From: Clostridium niameyense
GTDB taxonomy: Bacteria; Bacillota; Clostridia; Clostridiales; Clostridiaceae
Direction: 5' to 3'
Length of the DNA stretch: 64,000 nucleotides
Assembly (NCBI RefSeq): GCF_001243045.1
Contig: NZ_LN849007.1
Coordinates: forward strand, 338,989 to 402,988
Shown: one piece after another, positions 1-64,000 of the stretch
How the letters are laid out: each line of letters starts with the position of its first letter
Position numbering within the stretch: position 1 is the stretch's first letter
The notes under the pieces: model-generated
Database searches by the model: none
Told to the model about the DNA's origin: nothing
Seen by the model: only the letters and a program-made list of their open reading frames with translations
Program-made: the position numbers and the translations under genes

Positions 1-758
1 AATGTATTCAGCTCCTTCCATACATTATTAAAATAAACTCTAAATTCTGGAGCTTCTCTACACTTTAAAGGGGAATCATATTGAGTAGAAAGCTCTATGT
101 TTATTTCCTTTTTTAGTTTAGCTGGTCTACTGGATAATACTAATACTCTATCGGACATAGCCACGGCTTCTGAAATATCATGGGTTACCATTATGGCTGT
201 TTTGCCTTCATTTTTTATTATTTTATATATTTCATCACCTATATTTAATCTAGTTTGATAATCAAGAGCAGAAAAAGGCTCATCTAAAAGTAATACTTCA
301 GGATTTAAGGCCAAGGTTCTAATTAGAGCTACCTTTTGTCTCATTCCTCCAGATAATTCATCAGGATGATGATTTTTAAATTCTGATAAACCATAGTTTT
401 CTAATAGTTTTTCTATAAATTCTTTGTTTTTATCATTTAATTTGTGTTGTATCTTAAGACCTAAGGTCACGTTGTGCCAAACTGTAAGCCACTGAAAAAG
501 ATGATCTTTTTGAAACATATATCCTATTTTACGAGAAATAGAATTTTGTTTTTCATCATCTATATAAACTTTACCACTAGATGCAGGTATTAATCCTGCA
601 ATTATATTTAATAATGTAGATTTTCCACATCCAGAGGGACCTACTATGCTTACAAATTCACCTTCTTTAATAGAAAATGAAATATCTTTTATAGCAGAGG
701 TTGCCCCTTTTAAAGAATGATAGTTCATATATATATTTTTAACTACTACTTTATTCAC
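1..758 (-). CDS. ABC importer ATPase, SsuB/TauB/ThiZ type (3' end outside window)
   Basis: This is the cytoplasmic ATPase subunit of an importer of the nitrate/sulfonate/taurine/thiamine-precursor class; 252 codons are visible and only the last few are missing. A GTG start at 756-758 follows an AGGAGATGAT ribosome binding site. Walker A (GPSGCGKST) lies at residues 40-48, the Q-loop MFQKD near 81-85, the signature LSGGMRQ near 135-141 and Walker B LLLDEP near 156-161, followed by the D-loop and the switch histidine in MVTHD. The matching substrate-binding lipoprotein is probably the minus-strand gene at 5340-6368, and a permease is expected just left of the window. The substrate cannot be told from sequence. 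Confidence 0.9.
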   Translation of the reverse strand, partial: MNKVVVKNIYMNYHSLKGATSAIKDISFSIKEGEFVSIVGPSGCGKSTLLNIIAGLIPASSGKVYIDDEKQNSISRKIGYMFQKDHLFQWLTVWHNVTLGLKIQHKLNDKNKEFIEKLLENYGLSEFKNHHPDELSGGMRQKVALIRTLALNPEVLLLDEPFSALDYQTRLNIGDEIYKIIKNEGKTAIMVTHDISEAVAMSDRVLVLSSRPAKLKKEINIELSTQYDSPLKCREAPEFRVYFNNVWKELNT

Positions 759-892
759 TATATCATCTCCTAACGAGTTCAATATAACTTTCTTCATATC
801 TCCATTTATTATATGAAAAATTATTAATTTGTGTTATAAAATATAGTGCTTTTACTAGGGTTAAGTGGTTATTTATATTACATAATGTTTAG

Positions 893-921
893 TTGAATAA
901 TGATAATCGAAAGTATATAAT
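893..921 (+). promoter_or_regulatory. Probable sigma-A promoter of the activase gene
   Basis: TTGAAT (893-898) and TATAAT (916-921) are separated by 17 bp, about 80 bp before the start of the activase. The region 759-1000 is otherwise AT-rich intergenic sequence between two divergent genes. Confidence 0.55.
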
Positions 922-1000
922 ATGCATATATATAATATCCATATATAGAAGAAATAGTATTTATAAATTTTAATATATAATAATGTAAAAGGTGAGTGTT

Positions 1001-4000
1001 ATGAAAAAATTATTTCATATGGGATTAGATGTTGGTTCTACTACAGTTAAAATTATTATATTAGATAAAAATAATAAAATTTTATACGGTATTTATAAGA
1101 GGCATTTTTCTGATATAAAAAGTACTATAATTGGAATAATTAAAGAAGCATTTAATAAGTTTAAGGACATTGATGTAACTCTTATGGTTACAGGATCTGG
1201 AGGACTTTCTGTGTCTAAATGGCTTAAGATACCTTTTATACAAGAAGTGGTGGCTTGTACCAATACCATAAAAAGAATTATACCTCAAACCGATGTAGCT
1301 ATAGAACTAGGCGGGGAAGATGCAAAAATTACTTTTTTTGACGATGGAGTAGATCAAAGAATGAATGGAACGTGTGCAGGTGGAACTGGAGCTTTTATAG
1401 ATCAAATGGCATCACTTTTAAAGACTGATGCAAAAGGATTAAATGAAATGGCTAAGAAATATAATGTTATATATCCAATTGCAGCAAGATGTGGAGTATT
1501 TGCAAAAACTGATATTCAACCTCTCTTAAATGAGGGCGCTGCTAGAGAAGATATTGCAGCTTCTATATTTCAAGCAGTAGTAAATCAAACTATAAGCGGA
1601 CTTTCATGTGGGAAAATAATAAAAGGAAATGTAGCATTTTTAGGAGGTCCTCTTTATTTTTTATCAGAACTTAGAAAAAGATTTATAGAAACATTAAAAT
1701 TAAAAAAAGAAGAAGCTATTTTCCCAGATAATTCTCAATTATTTGTAGCTATGGGAGCAGCTATAGCATCTAAAGAAAAAGCATATACTTTAAGTTTTAA
1801 GTCTTTAGTTGAAAGGTTAGAAGCACTAGAGACGGTTAAAGTTGATAGTGTGGAAATCTTATCACCTCTTTTTAAGGATGATAAGGAATATGAAGAGTTC
1901 AAACATAGACATAATAAGCATAAAGTGAAACAAGGAGATATAAGTCATTATAAAGGTAATTGTTATCTTGGAATAGATGCAGGGTCTACTACTACTAAAG
2001 TGGTTTTAATTGATGAAGAAGGAAAACTTTTATATTCTAAATATGGAAGTAATGAAGGAAGTCCATTAAAATCAGTAATAGAAATATTAAAAGATTTATA
2101 TGGTAATTTACCTAAAGAGGCTAAGATAATTAATTCTACAGTAACAGGTTATGGTGAAAATTTAATTAAATCTGCTTTGAAGGTTGATATAGGGGAAGTT
2201 GAAACTATAGCCCATTATAAGGCAGCAGAATTTTTTAGTCCAGGAGTAGATTTTATATTAGATATTGGTGGACAAGATATGAAATGTTTGATGGTTAAAG
2301 ACGGAGTAATAGAAAAAATTATGTTAAATGAAGCTTGTTCATCAGGTTGTGGATCCTTTATAGAAACTTTTGCTCATTCTTTAAATATGACTGTACAGGA
2401 ATTTGCAAGTTGTGCAATTAAGGCTAAGCAACCTGTAGATTTAGGATCTAGATGTACAGTATTTATGAATTCAAAAGTTAAACAAGCTCAAAAGGAAGGA
2501 GCAACAGTAGGGGATATATCAGCAGGGTTATCTTATTCTGTAATTAAGAATGCTCTTTTTAAAGTTATTAAAATAAGAGATCCTAAAGCTATGGGAAAAA
2601 AGATAATAGTTCAGGGTGGAACTTTTTATAATGATGCTGTGTTAAGAACTTTTGAAATCATATCACAAAGGAAAGCCATAAGACCCGATATAGCAGGTCT
2701 TATGGGAGCATTTGGAGCAGCTTTAATAGCTAAGGAAAGATATAAAAAAGGTAAGAAAAGTACACTGAAGACTAAAGATAAATTAGATAATTTTACTGTT
2801 AAGGTGGAAATGAAGCGTTGTGGAAAATGTGCAAATAACTGTTTGCTTACTATAAATAGATTTTCAGATGATAGATATTTTGTGTCAGGAAATAGATGTG
2901 AAAGAGGAGCAGGAAAAGATATAGAAGATAATAAACTACCAAATTTATATAGGTATAAATATAATAGATTATTTCATCAATATATTCCTATAAAAAAGGA
3001 AAAAGCAAAAGATAAGGTTGTTGGAATACCGAGGGTTTTAAATATGTATGAAAACTATCCATTTTGGTTTACTTTTTTTACAACTCTAGGATTTAGAGTT
3101 GAATTATCTTCGAGATCATCTAAAAGCTTATACGATTTAGGAATTGATACTATACCTTCAGAATCTGCTTGCTATCCAGCAAAGATAGTACATGGACATA
3201 TTAAAAATCTTATAAATAGAGGAATTAATTTTATATTTTATCCTTGTATTCCTTTTGAGCAAAAGGAACAGAAAGAAGCCAATAATCATTATAATTGTCC
3301 AATGGTTACCTCTTATCCAGAGGTTATAAAAAATAATATGGATTTATTGAAAGAAAAAAATATAAAATTTATGAATCCATTTTTACCTTTAGATAATAAG
3401 AAAAGACTTATTAAAAGAATTTATGAGGAGTTAAAAAATAATGGATTTAAATTTGGATTAGATGAAATAAAAAAAGCTATTGAGCTTTCTTATGAAGAAG
3501 ATTATAAAGTTAAAATGGATATAAGAAAAAAAGGAGAAGAGGTTTTAAATTATTTAAATAGGACGGGCAAAAAAGGAATAGTATTGAGCGGTAGACCTTA
3601 TCATATAGACCCAGAAATAAATCATGGAATACCTAATATAATCACTTCTCAAGGAATGGCGGTTTTAACTGAAGATTCAGTAGCACATTTAGGAAAAGTA
3701 GAAAGACCTCTAAGAGTTGTAGATCAGTGGGTGTATCACTCTAGGCTTTATGCAGCAGCAAGTTTTATAGCTATGCAGAATAATTTAGAACTTATACAGT
3801 TAAATTCTTTTGGATGTGGATTAGATGCAGTAACCACAGATCAAGTAGCGGAGATATTAGCAAGATGGGGGAAAATATATACTTCTATAAAAATAGATGA
3901 AGGAAGCAATTTAGGAGCTATAAGAATTAGAATACGTTCATTAAGTGCGGCTTTATATGAAAGAAATAAAAAGAATTTTAAGCCAGTTGAACTTTACAGT

Positions 4001-5287
4001 GCTCCTAAAAGAGTGATATTTACAAAGGAAATGAGAAAAAAACATACTATATTGTGTCCACAAATGTCTCCTATACATTTTCAATTTATACAGGAAGCTT
4101 TTAGAGAATCAGGATATTATTTGGATGTATTACCTTCAGTTGATAAAAAATCTATAGATGAAGGATTGAAATATGTAAATAATGATGCATGCTATCCATC
4201 CATTATAGTTGTGGGACAAATCATTAAAGCATTAAAATCAGGCAAATATGATTTAAATAATACCTCAGTTATAATAACTCAGACTGGGGGAGGATGCAGG
4301 GCTACAAACTATATAGGATTTTTGAGAAAGGCATTAAGAGAGTCTGGTTTTGATAAAATTCCGGTTATATCATTGAATGCAGTGGGATTAGAAAAAAATC
4401 CAGGGTTTAAAGTAACACTTTCATTGGCCAATAAATCTTTAATAGCACTCATATATGGTGATCTACTTATGAGAGTACTATACAAAGTTAGACCTTATGA
4501 AAAAATTCCTGGTTCGGCTAGTTTATTATATAAAAAGTGGATAAATAGATGCAAAGCAAATATAAAAGACGGATCTATGAAAAAGTTTAAAGAAAATGTT
4601 TATGAGTTGGTGAATGACTTTGATAATTTAGAAATAAAAGATATAGTTAAGCCTAAGGTAGGAGTGGTAGGAGAAATATTAGTTAAGTTTCATCCAACAG
4701 CTAACAATGATATTGTAAATATTATAGAAAAAGAAGGTGGGGAAGCTGTAGTACCAGATTTATTAGATTTTTTCCTATATTGTTCTTATAATTCTAAATT
4801 CAAATATAAATATTTGTCAGGGTCAAGAGGTAATATGATAATGTGTAATATATTAATTAAAATTATTGAGTATTATAGAAAAGAAATGAAACAGGCTCTT
4901 AAAAACAGTAATAGATTTTCAGAGCCTAAGGAAATTGATGAATTAGCTAAAGGAGCAAAACAAATATTATCTATAGGAAATCAAACGGGAGAAGGCTGGT
5001 TTTTAACTGCGGAAATGATTGAACTTATAGAAAGTGGAGTACCTAATATTATATGTATGCAACCTTTTGCGTGCCTTCCCAATCATGTTACAGGAAAGGG
5101 TATGATAAAAGAAATAAGAAGAAAATTTAAGGGAACTAATATAGCTGCTATAGATTATGACCCAGGTGCTAGTGAAGTTAATCAATTAAACAGAATAAAG
5201 CTTATGTTATCTGTAGCTTTTGATAAATTAAAGAAGGATGAGTTAAATAAATCTCTAGAACAAACAGCGGTTTCAAAAGAAATATAA
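1001..5287 (+). CDS. Fused acyl-CoA dehydratase activase / dehydratase-like protein
   Basis: This 1428-residue protein belongs to the BadF/BadG/HgdC ASKHA ATPase family, whose members drive ATP-dependent one-electron reduction of 2-hydroxyacyl-CoA dehydratases or related radical enzymes. Two activase modules are visible: residues about 5-265 ([16 protein letters not shown], cluster-type cysteines near 125 and 164) and about 320-590 ([16 protein letters not shown], cysteines in ACSSGCG and SRCTVF). A cysteine-rich stretch follows near 605 (RCGKCANNC), then a long DUF2229/dehydratase-D-like region to the C-terminus. The ATG at 1001 is preferred over a GTG at 992 because the AAAGGTGAG Shine-Dalgarno overlaps that GTG. 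Full-length members of this fused family are about 1400 residues long in clostridia. Its substrate is unknown. It lies on the opposite strand between two ABC importer genes. Confidence 0.88.
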
Positions 5288-5308
5288 AATAAGAGGTAAC
5301 TTCTTAAA

Positions 5309-5350
5309 TAATTAAGGGGATAATTTATCCCCTTAATTATTATTTTTTTA
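5309..5350. terminator. Bidirectional rho-independent terminator
   Basis: A 14-bp perfect stem (5309-5322 with 5326-5339, loop ATT) is flanked by A/T-rich tails on both sides. It sits between the convergent activase and substrate-binding-protein genes and overlaps the stop codon of the latter. Confidence 0.85.
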
Positions 5351-6368
5351 TAGCCTTTTCACCAAATTTATTTGTAACAATTTTATCAAAAGAAGGTCTT
5401 TGGGGAATAAGTTCCTTATTAGAAGATTGAATTATGTCCATTAATTTGTTTAATTCTTTTTCTTTAATTATAGGATTAGTAGAATAAGCGTTTATGCTCT
5501 TATAATTTTTTATTACATCTACTAATAATTTTTCATCAAATCCTGGGAAGAAGGACTTTATAGATTTAGCAATTTCATCCTCACTATGCTTTTCAACCCA
5601 CATTTGAGCTTTATAGATAGCATTTGTGAATTTTTGAATTGTTTCAGGGTTCTTTTCCATATAAGATTTTGTAGTAAAGTAGCAAGTATAAGGTAAAGTT
5701 CCAGCAGACTTACCAATAGATGCAACTATGGACCCTGAATTATCTTTTTGGAGTCTACTTGCAGTAGGTTCAAATAAAGCTACGTAGTCACCAGTACCAG
5801 ATTTAAAAGCACCAGCTGTGGCAGTAAAATCTATATTAGTAATAAGGTTAACATCTGATTCGGGATCTAAACCATGATTTTTCAGCACATATTCTAATGA
5901 CATTTCAGGAACCCCACCAGGTCTACCACCAATTATAGATTTTCCTTTTAGATTTTCCCATTTAAAGTTTTTATCTTCATTCTTACCAACTAGGAAAGAA
6001 CCATCTGTTTGTGTTAACTGAGCAAATAATATGGGATAGTCTTCTCTTTTTTGATTATAAATGTAAATTATTTGTTCTGGTCCACAGAAACCTATGTCAG
6101 CATTTTTACTTAAAACTTGTTGCATAGTTTTGTCAGCACCTTGACCAGTAGATAGTTCTATATCTAAACCTTCCTCTTTAAACATGCCTTCATTAATGGC
6201 TACATACATAGGTGCATAAAAAACAGAACGTACAACTTCATTTAATTCAACTTTTACAAGATCTTTGGATTTTTCTTTTTCTTTATTAGCTCCGCAACCA
6301 GCAAGAATACTTACAGAAAGTGCTAATACTAAAAGTAAAGAGAGTAAGTGAAATTTTTTTGCTTTCAT
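5340..6368 (-). CDS. NMT1/THI5-like ABC substrate-binding lipoprotein
   Basis: This 342-residue extracytoplasmic solute receptor belongs to the SsuA/TauA/ThiY (NMT1-like) group. It has a lysine-rich start, a hydrophobic segment and a lipobox LAGC with the acylated cysteine at residue 25. The body has typical family features: FYAPMYVAINEGMFKEEGL, then GADKTMQQV, GGRPGGVPEM and a C-terminal helical part. The ATG at 6366-6368 follows a GGAGGT at 6373-6378; an upstream in-frame TTG lies inside that Shine-Dalgarno and was not used. The gene probably works with the ATPase at 1-758 although the activase gene lies between them. Its ligand (a thiamine precursor, sulfonate or other) cannot be assigned. 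Confidence 0.88.
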   Translation of the reverse strand: MKAKKFHLLSLLLVLALSVSILAGCGANKEKEKSKDLVKVELNEVVRSVFYAPMYVAINEGMFKEEGLDIELSTGQGADKTMQQVLSKNADIGFCGPEQIIYIYNQKREDYPILFAQLTQTDGSFLVGKNEDKNFKWENLKGKSIIGGRPGGVPEMSLEYVLKNHGLDPESDVNLITNIDFTATAGAFKSGTGDYVALFEPTASRLQKDNSGSIVASIGKSAGTLPYTCYFTTKSYMEKNPETIQKFTNAIYKAQMWVEKHSEDEIAKSIKSFFPGFDEKLLVDVIKNYKSINAYSTNPIIKEKELNKLMDIIQSSNKELIPQRPSFDKIVTNKFGEKAIKK

Positions 6369-6469
6369 AAAAACCTCCAAGATAAATTTTATATTAGTTC
6401 ATAATATGAGGACATTATTAATTATGTTAAATACTCTTATTTAATTTTGGTTTTGTAGGAAATATTAAA

Positions 6470-6736
6470 ATGATGAATCCAATAATACCAATTCAGTATT
6501 TAATACATGTTATTTTACTTATAAAAAACTATCATAACAAATATGAAAAAAATATTTTATATACAAGTTTACTAACTACAGAAATGGCTATTATTTTTAT
6601 TGTGCTGTGCGGACTACAATCAAGTAGTGAATTTACTATATGGATTTGGATTCGAATATTTTTAGATGAACCAACCGGAAATTTAGATTCAAAATCTGCA
6701 CAAATTGTAATAAATCAAATCATAGTATGCTTTTAA
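6470..6736 (+). pseudogene. Remnant of an ABC transporter gene (MacB/BceA-type ATPase tail)
   Basis: A short 88-codon frame ends with FLDEPTGNLDSKSAQIV, which is the Walker B/D-loop of FtsE/MacB/BceA-type ATPases. It lacks everything that should come before it (Walker A, Q-loop, signature) and most of what follows. The first 60 residues are hydrophobic and unrelated to an ATPase, with at least one possible membrane segment. I read this as fused debris left by deletion, not a working gene. No clear Shine-Dalgarno is present. Confidence 0.6.
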
Positions 6737-6761
6737 CTACATTTATGTTAAAATAATTTTA

Positions 6762-6790
6762 TTGACATATAATACAACCAGATATATAAT
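6762..6790 (+). promoter_or_regulatory. Sigma-A promoter of the valS T-box transcript
   Basis: A consensus TTGACA (6762-6767) and TATAAT (6785-6790) are separated by 17 bp. Transcription would start about 35-40 bp before the first T-box stem. Confidence 0.85.
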
Positions 6791-6831
6791 GAACAAAATG
6801 AAGAATTTATAAAATTTAACATAAAATAAAG

Positions 6832-7056
6832 CTGTGATAAAGAGGAGTAGAGATAAAATATATAAAAGAGAGGAAAATTCTACGGCTGAAAAATTTTCTA
6901 TATTTAATTTATCTTGAAGGTAGCTTTGGAGCTTCTTTACTGAGTTTAGTAAGTAAAGACGGATTCTTATCCGTTAATATATAAGAGCCTGTGTTAGCAG
7001 GAAAAAAGGTGGTACCGCGAGTCTTCGTCCTTTTAAGGATGACGGCTCTTTTTTAT
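6832..7056 (+). promoter_or_regulatory. T-box riboswitch, valine specific (specifier GUA)
   Basis: A leader of about 225 nt shows T-box landmarks in order: the stem I base with AGAGGAGTAGAGA, a specifier loop with GTA at 6920-6922 (in the context TTGAAG-GTA-GCTTTGGAG), the T-box core GGTGGTACCGCG at 7008-7019, and a terminator hairpin at about 7019-7050 ending in TTTTTT. Uncharged tRNA-Val(UAC) should stabilise the antiterminator and permit valS expression. The matching tRNA gene is at 28726-28801. Confidence 0.93.
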
Positions 7057-7100
7057 TTCATTGAAACCTTAAAATTATAAATACATAAGGAGGAATTAAA

Positions 7101-9746
7101 ATGTCAGAAACAAGGGAAATGGAAAAAACTTATAGTCCTAAAGAATTTGAAGATAGACTTTATAAAAATTGGGAGGAAAAAGCATATTTCACACCAAAGG
7201 TGGAGGAAAATAAAATACCATACACTATAGTTTTACCTCCACCAAATATAACAGGAAAACTTCACTTAGGTCATGCATTAGATGATACATTGCAAGATAT
7301 ATTAATAAGAACAAAAAGAATGCAAGGATATAGTACTTTATGGCTACCAGGACAAGATCATGCAAGTATTGCTACAGAAGTAAAAGTAGAAAATGAATTA
7401 CTAAAAAAAGGTATAGTGAAAAAGGAAATAGGAAGAGAAGCATTCCTTGAAAAAGTATGGGATTGGACAGACGAGTATAGAGGAAAAATAAGAAACCAAG
7501 TTAAAAAGTTGGGTTGCTCTTTAGATTTTACAAGAGAAAGATTTACCATGGATGAAAAGCTTGATAAAGCAGTTAAGCATTTCTTTGTTAAATTATATAA
7601 TGAAGGATTAATTTATCAAGGAAATAGAATAACAAATTGGTGTCCAAAATGTAAAACTGCTATATCTGATGCGGAAATAGAATATAACGAACATGAAGGA
7701 CACTTTTGGCATATAAAATATCCAGTAGTAGGTAGTGATGAATATTTAGAAATAGCTACTACGAGACCAGAAACAATGCTTGGAGATACAGCTGTTGCCG
7801 TTAATCCAAAGGATGAAAGATATGCTCATTTAGTAGGAAAAACCCTTATGTTACCACTTGTAAATAGGGAAATACCTATAGTTGCAGATGAATATGTAGA
7901 TGTAGAGTTTGGAACAGGAGCAGTAAAAATAACCCCAGCACATGATCCTAATGATTATCAAGTAGGTAAAAGACATGATCTTCCAGAAATTAATGTAATG
8001 TTTGATGATGGAAGAATTAATTTTGAAGGTTCTAAGTACCATGGTATGGATAGATATGAAGCTAGACGTTCCATAGTAGAGGACTTAAGAAATGAAGGAT
8101 TTTTAGTTAAAATAAAAGAACATAATCATAATGTAAGTTGTCATGATAGATGTGGAACAGTAATAGAACCTATAATTTCTAAGCAATGGTTTGTTAAAAT
8201 GGAATCACTTGCAAAACCTGCTATAGAAGTTGTAAAAAATAAAGAATTAAAGTTTGTTCCTGAAAGATTTGAAAAGACATATTTTAACTGGATGGAAAAT
8301 ATTCAAGATTGGTGCATATCAAGACAATTATGGTGGGGACATAGAATTCCAGTATGGTATTGTAAAGATTGTGGAGAGGTTATTGTAAAAACTTCAGAGC
8401 CAACAAAATGTCCAAAATGTAATAGTGAAAAATTATATCAAGACAATGATGTTTTAGATACTTGGTTTAGTTCGGCTCTATGGCCCTTTTCTACATTAGG
8501 TTGGCCAGATAAAACACCAGATTTAAAATATTTTTATCCTAATAATACACTAGTTACAGGATACGATATAATATTCTTCTGGGTAGCAAGAATGGTGTTC
8601 TCTGGACTTTATTGTATGGATGATATTCCATTTAATACTGTATTAATTCATGGTATAGTTAGAGATTCAGAAGGAAGAAAAATGTCTAAATCATTAGGAA
8701 ATGGTGTAGATCCAATTGAAGTAATAAATGAATATGGTGCAGATGCATTAAGATTTACTTTAGTTACAGGAAATGCTCCAGGAAATGATATAAGATATTA
8801 TCCTGAAAGAGTAGAAGCTGCTAGAAACTTTGCAAATAAAATATGGAATGCATCTAGATTTGTTCTTATGAATTTAGATAAGGATTTAATGGATAAATAT
8901 AAGGATAATAAAAATTATACAATAGCGGATAAATGGATATTATCAAGATTAAATACTGTAGTTAAGGAAGTTACAGAAAATATAGATAAGTTTGAGCTTG
9001 GAATAGCTTCTCAAAAAATATATGATTTCATATGGGGAGAATTCTGTGATTGGTATATAGAACTTGTTAAACCAGTATTATATGGAGAAAATGAAGAAGC
9101 TAAAGGTATAGCCTTCAATGTACTTCATAAGGTATTAGAAACTTCATTACAATTATTACATCCTATAATGCCATTTATAACAGAAGAAATTTATAATCAT
9201 TTATATACAGAATTTGAATCAATAGTTATATCAAAATGGCCACAATATGATGAAAATTTAAAGAATGAAAAAGCAGAAAAAGATATGGAATATATCATAG
9301 AAGCTATTAAATCTATAAGAAATGTTAGAACAGAAATGAATGTGCCACCTTCAAGAAAAGCTAAATTAATGATTTACTTAACAGAAGGAGAAGCAAAGGG
9401 TTCTTTCAAAGAAGGAGAAGTTTACTTTAAGAAACTAGCTTCAGCTTCAGAAGTTAGCTTTATGGAAGAAAAGGAAGCTTCAGATAAAAATGTAGCTGTA
9501 GTTACAAGGGGAGCTGAAATATTTATACCATTATTAGAACTTGTAGATATAGAAAAAGAATTAGAAAGATTAAATAAAGAAAAAGAAAAGTTAGAAAAAG
9601 AAATTGAAAGAGTAGAGAAAAAATTATCTAATGAAAGATTTGTAAGCAAAGCACCAGAAGCTGTAGTAAATGCTGAAAGAGAAAAAGGTGAAAAATATAA
9701 AGAAATGTTAAAGTCAGTAATGCAAAGTTTACAATCATTAAAATAA
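7101..9746 (+). CDS. valS: Valyl-tRNA synthetase
   Basis: This 881-residue class I synthetase charges tRNA-Val in the cytoplasm. The HIGH-type motif HLGH is at residues 55-58 and KMSKS at 527-531. The CP1 editing domain lies between them ([12 protein letters not shown]). A zinc-knuckle-like region with CKDC and CPKC is near residues 420-445. The C-terminal 65 residues form the lysine/glutamate-rich coiled coil typical of ValRS. The length is normal for bacterial ValRS. The ATG follows AAGGAGGAATTAAA. Expression is controlled by the valine T-box directly upstream. Confidence 0.98.
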
Positions 9747-9755
9747 TATTATTAG

Positions 9756-9790
9756 AGGTAGGAAGAGGAATACTTCCTGCCTTATTTTAA
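9756..9790 (+). terminator. Hairpin terminator after valS
   Basis: A 10-bp stem (9756-9765 with 9773-9782, one G-U pair) is followed by TATTTTA. It may only partly separate valS from folC, 75 bp downstream. Confidence 0.6.
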
Positions 9791-9821
9791 AATAATTATT
9801 ATGTGGTTTGGAAGTTTATAA

Positions 9822-11129
9822 ATGGGAAGTGATATGATGAATTATAAAGAAGCCATGGAATATATAAAGTCTACCGCTAAGTTTGGTAGTAATTTAGGTC
9901 TCAGTAGAACAGAGAAGTTATTAGAACTTTTAGGTAATCCTCATAAAAAATTAAAGTGTATACATATAGCGGGTACTAATGGAAAAGGGTCAACCACAGC
10001 TATGATTTCTAGTGTTTTAATGGAATCAGGATATAAGGTTGGTATGTATACATCACCTTATATAGAGGAATTTGAAGAGAGAATTCAAATAAATAAAATA
10101 AATATACCAAAAGATAAATTGAGTGAAATAGTAACTAAAGTAGCTTATAAGGTTGAAGAAGTAATTAAACTTGGGTATGATAATCCTACTGAATTTGAAA
10201 TAATTACTGCAGCTATGTTTTATTATTTTTATGAGGAAAAAGTGGATTATGCAGTAATAGAGGTAGGACTTGGTGGAAGATTGGACTCTACCAATGTATT
10301 AAATCCAATTTTAAGTGTCATAACTTCTATAAATTATGATCATATGGAAATTTTAGGACATACTTTAGATGAAATAGCAAAAGAAAAAGCAGGAATAATA
10401 AAAGGAGCACCAGTGATATTATATCCACAGTGTGGAAAAGTACAGGAAGTTATAGAAAAAACTTGTAATTATAGAAAAAGTAGATTGATAAAAGTAAATG
10501 ATTATATAGAAGAAATAAGTATATTTAGTTCTTCTAAAAATATAGGTGTTCAGAAATTCTCTATAAAAACTAAAAAAAGTTTATATAATATAGAGTTACC
10601 ATTGTTGGGAGAATATCAAATAAATAATTGTTGTACAGCTATTTTAACTATAGAAAAATTAATAAATATAGGGGTAAGTATAAGTAATAAATCTATAGAG
10701 GAGGGACTGAAAAAAGTTAAATGGCCAGCTAGAATGGAGATTTTAAATAAAGATCCTTTGGTTGTTATAGATGGGGCTCATAATATAGATGGAATTAAAA
10801 GCTTAACTAAAACTTTAAAAAAAACTTTTAACTATAATAATCTTATTTTAATATTAGGAATTTTAAAAGATAAGCAAGTAGAAAATATAGTAAAAGAAAT
10901 AACTCCTAAGGCCCAAAAAGTAATTACTGTTACTCCACATAATAACAGGGCAGAAAATTGTGAACATTTAATCCACATTGTGGAAAAATATAATAATAAT
11001 TGTGAGTATTTTAATTCCTACCATAAAGCTTATGAAAGAGCTTTGAGTTACTGTAATAAGGAAGACATGATTTTAGTTTGTGGATCTTTATACATGGTGG
11101 GGGATATGAGAAAAATAATTTTGAAGTAG
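9822..11129 (+). CDS. folC: Folylpolyglutamate synthase / dihydrofolate synthase
   Basis: This 435-residue Mur-ligase-family enzyme adds glutamate to (dihydro)folate using ATP. The P-loop GTNGKGS lies at residues 51-57, followed by the family motifs YTSPYIEEFEERI and GLGGRLDSTN, and a C-terminal Mur ligase domain with VIDGAHNIDG. Three in-frame ATGs (9822, 9834, 9837) compete. The weak GGGAAGTGAT just before 9834 favours the second or third, which would shorten the protein by 4-5 residues. valS-folC is a common Firmicute gene order. Confidence 0.93.
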   Translation: MGSDMMNYKEAMEYIKSTAKFGSNLGLSRTEKLLELLGNPHKKLKCIHIAGTNGKGSTTAMISSVLMESGYKVGMYTSPYIEEFEERIQINKINIPKDKLSEIVTKVAYKVEEVIKLGYDNPTEFEIITAAMFYYFYEEKVDYAVIEVGLGGRLDSTNVLNPILSVITSINYDHMEILGHTLDEIAKEKAGIIKGAPVILYPQCGKVQEVIEKTCNYRKSRLIKVNDYIEEISIFSSSKNIGVQKFSIKTKKSLYNIELPLLGEYQINNCCTAILTIEKLINIGVSISNKSIEEGLKKVKWPARMEILNKDPLVVIDGAHNIDGIKSLTKTLKKTFNYNNLILILGILKDKQVENIVKEITPKAQKVITVTPHNNRAENCEHLIHIVEKYNNNCEYFNSYHKAYERALSYCNKEDMILVCGSLYMVGDMRKIILK

Positions 11130-11150
11130 TATGAAGTTTAGTAAACTAAT

Positions 11151-11237
11151 AAAGTGGGAGATTATAACTTTTAAGTTATTTGACAAATTTTAAATTATGA
11201 TAAATGACTTTGATTATAATTTCCCACTTTTATTTTC
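11151..11237. terminator. Long-range hairpin after folC, possible bidirectional terminator
   Basis: The arms AAAGTGGGAGATTATAA (11151-11167) and their near-complement (11214-11230) pair over 17 bp with one G-U. They enclose 46 nt that contain a smaller hairpin near ATAACTTTTAAGTTAT. A TATTTTC tail follows. It lies between convergent folC and the TSCPD gene. Confidence 0.55.
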
Positions 11238-11257
11238 TTATAGATTTAAGAAAAATT

Positions 11258-11506
11258 CTATTTTTGATCTTTAATATTTTGTAGTGCTTTAGAAAGTTGA
11301 TCAGGACAGGAAGTATTTTTTGAACCACAAGTTATCCCGTTTAATCTTTCTATGGCTTCATCAACATTCATTCCTTCTATTAGTTTTGATATTCCTTTAA
11401 GGTTTCCCTCACATCCTCCTTTAAATGAGACATTACTAACAGTATTGTCCACTATATCAAAATTTATTTGTACTGAACAGACTCCTTTTGGTGTATATGT
11501 ATACAT
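11258..11506 (-). CDS. TSCPD domain protein (TIGR03905 type)
   Basis: This 82-residue protein of unknown function carries the TSCPD motif (C60, then TSCPD with C67) and two further conserved cysteines, C10 and C32 (GGCEGN). The four cysteines suggest a metal or redox site (inference). Small stand-alone TSCPD proteins are common in clostridia. The domain is also found at the C-terminus of some ribonucleotide reductases, so a nucleic-acid or redox link is possible. The ATG follows a GGGGGAT ribosome binding site. Confidence 0.85.
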   Translation of the reverse strand: MYTYTPKGVCSVQINFDIVDNTVSNVSFKGGCEGNLKGISKLIEGMNVDEAIERLNGITCGSKNTSCPDQLSKALQNIKDQK

Positions 11507-11670
11507 TATTAAATCCCCCTTTTATAAATATAATATATAATTAAACAATTATAATTATATATTAATTAATTATTGCTCTCAAGGTTATTTAAATTCTATT
11601 ATCTTATAATACTTATCACCAAATGGCTTTAATTTTACATATTATATTATATAAAGCAAGGGGTGATAGG

Positions 11671-12555
11671 ATGAGGCATTTATATATATGTAATACATCT
11701 ACAGATTGTATTTCTAAAGTAAATATTGAAAATTTTAAAGAAGAAAATAAGATAACATTAAATAACTATAATAATGATAGTATGGGTCCCCATGGCATTT
11801 ATGCCCACAGAGGGAATATATTGGTGACTAATAGTTATAATAATACTTTATCTATAGTAGATGCAGCACAGTCAAAGGAAGTAGATAACTATTTTGTAGG
11901 CATGCATTGTAACGATGTTGTTGCATATGAAGATAAAATCTATGTAATATGTGGAGATTCAGATGTTATAACTGTGTTTGATGCCAATAAAAAAAGAATT
12001 TTAGAACAGCTTCCTTGTGGAGATTTACCACATAGTATAGTAATTAATAAACGAGATAAATTAATAATGACTTCCAATATGGGAAATGATAGCATAACGA
12101 TTGTAGATTGTAATGATACAAATAATATAAAAAATATAAGAGTAGGTTCGTATCCTACAAAAGCTATGTTTACAGTAGATGGTAAATATATACTAGTATG
12201 TGAAAGTAATATAGGGTCAGATTATAAAGGTAGTATAGGAATAATATCTGCTAAAAATTATAGACTTTTATATAGAATTTCAGTAGGAAGTTCTCCGGTT
12301 GATATGTATTGTGATGAAAAAATATGTGCGGTTTCTAATTTTGGAGACGGAACTGTAAGTTTAGTAGATATAAATTATTATGAAGAGATAAAAAAAATAA
12401 TAGTAGGTGGAATGCCTAGAGGAATATATAAATTTAAAGACAATTTATATGTAGGTGATAACTATAATAATCAACTCTTAAAAATAAATATAACTAAAGA
12501 AACTAAAACTACTATACCTATAGGAGGTGAACCTACAGGTATGATAGTAACATGA
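11671..12555 (+). CDS. YVTN/YncE-type beta-propeller protein
   Basis: This 294-residue protein consists of repeated blades of about 40 residues, each with a pattern like NSYNNTLSIVDA or MGNDSITIVD followed by VGSYP or VGGMP turns. This is typical of seven-bladed YVTN propellers. No signal peptide is seen, so it is probably cytoplasmic or spore-associated. The ATG at 11671 is preferred because AAGGGGTGAT lies just before it; the frame is open upstream to 11623 without a ribosome binding site there. Its function is unknown. Its stop lies 3 bp from the stop of the convergent DUF4364 gene. Confidence 0.75.
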   Translation: MRHLYICNTSTDCISKVNIENFKEENKITLNNYNNDSMGPHGIYAHRGNILVTNSYNNTLSIVDAAQSKEVDNYFVGMHCNDVVAYEDKIYVICGDSDVITVFDANKKRILEQLPCGDLPHSIVINKRDKLIMTSNMGNDSITIVDCNDTNNIKNIRVGSYPTKAMFTVDGKYILVCESNIGSDYKGSIGIISAKNYRLLYRISVGSSPVDMYCDEKICAVSNFGDGTVSLVDINYYEEIKKIIVGGMPRGIYKFKDNLYVGDNYNNQLLKINITKETKTTIPIGGEPTGMIVT

Positions 12556-12558
12556 GCA

Positions 12559-13086
12559 TTAGTCTGAGTTTAAAATATCTAATATTTCTAAATAAAGCTC
12601 AGATGAATTTTTTTGCCATTTAGAGCACATTTTTTTAGCCTTTTCTTTTGAATCTACAGATACTTTTATATCAATTATAATTAAATCATCTTTAATAGCT
12701 TTTAAGTTTACAATAAGAGTGTCTTTGTCTTTAGTAGTATAATCTGAAATTATGCTAAGATCTTTTTGTAATAAATTTAATTTATTTTTTAAATATTCAT
12801 TTATAATATTTAATTTTTCTTCAGATACTCTGTCTATAAACATTGAAAGTACATTACAACCCTTTTGAGTTATAGAGATTTTATGATTATTTTCTTTATT
12901 TATATATTTTAAAAAGTTAGCAGAAATTAATTCTGTTAAATTTTGCTGAAGGGTAAAATAATTTATTAAATTATTTTCTAATATAATATCAGTTATTTGA
13001 TTGTTGGACACAGGAATGTCAAATTTACTAAATATGTATAGAATCAACAGTTTATTTTCTGCTAACTCTAAAGCATCATCAAACAT
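12559..13086 (-). CDS. DUF4364 family protein, winged-helix regulator-like
   Basis: This 175-residue protein has an N-terminal helix-turn-helix-like segment (about residues 10-75; LILYIFSKFDIPVSNNQI, then an ISITQKG wing) and a C-terminal alpha/beta domain. It matches my memory of the clostridial DUF4364 family, which resembles PadR/winged-helix regulators. The ATG follows GGGGAGGAAA. It is transcribed divergently from the pdaB-type gene. No target can be named. Confidence 0.75.
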   Translation of the reverse strand: MFDDALELAENKLLILYIFSKFDIPVSNNQITDIILENNLINYFTLQQNLTELISANFLKYINKENNHKISITQKGCNVLSMFIDRVSEEKLNIINEYLKNKLNLLQKDLSIISDYTTKDKDTLIVNLKAIKDDLIIIDIKVSVDSKEKAKKMCSKWQKNSSELYLEILDILNSD

Positions 13087-13250
13087 TAAGTTTCCTCCCC
13101 AAAATTTTATTAATTAACAATCACATTTAATTATATCATAAATTTTAAACAGGATTGTTAATTAATAAAAAATATATAAAAATAATTTTTAGGAATATAT
13201 AGAAGGTATTTTATGTATATATTACATAGAATCATTTTTGGGAGGTATAT

Positions 13251-14006
13251 ATGGAGAAAAAATTAAAAAATAGGATATATTCGGCACTATTTTTATTATT
13301 TATAGCTATTTTTTCAACTTTTGTAATTAATTCTAAGGGAAAAAATGCTGTTTCTTTAAATGTAAGAAAAAAAGTTCCTATTTATAAAGTTGACACTAAG
13401 GAGAAAAAGGTTGCTATGACTTTTGATGTAAGTTTAGGTGATGAATATATAGATGGAATTTTAGATGTATTAGACAAATATGATGTAAAAGCTACATTTT
13501 TTATAGTAGGGGAATGGATAGATAAAAATGAAGATAAAATGAAGGAAATACATAAAAGAGGACATGAAATAGGTAACCATTCTAATAAACATCCAGATAT
13601 GGCTAACATATCTAAAGAAAAAATGATAAATGATATAAATATTAATGAAGCTAAAATAAGAAAGGTTACTGGTGAAGGAACGAAGTTATTTAGATGTCCA
13701 AGTGGTAACTATAATGATTTAGTATTAGATACAGCAAGGGAGTTGGGGTTTTATTCTATACAATGGGATGTAGATAGTATAGATTGGAAAGAGCAGGGAG
13801 CCGATGCTGAATATAATAGAGTGATAAAAAAGACTAAACCTGGATCTATTATTTTATTTCATAATACAGCTAAATATACCCCAGATAATTTAAAAAGGAT
13901 AATTCCTTTATTGAAAGGAGAAGGTTTCAAATTTGTGAAGGTTGGAGATTTAATATATAAAGATAATTACTATATAGATTCTGCTGGTGTACAAAAAAGG
14001 AACTGA
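13251..14006 (+). CDS. pdaB: Polysaccharide deacetylase, PdaB-like
   Basis: This 251-residue NodB-fold protein has an N-terminal signal anchor (about residues 8-26). Motif 1 is TFDVSLGD instead of TFDDGP, as in the sporulation protein PdaB, so the second aspartate is absent. Motif 2 is HEIGNHSNKH, motif 3 RCPSGNYN, motif 4 WDVDSIDW and motif 5 ILFHN. PdaB in Bacillus is needed for spore cortex maintenance. A similar role outside the forespore or mother-cell membrane is likely, but altered motif 1 leaves its catalytic activity uncertain. The ATG follows GGGAGGT. Confidence 0.82.
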   Translation: MEKKLKNRIYSALFLLFIAIFSTFVINSKGKNAVSLNVRKKVPIYKVDTKEKKVAMTFDVSLGDEYIDGILDVLDKYDVKATFFIVGEWIDKNEDKMKEIHKRGHEIGNHSNKHPDMANISKEKMINDININEAKIRKVTGEGTKLFRCPSGNYNDLVLDTARELGFYSIQWDVDSIDWKEQGADAEYNRVIKKTKPGSIILFHNTAKYTPDNLKRIIPLLKGEGFKFVKVGDLIYKDNYYIDSAGVQKRN

Positions 14007-14193
14007 ATGGCTAAAAAATAAAGGAATACTTGAAAAAATCTAGAAGATTATATAATGTAATGTAATTTATTTCTATGTAAGTTAATAAATATAAATTAGT
14101 TCATTTAAGAAGCGTTTATAAATGTAATTGTATAAAAATATACAGACTGATTAAAATAATTAGAAATAGTTGTTTTAATTAGGAGTGAATAGT

Positions 14194-14688
14194 ATGAGAA
14201 GCTTATATATTTTTACAGAAGATAATAATTTTAAAGATTTTCTATGGAATTTAATAGATAAGTTGCATTTAAACTTTTATAACGGGGAAATAAAAGAATG
14301 TAATATATCAGATATGGATTATATTATTGTAAATAAAGATTTAGAGTTTAGTTGTGATACACTAAACTGCAAGTATTGTTTTATAAATATGGATTTATTT
14401 AAAAATAAAGATATAGATATAGATGGGAATGTTATAACCTATGGTTTTGGAAATAAAAATACTGTGACTTTATCTAGTATAGAAGAAAATAACGAATTCT
14501 TGTATTGTTTGCAAAGATATTTAAGTAAACCTTTTAATAGCATAATGGAGCCTCAAGAAATACCTTTCAAGGTTTCTTTTAAAACTACTAGTGAACTTTA
14601 TGCTTATATGGTAGTTATAACTATAGCCCTTATAGAAGGAACAAAAGTTAATGAGCTACAAAAAATTAAACAATATAACAAAAATTAA
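14194..14688 (+). CDS. Uncharacterised clostridial protein upstream of an SSB-like gene
   Basis: This is a 164-residue soluble protein I do not recognise. The N-terminal half alternates short strands and helices (RSLYIFTEDN, DYIIVNKDLE). The middle has GNVITYGFGNKNTVTLSSI, which resembles a strand-turn-strand segment of Mur-ligase-like proteins but is too short to assign. The C-terminus is helical. There is no signal peptide or membrane segment. The ATG at 14194 follows AGGAGTGA; a GTG at 14185 overlaps that site and was not used. The gene lies 89 bp before the double OB-fold protein and may be co-transcribed with it. Confidence 0.6.
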   Translation: MRSLYIFTEDNNFKDFLWNLIDKLHLNFYNGEIKECNISDMDYIIVNKDLEFSCDTLNCKYCFINMDLFKNKDIDIDGNVITYGFGNKNTVTLSSIEENNEFLYCLQRYLSKPFNSIMEPQEIPFKVSFKTTSELYAYMVVITIALIEGTKVNELQKIKQYNKN

Positions 14689-14777
14689 AAATACTTAATT
14701 GGTTATATTTTTATAATTAAAAGAATATTTATAAAGTGTATGAAAGAAAATAATTCAAACTAAGGGAAAGAGGGGTT

Positions 14778-15503
14778 ATGATGGACAATTTAATGTTAAA
14801 CAATAAGATTTATTTAGAGGGTAAAGTAGTTGAAGGGTTAGAATTTAGCCATGAAATGTATGGAGAGGGATTCTACATGTTCAAATTAGAAGTTTCAAGG
14901 CTAAGTGATGTATCTGACGTTTTAAATGTAACTATATCTGAAAGATTGTTAGCAGGTATGGATTTAAAAGTAGGAGATGATGTATTAGTAGAGGGGCAAC
15001 TAAGATCTTATAATAAATTCGTAGATGGAGCTAATAGACTTATATTAACCGTATTTGCAAGAAATATAGATTATTGTATTGAAAGAAGTAAGAATCCTAA
15101 TGAAATATTCCTAAATGGGTATATTTGTAAGGAACCGGTTTATAGGACAACTCCTTTTGGAAGGGAAATTGCTGATTTGCTTTTAGCTGTAAATAGACCA
15201 TATAATAAGTCTGATTATATACCAAATATATCATGGGGAAGAAATGCAAGATTTTGCAAAACATTGAAGGTTGGAGATAACATAAGAGTTTGGGGAAGAC
15301 TTCAAAGTAGGGAATATCAAAAAAGAATTTCAGAGGATAATGTTATAACTAAAGTTGCATATGAAGTGTCTATATCTAAAATGGAAAGAGTAGAAGATTC
15401 GGAGTTAGAAAATGAAATTCTAGAAGAAAAACCAAAAGCTCAAGAAGATAATATAGAAGATATAAGCACAGAAGAACAAGAAAATAAAGAGATAAGTATA
15501 TAA
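14778..15503 (+). CDS. Single-stranded-DNA-binding-like protein with two OB folds
   Basis: This 241-residue protein has two OB-fold (SSB-like) units: residues about 8-100 (IYLEGKVVEG to FARNIDY) and 108-205 (IFLNGYICKEPVYRTTPFGR to VAYEVSISKM). An acidic tail with many E and D ends in EISI rather than the canonical DDDIPF. The second unit is closer to canonical SSB (EPVYRTTP, GDNIRVWGRLQSR). This is a clostridial accessory SSB paralogue, not the replication ssb of the rpsF-rpsR operon. It may act in DNA repair or recombination (inference). A bidirectional terminator follows. Confidence 0.75.
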   Translation: MMDNLMLNNKIYLEGKVVEGLEFSHEMYGEGFYMFKLEVSRLSDVSDVLNVTISERLLAGMDLKVGDDVLVEGQLRSYNKFVDGANRLILTVFARNIDYCIERSKNPNEIFLNGYICKEPVYRTTPFGREIADLLLAVNRPYNKSDYIPNISWGRNARFCKTLKVGDNIRVWGRLQSREYQKRISEDNVITKVAYEVSISKMERVEDSELENEILEEKPKAQEDNIEDISTEEQENKEISI

Positions 15504-15506
15504 AAT

Positions 15507-15546
15507 AAAAGTATGTATAGCTTTAAGCTATACATACTTTTATTTT
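15507..15546. terminator. Bidirectional terminator
   Basis: A 15-bp perfect stem (15507-15521 with 15527-15541, loop TTTAA) is followed by TATTTT. It separates the SSB-like gene from convergent dapH and overlaps the dapH stop. Confidence 0.88.
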
Positions 15547-16250
15547 CTTAGATCATCCACTAATTTAGTTTTATCTTTAGTTTTAGTATCTACATTCTTT
15601 ATTATTTTAGCAGGAGCACCAGCTACTACTACATTCTCTGGCACATCAGAAGTTACTATAGAACCTGCAGCAACTACAGAACCTTTTCCTATTTTTACTC
15701 CTTCTAATATAACAGCATTAGCACCTATAAGAACATTATCTTCTATAGTACAAGGATCTTTACTAGGCGGTTCTAAAACTCCAGCTACAACAGCTCCAGC
15801 ACCTAAATGAACATTATTACCTAATTTCCCCCTGGCGCCTACTACAGCATTCATATCTACCATAGTTCCTTCGCCAATTTTAGCACCGATATTGATAACA
15901 GCCCCCATCATGATAACAGCGTTTTTACCTATTAAAACTTTGTCACGTATAATAGCACCTGGTTCTATTCGAGCATCTATTTTTAACATATCTACTAGAG
16001 GAATAGCTGATTTTCTTCTATCTTGCTCTAGTTTACAATTTGTTATTTTATCTTTATTATTTTCTATTATAGAAATAATATCTTCGCTTTCTCCAAATAA
16101 TATATATAGGTTTCCACTGTTGAATTTTTCTATATTAGAAAAGTCACAGTGAGATAAATCCCCTTCTATGTATGCTTTAATAGGAGTTGATTTTTTTGCT
16201 TCTTTTATGTATCGAGCTATTTCATATGGATCTGTTAAATTATAACTCAT
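15540..16250 (-). CDS. dapH: Tetrahydrodipicolinate N-acetyltransferase
   Basis: This 236-residue acyltransferase acetylates 2,3,4,5-tetrahydrodipicolinate in the acetylase branch of diaminopimelate/lysine synthesis. It starts with the family-specific region ([19 protein letters not shown]), followed by a left-handed beta-helix of hexapeptide repeats from about residue 95 ([17 protein letters not shown] to GAPAKII). The length is normal for DapH. The ATG follows GGAGGACT. It is divergent from the aminotransferase that probably catalyses the next step. Confidence 0.93.
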
Positions 16251-16384
16251 TTAAAGTCCTCCTTTAATTTATTAATAACCTTATTATAATAAATATCATT
16301 CCTTAAATAAAGGGGGCGTTTTATATAAGGGAAAATAATAGTAAAATAATATAATAAAGTCTAGTTAGGGGGAAGAATATTATT

Positions 16385-17536
16385 ATGTACAATAAAGAAT
16401 CATTAATTTCTAAAAATGTAAGAAACATAGAAATTTCAGGTATAAGAAAATTTTATAATAAGGTGATAAATTATGATAATGTTATATCTTTAACCTTAGG
16501 GCAACCAGATTTTAAGGTTCCTAAAGCAATAAAAAGAGCTTTGATAGAGTCTATAAATGAAGATAAGACTACTTATACATCTAATTCAGGTATAGTAGAA
16601 CTTAGAGAAGAAATAAGTAGGTATTTAAAAACTATGCATATAAAATATTCTAAAGAGGAAATATGTATAACTGTTGGTGGAAGTGAGGGATTAATGAGTG
16701 TATTTAGTACTTTGTTAAATAAAGAGGATAAAGTATTAATTCCAGAAATAGCTTATCCAGCTTATGATAGTTGTATTAAATTATGTGGTGCAAAATCTAT
16801 AGAGTATAAACTAAGTGAAGATTTTTCTATAGATTTAAATTATCTATCAAATCTAATAAAAAAGGAAAAACCTAAAGCTATGGTGCTGTCTTATCCAAGT
16901 AATCCAACAGGTGCAGTACTTAGTAGGGAGCAAAGGGATAGATTGCATGAAATTATAAAAGGAAATAATATTATTGTAATTAGCGATGAAATTTACAGTT
17001 CCTTATGTTTTGAAGATAAATACTATTCTTTAGCTCAATTTGAGGATATAAAAGAAAAAATAATATTAGTAAGTGGATTTTCAAAAATGTTTTCTATGAC
17101 AGGACTTAGAATAGGATATGTTTGTGCCACTAAGTATTTTATGGATTCTATTATAAAGATCCATCAATATAGTGTATCTTGTGCTACTTCTATATGCCAA
17201 TGGGGAGCTTATGCAGGATTAAAATATTGTATGGAAGATGTAAAATACATGAAAAATGAATTTAAAAAGAGAAGAAACTATGTATATAATAGATTGGAAG
17301 CTTTAGGATTTAAGTCATATAAGCCACAAGGGGCTTTTTACATATTTACATCCATTAAGGATAATTCTTCAAGTAGTGAAAATTTTTGTGAAAAATTATT
17401 AAAGGAAGCTAGAGTGGCGGTAGTTCCAGGCTCTGCTTTTGGAAAAGGTGGAGAAGGTTATATGAGAATATCTTATGCTTATAGCATAGAGGAATTAGAA
17501 GAGGCTTTAAATAGAATAGAAAAATTTATACATTAG
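16385..17536 (+). CDS. Class I/II aminotransferase, probable N-acetyl-LL-diaminopimelate aminotransferase
   Basis: This 383-residue PLP enzyme of fold type I has SYPSNPTGAVLS for the cofactor-binding asparagine, SDEIYSSL for the aspartate/tyrosine, and the Schiff-base lysine at about residue 234 in SGFSKMFSMTG. RISYAYS near the end contains the substrate carboxylate-binding arginine. The family (PatA/DapX) transaminates N-acetyl-2-amino-6-oxopimelate. Its position beside dapH and close to asd-dapAB supports that role, but other aspartate-family substrates remain possible. The ATG follows TAGGGGGGAA. Confidence 0.8.
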   Translation: MYNKESLISKNVRNIEISGIRKFYNKVINYDNVISLTLGQPDFKVPKAIKRALIESINEDKTTYTSNSGIVELREEISRYLKTMHIKYSKEEICITVGGSEGLMSVFSTLLNKEDKVLIPEIAYPAYDSCIKLCGAKSIEYKLSEDFSIDLNYLSNLIKKEKPKAMVLSYPSNPTGAVLSREQRDRLHEIIKGNNIIVISDEIYSSLCFEDKYYSLAQFEDIKEKIILVSGFSKMFSMTGLRIGYVCATKYFMDSIIKIHQYSVSCATSICQWGAYAGLKYCMEDVKYMKNEFKKRRNYVYNRLEALGFKSYKPQGAFYIFTSIKDNSSSSENFCEKLLKEARVAVVPGSAFGKGGEGYMRISYAYSIEELEEALNRIEKFIH

Positions 17537-17551
17537 GTTAGTGTATAAAAT

Positions 17552-17590
17552 AAACCCTCTTGAAAAAATAGTTCAAGAGGGTTTAAGTTT
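17552..17590. terminator. Bidirectional terminator
   Basis: A 13-bp perfect stem (17552-17564 with 17572-17584) with a 7-nt loop lies between the convergent aminotransferase and dapB. Confidence 0.88.
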
Positions 17591-17616
17591 ATAATATTAA
17601 GTATGGAAAGTTAATA

Positions 17617-18372
17617 TTATAAAGCTGATTGTATTACATCATCCATATTATATAGGCCTTTTCCTTTTCCTTTCATAAATAAACAAGCATTTAAAGCTCC
17701 TACTGCAAAAACTTCTCTAGATAAAGCAGTGTGCTTTATTTCTATAATTTCACCTTGGCCAGCAAAAATTACATCGTGTTCTCCAACAATACTTCCACCC
17801 CTAATGGCATGAACCCCTATTTCATTGTGTTCTCTTTTAGAGTTTCCTTCCCTTCCAAAAGTATATTTTGTTTCTTCTTTTATAGCTTCTTTTATAGTAT
17901 CTCCCAATAAAAGAGCAGTTCCACTTGGAGAATCCACTTTTTGATTGTGATGTTTTTCTATTATTTCTATATCAAAGTTTTTATACATAAAGGCACTAAT
18001 ATTTTTTAGTACATTGTTTACTATATTTACACCTATTGACATATTAGCAGATCTAAATATAGGGATTTTTTTAGATGTTTTATTTATTAAATTTATATCT
18101 TCTTCTGAGAAGCCAGTAGTACAAAGTACTATAGGTATATTCTTTAAAGTAGCAAAGTTTAACAGTCCTTTTAATGCACTAGCTCTTGAAAAATCTAATA
18201 TTACATCTGCATCTATATTGCATTTTTCTATGGTATCAAATACTGGATAAATAGAGTTTTCATTATTTTTATCTATGCCAGCTACTATTTCTAGATTGCT
18301 GTAGTTGTTAGCTAAGTTAGATATGACTTTTCCCATTTTTCCGTTACAACCATGTAGTATTACCTTTACCAT
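17617..18372 (-). CDS. dapB: 4-hydroxy-tetrahydrodipicolinate reductase
   Basis: This 251-residue NAD(P)H-dependent enzyme makes tetrahydrodipicolinate. The nucleotide-binding glycine motif is at residues 8-14 (GCNGKMG). The catalytic region [15 protein letters not shown] spans 139-153 with H141/H142 and K145. The length is slightly short, typical of clostridial DapB. The ATG follows GAGGAGGACT. It is the third gene of asd-dapA-dapB, with a hairpin in the 68-bp gap before it. Confidence 0.96.
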
Positions 18373-18402
18373 AATAAGTCCTCCTCAAATTTAATTTTAT
18401 TA

Positions 18403-18434
18403 ATAAAGTGTAGAGGATAAACTCTACACTTTAT
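18403..18434 (-). other. Intercistronic hairpin between dapA and dapB
   Basis: A perfect 13-bp stem (18403-18415 with 18422-18434, 6-nt loop) lies in the dapA-dapB gap. On the coding strand it is not followed by a long U run, so it looks more like an RNA-processing, stability or partial-termination element than a full terminator. Confidence 0.6.
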
Positions 18435-18440
18435 ATTATA

Positions 18441-19319
18441 TTACATAAGATTGTAATTTTTTAATTCTTTTTTTAGTATTTCTAAATTTTTATCATTCAT
18501 TTCACATAAAGGAAGTCTAAGATTTCCTACATTCATATCCATAAGATTCATAGCAGTCTTTACTGGAATAGGATTTGTCTCTATAAATAAGGCTTTAGTA
18601 AGAGCTAAACTTTTAAGTTGTATTTCTAAAGCTTCATTAACTTTGCCTTCTAAATAAAGAGAGCACATATTGTGAACTTCTTCTGGAATCACATTAGCAA
18701 GAACTGATATAACTCCAATTCCTCCTAAAGACAATATAGGAATTATTTGATCATCATTTCCAGAGTAAATATCTAAGTCATCTTTGCATAAAGCTTTAAT
18801 TTCAGCTATTTGACTTATATTTCCGCTAGCTTCCTTAACAGCTACTATATTTTTATCCTTACATAATTCTTTTAATGTTTCTGGATTTATATTAAGACCT
18901 GTTCTTCCAGGTACATTATAAATGATAATAGGAGTATTAACTTCTTTAGAAATTACCTCAAAATGTTTAATTAATCCACTTTGAGTTGTTTTATTGTAGT
19001 AAGGAGTTATTACAAGTAATCCATCTATTCCTATGCTTTCTGCCCACTTACTCATTTCGATAGCGGTTTTAGTATTATTACTACCAGTACCTGCAATTAC
19101 AGGAATTCTTTTATTAACTTTATCTACTACAAACTTTATTGTTTCTTTTCTTTCATCTAATGTCATAGTAGTTGCTTCTCCAGTAGTTCCACATACTATT
19201 ATGGCATCTGTTTTTGATTTTATATGCCATTCAATTAATTCATTAAGTTTTTCAAAATTAACTCCATTTTCATTAAAAGGAGTTACGATAGCTACACCTG
19301 AACCTTTAAAGATACTCAT
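18441..19319 (-). CDS. dapA: 4-hydroxy-tetrahydrodipicolinate synthase
   Basis: This 292-residue TIM-barrel class I aldolase condenses pyruvate with aspartate semialdehyde. GTTGEAT is at residues 44-50, the catalytic tyrosine Y134 lies in [10 protein letters not shown], and the Schiff-base lysine is K162 in VKEASG. The length is as expected. The ATG follows AAAGGGGGATT. The gene begins 25 bp after asd, so the two are surely co-transcribed. Confidence 0.97.
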
Positions 19320-19344
19320 ACAAAAATCCCCCTTTAAAAATCTT

Positions 19345-20343
19345 TTATTTATTATTGCTATTAATTATGCATTCTGCAATTTGAATTGCATTTAAGGCTG
19401 CACCTTTTCTTATATTGTCAGCAACTACCCATAGGTTTAATCCGTTATCTAAACTAAAATCTCTTCTTATTCTTCCAACGTAAACTTCATCTTTTCCAGC
19501 TACATCTATAGGCATTGGATATACTAGATTGTCAATATCATCTTGTAATATAATACCTTCTGCATTTTTATATAAATCAAATATATCTTTAACTTCAAAA
19601 GGTTTTTCAAATTCCACATTAATACTTTCACTATGTCCATAAAATACTGGAACTCTAGCTGTAGTTGCAGTGATTTTTATATTATCATTATGGAATATTT
19701 TTTGAGTTTCTTGGATCATTTTCATTTCTTCTTTGGTATAGCCATTTTCTAAAAATACATCTATGTGTGGAAGAATGTTTCCAGCAATATCATATGGAAA
19801 TTTTTTTGGAGGTTTCTCATTGTAACCTTCTTTTAAATCGTTGTATCCACTTAATCCAGCACCAGATACTGCTTGATAAGTAGAGTATACTATTCTCTTT
19901 ATTTTATATTTATCATGAAGTGGTTTTAACGCTACAACAGCTTGAATAGTTGAGCAATTAGGATTAGCTATAATGCCCTTATTATTTTTAATATCCTCAG
20001 GATTTACTTCCGGTACCACTAAAGGAACTTCAGGATTCATTCTCCAGGCACTGCTATTATCAATAACTGTAGTACCATATTTTGCAAATACAGGAGCAAA
20101 TTTTTCACTTGTACTTCCACCTGCTGAAAATAGGGCAAAATCTATTTTTTTATTTTTTATATTATCTTCTTTTAATTCTTCAACTATTACATCATTATTG
20201 TTGAACTTTAGGATTTTTCCTGCAGATCTATATGATGCGAAAAAGTAAATATTATTTATAGGAAACTTTCTAGATTGAAGTATTTCTATAAATTTTCTTC
20301 CTACCATTCCAGTAGCTCCTACTACTGCTACATTATAATTCAT
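19345..20343 (-). CDS. asd: Aspartate-semialdehyde dehydrogenase
   Basis: This 332-residue NADPH enzyme makes aspartate 4-semialdehyde for lysine, threonine and methionine. The N-terminal GATGMVG is at 9-15, the nucleophile is C130 in NPNCSTIQ, and the acid/base histidine lies in [11 protein letters not shown] near residue 242. The ATG follows GGGGAGGT. It is the first gene of the asd-dapA-dapB operon. No lysine riboswitch is visible in the 468-bp region upstream. Confidence 0.97.
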
Positions 20344-20516
20344 TATTTATACCTCCCCATATTAAAATTAACATAAGTTTATTGTAGTTACTACTATTAT
20401 ATAACTGATTAAATAAAAAAGGTATACTTTTTTATTTATATGTGTATAAATAAAAATGCATAAAGATTATTTAAAATAATAAATTCAAATGAATTTTTGT
20501 AAGAAGATTTACTTTC

Positions 20517-20531
20517 AATTATCAGAAAATA
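20517..20531. promoter_or_regulatory. Candidate CodY box
   Basis: AATTATCAGAAAATA matches the published CodY consensus AATTTTCWGAAAATT at 13 of 15 positions. It lies 49 bp before the opp -35 element and about 175 bp before the asd start. CodY commonly represses peptide importers in Firmicutes, which makes the match plausible. Confidence 0.5.
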
Positions 20532-20579
20532 ATTCTAAAAACACATATAAAGATTACTAAAAATCTAGTTTTAAAAGCG

Positions 20580-20608
20580 TTGACATAAAAAAAACATTAT
20601 GATAATAT
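20580..20608 (+). promoter_or_regulatory. Probable sigma-A promoter of the opp operon
   Basis: TTGACA (20580-20585) and TAATAT (20603-20608) are separated by 17 bp. The resulting leader would be about 195 nt. Confidence 0.6.
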
Positions 20609-20673
20609 AATTTAAAATACAAGTGTCCATTCATTTTTCGAAACATTTCAATGCTAATAAATTAATAAAATTA

Positions 20674-20693
20674 CATATTTATGCATAAATATG
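20674..20693. promoter_or_regulatory. Perfect 20-bp palindrome in the oppA leader
   Basis: CATATTTATGCATAAATATG is a perfect dyad about 120 bp before the oppA start. It could be an operator for a dimeric regulator or an RNA hairpin; nothing in the sequence decides between them. Confidence 0.4.
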
Positions 20694-20811
20694 AGAGGGG
20701 ATAATAATTATTATATAATTAATTTATTATTGACACTATTTATGTAAATGATGAGTATGTAACTGCTTGTTATTTATAGAAAATATTAAAGACTGAAGAG
20801 GGGGAATTATA

Positions 20812-22503
20812 GTGAAAAGCAAAAAGTTATTAGCCACAATTGTATCCTGTCTAGTAATAGCTTCAACAGCTTTAGTAGGATGTGGTATAAGTACTGGGGG
20901 ATCATCTGGTAAAGGACTAGATAAAGAACAACACTTAAATTTAGTTTTAGATCGAGAACCTAAAAATTTAGATCCATCTAAATCTACTGATTTATATTCA
21001 TCACAAGTAATATCAGAAGTTTATGAGGGATTAACTAGAATTGAAGTAGATAAGGATGGTAAGGATGTAGTTAAACCGGCTGGAGCTGAAAAGTGGGAAT
21101 CATCAAATGATGGACTTAAATGGACATTCCATTTAAGGGATTATGAATGGTCAGATGGAAAGAAAGTTACAGCTAAGGATTTTGAATATGGGATAAAAAG
21201 AACATTAGATCCTAAAATAGCTTCACAATATGCTTATTTATTATATCCAATAAAAAATGCTGAAAAATTTAATACTGATAAAAGTGGAAGTTTTTCAGCT
21301 AATGAAGTTGGGGTAAAGGCAATAAATGATAAAACATTGGAAATTACATTAGAAAAACCATGTGCATATTTTTTAAAAACAACATATTTTAAAGTTATGA
21401 TGCCACAAAGACAAGATATAGTAGAAAAGTATGGTGAGAAATTTGGAACAGAAGCAGCAAATATGCTATTCTGTGGACCGTTTACAATAAAGGAATGGGT
21501 TCATGGTAATAAAGTTGAATTAGTTAAAAATGAAAAATATTGGGATGCTAAATCTGTAAAATTACAAAAAGCAACTATGAAAATTATAGATAATGAAGGT
21601 TCAAGAATGCAAGAGCTTTTAAATGGTTCTTTAGATATTGCAAAAGTTAGAAAACCTGAATGGAAAGAAAAATTTGATAAATCAAAAAATTTTGATTTAG
21701 TTAAATTACCAGAACCATCTACTAACTATGAATTTTACAATCAAAAGGATAAATTATTTAAGAATGTAAAAGTTAGGAAAGCCTTCTCGTTAGCTATTAA
21801 CAGGGAAGATGTTTCAAAAACATTATTTAAAGGTATATTTACACCAGCTTATGGATGGGTACCACCTCAATTGCAAATAGGTGATAAAGAATTTAGAAAA
21901 GAGGCTGGAGAAGAACCAATTAAAAAATTAAAAGAAGAAAATAAGGATCCAAAAAAACTTTTAGTTGAAGGTTTAAAAGAATTAGGTATGGATCCAGATC
22001 CAAGTAAGATTACAGTTAATTATTTAACAGGAGCAACAGACGATCAACAAAAAGAAATATGCGAATATTTTCAGCAAATGTACGAAAAAGTTTTAGGTAT
22101 TAAAGTGAAAATTGAATATGTTCAATGGCCAGTATACATGAATAGAATAGATAATGGAGATTATCAAATGTCAGGAATGGGATGGTCAGGGGACTATGAT
22201 GATCCTATGACAGAATTTGATTTGTGGATGACTGGAATGAATATGGTTCCTACAGGTTGGTCAAATGGAAAATATGATGAATTAGTCAAAAAAGCAGCTT
22301 CATTGCCACAAGAAAAGAATGCAGAAAGAATGAAGGCATTTAAAGAAGCGGAAAAAATATTATTATATGATGATGCCGTAGTAGCTCCATTTGTATACAG
22401 AAATAAACAAATCTATAAAGGAAAATATGTAAAAGGAATAATGATTCCTTTGTTTGGATCTGAAATAGATATAAAATATGCTTATACAGAAGGAAGAAAA
22501 TAA
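20812..22503 (+). CDS. oppA: Oligopeptide ABC transporter substrate-binding lipoprotein
   Basis: This 563-residue receptor of solute-binding family 5 captures peptides outside the membrane. The signal peptide ends in a lipobox LVGC with cysteine at residue 24. Family landmarks are LVLDREPKNLDPSKSTD, the WTFHLRD strand and AFSLAINRED near residue 325. The GTG start follows GAGGGGGAA. It is the first gene of oppABCDF; a hairpin in the gap to oppB may keep receptor mRNA in excess. Confidence 0.95.
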   Translation: MKSKKLLATIVSCLVIASTALVGCGISTGGSSGKGLDKEQHLNLVLDREPKNLDPSKSTDLYSSQVISEVYEGLTRIEVDKDGKDVVKPAGAEKWESSNDGLKWTFHLRDYEWSDGKKVTAKDFEYGIKRTLDPKIASQYAYLLYPIKNAEKFNTDKSGSFSANEVGVKAINDKTLEITLEKPCAYFLKTTYFKVMMPQRQDIVEKYGEKFGTEAANMLFCGPFTIKEWVHGNKVELVKNEKYWDAKSVKLQKATMKIIDNEGSRMQELLNGSLDIAKVRKPEWKEKFDKSKNFDLVKLPEPSTNYEFYNQKDKLFKNVKVRKAFSLAINREDVSKTLFKGIFTPAYGWVPPQLQIGDKEFRKEAGEEPIKKLKEENKDPKKLLVEGLKELGMDPDPSKITVNYLTGATDDQQKEICEYFQQMYEKVLGIKVKIEYVQWPVYMNRIDNGDYQMSGMGWSGDYDDPMTEFDLWMTGMNMVPTGWSNGKYDELVKKAASLPQEKNAERMKAFKEAEKILLYDDAVVAPFVYRNKQIYKGKYVKGIMIPLFGSEIDIKYAYTEGRK

Positions 22504-22509
22504 TATTTA

Positions 22510-22544
22510 ATATACAGCAGGGCATTTAAGGTTCTGCTGTATAT
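22510..22544 (+). other. Hairpin between oppA and oppB
   Basis: An 11-bp stem (22510-22520 with 22534-22544) lies in the 80-bp oppA-oppB gap without a strong U run. Such hairpins often protect receptor mRNA 3' ends or terminate part of the transcription. Confidence 0.6.
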
Positions 22545-22583
22545 CTTATACATACAGATATAAACATTTATGGAGGAGTGAAA

Positions 22584-23507
22584 ATGGGAAAGTATATTTT
22601 AAAAAGATTAGGCTATATGATACTTACACTATGGATAGTAATTACTATAACTTTTGCACTTATGCATGCTATACCAGGTGATCCATTAGCAGCCAATGCT
22701 AGAAGATTACCACCACAGATAAGAGCTAATTACTATGCAAAATATGGTTTAGATAAACCAGTAACTACGCAATATGTAGTCTACATGAAAAATTTGCTAA
22801 AAGGAGATTTAGGTGAATCTTTAGCCTTTGCTGGAAGAAGTGTTAACACTGTTATAAAAGATGGACTTCCAGCTTCAGCAAGAATTGGTGTTCAAGCAGT
22901 ATTTATAGGATTTGCTTTAGGAATAGCTTTAGGTATTGTAGCAGCATTTAATAGAAATAAATGGCCAGATTATATAGTTATGTTTATTGCTTTATTAGGG
23001 GTTTCTATACCAAGCTTTGTATTTGCTGCTTTACTTCAATATTTATTTACTGTTAAGCATATGTTATTACCAACTACTGGGTGGGGTACATTTAAGCATA
23101 CTATACTTCCAACTATAGCTTTATGTTTATCACCTTTAGCTATATATGCAAGGTATATGAGAAATGAGTGTTTAGATGTTTTAGGACAAGATTATATTCT
23201 TACTGCAAAAGCAAAGGGTGTTAGTAAAATTTCTTTAGTTTGGAAGCATGTAATAAGAAATGCCATACTTCCTAGTATAACTATATTAGGACCACAAATA
23301 GCTAGTATATTAACAGGTTCATTTGTTATAGAAAGTATATATGGAATACCTGGGCTTGGTAATTCTTTTGTTGGAGCTGTGAATAATATGGATTACTCAA
23401 TGATTATGGGACTTACTGTGTTTATGGCTGCATTATATATATTATCATTATTAATAGTAGATATATTATATGGAGTTATTGATCCAAGAATAAGAATTGC
23501 AGACTAA
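22584..23507 (+). CDS. oppB: Oligopeptide ABC transporter permease OppB
   Basis: This 307-residue integral membrane protein has about six transmembrane segments. The N-terminal segment YILKRLGYMILTLWIVITIT is typical of OppB/DppB. The EAA-type cytoplasmic loop (DYILTAKAKGVSKISLVWKHVIRNAILP) contacts the ATPases. The ATG at 22584 is preferred over the GTG at 22578, which overlaps the GGAGGAGTG ribosome binding site. Confidence 0.95.
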   Translation: MGKYILKRLGYMILTLWIVITITFALMHAIPGDPLAANARRLPPQIRANYYAKYGLDKPVTTQYVVYMKNLLKGDLGESLAFAGRSVNTVIKDGLPASARIGVQAVFIGFALGIALGIVAAFNRNKWPDYIVMFIALLGVSIPSFVFAALLQYLFTVKHMLLPTTGWGTFKHTILPTIALCLSPLAIYARYMRNECLDVLGQDYILTAKAKGVSKISLVWKHVIRNAILPSITILGPQIASILTGSFVIESIYGIPGLGNSFVGAVNNMDYSMIMGLTVFMAALYILSLLIVDILYGVIDPRIRIAD

Positions 23508-23531
23508 AATTCCTATAGAGGAGGGAAAATC

Positions 23532-24452
23532 GTGGCAGAGATAAGTAAAGATGAATTTGAAATTATAGGTATAGATAGAGAAAAAACTAATGAAATAAAT
23601 AGACCTAACATTACTTATTGGCAGGATGCCTGGAGAAGATTAAAAGAGAATAAAGTTGCTATATTTTCTTTAGGTATACTTATATTAATAACATTAATGA
23701 CAATAATAGGACCTTATTTAACGAAATATAAATATTGGGCTACGGATTCAAGTATTATAAATATGTCTCCTAATAAAGATCATTGGTTTGGAACAGATAT
23801 GTTAGGAAGAGATATGTTTGCAAGAGTTTGGAAAGGTGGAAGAGTATCCATTATAATAGGAATTTTAGGAACTATTATAGAGATGACTATAGGTGTAATT
23901 TATGGAGGAATTTCAGGATATTTTGGGGGATTAGTAGATGATATAATGATGAGGGTAGTAGAAATACTATTAAGTATACCTTATTTGATGGTTGTTATTA
24001 TAATTTCTATTGTACTTAAACAAAGGGGAATTATGTCTTTAGTAATAGCTATGACTATAACTGGTTGGTGTGGTATGGCTAGAATAATAAGAGGACAAAT
24101 ACTTCAAGTAAGAGAACAGGAATATGTACTAGCAGCCAGGGCTTTAGGGGCTAGTTCTTCACGAATCATTAAAAAACATTTGCTACCAAATGCTATTGGA
24201 ATTTTAATTGTTAATATTACATTAGATGTTCCATCATTTATATTTGGGGAGGCATTTTTAAGTTATATAGGTTTAGGTATACAATCACCTAATACTAGCT
24301 GGGGTTCTTTAGCATCATCTGCACAACCAAATTTGATGTTTTATCCATATCAATTATTTTTCCCAGCATTATTTATAAGCTTAACTATGTTATCTTTTAA
24401 TTTATTGGGCGATGGATTGAGGGATGCACTTGATCCTAAATTAAGACAGTAG
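23532..24452 (+). CDS. oppC: Oligopeptide ABC transporter permease OppC
   Basis: This 306-residue permease has the cytoplasmic OppC N-terminus (TYWQDAWRRLKENKVA), the membrane segment that follows, and the conserved HWFGTDMLGRDMF. The EAA loop is EYVLAARALGASSSRIIKKHLLPN. The GTG start follows GAGGAGGGAAAA. It forms the translocation pore with OppB and lies 24 bp downstream of it. Confidence 0.95.
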   Translation: MAEISKDEFEIIGIDREKTNEINRPNITYWQDAWRRLKENKVAIFSLGILILITLMTIIGPYLTKYKYWATDSSIINMSPNKDHWFGTDMLGRDMFARVWKGGRVSIIIGILGTIIEMTIGVIYGGISGYFGGLVDDIMMRVVEILLSIPYLMVVIIISIVLKQRGIMSLVIAMTITGWCGMARIIRGQILQVREQEYVLAARALGASSSRIIKKHLLPNAIGILIVNITLDVPSFIFGEAFLSYIGLGIQSPNTSWGSLASSAQPNLMFYPYQLFFPALFISLTMLSFNLLGDGLRDALDPKLRQ

Positions 24453-24463
24453 GGGGGAAGTTA

Positions 24464-25486
24464 ATGGATGAAAAAATATTAGAAGTAAAAAATTTAAAGG
24501 TTTCTTATCATACTTATGCAGGAGAAGTACAGTCAGTAAGGGGAATAGATTTCTATCTTAATAAAGGTGAAACTCTTGCCATAGTAGGTGAATCAGGTTG
24601 CGGAAAAACAGTAACGGCTAAATCTATTATGAGATTAATTCAAGAACCTCCAGGTGAGATAAAGAAGGATTCTGAGATTATATTTAATAAAAGAAATATA
24701 TTAGACATGAATGAAGATGAACTTAGAAATTTAAGGGGATCAGATATAAGTATGATATTCCAAGATCCAATGACTTCTCTCAATCCTACTATGAAAGTGG
24801 GAAAACAAATAGCTGAAAGTTTAATTATACATCGAGGAATGAATAAAATAGAAGCTTTTCACGAGGCTATAAATATATTAAAATTGGTTAATATACCCAA
24901 TGCTGAGAAAAGAGCTAATCAATATCCACATGAATTTTCAGGGGGAATGAGGCAAAGAGCAATGATTGCTATAGCATTATCTTGTAATCCTAAAGTGCTT
25001 ATAGCAGATGAGCCAACTACTGCTTTGGATGTTACTATACAGGCTCAAATAATGGGTCTTATAAGAGAGCTACAGGTTAAATTAAATACAGCAGTTATTA
25101 TGATAACTCATGATTTAGGGGTGGTTGCTGACGTAGCTCATAGAATTCAAGTTATGTATGCGGGAAAAATTATAGAAAGAGGAACTACAGATGAAATATT
25201 CTATAAACCAAAGCATCCATATACATGGGCGCTACTTCAATCTGTGCCAAGATTAGATACAGAACATAAAGGGGAGTTATATTCATTGGAAGGAACACCT
25301 CCAGATTTAATTAAACCACCTATTGGATGTCCTTTTGCTTCAAGGTGTGAAAATTGTATGAAAATATGCAAGGAGCGAATGCCAGAAATTACAAAAATAA
25401 CTGATACTCATGAGGTTTCTTGCTGGCTTATACATTCTTTAGCACCTAAAGTCAATAATCCCATTGAAGACAGAGGTGAAGAGTAA
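24464..25486 (+). CDS. oppD: Oligopeptide ABC transporter ATPase OppD
   Basis: This 340-residue ATPase has Walker A GESGCGKT at 42-49, signature FSGGMRQ at 158-164 and Walker B VLIADEP at 178-184. The C-terminal oligopeptide/dipeptide extension contains a cysteine cluster (GCPFASRCENCMKIC) as in FeS-bearing OppD/DppD. The ATG follows AGGGGGGAA. Its stop overlaps the oppF start by one base, so the two are translationally coupled. Confidence 0.96.
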   Translation: MDEKILEVKNLKVSYHTYAGEVQSVRGIDFYLNKGETLAIVGESGCGKTVTAKSIMRLIQEPPGEIKKDSEIIFNKRNILDMNEDELRNLRGSDISMIFQDPMTSLNPTMKVGKQIAESLIIHRGMNKIEAFHEAINILKLVNIPNAEKRANQYPHEFSGGMRQRAMIAIALSCNPKVLIADEPTTALDVTIQAQIMGLIRELQVKLNTAVIMITHDLGVVADVAHRIQVMYAGKIIERGTTDEIFYKPKHPYTWALLQSVPRLDTEHKGELYSLEGTPPDLIKPPIGCPFASRCENCMKICKERMPEITKITDTHEVSCWLIHSLAPKVNNPIEDRGEE

Positions 25487-26442
25487 TGGTAGAAGAAAAT
25501 TTAATAGAAGTTAAAAATTTAAAGAAGTATTTTAAGATTGGAAAAGATTCAGTTTTAAAGGCTGTGGATGATATAAGTTTTAATATAAGAAAAGGTGAAA
25601 CATTAGGATTAGTTGGAGAGTCAGGTTGTGGAAAAACCACTTGTGGAAGAACTGTATTAGGATTATATCCAGCAACTGAGGGAGAAGTACTTTTTGAAGG
25701 GGTAAATATTCATAAATTAAGAAAAAAAGAAAAAAGAGAATTTACTAAAGAAGCTCAGATAATATTTCAGGATCCATATGCATCCTTGAATCCAAGAATG
25801 ACAGTTGGAGATATAATAGGAGAAGGTATAGACATTCATAATTTATATAATGGAAAAGAGCGAATGGAAAAAATATATGAATTATTGAACTTAGTAGGAT
25901 TAAACAAAGAGCATGTTTCAAGATTTCCCCATGAATTTTCTGGGGGACAAAAGCAGAGAATTGGAATAGCAAGAGCTTTAGCTATAGAACCTAAATTTAT
26001 TGTGTGTGATGAACCTATATCTGCTTTAGATGTATCAATACAAGCACAAGTAGTAAACTTACTTATAGATCTTCAAAAAAAGTTAGGACTTACTTATTTA
26101 TTTATAGCTCATGATCTTTCTATGGTACGACATATATCAGATAGAGTTGGGGTAATGTATCTTGGTACTATGGTAGAACTTACGGGTAGTCAAAAGCTAT
26201 ATGATAATCCAAAGCATCCATATACTAAGGCATTATTATCAGCTATACCTATTCCTGATCCTAAGGTAGGTAAGAGAAAGAAAAGGATAATGCTTAAAGG
26301 AGAAGTTCCAAGTCCTATAAATCCAAAATCAGGCTGTAGATTTGCAGCTAGATGTAAATATGCAAAATCTATATGTAATGAGGAAAGGCCTAAATTCAAA
26401 GAAGTAGAAAAAGATCACTTTGTTGCATGTCATTTATATTAA
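25486..26442 (+). CDS. oppF: Oligopeptide ABC transporter ATPase OppF
   Basis: This 318-residue partner ATPase of OppD has Walker A GESGCGKTT at 44-52, signature FSGGQKQR, and Walker B FIVCDEP, followed by a C-terminal extension with RCKYAKSIC. Its ATG shares a base with the oppD TAA. It is the last gene of the operon and is followed by a strong terminator. Confidence 0.96.
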   Translation: MVEENLIEVKNLKKYFKIGKDSVLKAVDDISFNIRKGETLGLVGESGCGKTTCGRTVLGLYPATEGEVLFEGVNIHKLRKKEKREFTKEAQIIFQDPYASLNPRMTVGDIIGEGIDIHNLYNGKERMEKIYELLNLVGLNKEHVSRFPHEFSGGQKQRIGIARALAIEPKFIVCDEPISALDVSIQAQVVNLLIDLQKKLGLTYLFIAHDLSMVRHISDRVGVMYLGTMVELTGSQKLYDNPKHPYTKALLSAIPIPDPKVGKRKKRIMLKGEVPSPINPKSGCRFAARCKYAKSICNEERPKFKEVEKDHFVACHLY

Positions 26443-26525
26443 TAATTATATTTAAGTGTTAATATTATTTTTGAAGTTAAATTATATTTAAAATATGCTT
26501 ACATAAAATATAGAAATAAAATTAA

Positions 26526-26570
26526 TTTAAAAGAGATTGATTATTATATCAATCTCTTTTAAATTGTTTT
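26526..26570 (+). terminator. Terminator of the opp operon
   Basis: A 16-bp perfect stem (26526-26541 with 26548-26563, 6-nt loop) is followed by TTGTTTTAT. Confidence 0.85.
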
Positions 26571-26648
26571 ATAGATATGTCTTAGTATAAAAACCCCCTA
26601 AGTTGTGAAAAATAATAATTAATAATTACTTTTAGGAGGGTAAACATT

Positions 26649-26906
26649 ATGGGGAAAACGCCGTTAAAGAAAGTTATTAAAGCTAAAATAAAAGCAAATA
26701 AAGAACTTACAAAGCATGAAAAAATAAGAGAAAATATGAAATATGAAATAGCAAAAGAACTAGGATTGCAAGATAAAGTAGATAAATTCGGATGGGGTGG
26801 ACTTACCTCAGAGGAAACTGGTAGAATAGGCGGTATTATGACTAGGAGAAAAAAAGAACTAAAACTTCCTAAAAATGAGGATATATTAAAAATGGGTAAA
26901 GAATAA
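26649..26906 (+). CDS. Small acid-soluble spore protein, alpha/beta type (variant)
   Basis: This 85-residue protein resembles the DNA-coating SASPs of the forespore. It has the GPR protease-type site (MKYEIAKELGL) and the second conserved block GWGGLTSEETGRIGGIMTRR. The N-terminal 30 residues are unusually lysine-rich, which sets it apart from the major SASPs and fits a minor SspF-like member. The ATG follows TTAGGAGGGT. Forespore (sigma-G) expression is expected, but I could not find a convincing sigma-G promoter. Confidence 0.82.
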   Translation: MGKTPLKKVIKAKIKANKELTKHEKIRENMKYEIAKELGLQDKVDKFGWGGLTSEETGRIGGIMTRRKKELKLPKNEDILKMGKE

Positions 26907-26995
26907 TTTAAAGCTTATTGACTTACTTAGTAAAAATATATAATATTTATTAGTAGTGTAATAATTTATTTAATTTTAATAAGGGGATTTTGTTT

Positions 26996-27748
26996 ATGAA
27001 CTGCTATAGGGAATTTGCACATATATATGATGATCTTATAAACGACGATATAAATTATAAAAAGTGGAGTAACACTATAATAAATATTTGTAATGAATTG
27101 AATATAGATAAAGATAATTATTTAGATTTAGCCTGCGGTACGGGGAATTTAACATTAGAATTGGCTTCAAATTTTAAGTCTATTTGGGCAGTAGATTTAT
27201 CTTATGATATGCTTACAGAAGCAGAGAATAAATTTAGAAATCATAAGATAAAGTCAAAATTTATTTGCCAAGATATATGTGATTTGAATTTAAATAAAAA
27301 GTTTAATTTAATAACTTGTTGTTTAGATTCAGTTAACTATATATTAGATAAAAATAAATTAGAAAGTTTTTTTAAAAATGTTTATAATCATTTAGAAGAT
27401 GATGGAATTTTTATATTTGATATAAATTCTTATTATAAATTATCTGAGGTGTTGGGAAATAATCTTTTTAATTATGATGATGAAAATATAACATATATAT
27501 GGGAAAATTATTTAGAAGATGATATAGTACAAATGAATATATCTTTTTTTATAAACAAGGAGGATAATATTTATTTTAGGTTCGATGAAGAACATAAAGA
27601 GAGGGCCTATAAAAAAGAAGAGATAGAAGATATTATAAAAAATAAAGGATTTAAAATAGTAAAATTACTAGATAGCTATGAGGAAAAGAAAATAATAGAT
27701 AAAACAGAAAGAATAGTTTTTGTTATAGTAAAAAATAAACTATTTTAA
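26996..27748 (+). CDS. Class I SAM-dependent methyltransferase
   Basis: This 250-residue protein has the SAM-binding motif I (YLDLACGTGN, residues 42-51), an acidic motif II in WAVDLSYDML and motif III/IV regions (DICDLNLNKKFNLITCC). The N-terminus FAHIYDDLINDDINYKKW is typical of clostridial small-molecule methyltransferases near hslO. The ATG at 26996 is preferred to an upstream TTG because of its spacing from AAGGGG. The substrate is unknown. Confidence 0.85.
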   Translation: MNCYREFAHIYDDLINDDINYKKWSNTIINICNELNIDKDNYLDLACGTGNLTLELASNFKSIWAVDLSYDMLTEAENKFRNHKIKSKFICQDICDLNLNKKFNLITCCLDSVNYILDKNKLESFFKNVYNHLEDDGIFIFDINSYYKLSEVLGNNLFNYDDENITYIWENYLEDDIVQMNISFFINKEDNIYFRFDEEHKERAYKKEEIEDIIKNKGFKIVKLLDSYEEKKIIDKTERIVFVIVKNKLF

Positions 27749-27776
27749 TAATTAATAGGATAGAGGTGCAATACAA

Positions 27777-28655
27777 ATGAGTGATAAATTAGTAAGAGCT
27801 ATAGCTAAAGATGGGGAAGTTAGAATAATAGGTGCCATAACTACAGAACTTGTAAATAAAGGTGTAAAGATACATAATTGTGCTCCAACAGCAGCTGCTG
27901 CTTTAGGAAGAATGCTTACAGCAGGGGTCTTAATGGGTTCAACTTTAAAAAGTGAAAAGGATACTTTAACATTACAAATTTCAGGTGGAGGAATAGCAAA
28001 AGGAATAGTTGTTACTTCTTATTCAGATGCTCATGTAAAAGGATATATAGGAAATCCTTTAGCAGATTTAAAACCTAATGATAAAGGAAAATTAGATGTA
28101 AGTGGTATAATAGGAAGAAATGGAAATCTACTTGTTATAAGGGATATGGGACTTAAAGAACCTTATATAGGACAGGTACCTATATATACAGGGGAAATAG
28201 GTGATGATATAGCGTATTACTACACTGTTTCAGAACAAACACCTTCTGCAGTAGGATTAGGAGTGTTAGTAGATAAAGATCTATCTATTAAATCAGCGGG
28301 TGGATTTATAATACAAATGATGCCAGGTGCTAATGAAATGTTAGCGGATTTAATAACTTATAGGTTACAAGAAATCCCTTCGATTACAGAAATGATATCA
28401 AAAGGAATGAGTATTGAAGAAATATTAGAATACATTTTTAAAGATATGGATTTAAAAATATTAGATCACACAACTCCAGAGTATAAATGTGACTGTTCTA
28501 GGGAAAAGGTTAAAAAGGCACTTATAAGCATAGGAAAAAAGGACTTAAACGAAATATATGAAGATGGAAAAGATGAAGAAATACAATGTCATTTTTGTAA
28601 TGAATCATATACATTTACCCATAAAGAAATAGGTGATATTTTAAAAGAAATATAG
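27777..28655 (+). CDS. hslO: Hsp33 redox-regulated chaperonin
   Basis: This 292-residue cytoplasmic holdase is activated by oxidative unfolding. The four zinc-ligand cysteines are at about 238 and 240 (CDC) and 271 and 274 (CHFC), in a C-terminal redox switch. The N-terminal domain has the normal start [19 protein letters not shown]. The length is standard. It lies 28 bp after the methyltransferase and is probably co-transcribed with it. Confidence 0.96.
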
Positions 28656-28676
28656 TGAAATTTATTTAAATGCCTG

Positions 28677-28705
28677 TTGACAATATGTAGAATTTATAAT
28701 ACAAT
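28677..28705 (+). promoter_or_regulatory. Promoter of the tRNA array
   Basis: TTGACA (28677-28682) and TACAAT (28700-28705) are separated by 17 bp, 20 bp before tRNA-Val. Confidence 0.7.
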
Positions 28706-28725
28706 ATTATTGTCGTTATTGGTAT

Positions 28726-28801
28726 GGGCGCATAGCTCAGCTGGGAGAGCATCTGCCTTACAAGCAGGGGGTCACAGGTTCGAGCCCTGTTGTGCCCACC
28801 A
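28726..28801 (+). tRNA. tRNA-Val (UAC)
   Basis: The cloverleaf is complete with encoded CCA. The 7-bp acceptor stem is GGGCGCA/TGTGCCC, and the anticodon loop CTTACAA gives anticodon TAC. It decodes GUA, the specifier codon of the valS T-box in this window. Confidence 0.97.
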
Positions 28802-28809
28802 TACAATGC

Positions 28810-28886
28810 GGCCCAGTGGCTCAGCTGGTTAGAGTGCCGGCCTGTCACGCCGGAGGTCGAGGGTTCGATCCCCTTCTGGGTCGCCA
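28810..28886 (+). tRNA. tRNA-Asp (GUC)
   Basis: The acceptor stem is GGCCCAG/CTGGGTC with the G discriminator usual for Asp. The anticodon loop is CTGTCAC, and CCA is encoded. Confidence 0.97.
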
Positions 28887-28889
28887 AAT

Positions 28890-28965
<76 letters not shown>

Positions 28966-28968
28966 AAT

Positions 28969-29043
28969 GCGGGAGTGGCTCAGTGGTAGAGCGTCACCTT
29001 GCCAAGGTGAACGTCGCGAGTTCGAATCTCGTCTTCCGCTCCA
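28969..29043 (+). tRNA. tRNA-Gly (GCC)
   Basis: The acceptor stem is GCGGGAG/CTTCCGC, the anticodon loop is TTGCCAA, and CCA is encoded. Confidence 0.97.
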
Positions 29044-29049
29044 TTATTT

Positions 29050-29123
29050 GGCGCTATAGCCAAGTGGTAAGGCAGAGGCCTGCAAAGCCTTTATCCCCAG
29101 TTCAAATCTGGGTGGCGCCTCCA
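29050..29123 (+). tRNA. tRNA-Cys (GCA)
   Basis: The acceptor stem is GGCGCTA/TGGCGCC with one T-G pair, the anticodon loop is CTGCAAA, and CCA is encoded. It is the last tRNA of the array. Confidence 0.97.
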
Positions 29124-29157
29124 AAAAGGTGATATCTTCAGAGATATCACCTTTTTT
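29124..29157 (+). terminator. Terminator of the tRNA array
   Basis: The hairpin AAAAGGTGATATCT / AGATATCACCTTTT has a TCAG loop and ends in a T run. It immediately follows tRNA-Cys. Confidence 0.92.
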
Positions 29158-29221
29158 GTACATTAAAGTATAATTATTCTATAATTTTAAAACAAATAAA
29201 TAATGAAATGAGGTATTTAAT

Positions 29222-29917
29222 ATGCTTTCAGTAAATAATTTATCTAAAATTTATAATAAATTTAAAGCTGTAGACAATGTTTCTTTTGAAGTAAATAATG
29301 GAGAAATAGCAGTGCTTTTAGGACCTAATGGAGCAGGGAAAAGTACTACTATAAAATCTATAGTAGGTCTTTTGAAATTTGAAGGAGAAATAAAAATTTG
29401 CAATAATTTAAATAAAACTATAGAGGCAAAAAGAAATTTCGCATATGTACCTGAAGTACCAGCATTATATGAATTATTAACTGTATATGAACATATAGAA
29501 TATATGGCTAAGGCTTATAGTATAGATGATTATAAGGATAAGGCAGAAGAACTTTTAAAAAGATTTGACTTATGGGATAAAAAGGACAAGCTAGGTAGGG
29601 AACTTTCAAAAGGAATGCAACAAAAAGTTAGTATTTGTTGTTCACTTATAGTTAATCCTAAAGTCATTTTATTTGATGAACCTATGATAGGTTTAGATCC
29701 TAAAGCCATAAAAGAACTAAAAAAAATATTTTTAGAGTTAAGAGAGCAGGGTGTAGCTATAATTATAAGTACTCATATTATAGATAGCATAAATGAACTT
29801 TGGGATAAAGCACTTATAATGAATGAGGGTAAAATAGTGTTTTCAAGGACAAGACAAGAACTTATAGATAGAAATGAATCCTTAGAAGAAATATTCTTTG
29901 AAGTAACGGAGGGATAA
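29222..29917 (+). CDS. ABC exporter ATPase (ABC-2 type)
   Basis: This 231-residue ATPase has Walker A GPNGAGKST near residues 35-43, a signature LSKGMQQK that deviates from LSGGQ in the way common to ABC-2/bacitracin-type ATPases, and Walker B VILFDEP. The switch histidine is in STHII. It is followed 3 bp later by its membrane partner. The substrate is unknown; antibiotic, bacteriocin or lipid export are all possible. Confidence 0.92.
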   Translation: MLSVNNLSKIYNKFKAVDNVSFEVNNGEIAVLLGPNGAGKSTTIKSIVGLLKFEGEIKICNNLNKTIEAKRNFAYVPEVPALYELLTVYEHIEYMAKAYSIDDYKDKAEELLKRFDLWDKKDKLGRELSKGMQQKVSICCSLIVNPKVILFDEPMIGLDPKAIKELKKIFLELREQGVAIIISTHIIDSINELWDKALIMNEGKIVFSRTRQELIDRNESLEEIFFEVTEG

Positions 29918-29920
29918 AAA

Positions 29921-31483
29921 ATGAAGTCACTTGGTTACATAGTTAAAAAAAGCATAAAAAATTCTATAAAGAATCTTAAAAATAACCCAACAAAACTTAT
30001 ACTATATGTTTTCTGTATAGGTATTCTATGTCTTATGATGATTTCAACTAAAGGTATGACTAATTTACAATATAATAAAAATTCAACAAAGTTATTTCAA
30101 GCTATAGCCACAGTATCAACTTTGATAGTAATATATTTTTCTGTAAATACAGGCTTAAAAAAAGGTGGGTCATTTTTTAGAATGAGTGATGTAAATTTAA
30201 TATTTACAGCTCCTATTGAACCACAAAAAGTATTGATTTATGGATTTTTGAAGGAAATGTATAAGGATGTTATACTTATATTCTTTTTACTATTTCAAGT
30301 GCCTAATTTATATAAATTCTTTCCTATAAAGCCTAATGGGGTTTGGACAATATTTATAGGTATATTTTTACTTCAAATTGTTTACTCTGTTTTAGGAGTA
30401 TTAATCTATTCTGTATCTTATCGTTCACCAAAATATAAAATAGGTATAAAATATTTAATTAATATTTTGGCAACTTTATTTGCAGGAAGTTTTTTACTTA
30501 ATGTTTTAAGGGAAAAATCAGTGAAATCTGCTTTTATCTCATTTTTCAATCAGAGATTTTTTGAAAATTTAGGATTTATAACTTGGATTACAAAGGTATT
30601 TAATGCATCTGTATATGGAATTAATTTACAATTTTTTATAAATTTAATAAAGATTGTAGTAGTAATTGCACTTATAGTATATGTAGTATATACATTGCAT
30701 ATAGATTATTACGAGGATGCTATATCTAATGCATCAATAAAAGAGAAACAACTAAAGCAAGCCAAAGAAGGCAAGAAAGCTATGGATTTTAACAAAGGAT
30801 TTAAAGCTAAAAAAGTAAAAGGAGCTTTAAGAAGTAATGGAGCTAAAATTATATTTGAAAAACAGATGTTGGAATATAAAAAGTTGGGATTTTTCTTTGT
30901 AGATAAAATGACTATAATTATTGGAATAGTATCTTTTGTATTTGCTTTTTGTGCTAAAATGAGCATAAATTTTACTTTGTATTTTTCAGTATATATTCTT
31001 CTAATATGTACTTTTCAAGGTAAATGGGCAGATGAGCTTTCAAAGCCGTATATATATTTGATGCCAGAAGATTCTAAATGTAAAATATTTTATGCAACTA
31101 TAGCAAATCATATAAAAAATTTAGTGGATGGTACAATTTTATTTTCTATTACAGGAATAATATTAAAAACTAATATTATTTATCTAATACTTTGTATAAT
31201 GTGCTATGTAAGTTTCGGAGCTATTTTTATATATTCAGATTTATTTATAAGAAGATTTTTTGGTGGAAAAATAAGTAAGACTATAGAATCTTTTATAAAA
31301 GTTATTATACTTATATTAATAGTTTCTCCAGGCATAGTTATATCTTCAACATTCATGATAATGTATAAAGGATTTGTTGGAAACTTATATGCTTATCTAT
31401 CTATTATAATTTACAATTCTTTAATAAGCTTAGGGATTATATCATTATCTAAAGGAATATTTGAAAAGGTAGAAATGAAATAA
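29921..31483 (+). CDS. ABC exporter membrane protein
   Basis: This 520-residue polytopic protein has about ten hydrophobic segments in two groups, separated by a lysine-rich cytoplasmic loop near residues 265-300 (KEKQLKQAKEGKKAMDF). It fits the 'putative ABC exporter' permease group found beside ABC-2 ATPases in clostridia. The gene is translationally close to the ATPase at 29222 and the pair ends in a terminator. No substrate can be named. Confidence 0.8.
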   Translation: MKSLGYIVKKSIKNSIKNLKNNPTKLILYVFCIGILCLMMISTKGMTNLQYNKNSTKLFQAIATVSTLIVIYFSVNTGLKKGGSFFRMSDVNLIFTAPIEPQKVLIYGFLKEMYKDVILIFFLLFQVPNLYKFFPIKPNGVWTIFIGIFLLQIVYSVLGVLIYSVSYRSPKYKIGIKYLINILATLFAGSFLLNVLREKSVKSAFISFFNQRFFENLGFITWITKVFNASVYGINLQFFINLIKIVVVIALIVYVVYTLHIDYYEDAISNASIKEKQLKQAKEGKKAMDFNKGFKAKKVKGALRSNGAKIIFEKQMLEYKKLGFFFVDKMTIIIGIVSFVFAFCAKMSINFTLYFSVYILLICTFQGKWADELSKPYIYLMPEDSKCKIFYATIANHIKNLVDGTILFSITGIILKTNIIYLILCIMCYVSFGAIFIYSDLFIRRFFGGKISKTIESFIKVIILILIVSPGIVISSTFMIMYKGFVGNLYAYLSIIIYNSLISLGIISLSKGIFEKVEMK

Positions 31484-31496
31484 AATTTATAAATAG

Positions 31497-31532
31497 AATT
31501 GAGTCTATATAAAATATAGGCTCAATTTTTTT
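31497..31532. terminator. Bidirectional terminator after the ABC exporter
   Basis: A 13-bp stem (31497-31509 with 31515-31527, one G-U pair) is followed by a run of seven T. It lies between convergent genes. Confidence 0.88.
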
Positions 31533-31534
31533 AG

Positions 31535-32239
31535 TTAAAGTTCTGTTATAAGTAGACTACCCCTATCAATTAATTTATTATTGCTTAAAAATACAGGCTT
31601 TACATTATGTTTTTTTAAAAAATTTAAAACTTCTCTTTCATATTTATACTTATGTAAATCCCCGAAGAAAGCTATGGTATTAGAGTCTATAAGACCGCAA
31701 CAACCACCTATAAATCCATAGTCTAATCCAGGAAGTGAAATATCACCAGGAGGTAATAAAAGTACATCTACATTATTATTATTTAAAATATTAGCTATTT
31801 TAACATCACTAGTCATTATAGCAGAGTTTGATACTATGGCAGTAGAACACTTAGAATATCCTTGAGATATATTTAATAATTTTTTATTTTTAACTAAATT
31901 TAATAACTGAGGATCTGTATATGCTAATTTATGCATAAATAAATTAGGGAGATTTACAGCATTTAATATTATATCATTAGGATATTCATTTTTTAGTGAA
32001 TTCTTAGATAAAATTACATTAAAACCCAAGCAAGTTAATAGATTTATAAAATTTTTATCTATATCTTTATGAACTAATATTGTAGTATCATCTATTAAGT
32101 GAATAAGCATATCAGGATGACCACATACGGCATTATAAAGATTTGATGATAATGGACAACAGATTATTTTAATATTTAATTTTTCTAAATTGTTTTTCTC
32201 CTTTAAAGATGTTCTACTATCTATAAAAGCTATTTTCAT
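31535..32239 (-). CDS. DUF6873-like protein, possible GME-fold
   Basis: This 234-residue soluble protein matches my memory of a clostridial family described as having the guanidino-modifying-enzyme fold (agmatine deiminase/DDAH relatives). Visible candidate residues are GHPDM with H61 nearby, the glycine-rich end GFIGGCCGLID and FGDLHKY. Whether a catalytic Cys/His/Glu set is intact cannot be judged from sequence alone. No signal peptide is present. The ATG follows TAGGAGGAAT. It is divergent from ytxC. Confidence 0.6.
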   Translation of the reverse strand: MKIAFIDSRTSLKEKNNLEKLNIKIICCPLSSNLYNAVCGHPDMLIHLIDDTTILVHKDIDKNFINLLTCLGFNVILSKNSLKNEYPNDIILNAVNLPNLFMHKLAYTDPQLLNLVKNKKLLNISQGYSKCSTAIVSNSAIMTSDVKIANILNNNNVDVLLLPPGDISLPGLDYGFIGGCCGLIDSNTIAFFGDLHKYKYEREVLNFLKKHNVKPVFLSNNKLIDRGSLLITEL

Positions 32240-32385
32240 ATAAGATTCCTCCTAACTTATATAAACATTATACGTTTTAAATTAAGTATTATAAATGTTA
32301 AAAAATATTGTCGATATTTTTTTTGAAATATTAAGTATATGAATTGAGTTAAAACGCATACTATTTTTAAGAAAGGAGTGAGAGT

Positions 32386-33270
32386 ATGTTAATATTTACT
32401 TTAGTTTATAATAAAGATAGAGAAAATATTATAGAAGATACAAGAAAATTAGTTGAAGATTTTAGAAAAAAAGGTGTAATAATAGGAATATCTGAAAGTA
32501 TAGAGAATAAAACTCACTTCGTGAAGGTATATTCTGAAAAAACTTTAAATGATAGAGTGTTAAAGGACTTTAATATACATATGTCTAATATATTATACAA
32601 TATTGTTGTGGATGAATTTATAAATAGTAACATGTATGACTTTATAAGAGATACATATTTTTTCTTGAAAAATGAAGACATAGTAAAGATAAAGAAAAGG
32701 ATTTTACAAGTACTTAAAACTGATAAGTTTGATCTTGAAGATTCTATTTATTGTTTAAATAAAAAAAATGCTATCATAAATAAAATATCAAAAATTATTA
32801 ATGAAAATAATGAGTTGAATATAGATGGTTTTATAACATTTAGAATAAAAAGTTTAAGTGAAGATTTGCAAGGAATAGTTGAAAAAATAGTTGAAAAATA
32901 TATGGTTGATAAAGAATATAGTGAATTTATAAAATTACTTAAGTATTTTGTGGAAATAGAGGAAAGCAAAATAGATGAGATTAATATAATTATAGAAAAA
33001 GGTGGCAAATATACTTTAAAGGATTCAGAAGGAAAGGATCTAACAGAAGAAGTATATATAGATGTAGATGATATAAAATTTATAGAAAATATAAACTTAG
33101 AGGATATGATTATAAGTTGGCTTATAACTAATGTACCAAATAAAATAAAAATTTATGGATTAAATAATTGTAAAAATAAGGAATTTATAAATACTATCAA
33201 AAATGTATTTGAAAATAGGGTTTCCTGTTATAATAATACTATAGAGTTATTGAATAAAATTAAATTTTAA
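32386..33270 (+). CDS. ytxC: YtxC-like putative sporulation protein
   Basis: This 294-residue, lysine- and glutamate-rich, probably cytoplasmic protein fits the YtxC family, usually found just upstream of thrS in Bacillus and Clostridium. The GFITFRIKSL segment near residue 145 is typical, and the second half is helical. Its molecular function is unknown; the sporulation link comes from the family name and distribution. The ATG follows AAGAAAGGAGTGAGAGT. Confidence 0.8.
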   Translation: MLIFTLVYNKDRENIIEDTRKLVEDFRKKGVIIGISESIENKTHFVKVYSEKTLNDRVLKDFNIHMSNILYNIVVDEFINSNMYDFIRDTYFFLKNEDIVKIKKRILQVLKTDKFDLEDSIYCLNKKNAIINKISKIINENNELNIDGFITFRIKSLSEDLQGIVEKIVEKYMVDKEYSEFIKLLKYFVEIEESKIDEINIIIEKGGKYTLKDSEGKDLTEEVYIDVDDIKFIENINLEDMIISWLITNVPNKIKIYGLNNCKNKEFINTIKNVFENRVSCYNNTIELLNKIKF

Positions 33271-33288
33271 TTAAAAACTTCAGGTTTA

Positions 33289-33317
33289 TTGACAAGTGTA
33301 CGTAATGGGAATATAAT
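33289..33317 (+). promoter_or_regulatory. Sigma-A promoter of the thrS T-box transcript
   Basis: A perfect TTGACA (33289-33294) and TATAAT (33312-33317) are separated by 17 bp. Confidence 0.88.
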
Positions 33318-33345
33318 ATATGATAAATTATAATATTAATAGACA

Positions 33346-33576
33346 ATGATGAGGAAGAGTAAATAGGTTACTATTCAAAGAGAAGAAGATCCACTGGCTG
33401 AAAGATTTTCCGAATAAGTTCTGTTGAAAACCACCTTGGAGTTATATACTGAATATAGTAAGTATAATCGTTGCCTGCGTTATAAGGTTAGAGTGAGTAG
33501 TATTTTATATTAAATGCTATTAATTTGGGTGGAACCACGGTTATTACTCGTCCCATGTTTTGGGGGGAGTTTTTTA
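33346..33576 (+). promoter_or_regulatory. T-box riboswitch, threonine specific (specifier ACC)
   Basis: The leader has the stem I start (GAGGAAGAGTAAATAGG), the specifier ACC at 33430-33432 in the context TTGAAA-ACC-ACCTTGGAG, the variant T-box core GGGTGGAACCACGG at 33527-33540, and a terminator ending in TTTTTTATTTT. The specifier calls for tRNA-Thr with a GGU anticodon, which is not encoded in this window. Confidence 0.92.
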
Positions 33577-33611
33577 TTTTGTCTAAATATACATAAAGAG
33601 GAGGAGTATTT

Positions 33612-35519
33612 ATGATAAAAGTAACATTAAAAGATGGAAAAGTTATGGAGTTTGAACAAGGAACTACAATATCTGACGTTGCTATGAAGATAAGTCCAGC
33701 ACTTTATAAAAAAGCTATAGCGGCTAAAGTAGACGGAGAAACTAAAGATTTAATGACAGCTTTAGACAAAGATTGCAATTTAGAAATATTAGATTTTAAA
33801 GATGAAATGGGAAAATGGACTTTAAGACATACTGCATCCCATATACTAGCACAAGCGGTAAAAAGATTGTATCCACAAGTAAAATTAGCTATAGGTCCTG
33901 CTATAGACACTGGTTTTTATTATGATTTTGATGCGGATTTTACTTTTACACCAGAAATGCTAGAAAAAGTAGAAAAGGAAATAGAAAAAATAGTTAAGGA
34001 AGATGAAAAATTAGAAAGATTTGAGCTTCCAAGAGAAGAAGCTATAAAATATATGAAAGAAAAAAATGAACCATATAAGGTTGAACTTATAGAAGATTTA
34101 CCTGAGGGAGCGGTTATATCTTTTTATAAACAAGGAGATTTCGTTGATTTATGTGCAGGTCCTCATGTACCTTCTACAAAAAAAGTTAAAGCTATTAAAC
34201 TACTTTCAGTAGCGGGGGCTTATTGGAGAGGCGACGAAAAAAATAAGATGCTTCAAAGAATTTATGGAACAGCCTTTACTAAGAAGAGTGAGTTAGAAGA
34301 ATACTTAAACATGCTTGAAGAAGCTAAAAAAAGAGATCATAGAAAAATAGGAAAAGAATTAGATTTATTTACTATGCATGAGGAAGGTCCTGGATTCCCA
34401 TTTTTCCATCCAAAGGGAATTGTTCTAAGAAATATTCTTGAAAGTTTTTGGAGAGAAGAACATACAAAAGCAGGTTATCAAGAAATAAGAACACCACTAA
34501 TATTAAATGAAGCATTATGGCATCAATCAGGACACTGGGATCATTATAAAGAAAATATGTATTTCACAAAAATAGATAATGAAGATTATGCTATAAAGCC
34601 TATGAATTGTCCAGGTGGAATATTAGTTTATAAAAATTCAATGCATTCTTATAGGGAATTACCATTAAGACTTTCAGAACTTGGAATAGTTCACAGACAT
34701 GAGTTATCTGGTGCATTACATGGATTAATGAGAGTTAGATGTTTTACACAAGATGATGCACACTTATTTATGACAAAAGAACAAATAAAAGATGAAATTG
34801 TAGGTGTAATAAGATTAATAGATAAATTCTATAAAGTATTTGGTTTTGAATATTTTGTAGAACTTTCAACAAGACCAGAAGATTCCATGGGTAGCGATGA
34901 AGATTGGGATGTTGCTACAGAAGGATTAATAGAAGCTTTAAAAGTTGTAGGAAAAGAATACAAATTAAATGAAGGAGATGGAGCTTTCTATGGTCCTAAG
35001 ATAGATTTCCATTTAAAAGATTGTATAGGAAGAACATGGCAATGTGGAACTATACAATTAGATTTTCAAATGCCTGAAAGATTTGACTTAAATTATATAG
35101 GAAAAGATGGGGAAAAACATAGACCAGTTATGGTTCATAGAACTATATATGGAAGTGTTGAAAGATTTATAGGTATATTAATAGAACAATTTGCAGGAGC
35201 ATTCCCAGCATGGCTTGCACCAGTACAAGTTAAATTAATGAATATAACAGATAATCAATTTGACTATTTGAAGAAGATTGAATCTGAGCTTAAAGAAAAT
35301 AATATAAGAGTAGAAATTGATACTAGAAATGAAAAAATAGGATATAAAATAAGAGAAGCACAACTTCAAAAAGTTCCTTATATGTTAGTTATAGGAGATA
35401 AGGAAATGGAAAGTGGAAAGGTTTCTGTAAGAAGTAGAAAAGATGGAGATTTAGGTTCTATGGATTTACAAGAATTTATAAGCAGAATAGAAAAAGAGTG
35501 TGTTGAAAAAACAAATTAA
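33612..35519 (+). CDS. thrS: Threonyl-tRNA synthetase
   Basis: This 635-residue class II synthetase has an N-terminal TGS domain (about 1-61), an N2 editing domain with H73/H77 and C181/H185 as the metal-like editing site, and a catalytic core with zinc ligands C333, H384 and H509. The C-terminal anticodon-binding domain starts near residue 535. The length is standard. The ATG follows AGAGGAGGAG. It is controlled by the threonine T-box. Confidence 0.98.
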
Positions 35520-35540
35520 TAAAAATATACTATAAACCTA

Positions 35541-35569
35541 TTGACATTAGATTATATTAATAGTATAAT
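35541..35569 (+). promoter_or_regulatory. Sigma-A promoter of infC-rpmI-rplT
   Basis: TTGACA (35541-35546) and TATAAT (35564-35569) are separated by 17 bp. Confidence 0.88.
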
Positions 35570-35576
35570 TCATTAT

Positions 35577-35720
35577 TGTAATAAACCTAAATTTAATAGA
35601 TGTTTAAAGAAGAAACAGGCCGTTTCTCACCTTACAGCATAGCTAGTAGGGTTGTATAGTGTAGAGATATATTTTATACTATGATATATAAGACGGCATA
35701 TGCCGTCTTTTATTTATATA
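35577..35720 (+). promoter_or_regulatory. Attenuator leader of infC-rpmI-rplT (probable L20-type leader)
   Basis: About 180 nt of leader contains hairpins AGAAAC/GTTTCT (35611-35627) and ATAGTGTA/TATACTAT (about 35657-35682), and a strong terminator made of the palindrome AAGACGGCATATGCCGTCTT (35690-35709) plus TTATTT. In Bacillus the same operon is autorepressed by L20 through premature termination. The layout here fits that scheme, but I cannot confirm the L20 binding structure by eye. Confidence 0.7.
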
Positions 35721-35758
35721 TTAAGTGTTTTCGGTTTAATTATTTGGAGGTGGAAACT

Positions 35759-36271
35759 ATTAATAAAAATTTCCTATTAAACGAGCAAATACGCGAAAAA
35801 GAATTAAGAGTTGTAAGTGAAACTGGTGAGCAATTGGGGATATTATCTTCAAGAGAAGCTCAAAAAATAGCTGATGAGAAAGAATTAGATTTAGTTCTTA
35901 TAGCTCCGTCCGCTAAACCACCAGTATGTAAGATAATGAATTATGGTAAGTTTTTATATGAGCAAACTAAAAAGGATAAAGAAGCTAGAAAAAATCAAAA
36001 GGTTATCAACATTAAAGAAATTAGATTAAGTCCTACAATAGAGGCACATGACATAGAAATTAAAGCTAATAGAACTAAGAAGTTTTTAGAAGCAGGAAAT
36101 AAAGTTAAGGTGACTGTAAGATTTAGAGGTAGAGAAGCTGATTACTCATATAAAGGAAATAAGATATTAAATGCATTCTTCGAAAAAGTAGAAGAAGTTA
36201 GCACAATAGAAAAACCAGCAAAACTAGAAGGAAGAAACATGATAATGATATTAGGGCCTAAAAAGGCGTAA
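35759..36271 (+). CDS. infC: Translation initiation factor IF-3, AUU start
   Basis: This 170-residue factor binds the 30S subunit and checks start-codon pairing. The protein begins (M)[17 protein letters not shown], standard for IF-3. The first codon is ATT at 35759-35761, placed 5 bases after GGAGGTGG. An in-frame ATG at 35681 lies before the attenuator hairpin and has no ribosome binding site, so it is not the start. An AUU start is the known self-regulatory device of infC in other bacteria. It is followed by rpmI and rplT. Confidence 0.95.
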
Positions 36272-36293
36272 TAAGTGAGAGGAGGAATTCTAG

Positions 36294-36491
36294 ATGCCAA
36301 AAATGAAAACAAATAGAGGTGCAGCTAAGAGATTTAAAGTTACTGGAACAGGAAAGTTAAAAAGAGCTAAGGCTTTCAAAAGTCATATATTAACAAAAAA
36401 GAGCACAAAAACAAAGAGAAATCTTAGAAAAACAGGTTATGTTTCAGATTCACAAGAAAAAGTAATGAAGAAAATATTACCATACTTATAA
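36294..36491 (+). CDS. rpmI: 50S ribosomal protein L35
   Basis: This 65-residue, strongly basic protein has the L35 start [20 protein letters not shown] and the conserved core [14 protein letters not shown]. The ATG follows GAGGAGGAATT. It lies in the usual infC-rpmI-rplT order. Confidence 0.98.
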
Positions 36492-36521
36492 TAGAGGATT
36501 GATACCAAGGAGGTAGTTTGA

Positions 36522-36881
36522 ATGGCAAGAGTAAAAAGAGCAATGAACGCTCGTAAACGTCATAAAAAAATATTAAAGCTTGCAAAAGGATATTATGGTG
36601 GAAAAAGCAAGTTATTTAAAACAGCAAATGAATCAGTTATAAGAGCATTAAGAAATGCATATGTAGGAAGAAGATTAAAGAAGAGAGATTATAGAAAACT
36701 TTGGATAGCAAGAATAAATGCTGCTTCAAGAATGAATGGTCTTTCATATTCAAAATTCATGAATGGAATAAAAAATGCTGGTATAGATATAAACAGAAAG
36801 ATGCTTTCAGAAATAGCTATACATGATCCAAAAGCATTTGCAGAATTAGTAGAAATAGCTAAAAAACAATTAAATGCTTAG
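36522..36881 (+). CDS. rplT: 50S ribosomal protein L20
   Basis: This 119-residue rRNA-binding protein starts [20 protein letters not shown] and has the conserved [11 protein letters not shown]. It is needed for early 50S assembly and is the likely autoregulator of this operon. The ATG follows AAGGAGGTAG. A terminator follows at 36887. Confidence 0.98.
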
Positions 36882-36886
36882 ATATT

Positions 36887-36916
36887 AAAATACGGCTTTA
36901 AAGCCGTATTTTTTAA
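36887..36916 (+). terminator. Terminator after rplT
   Basis: The palindromic stem AATACGGCTTT/AAAGCCGTATT is followed by TTTT. Confidence 0.9.
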
Positions 36917-36929
36917 TATTATTTTTAAA

Positions 36930-36957
36930 TTGACAAAAGTAGGTTAAATGCTATAAT
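36930..36957 (+). promoter_or_regulatory. Sigma-A promoter of the ktr operon
   Basis: TTGACA (36930-36935) and TATAAT (36952-36957) are separated by 16 bp, 35 bp before the ktrB start. Confidence 0.85.
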
Positions 36958-36991
36958 GAATTTGTATTTTAAATAGGAGGTATTCACTCAA

Positions 36992-38338
36992 ATGGAAAAT
37001 ACAAGGTATAAAAAAATAAAATTAGCTCCTGTTCAAATATTGGCATTGGGTTTTGCTATAGTTATAGTAATTGGAGCAATATTATTAAGTTTGCCCATAG
37101 CAGCTGAAAGTGGTAATAGTACACCATTTCTAGATTGCTTATTTACATCTACATCTGCAGTATGTGTAACAGGACTTGTAGTTGTGGATACAGGAACTTA
37201 TTGGACTTATTTTGGAAAAACAGTTATTATAATTTTAATAGAAATTGGTGGTTTAGGCTTTATGTCTTTTGCTACTTTATTTGCTCTAATTTTAGGTAAA
37301 AAAATTACTCTAAAAGAAAGATTGGTTATGCAAGAGGCCCTTAATGCATTTAATATACAAGGCTTAGTTAAATTAGCTAAGTATATTTTATTATTTACAT
37401 TTTCAATTCAAGGTTCAGGAGCACTACTTTTATCAACTCAATTTATACCACAGTATGGTTTAGCTAAAGGGATATATTATAGTATATTTCATTCAATATC
37501 TGCTTTTTGTAATGCTGGATTTGATCTTTTTGGAAACTTTACTAGTTTAACAGGTGTGTATTATAATCCTGTTATAATACTTGTAATTTCTGCTTTAATA
37601 ATAATAGGTGGATTAGGTTTTTATGTATGGCAGGAGATATATACTTACAAGAAGAATAAGAGATTGTCAACTCACTCAAAGTTGGTATTAATAGCTACAT
37701 TTATATTAATAGTTGTAGGTACTATACTAATGTTTATATTCGAACATAATAATCCAGCTACTATGGCAAATATGAATTTAAAAGATAAAATATTATCATC
37801 TTTATTTGCAGCAGTTACTCCAAGAACAGCAGGATTTAATTCTATTTCTACCTCAGATATGACAATGGCAGGTAAATTTTTAACTATATTATTAATGTTT
37901 GTGGGTGGAGCTTCAGGTTCTACAGCAGGTGGAATAAAGATTACTACCGCAGGAGTTTTAATTATGACTGTGGTTTGTGTGGTAAAGGGTAAAGAAGATA
38001 CGGAAATAGATAAAAAGAGAATTAGTAAGCAAGTTATATATAGAGCCTTAGCTATAACTGTTATAAGTCTTACTTTAGTTATAACAGTAACTATGATACT
38101 TTCTATAACTGAAGTTAGAGTTCCTTTTGAGTATTATTTATATGAAGCCACTTCAGCTTTTGCTACGGTAGGATTAACTTTAGGTATAACTACTAAACTT
38201 ACTTCCGTAGGTAAAGTTGTAATTTTACTTACTATGTATGCAGGAAGGGTTGGACCTTTAACATTAGCTATGGCTTTTGCAAAAAGACTAAAGTCTAATT
38301 CTATTAAATACCCAGAAGGAAAAATACTAGTAGGATAG
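36992..38338 (+). CDS. ktrB: Potassium uptake channel subunit, KtrB/TrkH family
   Basis: This 448-residue membrane protein contains four pore modules. Selectivity-filter regions are seen as TSAVCVTGLVVVD near residues 50-62, SAFCNAGFDLFGNF near 170, TPRTAGFNSIS near 278 and TSAFATVGLTLG near 390. The glycine-rich intramembrane segment GGASGSTAGGIK lies near 308. It imports K+ with the RCK regulator encoded just downstream. The ATG follows TAGGAGGTATT. Confidence 0.93.
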   Translation: MENTRYKKIKLAPVQILALGFAIVIVIGAILLSLPIAAESGNSTPFLDCLFTSTSAVCVTGLVVVDTGTYWTYFGKTVIIILIEIGGLGFMSFATLFALILGKKITLKERLVMQEALNAFNIQGLVKLAKYILLFTFSIQGSGALLLSTQFIPQYGLAKGIYYSIFHSISAFCNAGFDLFGNFTSLTGVYYNPVIILVISALIIIGGLGFYVWQEIYTYKKNKRLSTHSKLVLIATFILIVVGTILMFIFEHNNPATMANMNLKDKILSSLFAAVTPRTAGFNSISTSDMTMAGKFLTILLMFVGGASGSTAGGIKITTAGVLIMTVVCVVKGKEDTEIDKKRISKQVIYRALAITVISLTLVITVTMILSITEVRVPFEYYLYEATSAFATVGLTLGITTKLTSVGKVVILLTMYAGRVGPLTLAMAFAKRLKSNSIKYPEGKILVG

Positions 38339-38348
38339 GGAGGATATT

Positions 38349-39011
38349 ATGAGTAAAAAACAATTTGTAGTTATAGGTCTTGGAAGATTTGGTACATCTG
38401 TAGCTAATACTTTATATTCCCTAGGTAATGAAGTTTTAGCTATTGATTCTAATGAAGATATAGTTCAAAGTATATCAGACTCTGTGACTCACTCTGTACA
38501 ATTAGATGCTACAGATGAAAATAGCCTAAAAGCTTTAGGAATAAGAAATTTTGATGTGGCTGTAATTACTATAGGTTCTAATATACAGGCTAGTACCATG
38601 GTTACTTTAATTGTAAAGGAATTAGGTGTAAAATACATTATAGCAAAAGCTAATAGTGAATTACATGCTAAGGTTTTATATAAAATAGGTGCAGATAGAG
38701 TAGTACTTCCAGAGAGAGATATGGGAGTTAGAGTGGCTCATAATTTAGTATCTAGTAATATATTAGATTATATAGAATTATCAAGAAATTACAGTATAGC
38801 TGAAATAGCAATACCTAAAAAGTGGTATAATAAGACTTTAAATGAATTAAGTATAAGAGCTAATTATGGTATAAATGTAGTAGCTCTTAAAAGAGGAGAA
38901 GAAATAAATGTGTCTCCAGTGGCTGAGGATATAGTAGAAGAAGGGGATATAATTGTAGCCATAGGTAGCGAAGAAGATCTTAGTAAGGTAGAGAGTATGA
39001 GCGGAGAATAA
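38349..39011 (+). CDS. ktrA: Potassium uptake regulator, KtrA/TrkA RCK protein
   Basis: This 220-residue cytoplasmic protein has the Rossmann motif GLGRFG (10-15), an acidic strand end (AIDSNED) that binds nucleotide, and a C-terminal RCK_C domain from about residue 137. Ring-shaped KtrA gates KtrB by nucleotide (and often c-di-AMP) binding. It lies 10 bp after ktrB. Confidence 0.94.
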   Translation: MSKKQFVVIGLGRFGTSVANTLYSLGNEVLAIDSNEDIVQSISDSVTHSVQLDATDENSLKALGIRNFDVAVITIGSNIQASTMVTLIVKELGVKYIIAKANSELHAKVLYKIGADRVVLPERDMGVRVAHNLVSSNILDYIELSRNYSIAEIAIPKKWYNKTLNELSIRANYGINVVALKRGEEINVSPVAEDIVEEGDIIVAIGSEEDLSKVESMSGE

Positions 39012-39015
39012 TATA

Positions 39016-39822
39016 ATGTATAAGGAAACAATAATTTCAAGTAAAGATAATTTAATGATAAAAGAAACAAGAAAATTAAAAGAAAAAAAATATAGGTCTG
39101 AAAAGAAAAAGTTCCTAGTTGAAGGATTTAGATTTGTAGAGGAAGCAATAAAATCTAAAAGTAATATAGATAGTATATATATAGAAGAGAATTCTTTAAA
39201 TAAACTACAAAATTTATATGAAAAGTATAAAATAAATAAGGGTATAAAAACTTATGTGGTAACTAACAATGTATTAAAGACTATGAGTAATACTAAAACA
39301 CCTCAAGGAATTTTAGCTGTAGTAAAGTATATGAATTTAGAAAATGTTAATTATAACAATGGATTCTATATTTTGGCGGATAAGGTTCAAGATCCAGGGA
39401 ATATGGGAACTATAATAAGAACAGCCCATGCTGCTAATGCATTAGGTGTTATAACAACCAAGGGTACTGTAGATATTTATAATGAAAAAACTTTAAGATC
39501 TACTATGGGATCTATTTTCTATATTCCTATAATAGAAGATAACTCTTTAGAAGTTATAAAAGGTTTAAGAGAAAGTGGATTTAAACTTTTAACCAGTTCA
39601 TTGGATACTAAGCATAATTTCTATAATGTTGATATGACTGAAAATATGATAATATGTGTTGGTAACGAAGGAAATGGTGTAAGCTCAGATTTAATGCAGT
39701 TAAGTGATTTAAAGGTTAAAATACCAATGCCTGGTGGATCAGAATCTTTAAATGTATCAGTAGCTTGCTCTATAATGACTTTTGAGAGAGTAAGACAGAT
39801 GAAAATAGGAAATGATTCATAA
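39016..39822 (+). CDS. SpoU/TrmH-family rRNA methyltransferase
   Basis: This 268-residue SPOUT enzyme has an N-terminal substrate-binding domain (about 1-100) and a C-terminal knot domain. Motif 1 is DPGNMGTIIRTAHA, motif 2 ICVGNEGNGVS and motif 3 IPMPGGSESLNVSVACS, all intact. It probably 2'-O-methylates rRNA, but the exact nucleotide is unknown. It starts 4 bp after ktrA, so it is likely part of the same transcript. Confidence 0.9.
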   Translation: MYKETIISSKDNLMIKETRKLKEKKYRSEKKKFLVEGFRFVEEAIKSKSNIDSIYIEENSLNKLQNLYEKYKINKGIKTYVVTNNVLKTMSNTKTPQGILAVVKYMNLENVNYNNGFYILADKVQDPGNMGTIIRTAHAANALGVITTKGTVDIYNEKTLRSTMGSIFYIPIIEDNSLEVIKGLRESGFKLLTSSLDTKHNFYNVDMTENMIICVGNEGNGVSSDLMQLSDLKVKIPMPGGSESLNVSVACSIMTFERVRQMKIGNDS

Positions 39823-39827
39823 ATGGG

Positions 39828-39856
39828 TTGACAATAGATAAAACTATATGTAAAAT
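39828..39856 (+). promoter_or_regulatory. Sigma-A promoter of the pheS T-box transcript
   Basis: TTGACA (39828-39833) and TAAAAT (39851-39856) are separated by 17 bp. Confidence 0.75.
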
Positions 39857-39889
39857 TATGAAAAGAGTTAAACTTTTATATTTTAAACT

Positions 39890-40118
39890 ATGATAAAGAG
39901 AGTAGATATTAAAGTTTTTTAAAGAGAGGAGGGGCTATGGCTGGAAACCTTCTAAAATTTTAATGTTGAAGTTCGCTTTGGAGTTCTAAGTGTGAAGTTG
40001 AGTAGCATTTAGCGGGGAAGTCTCGATAATACTTACACAAGAGAGCATAGGTATTCTATGTTAACTAGGGTGGTACCGCGGTTAAGTTCGTCCCTTTTAT
40101 AGGGAGGGACTTTTTTTA
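39890..40118 (+). promoter_or_regulatory. T-box riboswitch, phenylalanine specific (specifier UUC)
   Basis: The leader has stem I (TAAAGAGAGTAGA), the specifier TTC at 39972-39974 in the context TTGAAG-TTC-GCTTTGGAG, the T-box core GGTGGTACCGCG at 40069-40080 and a terminator ending in a T run near 40117. The cognate tRNA-Phe(GAA) is at 28890-28965. Confidence 0.93.
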
Positions 40119-40158
40119 TTATAAAAATTAATTATTAATTATAGAAAGGAGTAAAATA

Positions 40159-41178
40159 ATGCGCAATAAACTAGAACAAATAAAAAATAGTGCTATAGAA
40201 GAATTAAAGAAATCTTTAAGTAAAGAAGAATTAGAAAGTTTAAGAGTAAAGTACTTAGGCAAAAAAGGTGAACTTACACAAATTTTAAGAGGAATGGGAA
40301 GATTAACACCGGAGGAAAGACCTATAATAGGTAAAGTTGCTAACGAAATAAGAGAATATATAGATGAGGGAATTAAAAAGGCAGTTAGTGAAATTAAGAA
40401 CAAAGAAAAAGCTTCAAGACTTGAAAAAGAAAAAATAGATATAACTATGCCAGGTAAAAAACAAAGAATAGGCAAAAGAAATCCACTTGATTTAACACTT
40501 GAAAGTATGACAGATATATTTGTATCTATGGGATTTACTATAGAAGAGGGTCCTGAAATAGAGCTTGATAGTTACAATTTTGAAGCATTAAATATTCCTA
40601 AGAATCATCCTGCAAGAGGAGAGCAAGATACTTTTTATATAAATGATAATATAGTTTTAAGAACGCAAACCTCACCAATACAAGTAAGAACTATGGAAAA
40701 GCAAAATCCTCCAATCAAGATGATATCACCAGGAAAAGTATATCGTTCAGATTCAGCAGACGCAACACATTCACCAATATTTTATCAAATGGAAGGTTTA
40801 GTGGTGGATAAAGATATAACTTTTGCAGATCTAAAAGGAACTTTAGAAACTTTTGCAAAGAGAATGTTTGGAGATACAATGAAGACTAAATTTAGACCGC
40901 ATCATTTTCCATTTACAGAACCTTCAGCAGAAATGGATGCTACTTGCTTTGTATGTAATGGAGAAGGGTGTAAAGTATGTAAAGGAAGTGGATGGATTGA
41001 ACTTTTAGGTTGTGGTATGGTTCATCCTCAAGTACTTAGAAATTGTGGAATAGATCCAGAAGTATATAGTGGTTTTGCATTTGGATTTGGTGTAGATAGA
41101 ATGGTTATGATGAAGTACGGAATAGATGATATAAGACTACTTTATGAAAGTGATATGAGATTTTTAAATCAATTTTAA
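40159..41178 (+). CDS. pheS: Phenylalanyl-tRNA synthetase alpha subunit
   Basis: This 339-residue class II subunit has an N-terminal coiled coil (about 1-85) and a catalytic domain containing the conserved [10 protein letters not shown], a [10 protein letters not shown] segment and [12 protein letters not shown] as class II motif 3. The [12 protein letters not shown] loop is usual. The ATG follows AGAAAGGAG. It forms an (alpha-beta)2 enzyme with PheT encoded 22 bp downstream. Confidence 0.98.
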
Positions 41179-41200
41179 AATAATAGGGAGGTATTAATTT

Positions 41201-43579
41201 ATGCTAGTTCCAATAAAATGGTTAAAAGATTATGTTAATATAGATATTTCACCAAATGAATTAGGAGATATGCTTACATTATCCGGTTCTAAGGTTGAAG
41301 AAGTTATAACTACAGGAGACGAAGTACAAAATGTAGTTACAGGAAAAATAGAAAAGATAGAGAAACATCCTAATGCAGATAAATTATCTGTATGTAGTGT
41401 TAATATAGATAAAGAAGAGAATATACAGATAGTAACAGCAGCTACTAATATGAAAGAACAAGATATTATTCCAGTAGCATTGCATGGTGCTTCATTACAT
41501 GGTGGACTAAAGATAAAAAAGGGTAAATTAAGGGGAGAAGTTTCAGAAGGAATGTTTTGTTCTGAAGAAGAACTAGGATTAGCTGGAGATGAACCAGTAT
41601 ATGGTCTTATGATTCTTCCAAAAGACACTCCTTTAGGTGTAGATATAAAAAAAGTTTTAGATATGGAAAGTGCTACTATAGATTTTGAGATTACATCTAA
41701 TAGACCAGATTGTTTAAGTGTAATAGGTATAGCAAGAGAAACAGCAGCAACTTTAAATACTAAATATACTATGCCAAATACGGAATACAAAGCATCTTGT
41801 ATCGAAAATATAAATGATATGTTAAAAGTAGATGTAAAAGATACTTTATGCAGAAGATATATGGCAAGGGGAATTAAAGATGTAAAAATAACTCAATCTC
41901 CAGGATGGATGCAGGAAAGATTATTAGAAGCTGGAGTAAAACCTGTAAATAATATAGTTGATATAACTAATTTTGTTATGGTTGAATTAGGTCAACCAAT
42001 GCATGCTTTTGATAGAAGAGAAATAAAAACTAACAATATAGTTGTAGAAAAATCAAAACAAAATGAAAAGTTTATTACATTAGATGAAGTAGAAAGAGAA
42101 CTAGATGAGAATATACTTTGTATAAAAGATGGTAGTAACACAGTTGCCATAGCAGGTATAATGGGTGGATTAAATTCAGAAGTAAAAGAAGATACCAATG
42201 AAGTAATATTAGAATGTGCAAATTTTGATGGAACTAATATAAGAATATCTTCAAAAAAATTATCTTTAAGAACAGATGCATCCTCTAAATTTGAAAAAGA
42301 TTTAGATCCCAATTTAGTACAATTAGCTATGGATAGAGCTTGTGCTTTAATAGAAGAATTAGATGCAGGAAAAGTAATGGAAGGAACTATAGATATATAC
42401 AATGAAAAGGTAGAACCTCACACTTTAACTGTAGATAGTAATTGGATAAATAAATTTTTGGGAACTAATTTATCAAAAGAAGAAATGAAGAATTGTTTAG
42501 ATAGGTTAGAATTATCAACAAATATAAATGGAGATATGTTAAAGATTAATGTACCTACATTTAGATGTGATCTAAATATAAAAGAAGATATAGCAGAAGA
42601 AGTTGCAAGAATATATGGATATAATAATATACCAACTACTACTATAAAAAGTGTTAGCTCTAAAGCAGGAAAAAATGAAAAACAAAAACTAGAAGAAGAA
42701 GTTATTAATACTTTAATATCTAGTGGATTAAATCAATCTATAAGTTATTCTTTTGTAAGTCCTAAAGTTTTTGATAAAGTATTAGTAACTGATGAAAGCC
42801 CTTTAAGAAAGGTAGTTAAAATAAAGAATCCATTAGGAGAAGATTTTAGTATAATGAGAACTACAACTATACCTTCTATGATGGAAGCTTTAGCTAGAAA
42901 CTATTCAAGAAATAATGATTATGCAGCTTTATTTGAAATAGGTAAGATATATATTCCTAATGAAGATGCAAATAAACTTCCAGAAGAAAAAAATATACTA
43001 ACTATAGGATTATATGGTAATGTAGATTACTATAATTTAAAAGGTATAGTTGAGAATGTATTAGAGGTATTTGGAATAGAAAATTATAAATTAAAAAGAG
43101 AAGAAGAAAACCCAACTTTCCATCCAGGGAGAACAGCAATTCTTAATATAAAGAAAAAATATGTAGGTATATTAGGGGAAGTTCATCCAGATGTTGAGGA
43201 TAATTATGGTATAGAAGAAAGATGTTATATAGCAGAATTAAATTTAGATGAACTATATAAACAATCTAATTTAAAAAAAGAATATAAACCATTACCAAAA
43301 TTTCCAGCGGTGACTAGAGATTTAGCTGTAATTATAGATAAGGAAGTAATGGTTCAAGAAATAGAAAATATCATAAAAAATCAAGGTGGTAATATTTTAG
43401 AAAGTTTTACTTTATTTGATGTATATACTGGAAAGCAAATACCAGAAGGAAAGAAAAGTATAGCTTACTCAATAATTTATAGAAGAATTGATAAAACTTT
43501 AAAAGATGAGGAAGTAAATAAAGTTCATAATAAAATTGTAACAACTTTAGAAAATAGATTAGGAGCACAACTTAGATAA
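41201..43579 (+). CDS. pheT: Phenylalanyl-tRNA synthetase beta subunit
   Basis: This 792-residue subunit has an EMAP-like tRNA-binding domain (about 40-150; [17 protein letters not shown]), B3/B4 editing and B5 domains (the latter near 400-475), the catalytic-like core, and a C-terminal anticodon-binding FDX-ACB domain (about 700-792; [13 protein letters not shown]). The length is normal. The ATG follows AGGGAGGT. Confidence 0.98.
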
Positions 43580-43688
43580 TGTTATTAAAATGTTGTTTTA
43601 TATAATGCTATTTTATGATAGAATTAGTGTTAGATAATAAATATACTAAAATACATTTATAATAGCAAATGTCTAAGAGGGTGTATTC

Positions 43689-44297
43689 ATGAATATTATA
43701 ACGGTTAAAATAAATGGAGTTGAATATAATTTAAAAGGTGAGGAGCAAGAAGATTATTTACATAAAGTAGCAAGGTATGTAGACAAAAAGGTAGAAGAAA
43801 TTTTAGAAAATAATCCTAAGCTTAGCACTTCTTCAGCTTCAATTTTAACAGCTATAAATGCTGCAGACGAAAAATTTAAAACTGAAGAGCAATTTTCTGA
43901 TATGAAAAAACAGTTTAACAATTTTAAAGTTCAATTTGAAAAATTGGAATCATTAAAAAATCAGGAAATAGAGAAACTACAAAGTTTATTAGAAGAACAA
44001 AATAAAGAAAACGAAAGATTAAAAAATAAGTTAATAGAATTAAAACACCAAGATTCTAGTGATAAAAAAGAAGAAGAAGAAATAAACAAAATGAAAGTAG
44101 AAATGGATTTAATGCAAGATACGGCTAAAAAATATATGGAGGCGACTAATAAGTATAAATCTCAATCAAAAGAATTAAAGTTTCAAATACAATCTGCTAA
44201 ATATAAAATAATGGATTTAGAAAAAAAATTATTAGATAGCCAAGTTAGTTTAGCTAAAGAAAAAAAACAAAATAATCCATTAAAGGTTAAAGGGTAA
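43689..44297 (+). CDS. zapA: Cell division protein ZapA, extended form
   Basis: This 202-residue protein starts with a ZapA domain (about 1-90; TVKINGVEYNLKGEEQEDYL, VARYVDKKVEEI). ZapA bundles FtsZ at the division ring. It continues into a long K/E/Q-rich coiled coil (about 70-200), so it is roughly twice the size of minimal ZapA, as is usual for clostridia. The ATG follows AAGAGGGTG. It is the last housekeeping gene before the DUF11 cluster. Confidence 0.88.
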   Translation: MNIITVKINGVEYNLKGEEQEDYLHKVARYVDKKVEEILENNPKLSTSSASILTAINAADEKFKTEEQFSDMKKQFNNFKVQFEKLESLKNQEIEKLQSLLEEQNKENERLKNKLIELKHQDSSDKKEEEEINKMKVEMDLMQDTAKKYMEATNKYKSQSKELKFQIQSAKYKIMDLEKKLLDSQVSLAKEKKQNNPLKVKG

Positions 44298-44323
44298 CTA
44301 AATTTAATTTAGTTACCCTTTTT
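44292..44323. terminator. Terminator after zapA
   Basis: A 13-bp stem (44292-44304 with 44306-44318) is followed by TTTTT. The zapA stop lies inside it. It also marks the boundary to the minus-strand cluster. Confidence 0.88.
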
Positions 44324-44356
44324 AAATAAAAGTCATGACGTTTTATTTAATATAAA

Positions 44357-47300
44357 TCATTTTAGACAATAAGGAAATTCCCCTGATGGGTTTATTAAAT
44401 TTGTAACTACTAAAATATTTATATCTAAAGTTATTGATCCAATATCTGCATTTTCTATTAATATAGAAAATTTATCCTCACCTAAAAAATTTACCTTTGG
44501 TGTATATCTAAAAATACCTTTTTCATTAATAGAGGCATATCCATTAGAAGGATAAGTTTCTATTGAATATGATAAGGAATTTGAAGAAATATTAGCGGAT
44601 ATAATTTTCTCAACAAGTGGTATATTTTTAGCAGTTTTATAGACCATATTTTTAAATGCTAGTGGATTAATAGTAGTATTGTTAGTTGCAAGATTAACAG
44701 TATTACTATTAATGGTATTAGTTAAATTTCCAACGGGACTAGTAAATGAATAATTTATAGTAAAGAAATTAGGATAAATTCCACCATTACTTGAAGCAGA
44801 GGTTACTTTAACTGAATATTTAATAATTATAGAGGTGCTAGTTGGTATAGCATCCAACTCAATAGGATTATTAAAGGCTGAATCTGGATAAAGGTCCCCA
44901 TTGATAGTTAATGAATTTGATACAAATGATAAACCTTTAGGTAACTTAGTTGAAAAAGTAGCAGTATTAATGAGGGTAGAAGTACTATTTGTAACTGTAG
45001 CTGTGAAAGATGCGGTATCACCTACTACAACAAAGTATTTATTAGATTTTAAGTTTAACGTTGGATGTATAATAATAGATGGGGAATAGACTTTAACAGG
45101 ATTACTATTGATATTACCTGTATTTTCACCTAAAGCGTTTTGAAATTTATAATTCACTTTAACTAAATTTTCATATGTGTTTCCAGTGGTAGGCTCAGCT
45201 TCCACAATTGCAGTAAATTTAATGGTGCTACTATTTCCATGATTTAAGGTACCTACAGAAACATTAGTAATAGGATTATTAGAAGAAATACCATCAATGG
45301 TTAATGAAGAAGTTTTATAGGATAAACCTTTAGGCAACATATCACTTAAAATTATATCATAAATGGAATTAGTATTAGTGTTAGTAGTTGGATTACTAAT
45401 AGTAGCTGTATATTCTATGGTGTCTCCTATAGAAGTTACATAGGTTTTATTAGCGCTTAATACAACTGTGGCCCTAATAGGAATATTAATAGTTATACTA
45501 TCTGTATTACTTCTAAGAGTATAATTTAATTTTCCTGCAACGCTTTGAAAATCATAATTTAAAGTAAAGGTATTAGGATAAGTTAATCCATCATTTGGAA
45601 CAGAATCAACATGAGCTGAATATTTAACTACAACAGCATTACCGTTTGTAATATTACCCAAAGAAATATTACTTTCAAGGGATGTAGCTGGATTTGGAGT
45701 ATCATTGATGGTTAAAGTATTTGGAATAAAGGATAAACCATTTGGCAGGCCATTGTTAAAGATAGCATTTTCAATTTCAGTAGCATTATTATTAGTAATT
45801 GTAGCAGTATATTCAATAGTATCTCCAAGCACTACAGAGGAAACATTAGAAGTTAAGTTTAATGTTGGTTTTACCACAATAGAAGATGAATAAATAGTAT
45901 TAGAATTACTATTAGCTGTATTGGATTGTTGTCCAACAGGGCTATTAAATTTATAAGTTAAGGTAGATTGATTTACATATTCAAATCCAGTAGGGGGTTC
46001 TGTATTTACGTCAGCTGTAAATTTAATAACAGTAGTTCCACCATGAATTAATTGATTAGGTATATTTATTCCGGTTGTTGGAGAATCGCTTGAATTGTTA
46101 CCATCAATTGTTAAGGTACCGGTTTTATAAGATAAACCATTAGGTAATGAGTCAGTTAAAACCATATCTGTCATGGCATTAGTATTTACATTACTGGAAT
46201 CATTAGTAATAGATATAGTATATTCTACAGTATCTGTTCCTGAAGTTACTATTTTTTTATTAGCAATTTTATTAATAGTAGGATTTATAATTATTGCATT
46301 TGTATATATAGAATAACCAGGACTTGTATATTCATTATTATATGGAATTGAACCAAAAGTAGCTTGATATGCAACCTTTGCAAAGTTTTCATATTTTTCA
46401 CCACTGCCTGGAGCAGAGTTTACATCAGCAGTAAATAAAATTTCATGAGTTTCACTAGGAGCCATTGTACCTAAAGAAACACCAGTTGTAACAATATTAG
46501 ATGAATTATTGCTGCCATCAACAGATACACTATTGTTAGAAAAAGAGAGACCGTTAGGAAGTACATCAGTTATTAGTACATTATTCACAGTGACATTAGA
46601 ATTATTAGTAACATTTATAGTATATTGTACTGTATCTCCAGTAGGATTGACAATTTTTTTTGTAGAGGTTTTAGAGATATCTACAGGAGCTGAATATAGA
46701 GTGATACTTCTACTATATTTGTCCCCTGTATAATCTCCGCCAATAAGATTAGCAAATTTATAGTATACATCTCCATAGACTACGTATTGGTTAGGATATT
46801 TAATTGGTTTAGCATAAACTTGAGCCAAGGCTTCTACTGTTATACTTTTTCCTACTTCTAATCCAGAAAGGGCAAATCCTTCATCTATACTAATATGACC
46901 TTGATTAACACCATCAACTGTTACAGAATCAAGTACACCCGTTAATCCATAAGGTAAAGCAGCTTTTATTAATATATAGTTGGCATCTGCTTCTCCAGAA
47001 TTTGAAATACGCATTGTAATTTTAAATGTATCACCAATAGACCCTAACATATATTTAGATACATTTATTAAAATAACTATACTAGGAGATTTTATAGTAG
47101 TTACCAGAGCAAATGCATTAGGATAATAGCTATCATTGGAAGTCTGAAATTTTAAAATTGCCTGCTTTTGAGAATTAGTTATATTAGATTCAATATCTAT
47201 ATTTGTAATATCCCATCCTTGACGACCTCCAGAAACATTTGTAGCTGTTAATATATCATGGTTTCTATTACCAAAGGTTCCTGATGTATCTATAGATCCA

Positions 47301-48118
47301 TTATTACCATTAATTTGAGAACCAAAGAAATTATCATCTGGGTTATTAGGACCAGATAATGCCGTCAAATTGGAGGAGTCAGGACCAAATAAAACTTGAT
47401 CTCCTTTTACATCAGCGGAAGCTTGCATGGCACTTACTAAAAATCTTGCAGTATTTGCTCTAGGAGATGGTTTAGTTTCAAAATTTGTAAAAGTTGTTTC
47501 ATAATTATCAGAGGTATTTATATGATCAAGACCATAATAAAAATTTATATATCTTGAATCGTATAGTTCAGGATTTTTGTAGATTACTACTAGAGTCCAA
47601 CCACAACAGTTATATACATTATTAGAGGGGGAAGTTGTGCCTACAACTTGGCTAACTGTATAAGTTCCATTTCCAGCAGGAGCAACATATTTAGTAACAT
47701 TCGCCATGTGGGAGTATAAAGAAACACTGGGATATGGTTGTGCATAATTAGTTTTATCAGCACTTAGATTACGTGGAGTGGGATTATTTGGGGCTGTAAA
47801 TTTAATTTTATTATTTGGAGCGGAACTTAAATCAGTTCCTGGAACTACGTAAGTGCCACCCCATATCAAATAGGCAAATTGAATTTCATTTCCTGAACCT
47901 AAATTTAAGATAGCTGAAGAAGAATTTTCAGATATATTTAAGGTAGTGCCAGCAGGGTAAGTAGGTACAGTAAGACCTGTATTAGTGGTTATAAATGCAC
48001 CAATAGCATCAGCGGTACCCATATCTTGACTATCTCGAGCTTTACTAAGTCCTAGGGTATTGCCTATAAATGTAATATTACCATTAATAACATTATTATA
48101 ACGAGACTCTAAAGCCAT
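44357..48118 (-). CDS. DUF11-repeat spore-surface-like protein A (6 repeats)
   Basis: This 1253-residue member of the local paralogous family has an N-terminal family domain (about 1-345) with NGNITFIGNTLGLSK, an LIWGGTY strand, NCCGWTLVVIYKNP, GDQVLFGPDSSNLT, FFGSQING and GGRQGWDITN. Six diverged DUF11 repeats follow (each with GDTxxYT...NxLPxGLSY), then an Ig/cadherin-like domain (YPSNGYASINEKG, YTPKVNFLGED) and the tail EFPYCLK with one cysteine. There is no signal peptide, membrane segment or sorting motif. The ATG follows AAAGGAAGTG. A sigma-K-like -10 box lies 31 bp upstream. I infer a spore-surface or appendage role; the biochemical function is unknown. Confidence 0.85.
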   Translation of the reverse strand: MALESRYNNVINGNITFIGNTLGLSKARDSQDMGTADAIGAFITTNTGLTVPTYPAGTTLNISENSSSAILNLGSGNEIQFAYLIWGGTYVVPGTDLSSAPNNKIKFTAPNNPTPRNLSADKTNYAQPYPSVSLYSHMANVTKYVAPAGNGTYTVSQVVGTTSPSNNVYNCCGWTLVVIYKNPELYDSRYINFYYGLDHINTSDNYETTFTNFETKPSPRANTARFLVSAMQASADVKGDQVLFGPDSSNLTALSGPNNPDDNFFGSQINGNNGSIDTSGTFGNRNHDILTATNVSGGRQGWDITNIDIESNITNSQKQAILKFQTSNDSYYPNAFALVTTIKSPSIVILINVSKYMLGSIGDTFKITMRISNSGEADANYILIKAALPYGLTGVLDSVTVDGVNQGHISIDEGFALSGLEVGKSITVEALAQVYAKPIKYPNQYVVYGDVYYKFANLIGGDYTGDKYSRSITLYSAPVDISKTSTKKIVNPTGDTVQYTINVTNNSNVTVNNVLITDVLPNGLSFSNNSVSVDGSNNSSNIVTTGVSLGTMAPSETHEILFTADVNSAPGSGEKYENFAKVAYQATFGSIPYNNEYTSPGYSIYTNAIIINPTINKIANKKIVTSGTDTVEYTISITNDSSNVNTNAMTDMVLTDSLPNGLSYKTGTLTIDGNNSSDSPTTGINIPNQLIHGGTTVIKFTADVNTEPPTGFEYVNQSTLTYKFNSPVGQQSNTANSNSNTIYSSSIVVKPTLNLTSNVSSVVLGDTIEYTATITNNNATEIENAIFNNGLPNGLSFIPNTLTINDTPNPATSLESNISLGNITNGNAVVVKYSAHVDSVPNDGLTYPNTFTLNYDFQSVAGKLNYTLRSNTDSITINIPIRATVVLSANKTYVTSIGDTIEYTATISNPTTNTNTNSIYDIILSDMLPKGLSYKTSSLTIDGISSNNPITNVSVGTLNHGNSSTIKFTAIVEAEPTTGNTYENLVKVNYKFQNALGENTGNINSNPVKVYSPSIIIHPTLNLKSNKYFVVVGDTASFTATVTNSTSTLINTATFSTKLPKGLSFVSNSLTINGDLYPDSAFNNPIELDAIPTSTSIIIKYSVKVTSASSNGGIYPNFFTINYSFTSPVGNLTNTINSNTVNLATNNTTINPLAFKNMVYKTAKNIPLVEKIISANISSNSLSYSIETYPSNGYASINEKGIFRYTPKVNFLGEDKFSILIENADIGSITLDINILVVTNLINPSGEFPYCLK

Positions 48119-48148
48119 AAATTCACTTCCTTTGAAGATTACTAATAT

Positions 48149-48175
48149 TATAATATGATAATTATATTAATGTGA
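48149..48175 (-). promoter_or_regulatory. Candidate sigma-K promoter of DUF11 gene A
   Basis: The -10 box CATATTATA (minus strand, 48157-48149) fits CATANNNTA. The dinucleotide 16 bp upstream is TC, not AC; an AC occurs at a 14-bp spacing. The -10 fits well and the -35 is weak. Confidence 0.55.
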
Positions 48176-48293
48176 TATAAGTACAAATTTTTAATGAAAA
48201 AACATAAGAGATTACGTATCTTGTTTTATAAGTATAAATTTTTATATAACAAAGCAAAGTGGTAAAAGAATTAATTTTAGCTTTAATATTTTA

Positions 48294-51200
48294 TTAATTA
48301 AGACAGAATTTGCAATTTAAGAAATCGTAAGGTTTTTTTACTATAATAGTTATAGAAGAGATAGTTGAACCAAGATTTTTATCAGTAGATAATATAGAAA
48401 AACTATCCTCACCTATAAAATCTACTATAGGAGTATATGACCAAGAGTTGTCTGGATTAATTTTAAGATAACCATTAGTAGGATAAGAATGAATACTAGA
48501 ATTCACAGGAGATTTATCTAAATTATCTGCATAAATTTTCTTTTTAATAGGAGTATTTTTATAGGTTATATATATAGAATTTTTAGTACAAAGTGGATTT
48601 AATTGTATGGCGGTAGCAATTTTAGAAATTACATTATTAATATTTGTATTAACACTATAAGAAAGGTTAGTACCAAGTATTGAAAAATTGTATTTTACCG
48701 TAGCTGAATTAGGAAAATTACCACCATCTGGTTCAGTAGTTGCAACCGTTGAAAATTTAACTATAATGGTTTGCTTTGAATTAATATTACCTAAAGGTAC
48801 ACCTTTTGTAAGACAGTCATCTGCAAGGGGAGGGTCTGGAGGATTTCCATTAATAGTTATGCTATTAGGTATATATTGCAAACCAGTAGGTAATAAATCA
48901 GTTAATACAGCAGAAGCAACATTTTGTGAAGTTGGATTTATAATTTTTATAGTGTATTCAATATTAGAATTTTTATCTATAACTATAATGGATTGATTTG
49001 AATTAATAGTGGCAGTTAATAAAATAGGGGCAAATGAGTCTATTGTATTAGTTGTTATAGTACCAGGTAATACTCCAACGGGACTATTTAAGACATAACT
49101 TGCAGTGGCTAAATTTGGATAATTAAGTCCTGTAGAAGGTATTGAATTTACATTAGCTGTGAATTTTACAGTAATAGAATTCTTGGGTAATATATTGCCT
49201 AAAGTTATACTTGTATTAAGATTAAAATTTGAAGGATTCCCATTGATTGTTAAACTATTTGGTATATATATTAACCCAGATGGCAAGATATCAGTTAATT
49301 TAACAGCTGAGATGGTAATTTTATGGGGATTAGAAATAGTTATTATATAGTCAATATTATCTTTTTGAGGAGTTACTACGGTATTAGTCTTATTAGATTG
49401 AATTGATATAGTAGGTTTTACAATATAGTCATTATTAATTATAGTAAGTTTATTACTATAATCTTGAGCAGTTTCGTAAGCTGGTGGAACACCATCTCCT
49501 CCAGGAAGATTCATGTTATAGACTAATTCTGCTTGAATAGTATATTCATAAGTATCAGCAGCATTTGAAGTTACATTAGCAGTAAATTGAATTTTAAGTG
49601 GAGTATTAGGAACTAAAGTTGGAAGATCAATACCTTTTTCAATTGAATTTGTAATAGGTGAATTATTAAGGGTTAATGAATCTTCATTATATGATAAGCC
49701 CAAAGGAAGTTTATTCCCCACAATTTGTAAATTAGGATTAATAGCATTGTACTTAGCTGGATTATTAATTAAAACGGTGTATTCAATAGTATTACCTACA
49801 TTTACAATGTCTTTATTACAAGTTAAGTTAATTGTTGGTTCAGGTATATAATTTGTAGTATCTAGATATACAATGTTACTCATAAAATTGCCATCAACTT
49901 TACCAGTAGGAGTAGAAAAATTATAAGTTAAACTAGCAAAAGTTTTATAACGATTACTTTTAGGTATACCTATTGCAGTGGTGTCAAAGGTAACAATTAC
50001 TTTCTCACCTACATCTACTGCTCCCAAGGATATACCTGTTATTATTGAACCAGAATTAGAAGTACCATTAATAATTACACTTCCTGGCGTAAATGACATT
50101 TCAGGCGAAATATTAGCTTTTAAAATAACATTTTCTGCAGGTAGAGTTCCGGTATTTACAATATATACTTTATAAGATACTATAGCCCCGGTGCTAGCAA
50201 CATATGATCCGCAACTTAAGGCTGAAGTTAAAAAGTTAGGGGAGTTTACATCTATCTGAAATGCAACTGCATTTGGAACATATATGTTGGATGAAGTTTG
50301 ATAACGTATTAAAGCCACGGTTTCAGAGTTTTTTAGAATATTTGATGCATCTACATTAGTAATATCATATCCTTGACGACCAGCAATTATATTTTCTCCA
50401 GTATTATTAGTAGCATTAATAATTTGATTTCTATTACCAAAAGTACCATTAGTATCAGTTTCGCCTAAATCGTTGTTGATTTGAGATGCAAAAAAGTTAT
50501 TTGCTGCGTTTTTAGGCCCAGATAAAGGTGTTAAAGTTTTATTTGGATTAGAACCAAAGAGAACCTGATCTCCACCTATTGTAGCATCTCCACCTATTGC
50601 AGATAAGGCTATTCTAACATTTGTATCTCCACTTGAAGGAGTTTCAAATTGTCCTACAATTTGATTATCAATATAATCATTATTTATTAATACTAATCCA
50701 CCTGCTAAATTTATATATCTAGAGGGCATGGTTGGATTTTTATATATTACAGCTAATGTCCAGCCACAACAATTATCAGAATTATTTGATGCATTTACCG
50801 TACCTAATACATCACCAACTGTATAAGTTCCACTTAATCCTTGTTGAACTAAACTTGTAACATTTCCTTGGCAACTATAAATACCTACGTTACTAGTTTT
50901 ATTAACTTGTTGGAATTTATCGAATATAAAAGTGTATGTTATTGGAGGGGAAGTTGGAATAGTAAATTTAATTGGATCCTTTGTCTTGTGAATATAATTT
51001 ACACCATCAACTTGATAAGTACCACCCCAAAATAATTCAGCATATACAACTTCACTATTACTCGGTAAATTTAATACTGCGGATGAAGAATTTAAGTTCA
51101 TATTTAAAGTAGTGCCGTAAATAGTTGGATAGGTAGGAACATTAAATGAATTATTAGTTGACATAAAAGCTCCTATAGCATTGGCTGTACCAGCATCTTG

Positions 51201-51326
51201 ACTATTATTAGCCTTACTTAATCCTAATGAATTTCCTATAAAAGTGATGCCTCCGTTAATTACTGTAGAATAAATTTCGGGTATCATGTTAATTAAAGGT
51301 GAATAATTATCCTTTTTCATTATCAT
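48294..51326 (-). CDS. DUF11-repeat spore-surface-like protein B (4 repeats)
   Basis: This 1010-residue paralogue starts with a short extra N-terminus (MIMKKDNYSPLINM) before INGGITFIGNSLGLSK. The N-terminal domain has LFWGGTYQV, DNCCGWTLAVIYKNP, GDQVLFGSN and GRQGYDITNVD. About four divergent DUF11 repeats follow, then the Ig/cadherin-like domain (YPTNGYLKINPDNSW) and the tail FLNCKFCLN with a CxxC pair. It is richer in cysteines than gene A. The first ATG follows AAAGGAG by 4 bases; a second ATG six bases later is possible. No secretion signal is present. A sigma-K-like promoter is 38 bp upstream. Confidence 0.85.
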   Translation of the reverse strand: MIMKKDNYSPLINMIPEIYSTVINGGITFIGNSLGLSKANNSQDAGTANAIGAFMSTNNSFNVPTYPTIYGTTLNMNLNSSSAVLNLPSNSEVVYAELFWGGTYQVDGVNYIHKTKDPIKFTIPTSPPITYTFIFDKFQQVNKTSNVGIYSCQGNVTSLVQQGLSGTYTVGDVLGTVNASNNSDNCCGWTLAVIYKNPTMPSRYINLAGGLVLINNDYIDNQIVGQFETPSSGDTNVRIALSAIGGDATIGGDQVLFGSNPNKTLTPLSGPKNAANNFFASQINNDLGETDTNGTFGNRNQIINATNNTGENIIAGRQGYDITNVDASNILKNSETVALIRYQTSSNIYVPNAVAFQIDVNSPNFLTSALSCGSYVASTGAIVSYKVYIVNTGTLPAENVILKANISPEMSFTPGSVIINGTSNSGSIITGISLGAVDVGEKVIVTFDTTAIGIPKSNRYKTFASLTYNFSTPTGKVDGNFMSNIVYLDTTNYIPEPTINLTCNKDIVNVGNTIEYTVLINNPAKYNAINPNLQIVGNKLPLGLSYNEDSLTLNNSPITNSIEKGIDLPTLVPNTPLKIQFTANVTSNAADTYEYTIQAELVYNMNLPGGDGVPPAYETAQDYSNKLTIINNDYIVKPTISIQSNKTNTVVTPQKDNIDYIITISNPHKITISAVKLTDILPSGLIYIPNSLTINGNPSNFNLNTSITLGNILPKNSITVKFTANVNSIPSTGLNYPNLATASYVLNSPVGVLPGTITTNTIDSFAPILLTATINSNQSIIVIDKNSNIEYTIKIINPTSQNVASAVLTDLLPTGLQYIPNSITINGNPPDPPLADDCLTKGVPLGNINSKQTIIVKFSTVATTEPDGGNFPNSATVKYNFSILGTNLSYSVNTNINNVISKIATAIQLNPLCTKNSIYITYKNTPIKKKIYADNLDKSPVNSSIHSYPTNGYLKINPDNSWSYTPIVDFIGEDSFSILSTDKNLGSTISSITIIVKKPYDFLNCKFCLN

Positions 51327-51363
51327 ATAACTCCTTTCTACTTATGTTATAGATACTAATTAA

Positions 51364-51390
51364 TATAATATGATAACTTTTGTGTTATGT
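51364..51390 (-). promoter_or_regulatory. Candidate sigma-K promoter of DUF11 gene B
   Basis: AC (51390-51389), 16 bp, then CATATTATA (51372-51364) on the minus strand. This matches the sigma-K consensus AC-N16-CATANNNTA fully. Confidence 0.7.
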
Positions 51391-51557
51391 TTCATAAATA
51401 TAGATTTAAGCTATTAAGTGTAGATTAGTTTTATAAAAATAAATTTAATTTAAAATTTATATTTTTTATAAAGTAAATTAAAGCATATATATTTCATATA
51501 ATTCAACTTTTGATATCTTAAAAAGAACTGCTAAATATGTAAAATGGTAAATTTATG

Positions 51558-51602
51558 AACTAAATAAGGCTAATGGTGTAAAATCCAAAGCCTTATTTAG
51601 TT
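51558..51602. terminator. Terminator-like hairpin after DUF11 gene C
   Basis: A 14-bp perfect stem (51558-51571 with 51589-51602) lies just past the stop of gene C. The rest of 51327-51607 holds the promoter of gene B and AT-rich sequence without a gene. Confidence 0.65.
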
Positions 51603-51607
51603 TTAAA

Positions 51608-54600
51608 TTAACATAGATTATATTTAAAATCACTACTGCTTTTTATAATTACCGTAATAGTTGAAGTAATAGAACCTAATTTTTTATTTGATAATAATAA
51701 AGAAAATGTATCTTTACCTATAAAGTCTATTTTAGGTGTGTATATTAAAGTGCCATTTTCTGAAATAGATGCATATCCGTTTAAAGGATAAGTGTTTAAA
51801 CTGTAAGTTATAGGACTGCTAGTAAGATTAAGCATATCTATATTTTCAATAAGTGGATTATTTTTAGAGGTTATATAAGTAATGTGTTTAAAAATAAGTG
51901 GATTAATAATAGTAGAATTAATAAAAATTATATTATTATTACTATTAAGAATATTAGTAAGCTCACCTCCTGGACTTTGGAAGTTATACTTTATAGTAGC
52001 TAGACTTAAATATTGAATTCCATCAGGGGGAAGAGAATTTACACTACATTGAAAAATTACTGTTGAAGTTTTATTAGGAGATATATTAGCTAAGGAAATA
52101 TCATTTTTAATAGACTCTGATGAATTGCTACCATTAATATTTAAACTGTTAGGTATAAAAGCTAAACCATTAGAAATCTTGAATGTTACAATAGGATTTT
52201 CAATAATTGTACTATTGTTGTTTTCCACCAACAATGTAAATTTAACATAATCTCCTATACTCACAGAACGTTTACTAGAATTTAAGATTATATTAGGTTT
52301 TATAATAATTGCATTACTGTGTATAGTATTGTTAGCAGAAATTTTATTAGATAGGGTTCCTGCAATACTATTAAAGTCATAATCAAGATTAACATTATTT
52401 ATATATTCAATACCTAAAGAAGGTGTACTAACAACAGTTGCTTTAAATTCAACAGTAACGGGGTTAGTTAAATCAATATTAGGCAAGGTTACACCAGTTT
52501 CTAAGGAATTTGTAGATTCAGTACCATTGACAGTTAAAGAATTTGCTTTATAAGTTAATCCTGATGGTAAAGTATCAGTCAAAACTGGATTTTCAATAAT
52601 AGTGGAAGTATCATTTGAGATAGTAATTGAGTATATTACGATGTCGTTGATATTTACAATATTAGGATTAGCAGAAATATTGATATTAGGAGTAATGACA
52701 ATGCTATCAGAGTAAATATTGTTAGTAGCAGAAACAGAGCTAGATAAATCAGTATTATCTGGGGATTTAAAAGTGTAAGAAAGTGTAGCAGAATTACTAT
52801 ATTTATTACCAGTAGTAGGATTGGAATTAACATTAGCAGTAAATTTAATAGTAGAAGTAGTATTAGGAGCTATAGTGTTTAAATTAATAGCAGTTATGGG
52901 ATCTTTAGAATCAGTACCATCAATAGTTAAAGAATCATTTACATAAGAAAAGCCGTCAGGCAGAGTATCATTTAAAGTAACAGAGTCAATAGATTCAGTA
53001 AGACTAGTATTTTTAACAGAGATAGTGTACTGAACAGTATTGCCAATAGCAACTACATGCTCAATGGCATTACTAGATTTATCAGAGATGGAAATAGTAG
53101 GAGTAATAACAACGCTATTAGAGTAAATGCTGTTAGTAGAGGAAACAGAGCTAGATAAATCAGTATTATCTGGAGACTTAAAAGTGTAAGAAAGTGTAGC
53201 GGAATTAATATATTTATCACCAGTAGTAGGATTGGAATTAACATTGGCAGTAAATTTAATAGTAGAAGTAGTATTAGGAGCTATAGTGTTTAAATTAATA
53301 GCAGTTATGGGATCCGTAGAATCAGTACCATCAATAGTTAAAGAATCATTAACATAAGATAATTCGGGAGGTAAAGTATCGCTTAAAATAACAGAGTTAA
53401 TAGATTCAGTTAAACTAGTATTTTTAACAGAGATAGTGTACTGAACAGTATTGCCAACAGCAACTACATGATCAATGGTATTACTAGATTTATCAGAGAT
53501 AGAAATAGTAGGAGTAATAACAATGCTATTAGAGTAAATATTGTTAGTAGAGGAAACAGAGCTAGATAAATCAGTATTATCTGGAGACTTAAAAGTATAA
53601 GAAAGTGTAGCGGAATTAGTATATTTGTCACCAGTAGTAGGATTGGAATTAACATTGGCAGTAAATTTAATAGTAGAAGTAGTATTAGGAGCTATAGTAT
53701 TTAAATTAATATTAGTTATGGGATCCGTAGAATCAGTACCATCAATAGTTAAAGAATCATTTACATAAGAAAAGCCGTCAGGCAGAGTATCATTTAAAGT
53801 AACAGAGTCAATAGATTCAGTAAGACTAGTATTTTTAACAGAGATAGTGTACTGAACAGTATTGCCAACGGCAACTACATGCTCAATGGCATTACTAGAT
53901 TTATCGGAGATAGAAATAGTAGGAGTAATAACAACGCTATTAGAGTAAATATTGTTAATAGCAGAAACAGAGCTAGATAAATCAGTATTATCTGGAGACT
54001 TAAAGGTGTAAGAAAGTGTAGCGGAATTAGTATATTTGTCACCAGTAGTAGGATCGGAATTAACATTAGCAGTAAATTTAATAGTAGAAGTAGTATTAGG
54101 AGCTATAGTGTTTAAATTAATATTAGTTATGGGATCCGTAGAATCAATATCATCAATAGTTAAAGAATTAGCAACATAAGAAAGGCCGTCAGGCAGAGTA
54201 TCATTTAAAGTAACGGAGTCAATAGATTCTGTTAAACTGGTATTTTTAACAGAGATAGTGTACTGAACAGTATTGCCAACAGCAACTACATGCTCAATGG
54301 CATTACTAGATTTATCAGAGATAGAAATAGTAGGAGTAATAACAACGCTATTAGAGTAAATATTGTTAATAGCAGAAACAGAGCTAGATAAATCAGTATT
54401 ATCTGGAGACTTAAAAGTGTAAGAAAGTGTAGCGGAATTAGTATATTTATCACCAGTAGTAGGTGCTGAATTAACATTAGCAGTAAATTTAATAGTAGAA
54501 GTAGTATTAGGAGCTATAGTGTTTAAATTAATATTAGTTATGGGATCCGTAGAATCAGTATCATCAATAGTTAAAGAATCATTAACATAAGATAATTCGG

Positions 54601-56215
54601 GAGGTAAAGTATCGCTTAAAATAACAGAGTTAATAGATTCAGTAAGACTAGTATTTTTAACAGAGATAGTGTACTGAACAGTATTACCAACGGCAACTAC
54701 ATGCTCAATGGCATTACTAGATTTATCAGAGATAGAAATAGTAGGAATTATGGATATATTACTAGAATATATAACATCAGTAGTTGTATCGCTTCTATTT
54801 ATAGTATCTATAGTACCTGAAGTAATTGTGTTATTGGGAACATCAAAGCTATAATCTATTTTGACAGAGTTAATGTATTTAGAATTACTATGGGCAGGAC
54901 CATTTACGGTAGCTTTAAATTTTACAGGAATAGTTTGACCGATATTAATAGGTCCTAATGATACACCAGCTGTAGGATCTCCAGCAGTAGATGTATCGTT
55001 AACAATTAAAGTATTTGAATTATAGGAAAATCCACTAGGCAATGTATCAGTCAAAGTTACATTTTTAGCATCTACGTCTCCTGAATTTTTTACATAAATT
55101 GTGTATTCTACAATATCTCCTATACTTACAATATTTTTATTAGCAGTTATATTTAAATTACTAAATAGAGGAGTGGCTATATCTATTTGTGTAGCTATAC
55201 CATTAACAAAATACTCACGAGCACTAGCCTTAAATTGTAACACTGCAGAAGTTTGATTATTACTCAATTTATTGCTTGCATCTACATTAGTTATATCTTG
55301 ACTTTGACGTCCACCAGGGACATTAGTTGTATTTATAATGTCTTGATTTCTATCTCCAAAGGTACCAAAGGAATCTAGTTCTCCTAGGTCATTATTAATC
55401 TGTGACCCAAAAAAATTATCCACCATATTTCGTGGACCAGATAAAGGAGTTAAGTCAGAAATAGTTGATCCAAATAAAACCTGGTCGCCGGTATCAACTG
55501 CAGAACCACGTAAAGCAGATAATAATATTCTACCTTTAGCGGATCTAGATAATGGTGTTTTAAAATTAGATAAATTTAAGTCAAAAGTAGAATTGGGTGC
55601 TATAGGTTGAATATTACTGTATAGTGATATATATCTAGAGGGAAGAGATTGATTTTCATAACAAACAGCTAGTGTCCATCCACAACTATTATAAGAATTA
55701 TTATCTTGTTGATTGGTTCCAATAGCTCCGCTTAGTACATAAATTCCAGACATGGATCTACTTACGTATTCTGTTACATTTGACCAATTTGTATAAAATG
55801 TACAACTGCCATCATCTGAAACTTCCAGTCTCCTTCCGTCCAGCTTAGATTTATCTATAGTTATTGACTGAGGGGGCGTTGTTGGTATAATAAATTGAAT
55901 TGTAGCATTTAATGTTTCAGAAATATGATCTTCATGTTGTACTTGGCAAGTACCACCCCAAATTAGTTCTGCATGTAAGATAGTACTACCTTCTGGAATA
56001 GTTAATTTAGCGGAGGAAGAATTTGAAGTATAAGATAATGTGGTACCATTTGGATAAGTGGGAACAATATCGCTTGTATTGGTAGTTATATAGGCACCTA
56101 TTGAACTAGCAGTACCAATATCTTGGCTATTAAGTGCTTTACTTAATCCTAAAGAATTTCCAGTGAAAGTAATAGCCCCATTTACGTTTTGAGAAAATAC
56201 AGTAGTTATAGGCAT
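51608..56215 (-). CDS. DUF11-repeat spore-surface-like protein C (8 repeats, 5 nearly identical)
   Basis: This is the largest family member at 1535 residues. The N-terminal domain (about 1-345) has NGAITFTGNSLGLSK, LIWGGTCQV, NSCGWTLAVCYENQ, GDQVLFGSTISDLTPL and GGRQSQDITNVD. One diverged DUF11 repeat is followed by five nearly identical 137-residue repeats (about residues 490-1175; each with VGNTVQYTISVKNTSLTESI), two diverged repeats shared with gene D, and an Ig/cadherin-like domain ending KYNLC. There is no signal peptide or anchor. Single cysteines are scattered through the N-domain. The ATG follows GAAGGGAG. A full sigma-K consensus lies 42 bp upstream. Confidence 0.87.
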   Translation of the reverse strand: MPITTVFSQNVNGAITFTGNSLGLSKALNSQDIGTASSIGAYITTNTSDIVPTYPNGTTLSYTSNSSSAKLTIPEGSTILHAELIWGGTCQVQHEDHISETLNATIQFIIPTTPPQSITIDKSKLDGRRLEVSDDGSCTFYTNWSNVTEYVSRSMSGIYVLSGAIGTNQQDNNSYNSCGWTLAVCYENQSLPSRYISLYSNIQPIAPNSTFDLNLSNFKTPLSRSAKGRILLSALRGSAVDTGDQVLFGSTISDLTPLSGPRNMVDNFFGSQINNDLGELDSFGTFGDRNQDIINTTNVPGGRQSQDITNVDASNKLSNNQTSAVLQFKASAREYFVNGIATQIDIATPLFSNLNITANKNIVSIGDIVEYTIYVKNSGDVDAKNVTLTDTLPSGFSYNSNTLIVNDTSTAGDPTAGVSLGPINIGQTIPVKFKATVNGPAHSNSKYINSVKIDYSFDVPNNTITSGTIDTINRSDTTTDVIYSSNISIIPTISISDKSSNAIEHVVAVGNTVQYTISVKNTSLTESINSVILSDTLPPELSYVNDSLTIDDTDSTDPITNINLNTIAPNTTSTIKFTANVNSAPTTGDKYTNSATLSYTFKSPDNTDLSSSVSAINNIYSNSVVITPTISISDKSSNAIEHVVAVGNTVQYTISVKNTSLTESIDSVTLNDTLPDGLSYVANSLTIDDIDSTDPITNINLNTIAPNTTSTIKFTANVNSDPTTGDKYTNSATLSYTFKSPDNTDLSSSVSAINNIYSNSVVITPTISISDKSSNAIEHVVAVGNTVQYTISVKNTSLTESIDSVTLNDTLPDGFSYVNDSLTIDGTDSTDPITNINLNTIAPNTTSTIKFTANVNSNPTTGDKYTNSATLSYTFKSPDNTDLSSSVSSTNNIYSNSIVITPTISISDKSSNTIDHVVAVGNTVQYTISVKNTSLTESINSVILSDTLPPELSYVNDSLTIDGTDSTDPITAINLNTIAPNTTSTIKFTANVNSNPTTGDKYINSATLSYTFKSPDNTDLSSSVSSTNSIYSNSVVITPTISISDKSSNAIEHVVAIGNTVQYTISVKNTSLTESIDSVTLNDTLPDGFSYVNDSLTIDGTDSKDPITAINLNTIAPNTTSTIKFTANVNSNPTTGNKYSNSATLSYTFKSPDNTDLSSSVSATNNIYSDSIVITPNINISANPNIVNINDIVIYSITISNDTSTIIENPVLTDTLPSGLTYKANSLTVNGTESTNSLETGVTLPNIDLTNPVTVEFKATVVSTPSLGIEYINNVNLDYDFNSIAGTLSNKISANNTIHSNAIIIKPNIILNSSKRSVSIGDYVKFTLLVENNNSTIIENPIVTFKISNGLAFIPNSLNINGSNSSESIKNDISLANISPNKTSTVIFQCSVNSLPPDGIQYLSLATIKYNFQSPGGELTNILNSNNNIIFINSTIINPLIFKHITYITSKNNPLIENIDMLNLTSSPITYSLNTYPLNGYASISENGTLIYTPKIDFIGKDTFSLLLSNKKLGSITSTITVIIKSSSDFKYNLC
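51640..52695 (-). repeat. 3' segment shared with DUF11 gene D
   Basis: The last two DUF11 repeats and the Ig-like domain of gene C are nearly identical to 56530-57590 in gene D. The closest match is around 52270-52670 (both encode NPIVNINDIV-like and GVTLPNIDLTNPVTVEFKA segments). This suggests recent duplication or gene conversion. Confidence 0.8.
52690..54745 (-). repeat. Five tandem 411-bp repeats inside DUF11 gene C
   Basis: The marker AACTACATG recurs at 53051, 53462, 53873, 54284 and 54695, always 411 bp apart, so each unit encodes 137 residues in phase. Units differ by a few substitutions that are mixed between copies (PPELSYVNDS in units 1 and 4, PDGFSYVNDS in 3 and 5), a sign of unequal crossover. 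Confidence 0.95.
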
Positions 56216-56256
56216 AAAATACTCCCTTCTTAATTTTATAAAATTCTTATCATTAG

Positions 56257-56283
56257 TATAATATGAATTTAATTATAGTAAGT
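56257..56283 (-). promoter_or_regulatory. Candidate sigma-K promoter of DUF11 gene C
   Basis: AC (56283-56282), 16 bp, then CATATTATA (56265-56257) on the minus strand. This is a full match to the consensus. Confidence 0.7.
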
Positions 56284-56364
56284 TTATAAATATATTAGAA
56301 ATTTTAATATTATAAATATGTTAATTTAAAATAATAGTGGATATAAATCTTAGATTATAAAAAT

Positions 56365-56409
56365 AAAAAGTATAGATTAAGATCAATAGATAATTAATCT
56401 ATACTTTTT
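56365..56409. terminator. Terminator after DUF11 gene D
   Basis: A 16-bp perfect stem (56365-56380 with 56394-56409) is followed, on the minus strand, by TATTTTTAT. The rest of 56216-56489 holds the gene C promoter and no gene. Confidence 0.75.
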
Positions 56410-56489
56410 AAGAAAGTGTTTTATTATATTGAATTTGATAGTTTATGAGAGAAAAATTCAGAAGTATAATCATGAGTTGAATTTTTTAG

Positions 56490-59400
56490 TTAGTTTTTTA
56501 ATGCACAAAAGTTATTTTTAACGTTATTATTATCTTTTACAATAACAATAATGGTGGAAACAACAGAATCTAGATCTTTATTTGATAATAGTAATGAAAA
56601 CGTATCTTCACCTATAAAATCTATTTTAGGTGTATATACTAAAGTGCCATTTTCTGAAATAGATGCATATCCGTTTGCAGGATAAGTATTTAAATTATAA
56701 GTTATAGGAGTATTAGTAAGGTTAAGTCCACCTATATTTTGAATAAGTGGATTATTTTTGGAAATTGTATAAATAAGCGTAGGTGAAATAAGCGGATTAA
56801 CTACAAAAGATTTAATAAAAAGTGAATTAATATTACTATCAAGAACATTAGTAAGCTGACCTCTTGGACTTTGGAAACTATATTTTATAGTAGCTAAGTT
56901 TAAATACCTAATACCATCAGGAGGAGTAGAATTTACCCTACATTGAAAAATTACTGTTGAAGTTTTATTAGGAGATATATTAGCTAAGGAAATATCATTT
57001 TCGATAGACTCTGATGAATTGCTACCATTAATATTTAAACTGTTGGGTATAAAAGTTAAACCATTAGAAACTTTGAATGTTACAATAGGATTTTCAATAG
57101 TTATACTATTGATATTTTCTACTAACAATGTAAATTTAACATAATCTCCTATACTCACAGAACGTTTACTAGAACTTAAAATTATATTAGGTTTTATAAT
57201 AATTGCATTACTGTGTATAGTATTATTAGCAGAAATTTTATTAGATAGGGTTCCTGCAATACTATTAAAGTCATAATCAAGATTAACATTATTTATATAT
57301 TCAACACCTACAAAAGGCGTACTAACAACAGTTGCTTTAAATTCAACAGTAACGGGGTTAGTTAAATCAATATTAGGCAAGGTTACACCAGTTTCCAAGG
57401 AATTTGTAGATTCAGTACCATTGACAGTTAAAGAATTTTCTTTATAAGTTAATCCTGATGGCAAAGTATCGGTCAAAACTGGATTTTCAATAATAGTGGA
57501 AGTATCATTTGATACATTAATTGAGTATGTTACTATGTCATTGATATTTACAATATTAGGATTAGCAGAAATACTAATATTAGGAGTAATTATAATAGAG
57601 TCAGAGTATACAGTACTATTAGCTGATACTGTATTACTTAAGGCAGTATTATCAGGAGTTAAGAATTCATAATTAACTACAGTATTAGTAACATATTGGG
57701 AACCACTAGATGGAGTGCCAGTAACATTAGCAGTAAATTTTATAGTAGCAGTACTATTAGAATTAATAGTACCTATATCTATAGAAGATATATTATCAGT
57801 AGAAGGACGATCATTAACGTATAAAGTATCAGGTTTATAAGTAAGACCTTCAGGAAGAGTATTTTCTAAAATAACATTTTGTACAAAATCAGATGCACTA
57901 GGGTTAGTAACTGTAATAGTATAATTAATGGTATCTTCAATTCCTGCCACATTTGGAATGGTATTACTAGATTTAGCGGTTTCTTTAACAGTAGGGATAA
58001 TTACAATTGAATCGGAATATATACTGTTACTAGTTGACATATCATTACTTAAAGTAGCATTATCGTCAGTTATGAATTCATAGTCAATGTCAGCAGTATT
58101 AACATATTTAGAGTCACTAGGAGGAGCTCCAGTAACTTTAGCGGTAAAATTAATATTAATAACAGTTTCCTTAGGAACAATATCTACATTTATAGAAGAT
58201 AAATCATTGGATGAAGGTTTACCGTTAACAATTAAGGAATTGGCTTTATAGGTTAAGCCTGTGGGAAGAGTATCTTTTACAACAGTATTAATCATTTCAG
58301 TAAGTGGCTGGTAATTAAAGATAGTAATAGTATAATCAATAGTATCCCCAGTACCGGCTACTTCTGAAATAGGATTGCTAGATACAGCTCTTTTTGACAA
58401 AATTGGTATTACAGCAATGGATTTATTATAGATAACATTAGGAGTAATTGCAAAATTTTTAACTACATCACCACCAGGATTTTTAAATGCATAATTAAGA
58501 TTTGCTCGATTTATATAGGTATACCCACCTCCTGTAACAGGAGCATTTACAGTAGCAGAAAATGTTAGAGTAGTAGTTTGATTATGAGAAAGCTCCCTTA
58601 AAGGAACAACTGTTGTGACATCTGTGGAAGTTTGCCCACCATCAATTACTAGAGAATTAGGAACAAACGAAAATTCAGGAGGTAATATATCTTTTAAAGT
58701 TATATACTGAGCCAAAATATTGCCAGTGTTTGTAACTTTTATAGTAAAATTAACAGTATCACCTACAGTTACATATTTTTTATCTGTAGTAATAACTGAT
58801 GTATCAAATATGGGCGAGTCTATATCTATTTGGGTTCCAAGGGTGCTGATACAATAAGTGTCATTAGTAGTATTAAATCTTATAGTAGCAGAAGTTTGAT
58901 TATTAGTAAGAGCAGATGATCCATCAACATTTGTAATATCAATTCCTTGACGACCTGCTACTATATTAACTCCAGTATGAATATTTTGATTTCTATCTCC
59001 AAAAGTACCAGTAGTATCTGTATTTCCAGTATCGTTATTAATCTGAGAACCAAAAAAGTTATTTGTCAAATTTTCAGGGCCATATAGGGGAGTTAAATTT
59101 GATGTATCAGGTCCAAATAAAACTTGATCTCCGTTAATTGTAGCATCCCCATTTAAAGCAGAAAGTAAAAGTCTACCTTTAGGAGTACTATATACTGGGG
59201 TAGTAAAGTTTGTTGTAGTAATATCAACAGGTGTTCCTACACCAACGTAATCTATGCCTACATATAAGGAAAAGTTTCTTGCAGGTAAAAATCGGTTATT
59301 ATATAGTACAGCTAGTATCCAACCACAACAATTAAGATTATTTTCATCTATAGCAGTGGTACCAACTACATTAGAGACTTTAAATGTTCCTGGATGTTGT

Positions 59401-59885
59401 ACATATCTAGTTACATCAGCCCAATTAGTATAGAATGTATAAGGTTGACTAGAGCTAGGGGATGAAGGATATAGTTGCTTACCATCTGGGGAGATGGCTT
59501 GTGTTTCATAGGTAATGGAATCAGCAGTAGATGGACTTGTAGGAAATTCGAAATTTATTGGATTTCCTACAAGAGATTGATTATCCTGTGAACCTGACAT
59601 TCCATATCTAACAATAGAACTCCCCCCCCAAATTAAATAGGCAGAGTGTATAGTAGAACCGTCAGGTATGTTTAATACTGCCTTAGAAGAATTGGTACTT
59701 ATAGAGGAAGTAGTGCCTTCTGGATAATTAGTAACCTGAGAATTTGAATCAACAATTGTATATGCACCTATAGAATTAGCAGTTCCAGCATTAGAAGTAT
59801 TATCTTCTTTGCTCAATCCTAAAGTATTTCCTGTAAACGTCATGCCGCCAGTAAGATTGGTTTGATATGCAAGATATAATGACAT
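56490..59885 (-). CDS. DUF11-repeat spore-surface-like protein D (5 repeats)
   Basis: This 1131-residue paralogue has an N-terminal domain with LTGGMTFTGNTLGLSK, LIWGGSSIV, NCCGWILAVLYNN, GDQVLFGPDTSNLTPLYGP and GRQGIDITNVD. Five DUF11 repeats follow; the last two and the Ig-like end are nearly identical to those of gene C. The tail NNFCALKN has one cysteine. The frame is open 17 codons further upstream, but the ATG at 59885 (MSLYLAYQ) has the GAAAGGAGATC ribosome binding site and aligns with the starts of the other members. No secretion signal is present. A near-consensus sigma-K promoter is 49 bp upstream. Confidence 0.86.
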   Translation of the reverse strand: MSLYLAYQTNLTGGMTFTGNTLGLSKEDNTSNAGTANSIGAYTIVDSNSQVTNYPEGTTSSISTNSSKAVLNIPDGSTIHSAYLIWGGSSIVRYGMSGSQDNQSLVGNPINFEFPTSPSTADSITYETQAISPDGKQLYPSSPSSSQPYTFYTNWADVTRYVQHPGTFKVSNVVGTTAIDENNLNCCGWILAVLYNNRFLPARNFSLYVGIDYVGVGTPVDITTTNFTTPVYSTPKGRLLLSALNGDATINGDQVLFGPDTSNLTPLYGPENLTNNFFGSQINNDTGNTDTTGTFGDRNQNIHTGVNIVAGRQGIDITNVDGSSALTNNQTSATIRFNTTNDTYCISTLGTQIDIDSPIFDTSVITTDKKYVTVGDTVNFTIKVTNTGNILAQYITLKDILPPEFSFVPNSLVIDGGQTSTDVTTVVPLRELSHNQTTTLTFSATVNAPVTGGGYTYINRANLNYAFKNPGGDVVKNFAITPNVIYNKSIAVIPILSKRAVSSNPISEVAGTGDTIDYTITIFNYQPLTEMINTVVKDTLPTGLTYKANSLIVNGKPSSNDLSSINVDIVPKETVININFTAKVTGAPPSDSKYVNTADIDYEFITDDNATLSNDMSTSNSIYSDSIVIIPTVKETAKSSNTIPNVAGIEDTINYTITVTNPSASDFVQNVILENTLPEGLTYKPDTLYVNDRPSTDNISSIDIGTINSNSTATIKFTANVTGTPSSGSQYVTNTVVNYEFLTPDNTALSNTVSANSTVYSDSIIITPNISISANPNIVNINDIVTYSINVSNDTSTIIENPVLTDTLPSGLTYKENSLTVNGTESTNSLETGVTLPNIDLTNPVTVEFKATVVSTPFVGVEYINNVNLDYDFNSIAGTLSNKISANNTIHSNAIIIKPNIILSSSKRSVSIGDYVKFTLLVENINSITIENPIVTFKVSNGLTFIPNSLNINGSNSSESIENDISLANISPNKTSTVIFQCRVNSTPPDGIRYLNLATIKYSFQSPRGQLTNVLDSNINSLFIKSFVVNPLISPTLIYTISKNNPLIQNIGGLNLTNTPITYNLNTYPANGYASISENGTLVYTPKIDFIGEDTFSLLLSNKDLDSVVSTIIVIVKDNNNVKNNFCALKN
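56530..57590 (-). repeat. 3' segment shared with DUF11 gene C
   Basis: This is the counterpart of 51640-52695. The two copies differ by scattered substitutions, more towards the Ig-like end. Confidence 0.8.
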
Positions 59886-59933
59886 AGTGATCTCCTTTCT
59901 GATATTTATAAAATAATTATACTGATTTAATAT

Positions 59934-59960
59934 CATAATATGAGTAAATTTATAATGGGT
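59934..59960 (-). promoter_or_regulatory. Candidate sigma-K promoter of DUF11 gene D
   Basis: AC (59960-59959), 16 bp, then CATATTATG (59942-59934) on the minus strand. There is one mismatch in the -10 (final G for A). Confidence 0.6.
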
Positions 59961-59987
59961 TTAAAAAATAAAAGTATAATGAATAAT

Positions 59988-62531
59988 TTAATTATTATCG
60001 TTGCAACAATCTAATTCATCCAAAGAATTAGGAAAATCTTTTATCACTATAGTTACAGTTGAAATACTAAAATTACTATATTCGTCTTTTACCAATATAT
60101 TAAAGATATCCATGCCTATAAAGTTAACTTTAGGAGTATATATCCAGAAACCTTCTTCGTTTATGTCTGCATATCCATTTTCAGGAGATTTATATAATGC
60201 ATATTTCAATTTAGCATCATTTAAATTAAAGAAATCTATTTTCCCTGTAAGTGAATTGTTTTTATAAATAGTTTTCTTATAATTAAAAGTTATAGGTTTT
60301 ATATTGAGATAAGAGGAATTATCAATATATACGTTATTTGTAGTTATGATACTATTATTTAATAAAGTGTTACTAGGTGATGAAAATTCATAACTTATAC
60401 TTGCAGAGTTTTTATAACTAAAACCTACAGTTTTGGCTATATAATTAACTATAACAGTATCATTAGGTGATATATTTCCTAAATTAATACCAGTTTCGAT
60501 ATTTTCAGAGGTAGGTTTATGGTTAACAGTTAAGGAATCATGTTCCATTAATAGGCCATTTGGTATTGAATCTTTAAATATAACATTTTTGATTATTTTA
60601 TTACTAGGATTATGGATAGTAATAGTGTAGTTAATGGTATCACCTACATTAGCAATATTGTGGTCTGGATTACTGGATACAGCATCTTTAATTAAAATAG
60701 GAAAAATGCTAACATTTGAATGGGTTATAATATTTGTAGCTGTAATGTTATTAGAAAGAGGACCATCCAGTGTATTAAATTTATAGCTTAAAGTTGCAGA
60801 ATCAATATATTCTGAATTTACATTACTAGATTTAGAATTAAAAGTAGCTTTAAATTTAACTATAATAGTTTGCCAAGAATTAATAGTACCAAGAGAAATT
60901 ATAGTTTCAGGAGTAGAATTTATTAATATATTATTTATAGTTAAAGAATTAGGCAGATAGGAAAGTTCAGGAGGTAGGATATTTGTTAAAATTGCATCTT
61001 CAATAGGAATAGTTTCAGTATTACTAATTTTTATTGTATATTCTACTATATCATCTACAGAAATTATGGTAGGATTGGCCGTAATATTTATGTTAGGTTC
61101 TACAATTATAGATGATGAATATAATTTACTCATGTTACTTTTAGAAGTAGCAGATACAATATTAGGTGCATTTCCAACTTTATAATTTATGGTAGCAAGA
61201 TTTACATAGTTAAAATTATTACTGGGATCTGAATTTACCTTAGCCTTAAATTTTACTAAAATTGTTTTAGATGAAGCCAAATTACCTAAGTTGACGCCTG
61301 TTACAGGAGAATCATTAGAGGGATTTCCATCAATGATTAAGGAATTAGGAACAAAAGATAATTCAGAAGTCAATGTATCTGTTAAGAATAATTCATTTAA
61401 AGTGGCAGTAGTATTATTTGATATGGAAATAGTGTATTCTACAATATCTTCTACAGAAGCAAATGTTTGTGAGACAGTTTTTTTTATGTTATTAAGCTCA
61501 GGAATGTCTATATCGATTTGTAATCCTAACATATTCAATAAATAATTATTATTAGTAGTTATGAATTTTAAAATACTTGAATTTTGAGAATTTGAGAGTC
61601 CAGATGATACATCTACATTAGTAATATCCCATCCTTGACGTCCACCTACCATATTAGTTCCTGTTAATATATCTTGATTTAAATCTCCGAAACTACCAGA
61701 TGTATCTATATTTCCATTATCATCGTTAATTTGAGATCCAAAAAAATGATTAGGTAAGTTTCTAGGACCAGATAAATAAATTAAATTATAATCGTTAGGG
61801 CCAAATAAAACCTTATTATCACCTAATGTGGCAGATGCATGCATAGCACTGAATAATGCTCTCCCTTTTGGAGAAACCAACTTGGGGGTTTTTGAAAATG
61901 AAGATGTTATACTAAAAGGGGTAGAAGAAGTAACTTCTTCCAATCCGCTATAAATAGATATAGATCTAGCAGGAAGGGTTGGATTAGTATATACAACAGC
62001 TAGTGTCCACCCACCACAATTATTAGAATTATCAGTGGCTTCACTTGTTACAGGAAATTCAGCTACTGAATATTTAGCACTCATGCTTTTTTTTATTTCA
62101 TTTGTAACTACTGAATAGCAACTATAGAATACTACATCTTTAGTTTTATCTGTAAAATAAGTTTTATCTTGAAAAATATATTCTGTAGGGTAAGGTGGGT
62201 CTACGGCTTTTAATCTTACATTATTTGAAACTGGAGGTATTCGATTTTCACCTGGAACTTTGCAACATCCTCCCCAAGATAGTATTGCAAATGCCACATC
62301 ACATCCTTTAGGAATGCTTAATGTAGCTGTAGAAGAATCGAATGAATAATTTAATGTTGTATAAGGTGGATAAGTTGCAACTTGGAGATAATCAAGATGA
62401 CTCATAAGTGCACCTATAGAATTGGCAGTACCTGCATCTTGAGAATTGTCTTTTTTACTTAATCCAATTGCATTTCCAGTAAAAGTAATGCCACCATTAA
62501 TATTTTGAGAAAAAATTAAATCAGTAGCCAT
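59988..62531 (-). CDS. DUF11-repeat spore-surface-like protein E (3 repeats)
   Basis: This 847-residue paralogue has an N-terminal domain with NGGITFTGNAIGLSK, LSWGGCCKVPG, NNCGGWTLAVVYTNP, NKVLFGPNDYNLIYLSGP and GGRQGWDITNVD. Three divergent DUF11 repeats, an Ig/cadherin-like domain (SPENGYADINEEGFWIYTP) and the tail LDCCNDNN with a CC pair follow. The double cysteine seen as NCCGW in most members is NCGGW here, while an extra CC appears in WGGCC. No signal peptide or anchor is present. The ATG follows GAAAGGAGTATT. A full sigma-K consensus is 53 bp upstream. Confidence 0.85.
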   Translation of the reverse strand: MATDLIFSQNINGGITFTGNAIGLSKKDNSQDAGTANSIGALMSHLDYLQVATYPPYTTLNYSFDSSTATLSIPKGCDVAFAILSWGGCCKVPGENRIPPVSNNVRLKAVDPPYPTEYIFQDKTYFTDKTKDVVFYSCYSVVTNEIKKSMSAKYSVAEFPVTSEATDNSNNCGGWTLAVVYTNPTLPARSISIYSGLEEVTSSTPFSITSSFSKTPKLVSPKGRALFSAMHASATLGDNKVLFGPNDYNLIYLSGPRNLPNHFFGSQINDDNGNIDTSGSFGDLNQDILTGTNMVGGRQGWDITNVDVSSGLSNSQNSSILKFITTNNNYLLNMLGLQIDIDIPELNNIKKTVSQTFASVEDIVEYTISISNNTTATLNELFLTDTLTSELSFVPNSLIIDGNPSNDSPVTGVNLGNLASSKTILVKFKAKVNSDPSNNFNYVNLATINYKVGNAPNIVSATSKSNMSKLYSSSIIVEPNINITANPTIISVDDIVEYTIKISNTETIPIEDAILTNILPPELSYLPNSLTINNILINSTPETIISLGTINSWQTIIVKFKATFNSKSSNVNSEYIDSATLSYKFNTLDGPLSNNITATNIITHSNVSIFPILIKDAVSSNPDHNIANVGDTINYTITIHNPSNKIIKNVIFKDSIPNGLLMEHDSLTVNHKPTSENIETGINLGNISPNDTVIVNYIAKTVGFSYKNSASISYEFSSPSNTLLNNSIITTNNVYIDNSSYLNIKPITFNYKKTIYKNNSLTGKIDFFNLNDAKLKYALYKSPENGYADINEEGFWIYTPKVNFIGMDIFNILVKDEYSNFSISTVTIVIKDFPNSLDELDCCNDNN

Positions 62532-62583
62532 GCAATACTCCTTTCAAATATTATTTATATGCTTATAAGGCTTTGATTTAATA

Positions 62584-62610
62584 TATTTTATGATATAAGA
62601 ATGATAAGGT
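62584..62610 (-). promoter_or_regulatory. Candidate sigma-K promoter of DUF11 gene E
   Basis: AC (62610-62609), 16 bp, then CATAAAATA (62592-62584) on the minus strand. This is a full match to the consensus with a different spacer triplet from the other genes. Confidence 0.68.
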
Positions 62611-62642
62611 GTTAGATAAAGCGTAATTAAAGATAGATACTA

Positions 62643-62684
62643 AATTAGCCCTTTTATATTATTTATAATATAAAAGAGCTAATT
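62643..62684. terminator. Long hairpin after DUF11 gene F
   Basis: A 20-position stem with a single mismatch (62643-62662 with 62665-62684) encloses a 2-nt core. It lies between the stop of gene F and the promoter of gene E and probably ends the gene F transcript, though no long U run follows. Confidence 0.6.
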
Positions 62685-62721
62685 ACATAATATTTATTAT
62701 TAGTAAAATAATATTTTTCTT

Positions 62722-64000
62722 TTAAAAAAATTGATTTTTGCAACATTTCAAGTCTAAAGTCTTAGGAAAATCCTTTACTGTTATATTTACTACTGAAATA
62801 GTTGAACCAGTTCCAGGAGCCTCATCAGCAATTAGCACAGAGAATGAATCTTCTCCTACAAAGTCTACATTTGGGGTATATATCCAACTTCCATCAGAAT
62901 TAATATCTACAAAACCATTTTTACAATCACTAGCTAGTGTATAAGTTAATGAGTAATCAGTAGGGGTAACAGCAAGAATCATTCCATTTACAGGATTATT
63001 TTTATAAGTGGTTTCTTTAAAAGTAGAAGAAATAGGATTTAATACTGAAAAAGTAGCTCCTACCTTAGTAGGTTTAGCACTTACAATCCCAGTAAATGAA
63101 CCTCCACTATTTGTAAAATTGTAAGTTGCAGTAGGAGTAAGTGTATATAAAGGTTTATTAGAAGGAAGATGAAGAACATAAGCACTAAAAGTATAAGTTT
63201 CTGTAGCGGATGCTGCTAAAGTAGGATATGAAGGAAAAGTAGTAGTAGTTACCATATTGTTTTTATCATAAGATAAACCATCTGGAAGACTCCAACTTAA
63301 AGAAACATTTGTGGCAGGAGTGGTAGTACTTTTGTTAGTAGTAGTTATTGTGTATTCTATAGTACTACCTACAACAGCTAACTCAGAGTCAGAGCTCACA
63401 GTTAAAGATATATCTGGAGCATTTATATCAAATTGTACTGCAAATGCATTTAACAGATAAGAATCATTAGTAGTCATGAATTTTGTAATTGCAGAAGTTT
63501 GATTATTAGTTAAAAGCTTTGAAACATCAACAGAGGTTATATCTAATCCTTGACGACCACCTACTATATTTTCAGTAGATAAAATATTTTGATTCCTATT
63601 ACCGAAGGTACCACTAATATCAGTGTTACCAGTACTATCATTAATCTGTGAACCAAAGAAGTTATTACTTAAATTTTTAGGACCAGATAAGTTAGTTGTA
63701 GTAGCTGCTGTGGCTCCAAATAAGACTTGATCTCCAGTTACATCAGCACTTCCATGCAGAGCGCTTATAAAAATTTTTCCATTATGATCTCCAGTTGTAG
63801 GAGTTTGAAAACCTAATGAAGATATATCAATTGTGTGTAAAGGACGTATAAAATCTGAAGCTGTAAATAACTTTAAATATCTAGAAGGCAAATTTGGGTT
63901 TTCATATACAACTGCTAAAGTCCAACCACAACAATTATCGGTAGAATTTGTTGGTGACGTTGTACCAATTACATTGCCAACTGTATAAGTTCCACCTAAA
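62722..64000 (-). CDS. DUF11-repeat spore-surface-like protein F (5' end outside window)
   Basis: 425 residues of the C-terminal part are visible, and the frame is open to the window edge. The visible part begins within the N-terminal family domain (GGTYTVGNVIGT, NCCGWTLAVVYENP, PSRYLKLF, GDQVLFGATAATTTNLSGP, GGRQGLDIT). A single DUF11 repeat (VGSTIEYTITTTNKS, LPDGLSYDK), the Ig/cadherin-like domain (GFVDINSDGSWIYTP) and the tail LDLKCCKNQFF with a CC pair follow. With one repeat it is the shortest architecture of the set. Its start and promoter lie beyond the window. Confidence 0.85.
   Translation of the reverse strand, partial: LGGTYTVGNVIGTTSPTNSTDNCCGWTLAVVYENPNLPSRYLKLFTASDFIRPLHTIDISSLGFQTPTTGDHNGKIFISALHGSADVTGDQVLFGATAATTTNLSGPKNLSNNFFGSQINDSTGNTDISGTFGNRNQNILSTENIVGGRQGLDITSVDVSKLLTNNQTSAITKFMTTNDSYLLNAFAVQFDINAPDISLTVSSDSELAVVGSTIEYTITTTNKSTTTPATNVSLSWSLPDGLSYDKNNMVTTTTFPSYPTLAASATETYTFSAYVLHLPSNKPLYTLTPTATYNFTNSGGSFTGIVSAKPTKVGATFSVLNPISSTFKETTYKNNPVNGMILAVTPTDYSLTYTLASDCKNGFVDINSDGSWIYTPNVDFVGEDSFSVLIADEAPGTGSTISVVNITVKDFPKTLDLKCCKNQFF

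What the first reader, a model, noticed from the sequence alone, without database searches (positions are those of the whole stretch)
48149..62610. Shared sigma-K-type promoters upstream of all visible DUF11 genes
All five visible upstream regions carry a CATANNNTA-like box 31-53 bp before the start codon. Genes B, C, D and E have AC exactly 16 bp before it (51389, 56282, 59959, 62609). Genes B, C and E match AC-N16-CATANNNTA fully, D has one -10 mismatch and A has a weak -35. Sigma-K is the late mother-cell factor that drives coat and exosporium genes. The shared spacing is hard to explain by AT-richness alone, though a similar AC-N17-CATATTATG also occurs at 6400-6427 upstream of the substrate-binding protein gene, so chance matches exist.
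Basis: partly seen in the sequence, partly recalled or inferred. Interest (0 to 1): 0.85.

Follow-up and report, generated by a model that had tools for sequence, protein, structure and literature searches.

The report
Late-sporulation promoters before spore-surface-type genes
A row of large repeat-protein genes in an unidentified low-GC clostridium carries on-switches of the kind used late in spore formation, so the proteins are probably made by the mother cell to build the outside of the spore; close precedents exist, so this is a well-supported new example rather than a new kind of system.

Summary
Observation confirmed. AC-N16-CATANNNTA lies before genes B, C and E; D has it with a variant last base; A has only the -10 box. 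Full N16 motif: 3 of 5 DUF11 genes, 0 of 37 other window genes; N16/17: 0 of 302 genes sampled from Oceanirhabdus. The -10 boxes agree far above chance (87% against 38%); spacers do not. Clostridial homologues often repeat it (7 of 21 against 0 of 74 control ORFs), but 12 of 21 lack even the looser form. yabG, with a sigma-K promoter in C. difficile, has AC-N16/17-CATANNNT in 18 of 23 genomes of the family; spoIVA (sigma-E) in 0 of 23, though mostly because it lacks the box. Hairpins suggest units F | E-D | C | B-A, with the complete promoters at the heads of the last three. No signal peptides or terminal sorting motifs. Some homologues sit beside endospore-appendage genes or before BclA_C-like genes. 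Best reading: sigma-K-driven spore-surface or appendage proteins made in the mother cell. Precedent: DUF11 appendage genes of C. taeniosporum with predicted sigma-K promoters. I have no expression data.

The parts
62584..62610 (-). promoter of E: AC-N16-CATAAAATA (second AC at gap 18)
   Evidence: full match, -10 box begins 61 bp before the start
59934..59960 (-). promoter of D: AC-N16-CATATTATG, last base off consensus; overlaps an upstream ATG that is probably not the start
   Evidence: the same CATATTATG variant is seen at yabG in L170
56257..56283 (-). promoter of C: AC-N16-CATATTATA
51364..51390 (-). promoter of B: AC-N16-CATATTATA
48149..48173 (-). weak promoter-like site of A: CATATTATA with AC at gap 14 only
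   Evidence: AC at gap 14 was not seen in any of 23 yabG regions
44357..48118 (-). gene A, 1253 aa, N-domain + DUF11 repeats + Big_9
48294..51326 (-). gene B, 1010 aa
51608..56215 (-). gene C, 1535 aa, with five 411-bp repeats at 52683-54746
56490..59885 (-). gene D with revised start, 1131 aa
59988..62531 (-). gene E, 847 aa
62722..63999 (-). gene F, 5' end outside the window, so its promoter is not visible
62637..62690 (-). hairpin after F, ahead of the E promoter (terminator-like, weak T run)
   Evidence: z -5.77 for the 100-nt stretch 62622-62721
56363..56416 (-). hairpin after D, ahead of the C promoter (terminator-like, T-rich tail)
   Evidence: z -4.75 for the 100-nt stretch 56340-56439
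51554..51607 (-). hairpin directly after C, ahead of the B promoter (terminator-like, weak T run)
   Evidence: z -4.83 for the 100-nt stretch 51508-51607

Best explanation
Four of the five visible DUF11 genes (B, C, D, E) are transcribed late in sporulation, in the mother cell, by RNA polymerase carrying sigma-K from the AC-N16-CATANNNTA sites. A is probably reached by read-through from B, perhaps helped by its orphan -10 box, and D by read-through from E plus its own slightly off-consensus promoter. The large proteins have no export signal; they are made in the mother-cell cytoplasm and laid onto the outside of the developing spore as coat, exosporium or appendage material. Shown here: the motif, its position, its low background, its recurrence in part of the homologues, and its match to yabG promoters in the same family. 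Inferred: use by sigma-K in this organism, timing, read-through, and spore-surface location.
For: Full N16 motif 3 of 5 against 0 of 37 genes of the window and, with gap 16 or 17, 0 of 302 genes in 400 kb of Oceanirhabdus. Between paralogues AC is identical in B-E and the -10 boxes agree 87% against 38% expected from shuffles, while the spacer (42% against 38%, P 0.16) and the 30 bp downstream (37% against 37%, P 0.37) are at chance and the DNA further upstream barely above it (41% against 37%, P 0.03). Clostridial homologues: AC-N16/17-CATANNNTA in 7 of 21 against 0 of 74 other ORFs and 0 of 21 reverse strands, shuffle mean 0.25. yabG: AC-N16/17-CATANNNT in 18 of 23 genomes, AC at gap 16 in 7 and 17 in 11. 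Seven of 21 carrier genomes pass the cut-off of the sigma-K model. No signal peptide (strongest 15-residue hydropathy in the first 50 aa 0.49-1.20, against 2.34 and 2.85 for two lipoprotein-like proteins of the window). Homologues beside Ena genes and before genes with weak BclA_C matches. Strong hairpins lie between F/E, D/C and C/B but not E/D or B/A, matching the strong and weak promoters.
Against: No transcript data. A fails the -35. 14 of 21 clostridial homologues lack the full motif and 12 of 21 lack even AC-N16/17-CATANNNT; the looser CATANNNT box is nearly as common on their reverse strands (13 of 21) as on the forward ones (16 of 21), and AC-N16/17-CATANNNT occurs on 2 reverse strands. 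The 74 control ORFs are raw ORFs of 150 aa or more, some perhaps not genes. Bacilli homologues have the -10 box (CATANNNT 39 of 55, reverse strand 14) but AC at 16/17 in only 1 of 55. The spoIVA control mostly lacks any CATA within 120 bp (17 of 23), so it does not test AC against ATA. Fourteen of 21 carriers match the sigma-K model only below its cut-off, and the model also rings below cut-off in 11 of 14 control genomes. Thermus (5) and Deinococcus (1) plasmid records encode the N-domain; they are not known to form spores (recalled). Ena neighbours were found at only 2 of 65 Bacilli loci plus the Priestia plasmid, and none of 5 Ena queries hit the window.
Confidence: 0.79

Rival explanations
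1. The promoters belong to sigma-E, the earlier mother-cell factor, which has a nearly identical -10 box.
For: Very similar -10 in C. difficile (passage). Gene A has ATA at gap 18 and no AC at 16-18. The spoIVA control does not exclude it, because 17 of 23 spoIVA regions hold no CATA within 120 bp.
Against: AC at the sigma-K position in 4 of 5; ATA in no consistent position (A 18, B 13, C 19, D and E none). Among clostridial homologues AC peaks at gaps 16-18 (3, 6, 5 regions), ATA does not (2, 1, 2).
Confidence: 0.13
2. The boxes are AT-rich coincidence; the genes use ordinary vegetative sigma-A promoters.
For: The region is AT-rich; the sigma-70 scan lists a 10-of-12 site over the A promoter (48176-48147) and a 9-of-12 site near that of E (62607-62580).
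Against: 134 sigma-70-like sites against 129.6 in shuffles, so that scan has no power here; no TTG or TTGAC at gaps 10-21 before any of the five boxes; shuffles never reach the observed counts of the AC-containing motifs.
Confidence: 0.05
3. The boxes are shared only because the genes are recent duplicates, without function.
For: The genes are paralogues, and C and D share 1232 bp at 87%.
Against: Spacer and downstream DNA agree no more than shuffles, also between C and D (33-56%). Part of the distant clostridial homologues keep the same arrangement.
Confidence: 0.03

Closest known systems
Clostridium taeniosporum spore-appendage gene region (CRD1, CRD2, P29a, P29b, GP85, CL2)
   Same: Four of nine proteins hold DUF11; five predicted sigma-K promoters, consensus [a/c]AC[a/c]-N16-CATA-N3-TA (AC gap 17 by this writing); all genes in one direction (passages of PMC5749712)
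   Different: The DUF11/CRD proteins whose lengths the passages give have 564 aa or less, and collagen-like partners are present; here at least six large proteins (847-1535 aa for the five complete ones) share a ~350-aa N-domain, and the visible array holds no other gene-like ORF between them. Homology to P29/CRD was not tested.
Sigma-K promoters of Bacillus subtilis and Clostridioides difficile
   Same: AC -35 in C. difficile with a -10 very like that of sigma-E (PMC3789822); B. subtilis spacing 14-16 nt between a 5-nt and a 10-nt element (PMC517825), compatible with AC gap 16 if AC lies inside the 5-nt element (passages only; the logo was not seen)
   Different: AC gap 16 in all four, the short end of what homologues show (3, 6, 5 regions at gaps 16, 17, 18)
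Endospore appendage (S-ENA) loci of Bacilli
   Same: An N-domain DUF11 gene starts within 100 bp of an Ena (PF13157) gene in Rossellomorea, Bacillus sp. RO3 and a Priestia plasmid
   Different: The window proteins are not Ena subunits, and none of 5 Ena queries hit the window
F-Anchor-3 of Clostridium aceticum
   Same: DUF11 repeats in a clostridial appendage anchor (passage of PMC11952670)
   Different: It has DUF4183 and CsxA-like domains; Pfam reported no DUF4183 and nothing named CsxA for the six window proteins at E 0.001

Membership tests
sigma-K-dependent promoter | AC in the -35 region | tested here: met
   B, C, D, E yes; A no
sigma-K-dependent promoter | CATANNNTA -10 box | tested here: met
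   A, B, C, E full; D has G for the last A
sigma-K-dependent promoter | spacing as at a known sigma-K gene of the family | tested here: met
   gap 16 in B-E; yabG regions show gap 16 in 7 and gap 17 in 11 of 23 genomes
sigma-K-dependent promoter | transcription lost in a sigK mutant, late mother-cell timing | not testable with these tools
   needs RNA; own genome not held
sigma-E-dependent promoter | ATA in the -35 region at a fixed gap | tested here: not met
   no consistent ATA before the five boxes; the spoIVA comparison adds little, as 17 of 23 regions hold no CATA within 120 bp
DUF11 repeat proteins (PF01345) | Pfam match over the curated cut-off | tested here: met
   six of six proteins, 36.2-241.3 bits against 24.6
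sortase-anchored cell-wall proteins | signal peptide and LPxTG-like motif with hydrophobic tail | tested here: not met
   five complete proteins: no hydrophobic leader; one internal IPSTG in B only
S-ENA appendage subunits (PF13157) | Enas domain | tested here: not met
   not reported by Pfam for the six proteins; no tblastn hit of 5 Ena queries in the window at E 0.001
C. taeniosporum appendage proteins | sequence homology to P29a/CRD1/CRD2 | not tested
   their sequences were not fetched
spore-surface structural proteins | presence on purified spores | not testable with these tools
   inferred from promoters, lack of export signal and gene neighbours of some homologues

The most novel reading that the evidence does not exclude
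The ~350-aa N-domain with DUF11 repeats defines a widespread but unnamed family of mother-cell-made spore-surface proteins across Bacilli and Clostridia, working with endospore appendages (as anchor or as the still unidentified tip fibrillae of S-ENA), and this organism has expanded it into an array of six or more size variants, nearly each with its own sigma-K switch.
Probability: 0.3. Interest if true: 0.72.

Novelty: new member of a known kind. Interest (0 to 1): 0.5.

Why it matters
It proposes a time and a cell compartment for a large family known only as 'domain of unknown function', and so gives a testable role for N-domain DUF11 proteins, whose best 80 of 242 loci found are mostly from Paenibacillus. 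The neighbourhood of some homologues with Ena and BclA_C-like genes points to the outer spore surface; a 2026 paper states that the genes for S-ENA tip fibrillae are unidentified and that sigma-K probably drives the ena genes (passages of PMC12921279).

Tried and rejected

Rows dropped before counts: L089-L102 (partial N-domain matches only), L124 (partial), 7 of 100 places without a start, duplicates L081-L085; 65 Bacilli loci were thinned to 55 by upstream similarity. Start codons in homologues, yabG and spoIVA were chosen by a simple ribosome-site rule; several (L120-L123, L160, L164, L169) are uncertain. The window genes were given 120 bp of upstream sequence, the homologues, yabG and spoIVA 200 bp. 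All six window proteins were scanned with Pfam, only three of them with NCBIfam. Bacilli genomes were not searched for copy number.

Full report
What is there. Six minus-strand genes (A-F, F cut by the window edge) follow the pheS-pheT-zapA genes. All six match DUF11 over the curated cut-off and end in a Big_9-type domain. The five complete copies share a ~350-aa N-domain; B-E are 42-49% identical to A. The window is 28.8% GC. Its pheT is closest (72%) to a genome in the family of Oceanirhabdus among 391 genomes drawn from that class, and 70-72% identical to both genomes held of the nearest genus. The species is not held and was not identified.

The observation. B, C and E have AC-N16-CATANNNTA; D has AC-N16-CATATTATG; A has CATATTATA without a usable AC. 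D's start should be moved to 59885, where the paralogue alignment and a ribosome site agree. The -10 boxes then begin 39-61 bp before the starts.

Is it chance? The -10 box alone is not enriched in the window and the full N16 motif occurs five times, twice elsewhere, so raw counts mean little. Position does: 3 of 5 DUF11 genes against 0 of 37 other genes for the full N16 motif, 3 of 5 against 1 of 37 for full N16/17, and 4 of 5 against 2 of 37 for AC-N16/17-CATANNNT (p 0.00087, 0.0034 and 0.00064). In 5000 shuffles of the five regions these counts were never reached. In 400 kb of Oceanirhabdus, a relative of like GC with yabG, spoIVA and sigma-K genes, 0 of 302 genes have the full N16/17 motif within 120 bp and 3 of 302 have AC-N16/17-CATANNNT (genes called by a simple script). 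Registered on the -10 box, the five upstream regions agree at AC (B-E, 100%) and in the box (87% against 38% in shuffles); spacer (42% against 38%) and downstream DNA (37% against 37%) are at chance, and DNA further upstream is barely above it (41% against 37%, P 0.03).

Is it sigma-K? C. difficile passages list a sigma-K promoter for the yabG-like gene and a mapped sigma-E promoter for spoIVA, and say that the two factors share very similar -10 sequences and differ by AC against ATA in the -35 element (PMC3789822). In 23 genomes of the Oceanirhabdus family, yabG has AC-N16/17-CATANNNT in 18 of 23 upstream regions (12 of 23 with the full box), with AC at gap 16 in 7 and at gap 17 in 11; spoIVA has it in 0 of 23. 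So the motif, including gap 16 and the CATATTATG variant (seen at L170), marks a sigma-K gene in this family. The spoIVA result is weaker than it looks: only 3 of 23 regions have CATANNNT and 17 of 23 no CATA within 120 bp, so it does not test AC against ATA. The case against sigma-E rests on AC being present in four of five and ATA having no fixed place. Gene A remains unexplained as a promoter.

Homologues. The best 80 of 242 loci in public genomes are mostly Paenibacillus. Among 206 genomes in the family of Oceanirhabdus, 18 have a match; 11 of 297 and 3 of 73 genomes in the orders of a Clostridia MAG and of Desulfosporosinus have one at E 1e-30 or better. In these three searches no genome has more than two matches; Bacilli were not counted for copy number. 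Of 21 clostridial homologues, 7 have AC-N16/17-CATANNNTA and 9 have AC-N16/17-CATANNNT within 200 bp, against 0 and 3 of 74 other ORFs of the same loci and 0 and 2 of 21 reverse strands. AC peaks at gaps 16-18 (3, 6 and 5 regions). Twelve of 21 have no such site, and the loose CATANNNT box is almost as common on the reverse strand (13) as on the forward one (16). In Bacilli the CATANNNT box is strongly enriched (39 of 55 against 63 of 369 other ORFs, 14 of 55 reverse strands), but the upstream element differs. Of 21 clostridial carrier genomes tested, 7 pass the cut-off of the sigma-K model; the other 14 match below it, which could be divergent or split sigma-K or sigma-E, and the model also rings below cut-off in 11 of 14 control genomes.

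What the proteins do. The five complete proteins have no hydrophobic leader and no C-terminal sorting signal, unlike the surface pilins with which the repeats of C and E share a family match. Relatives lie directly beside endospore-appendage (Ena) genes on a Priestia plasmid and in Rossellomorea and Bacillus sp. RO3, and upstream of a group of related genes in two Oceanirhabdus genomes, two of which show weak BclA_C matches in L011 (E 1.9e-7 and 5.9e-4, both below Pfam's cut-off; same order in L058). The Priestia appendage operon has CATATCTTT with AC at gaps 16 and 18 before its first Ena gene. These links are few: Ena queries hit only two of the 65 Bacilli loci, besides the plasmid-like contigs. 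The N-domain model is rich in strands and without a specific match. I conclude that spore-surface or appendage material is the most likely product.

Transcription units. Hairpins stand after F, C and D (z -5.77, -4.83 and -4.75 for the 100-nt stretches that hold them); none stands between E and D (z 0.15) or B and A (z -0.99 for 100 of 175 nt; best hairpin of the whole gap -5.8 kcal/mol). The tool's own terminator scan, which asks for G+C-rich stems, does not list them, and the T runs after F and C are weak. If they end transcription, the units are F | E-D | C | B-A, and the complete promoters stand at the heads of E-D, C and B-A while the two imperfect ones (D, A) are internal. This is a reading made after the fact, not shown.

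Known or new. DUF11 appendage genes with five predicted sigma-K promoters were described in C. taeniosporum (passages of PMC5749712), and a DUF11-bearing appendage anchor in C. aceticum (passage of PMC11952670). Paper searches for DUF11 with spore and Clostridium (8 papers), exosporium (2), spore coat (5) and sporulation (23, of which 15 were listed) gave no other spore-surface DUF11 study that I recognised in the listings. The case is therefore a well-supported new member of a known kind. What may be new is the N-domain family as a spore-surface family shared by Bacilli and Clostridia, and its expansion here; I give that 0.3.

Noticed in passing
52683-54746: Gene C holds five 411-bp repeats at 93% match; C and D share 1232 bp at 87% near their 3' ends, a sign of recent expansion or recombination in the array.
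   Followed up: partly
L015 4057-5001, L027 4022-4965, L148 7607-10896: Ena endospore-appendage genes directly next to the N-domain DUF11 gene; a candidate partner, anchor or tip of S-ENA fibres.
   Followed up: partly
L028, L049 (contigs named Trichococcus and Sphingomonas): These contigs carry Ena genes 97-100% identical to those of Priestia plasmid pPmC-142-6, so the organism labels are probably contamination or a shared plasmid.
   Followed up: partly
Paenibacillus loci, e.g. L013, L032, L022 upstream of the match: A conserved ACANACA-N17/18-CATA element before the N-domain gene in 25 of 65 Bacilli loci; a stricter form has 1-3 matches per genome in 7 genomes searched (one of them Oceanirhabdus), while the backward control pattern has 0-3. 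Possibly a lineage-specific mother-cell promoter form.
   Followed up: partly
L011 7057-8680 and 8942-10624: Downstream of the Oceanirhabdus DUF11 gene lie three related genes, two with weak BclA_C matches, and a repeated pair of small cysteine-containing genes (104-110 aa), conserved in L058; perhaps an unstudied spore-surface cluster.
   Followed up: partly
807-834 (-) and 6400-6427 (-): The two other sigma-K-like sites found before genes of the window lie before an ABC ATPase (3-797) and an NMT1-type binding protein (5340-6380); chance or a real late-sporulation transporter.
   Followed up: no
Gene C repeats: NCBIfam scores the repeats as isopeptide-forming fimbrial domains (TIGR04226, 169.8 bits, 7 stretches), so intramolecular isopeptide cross-links are possible.
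   Followed up: no
plasmid collection hits: Thermus (5 records) and Deinococcus (1) plasmids encode the N-domain, outside the known sporeformers.
   Followed up: no
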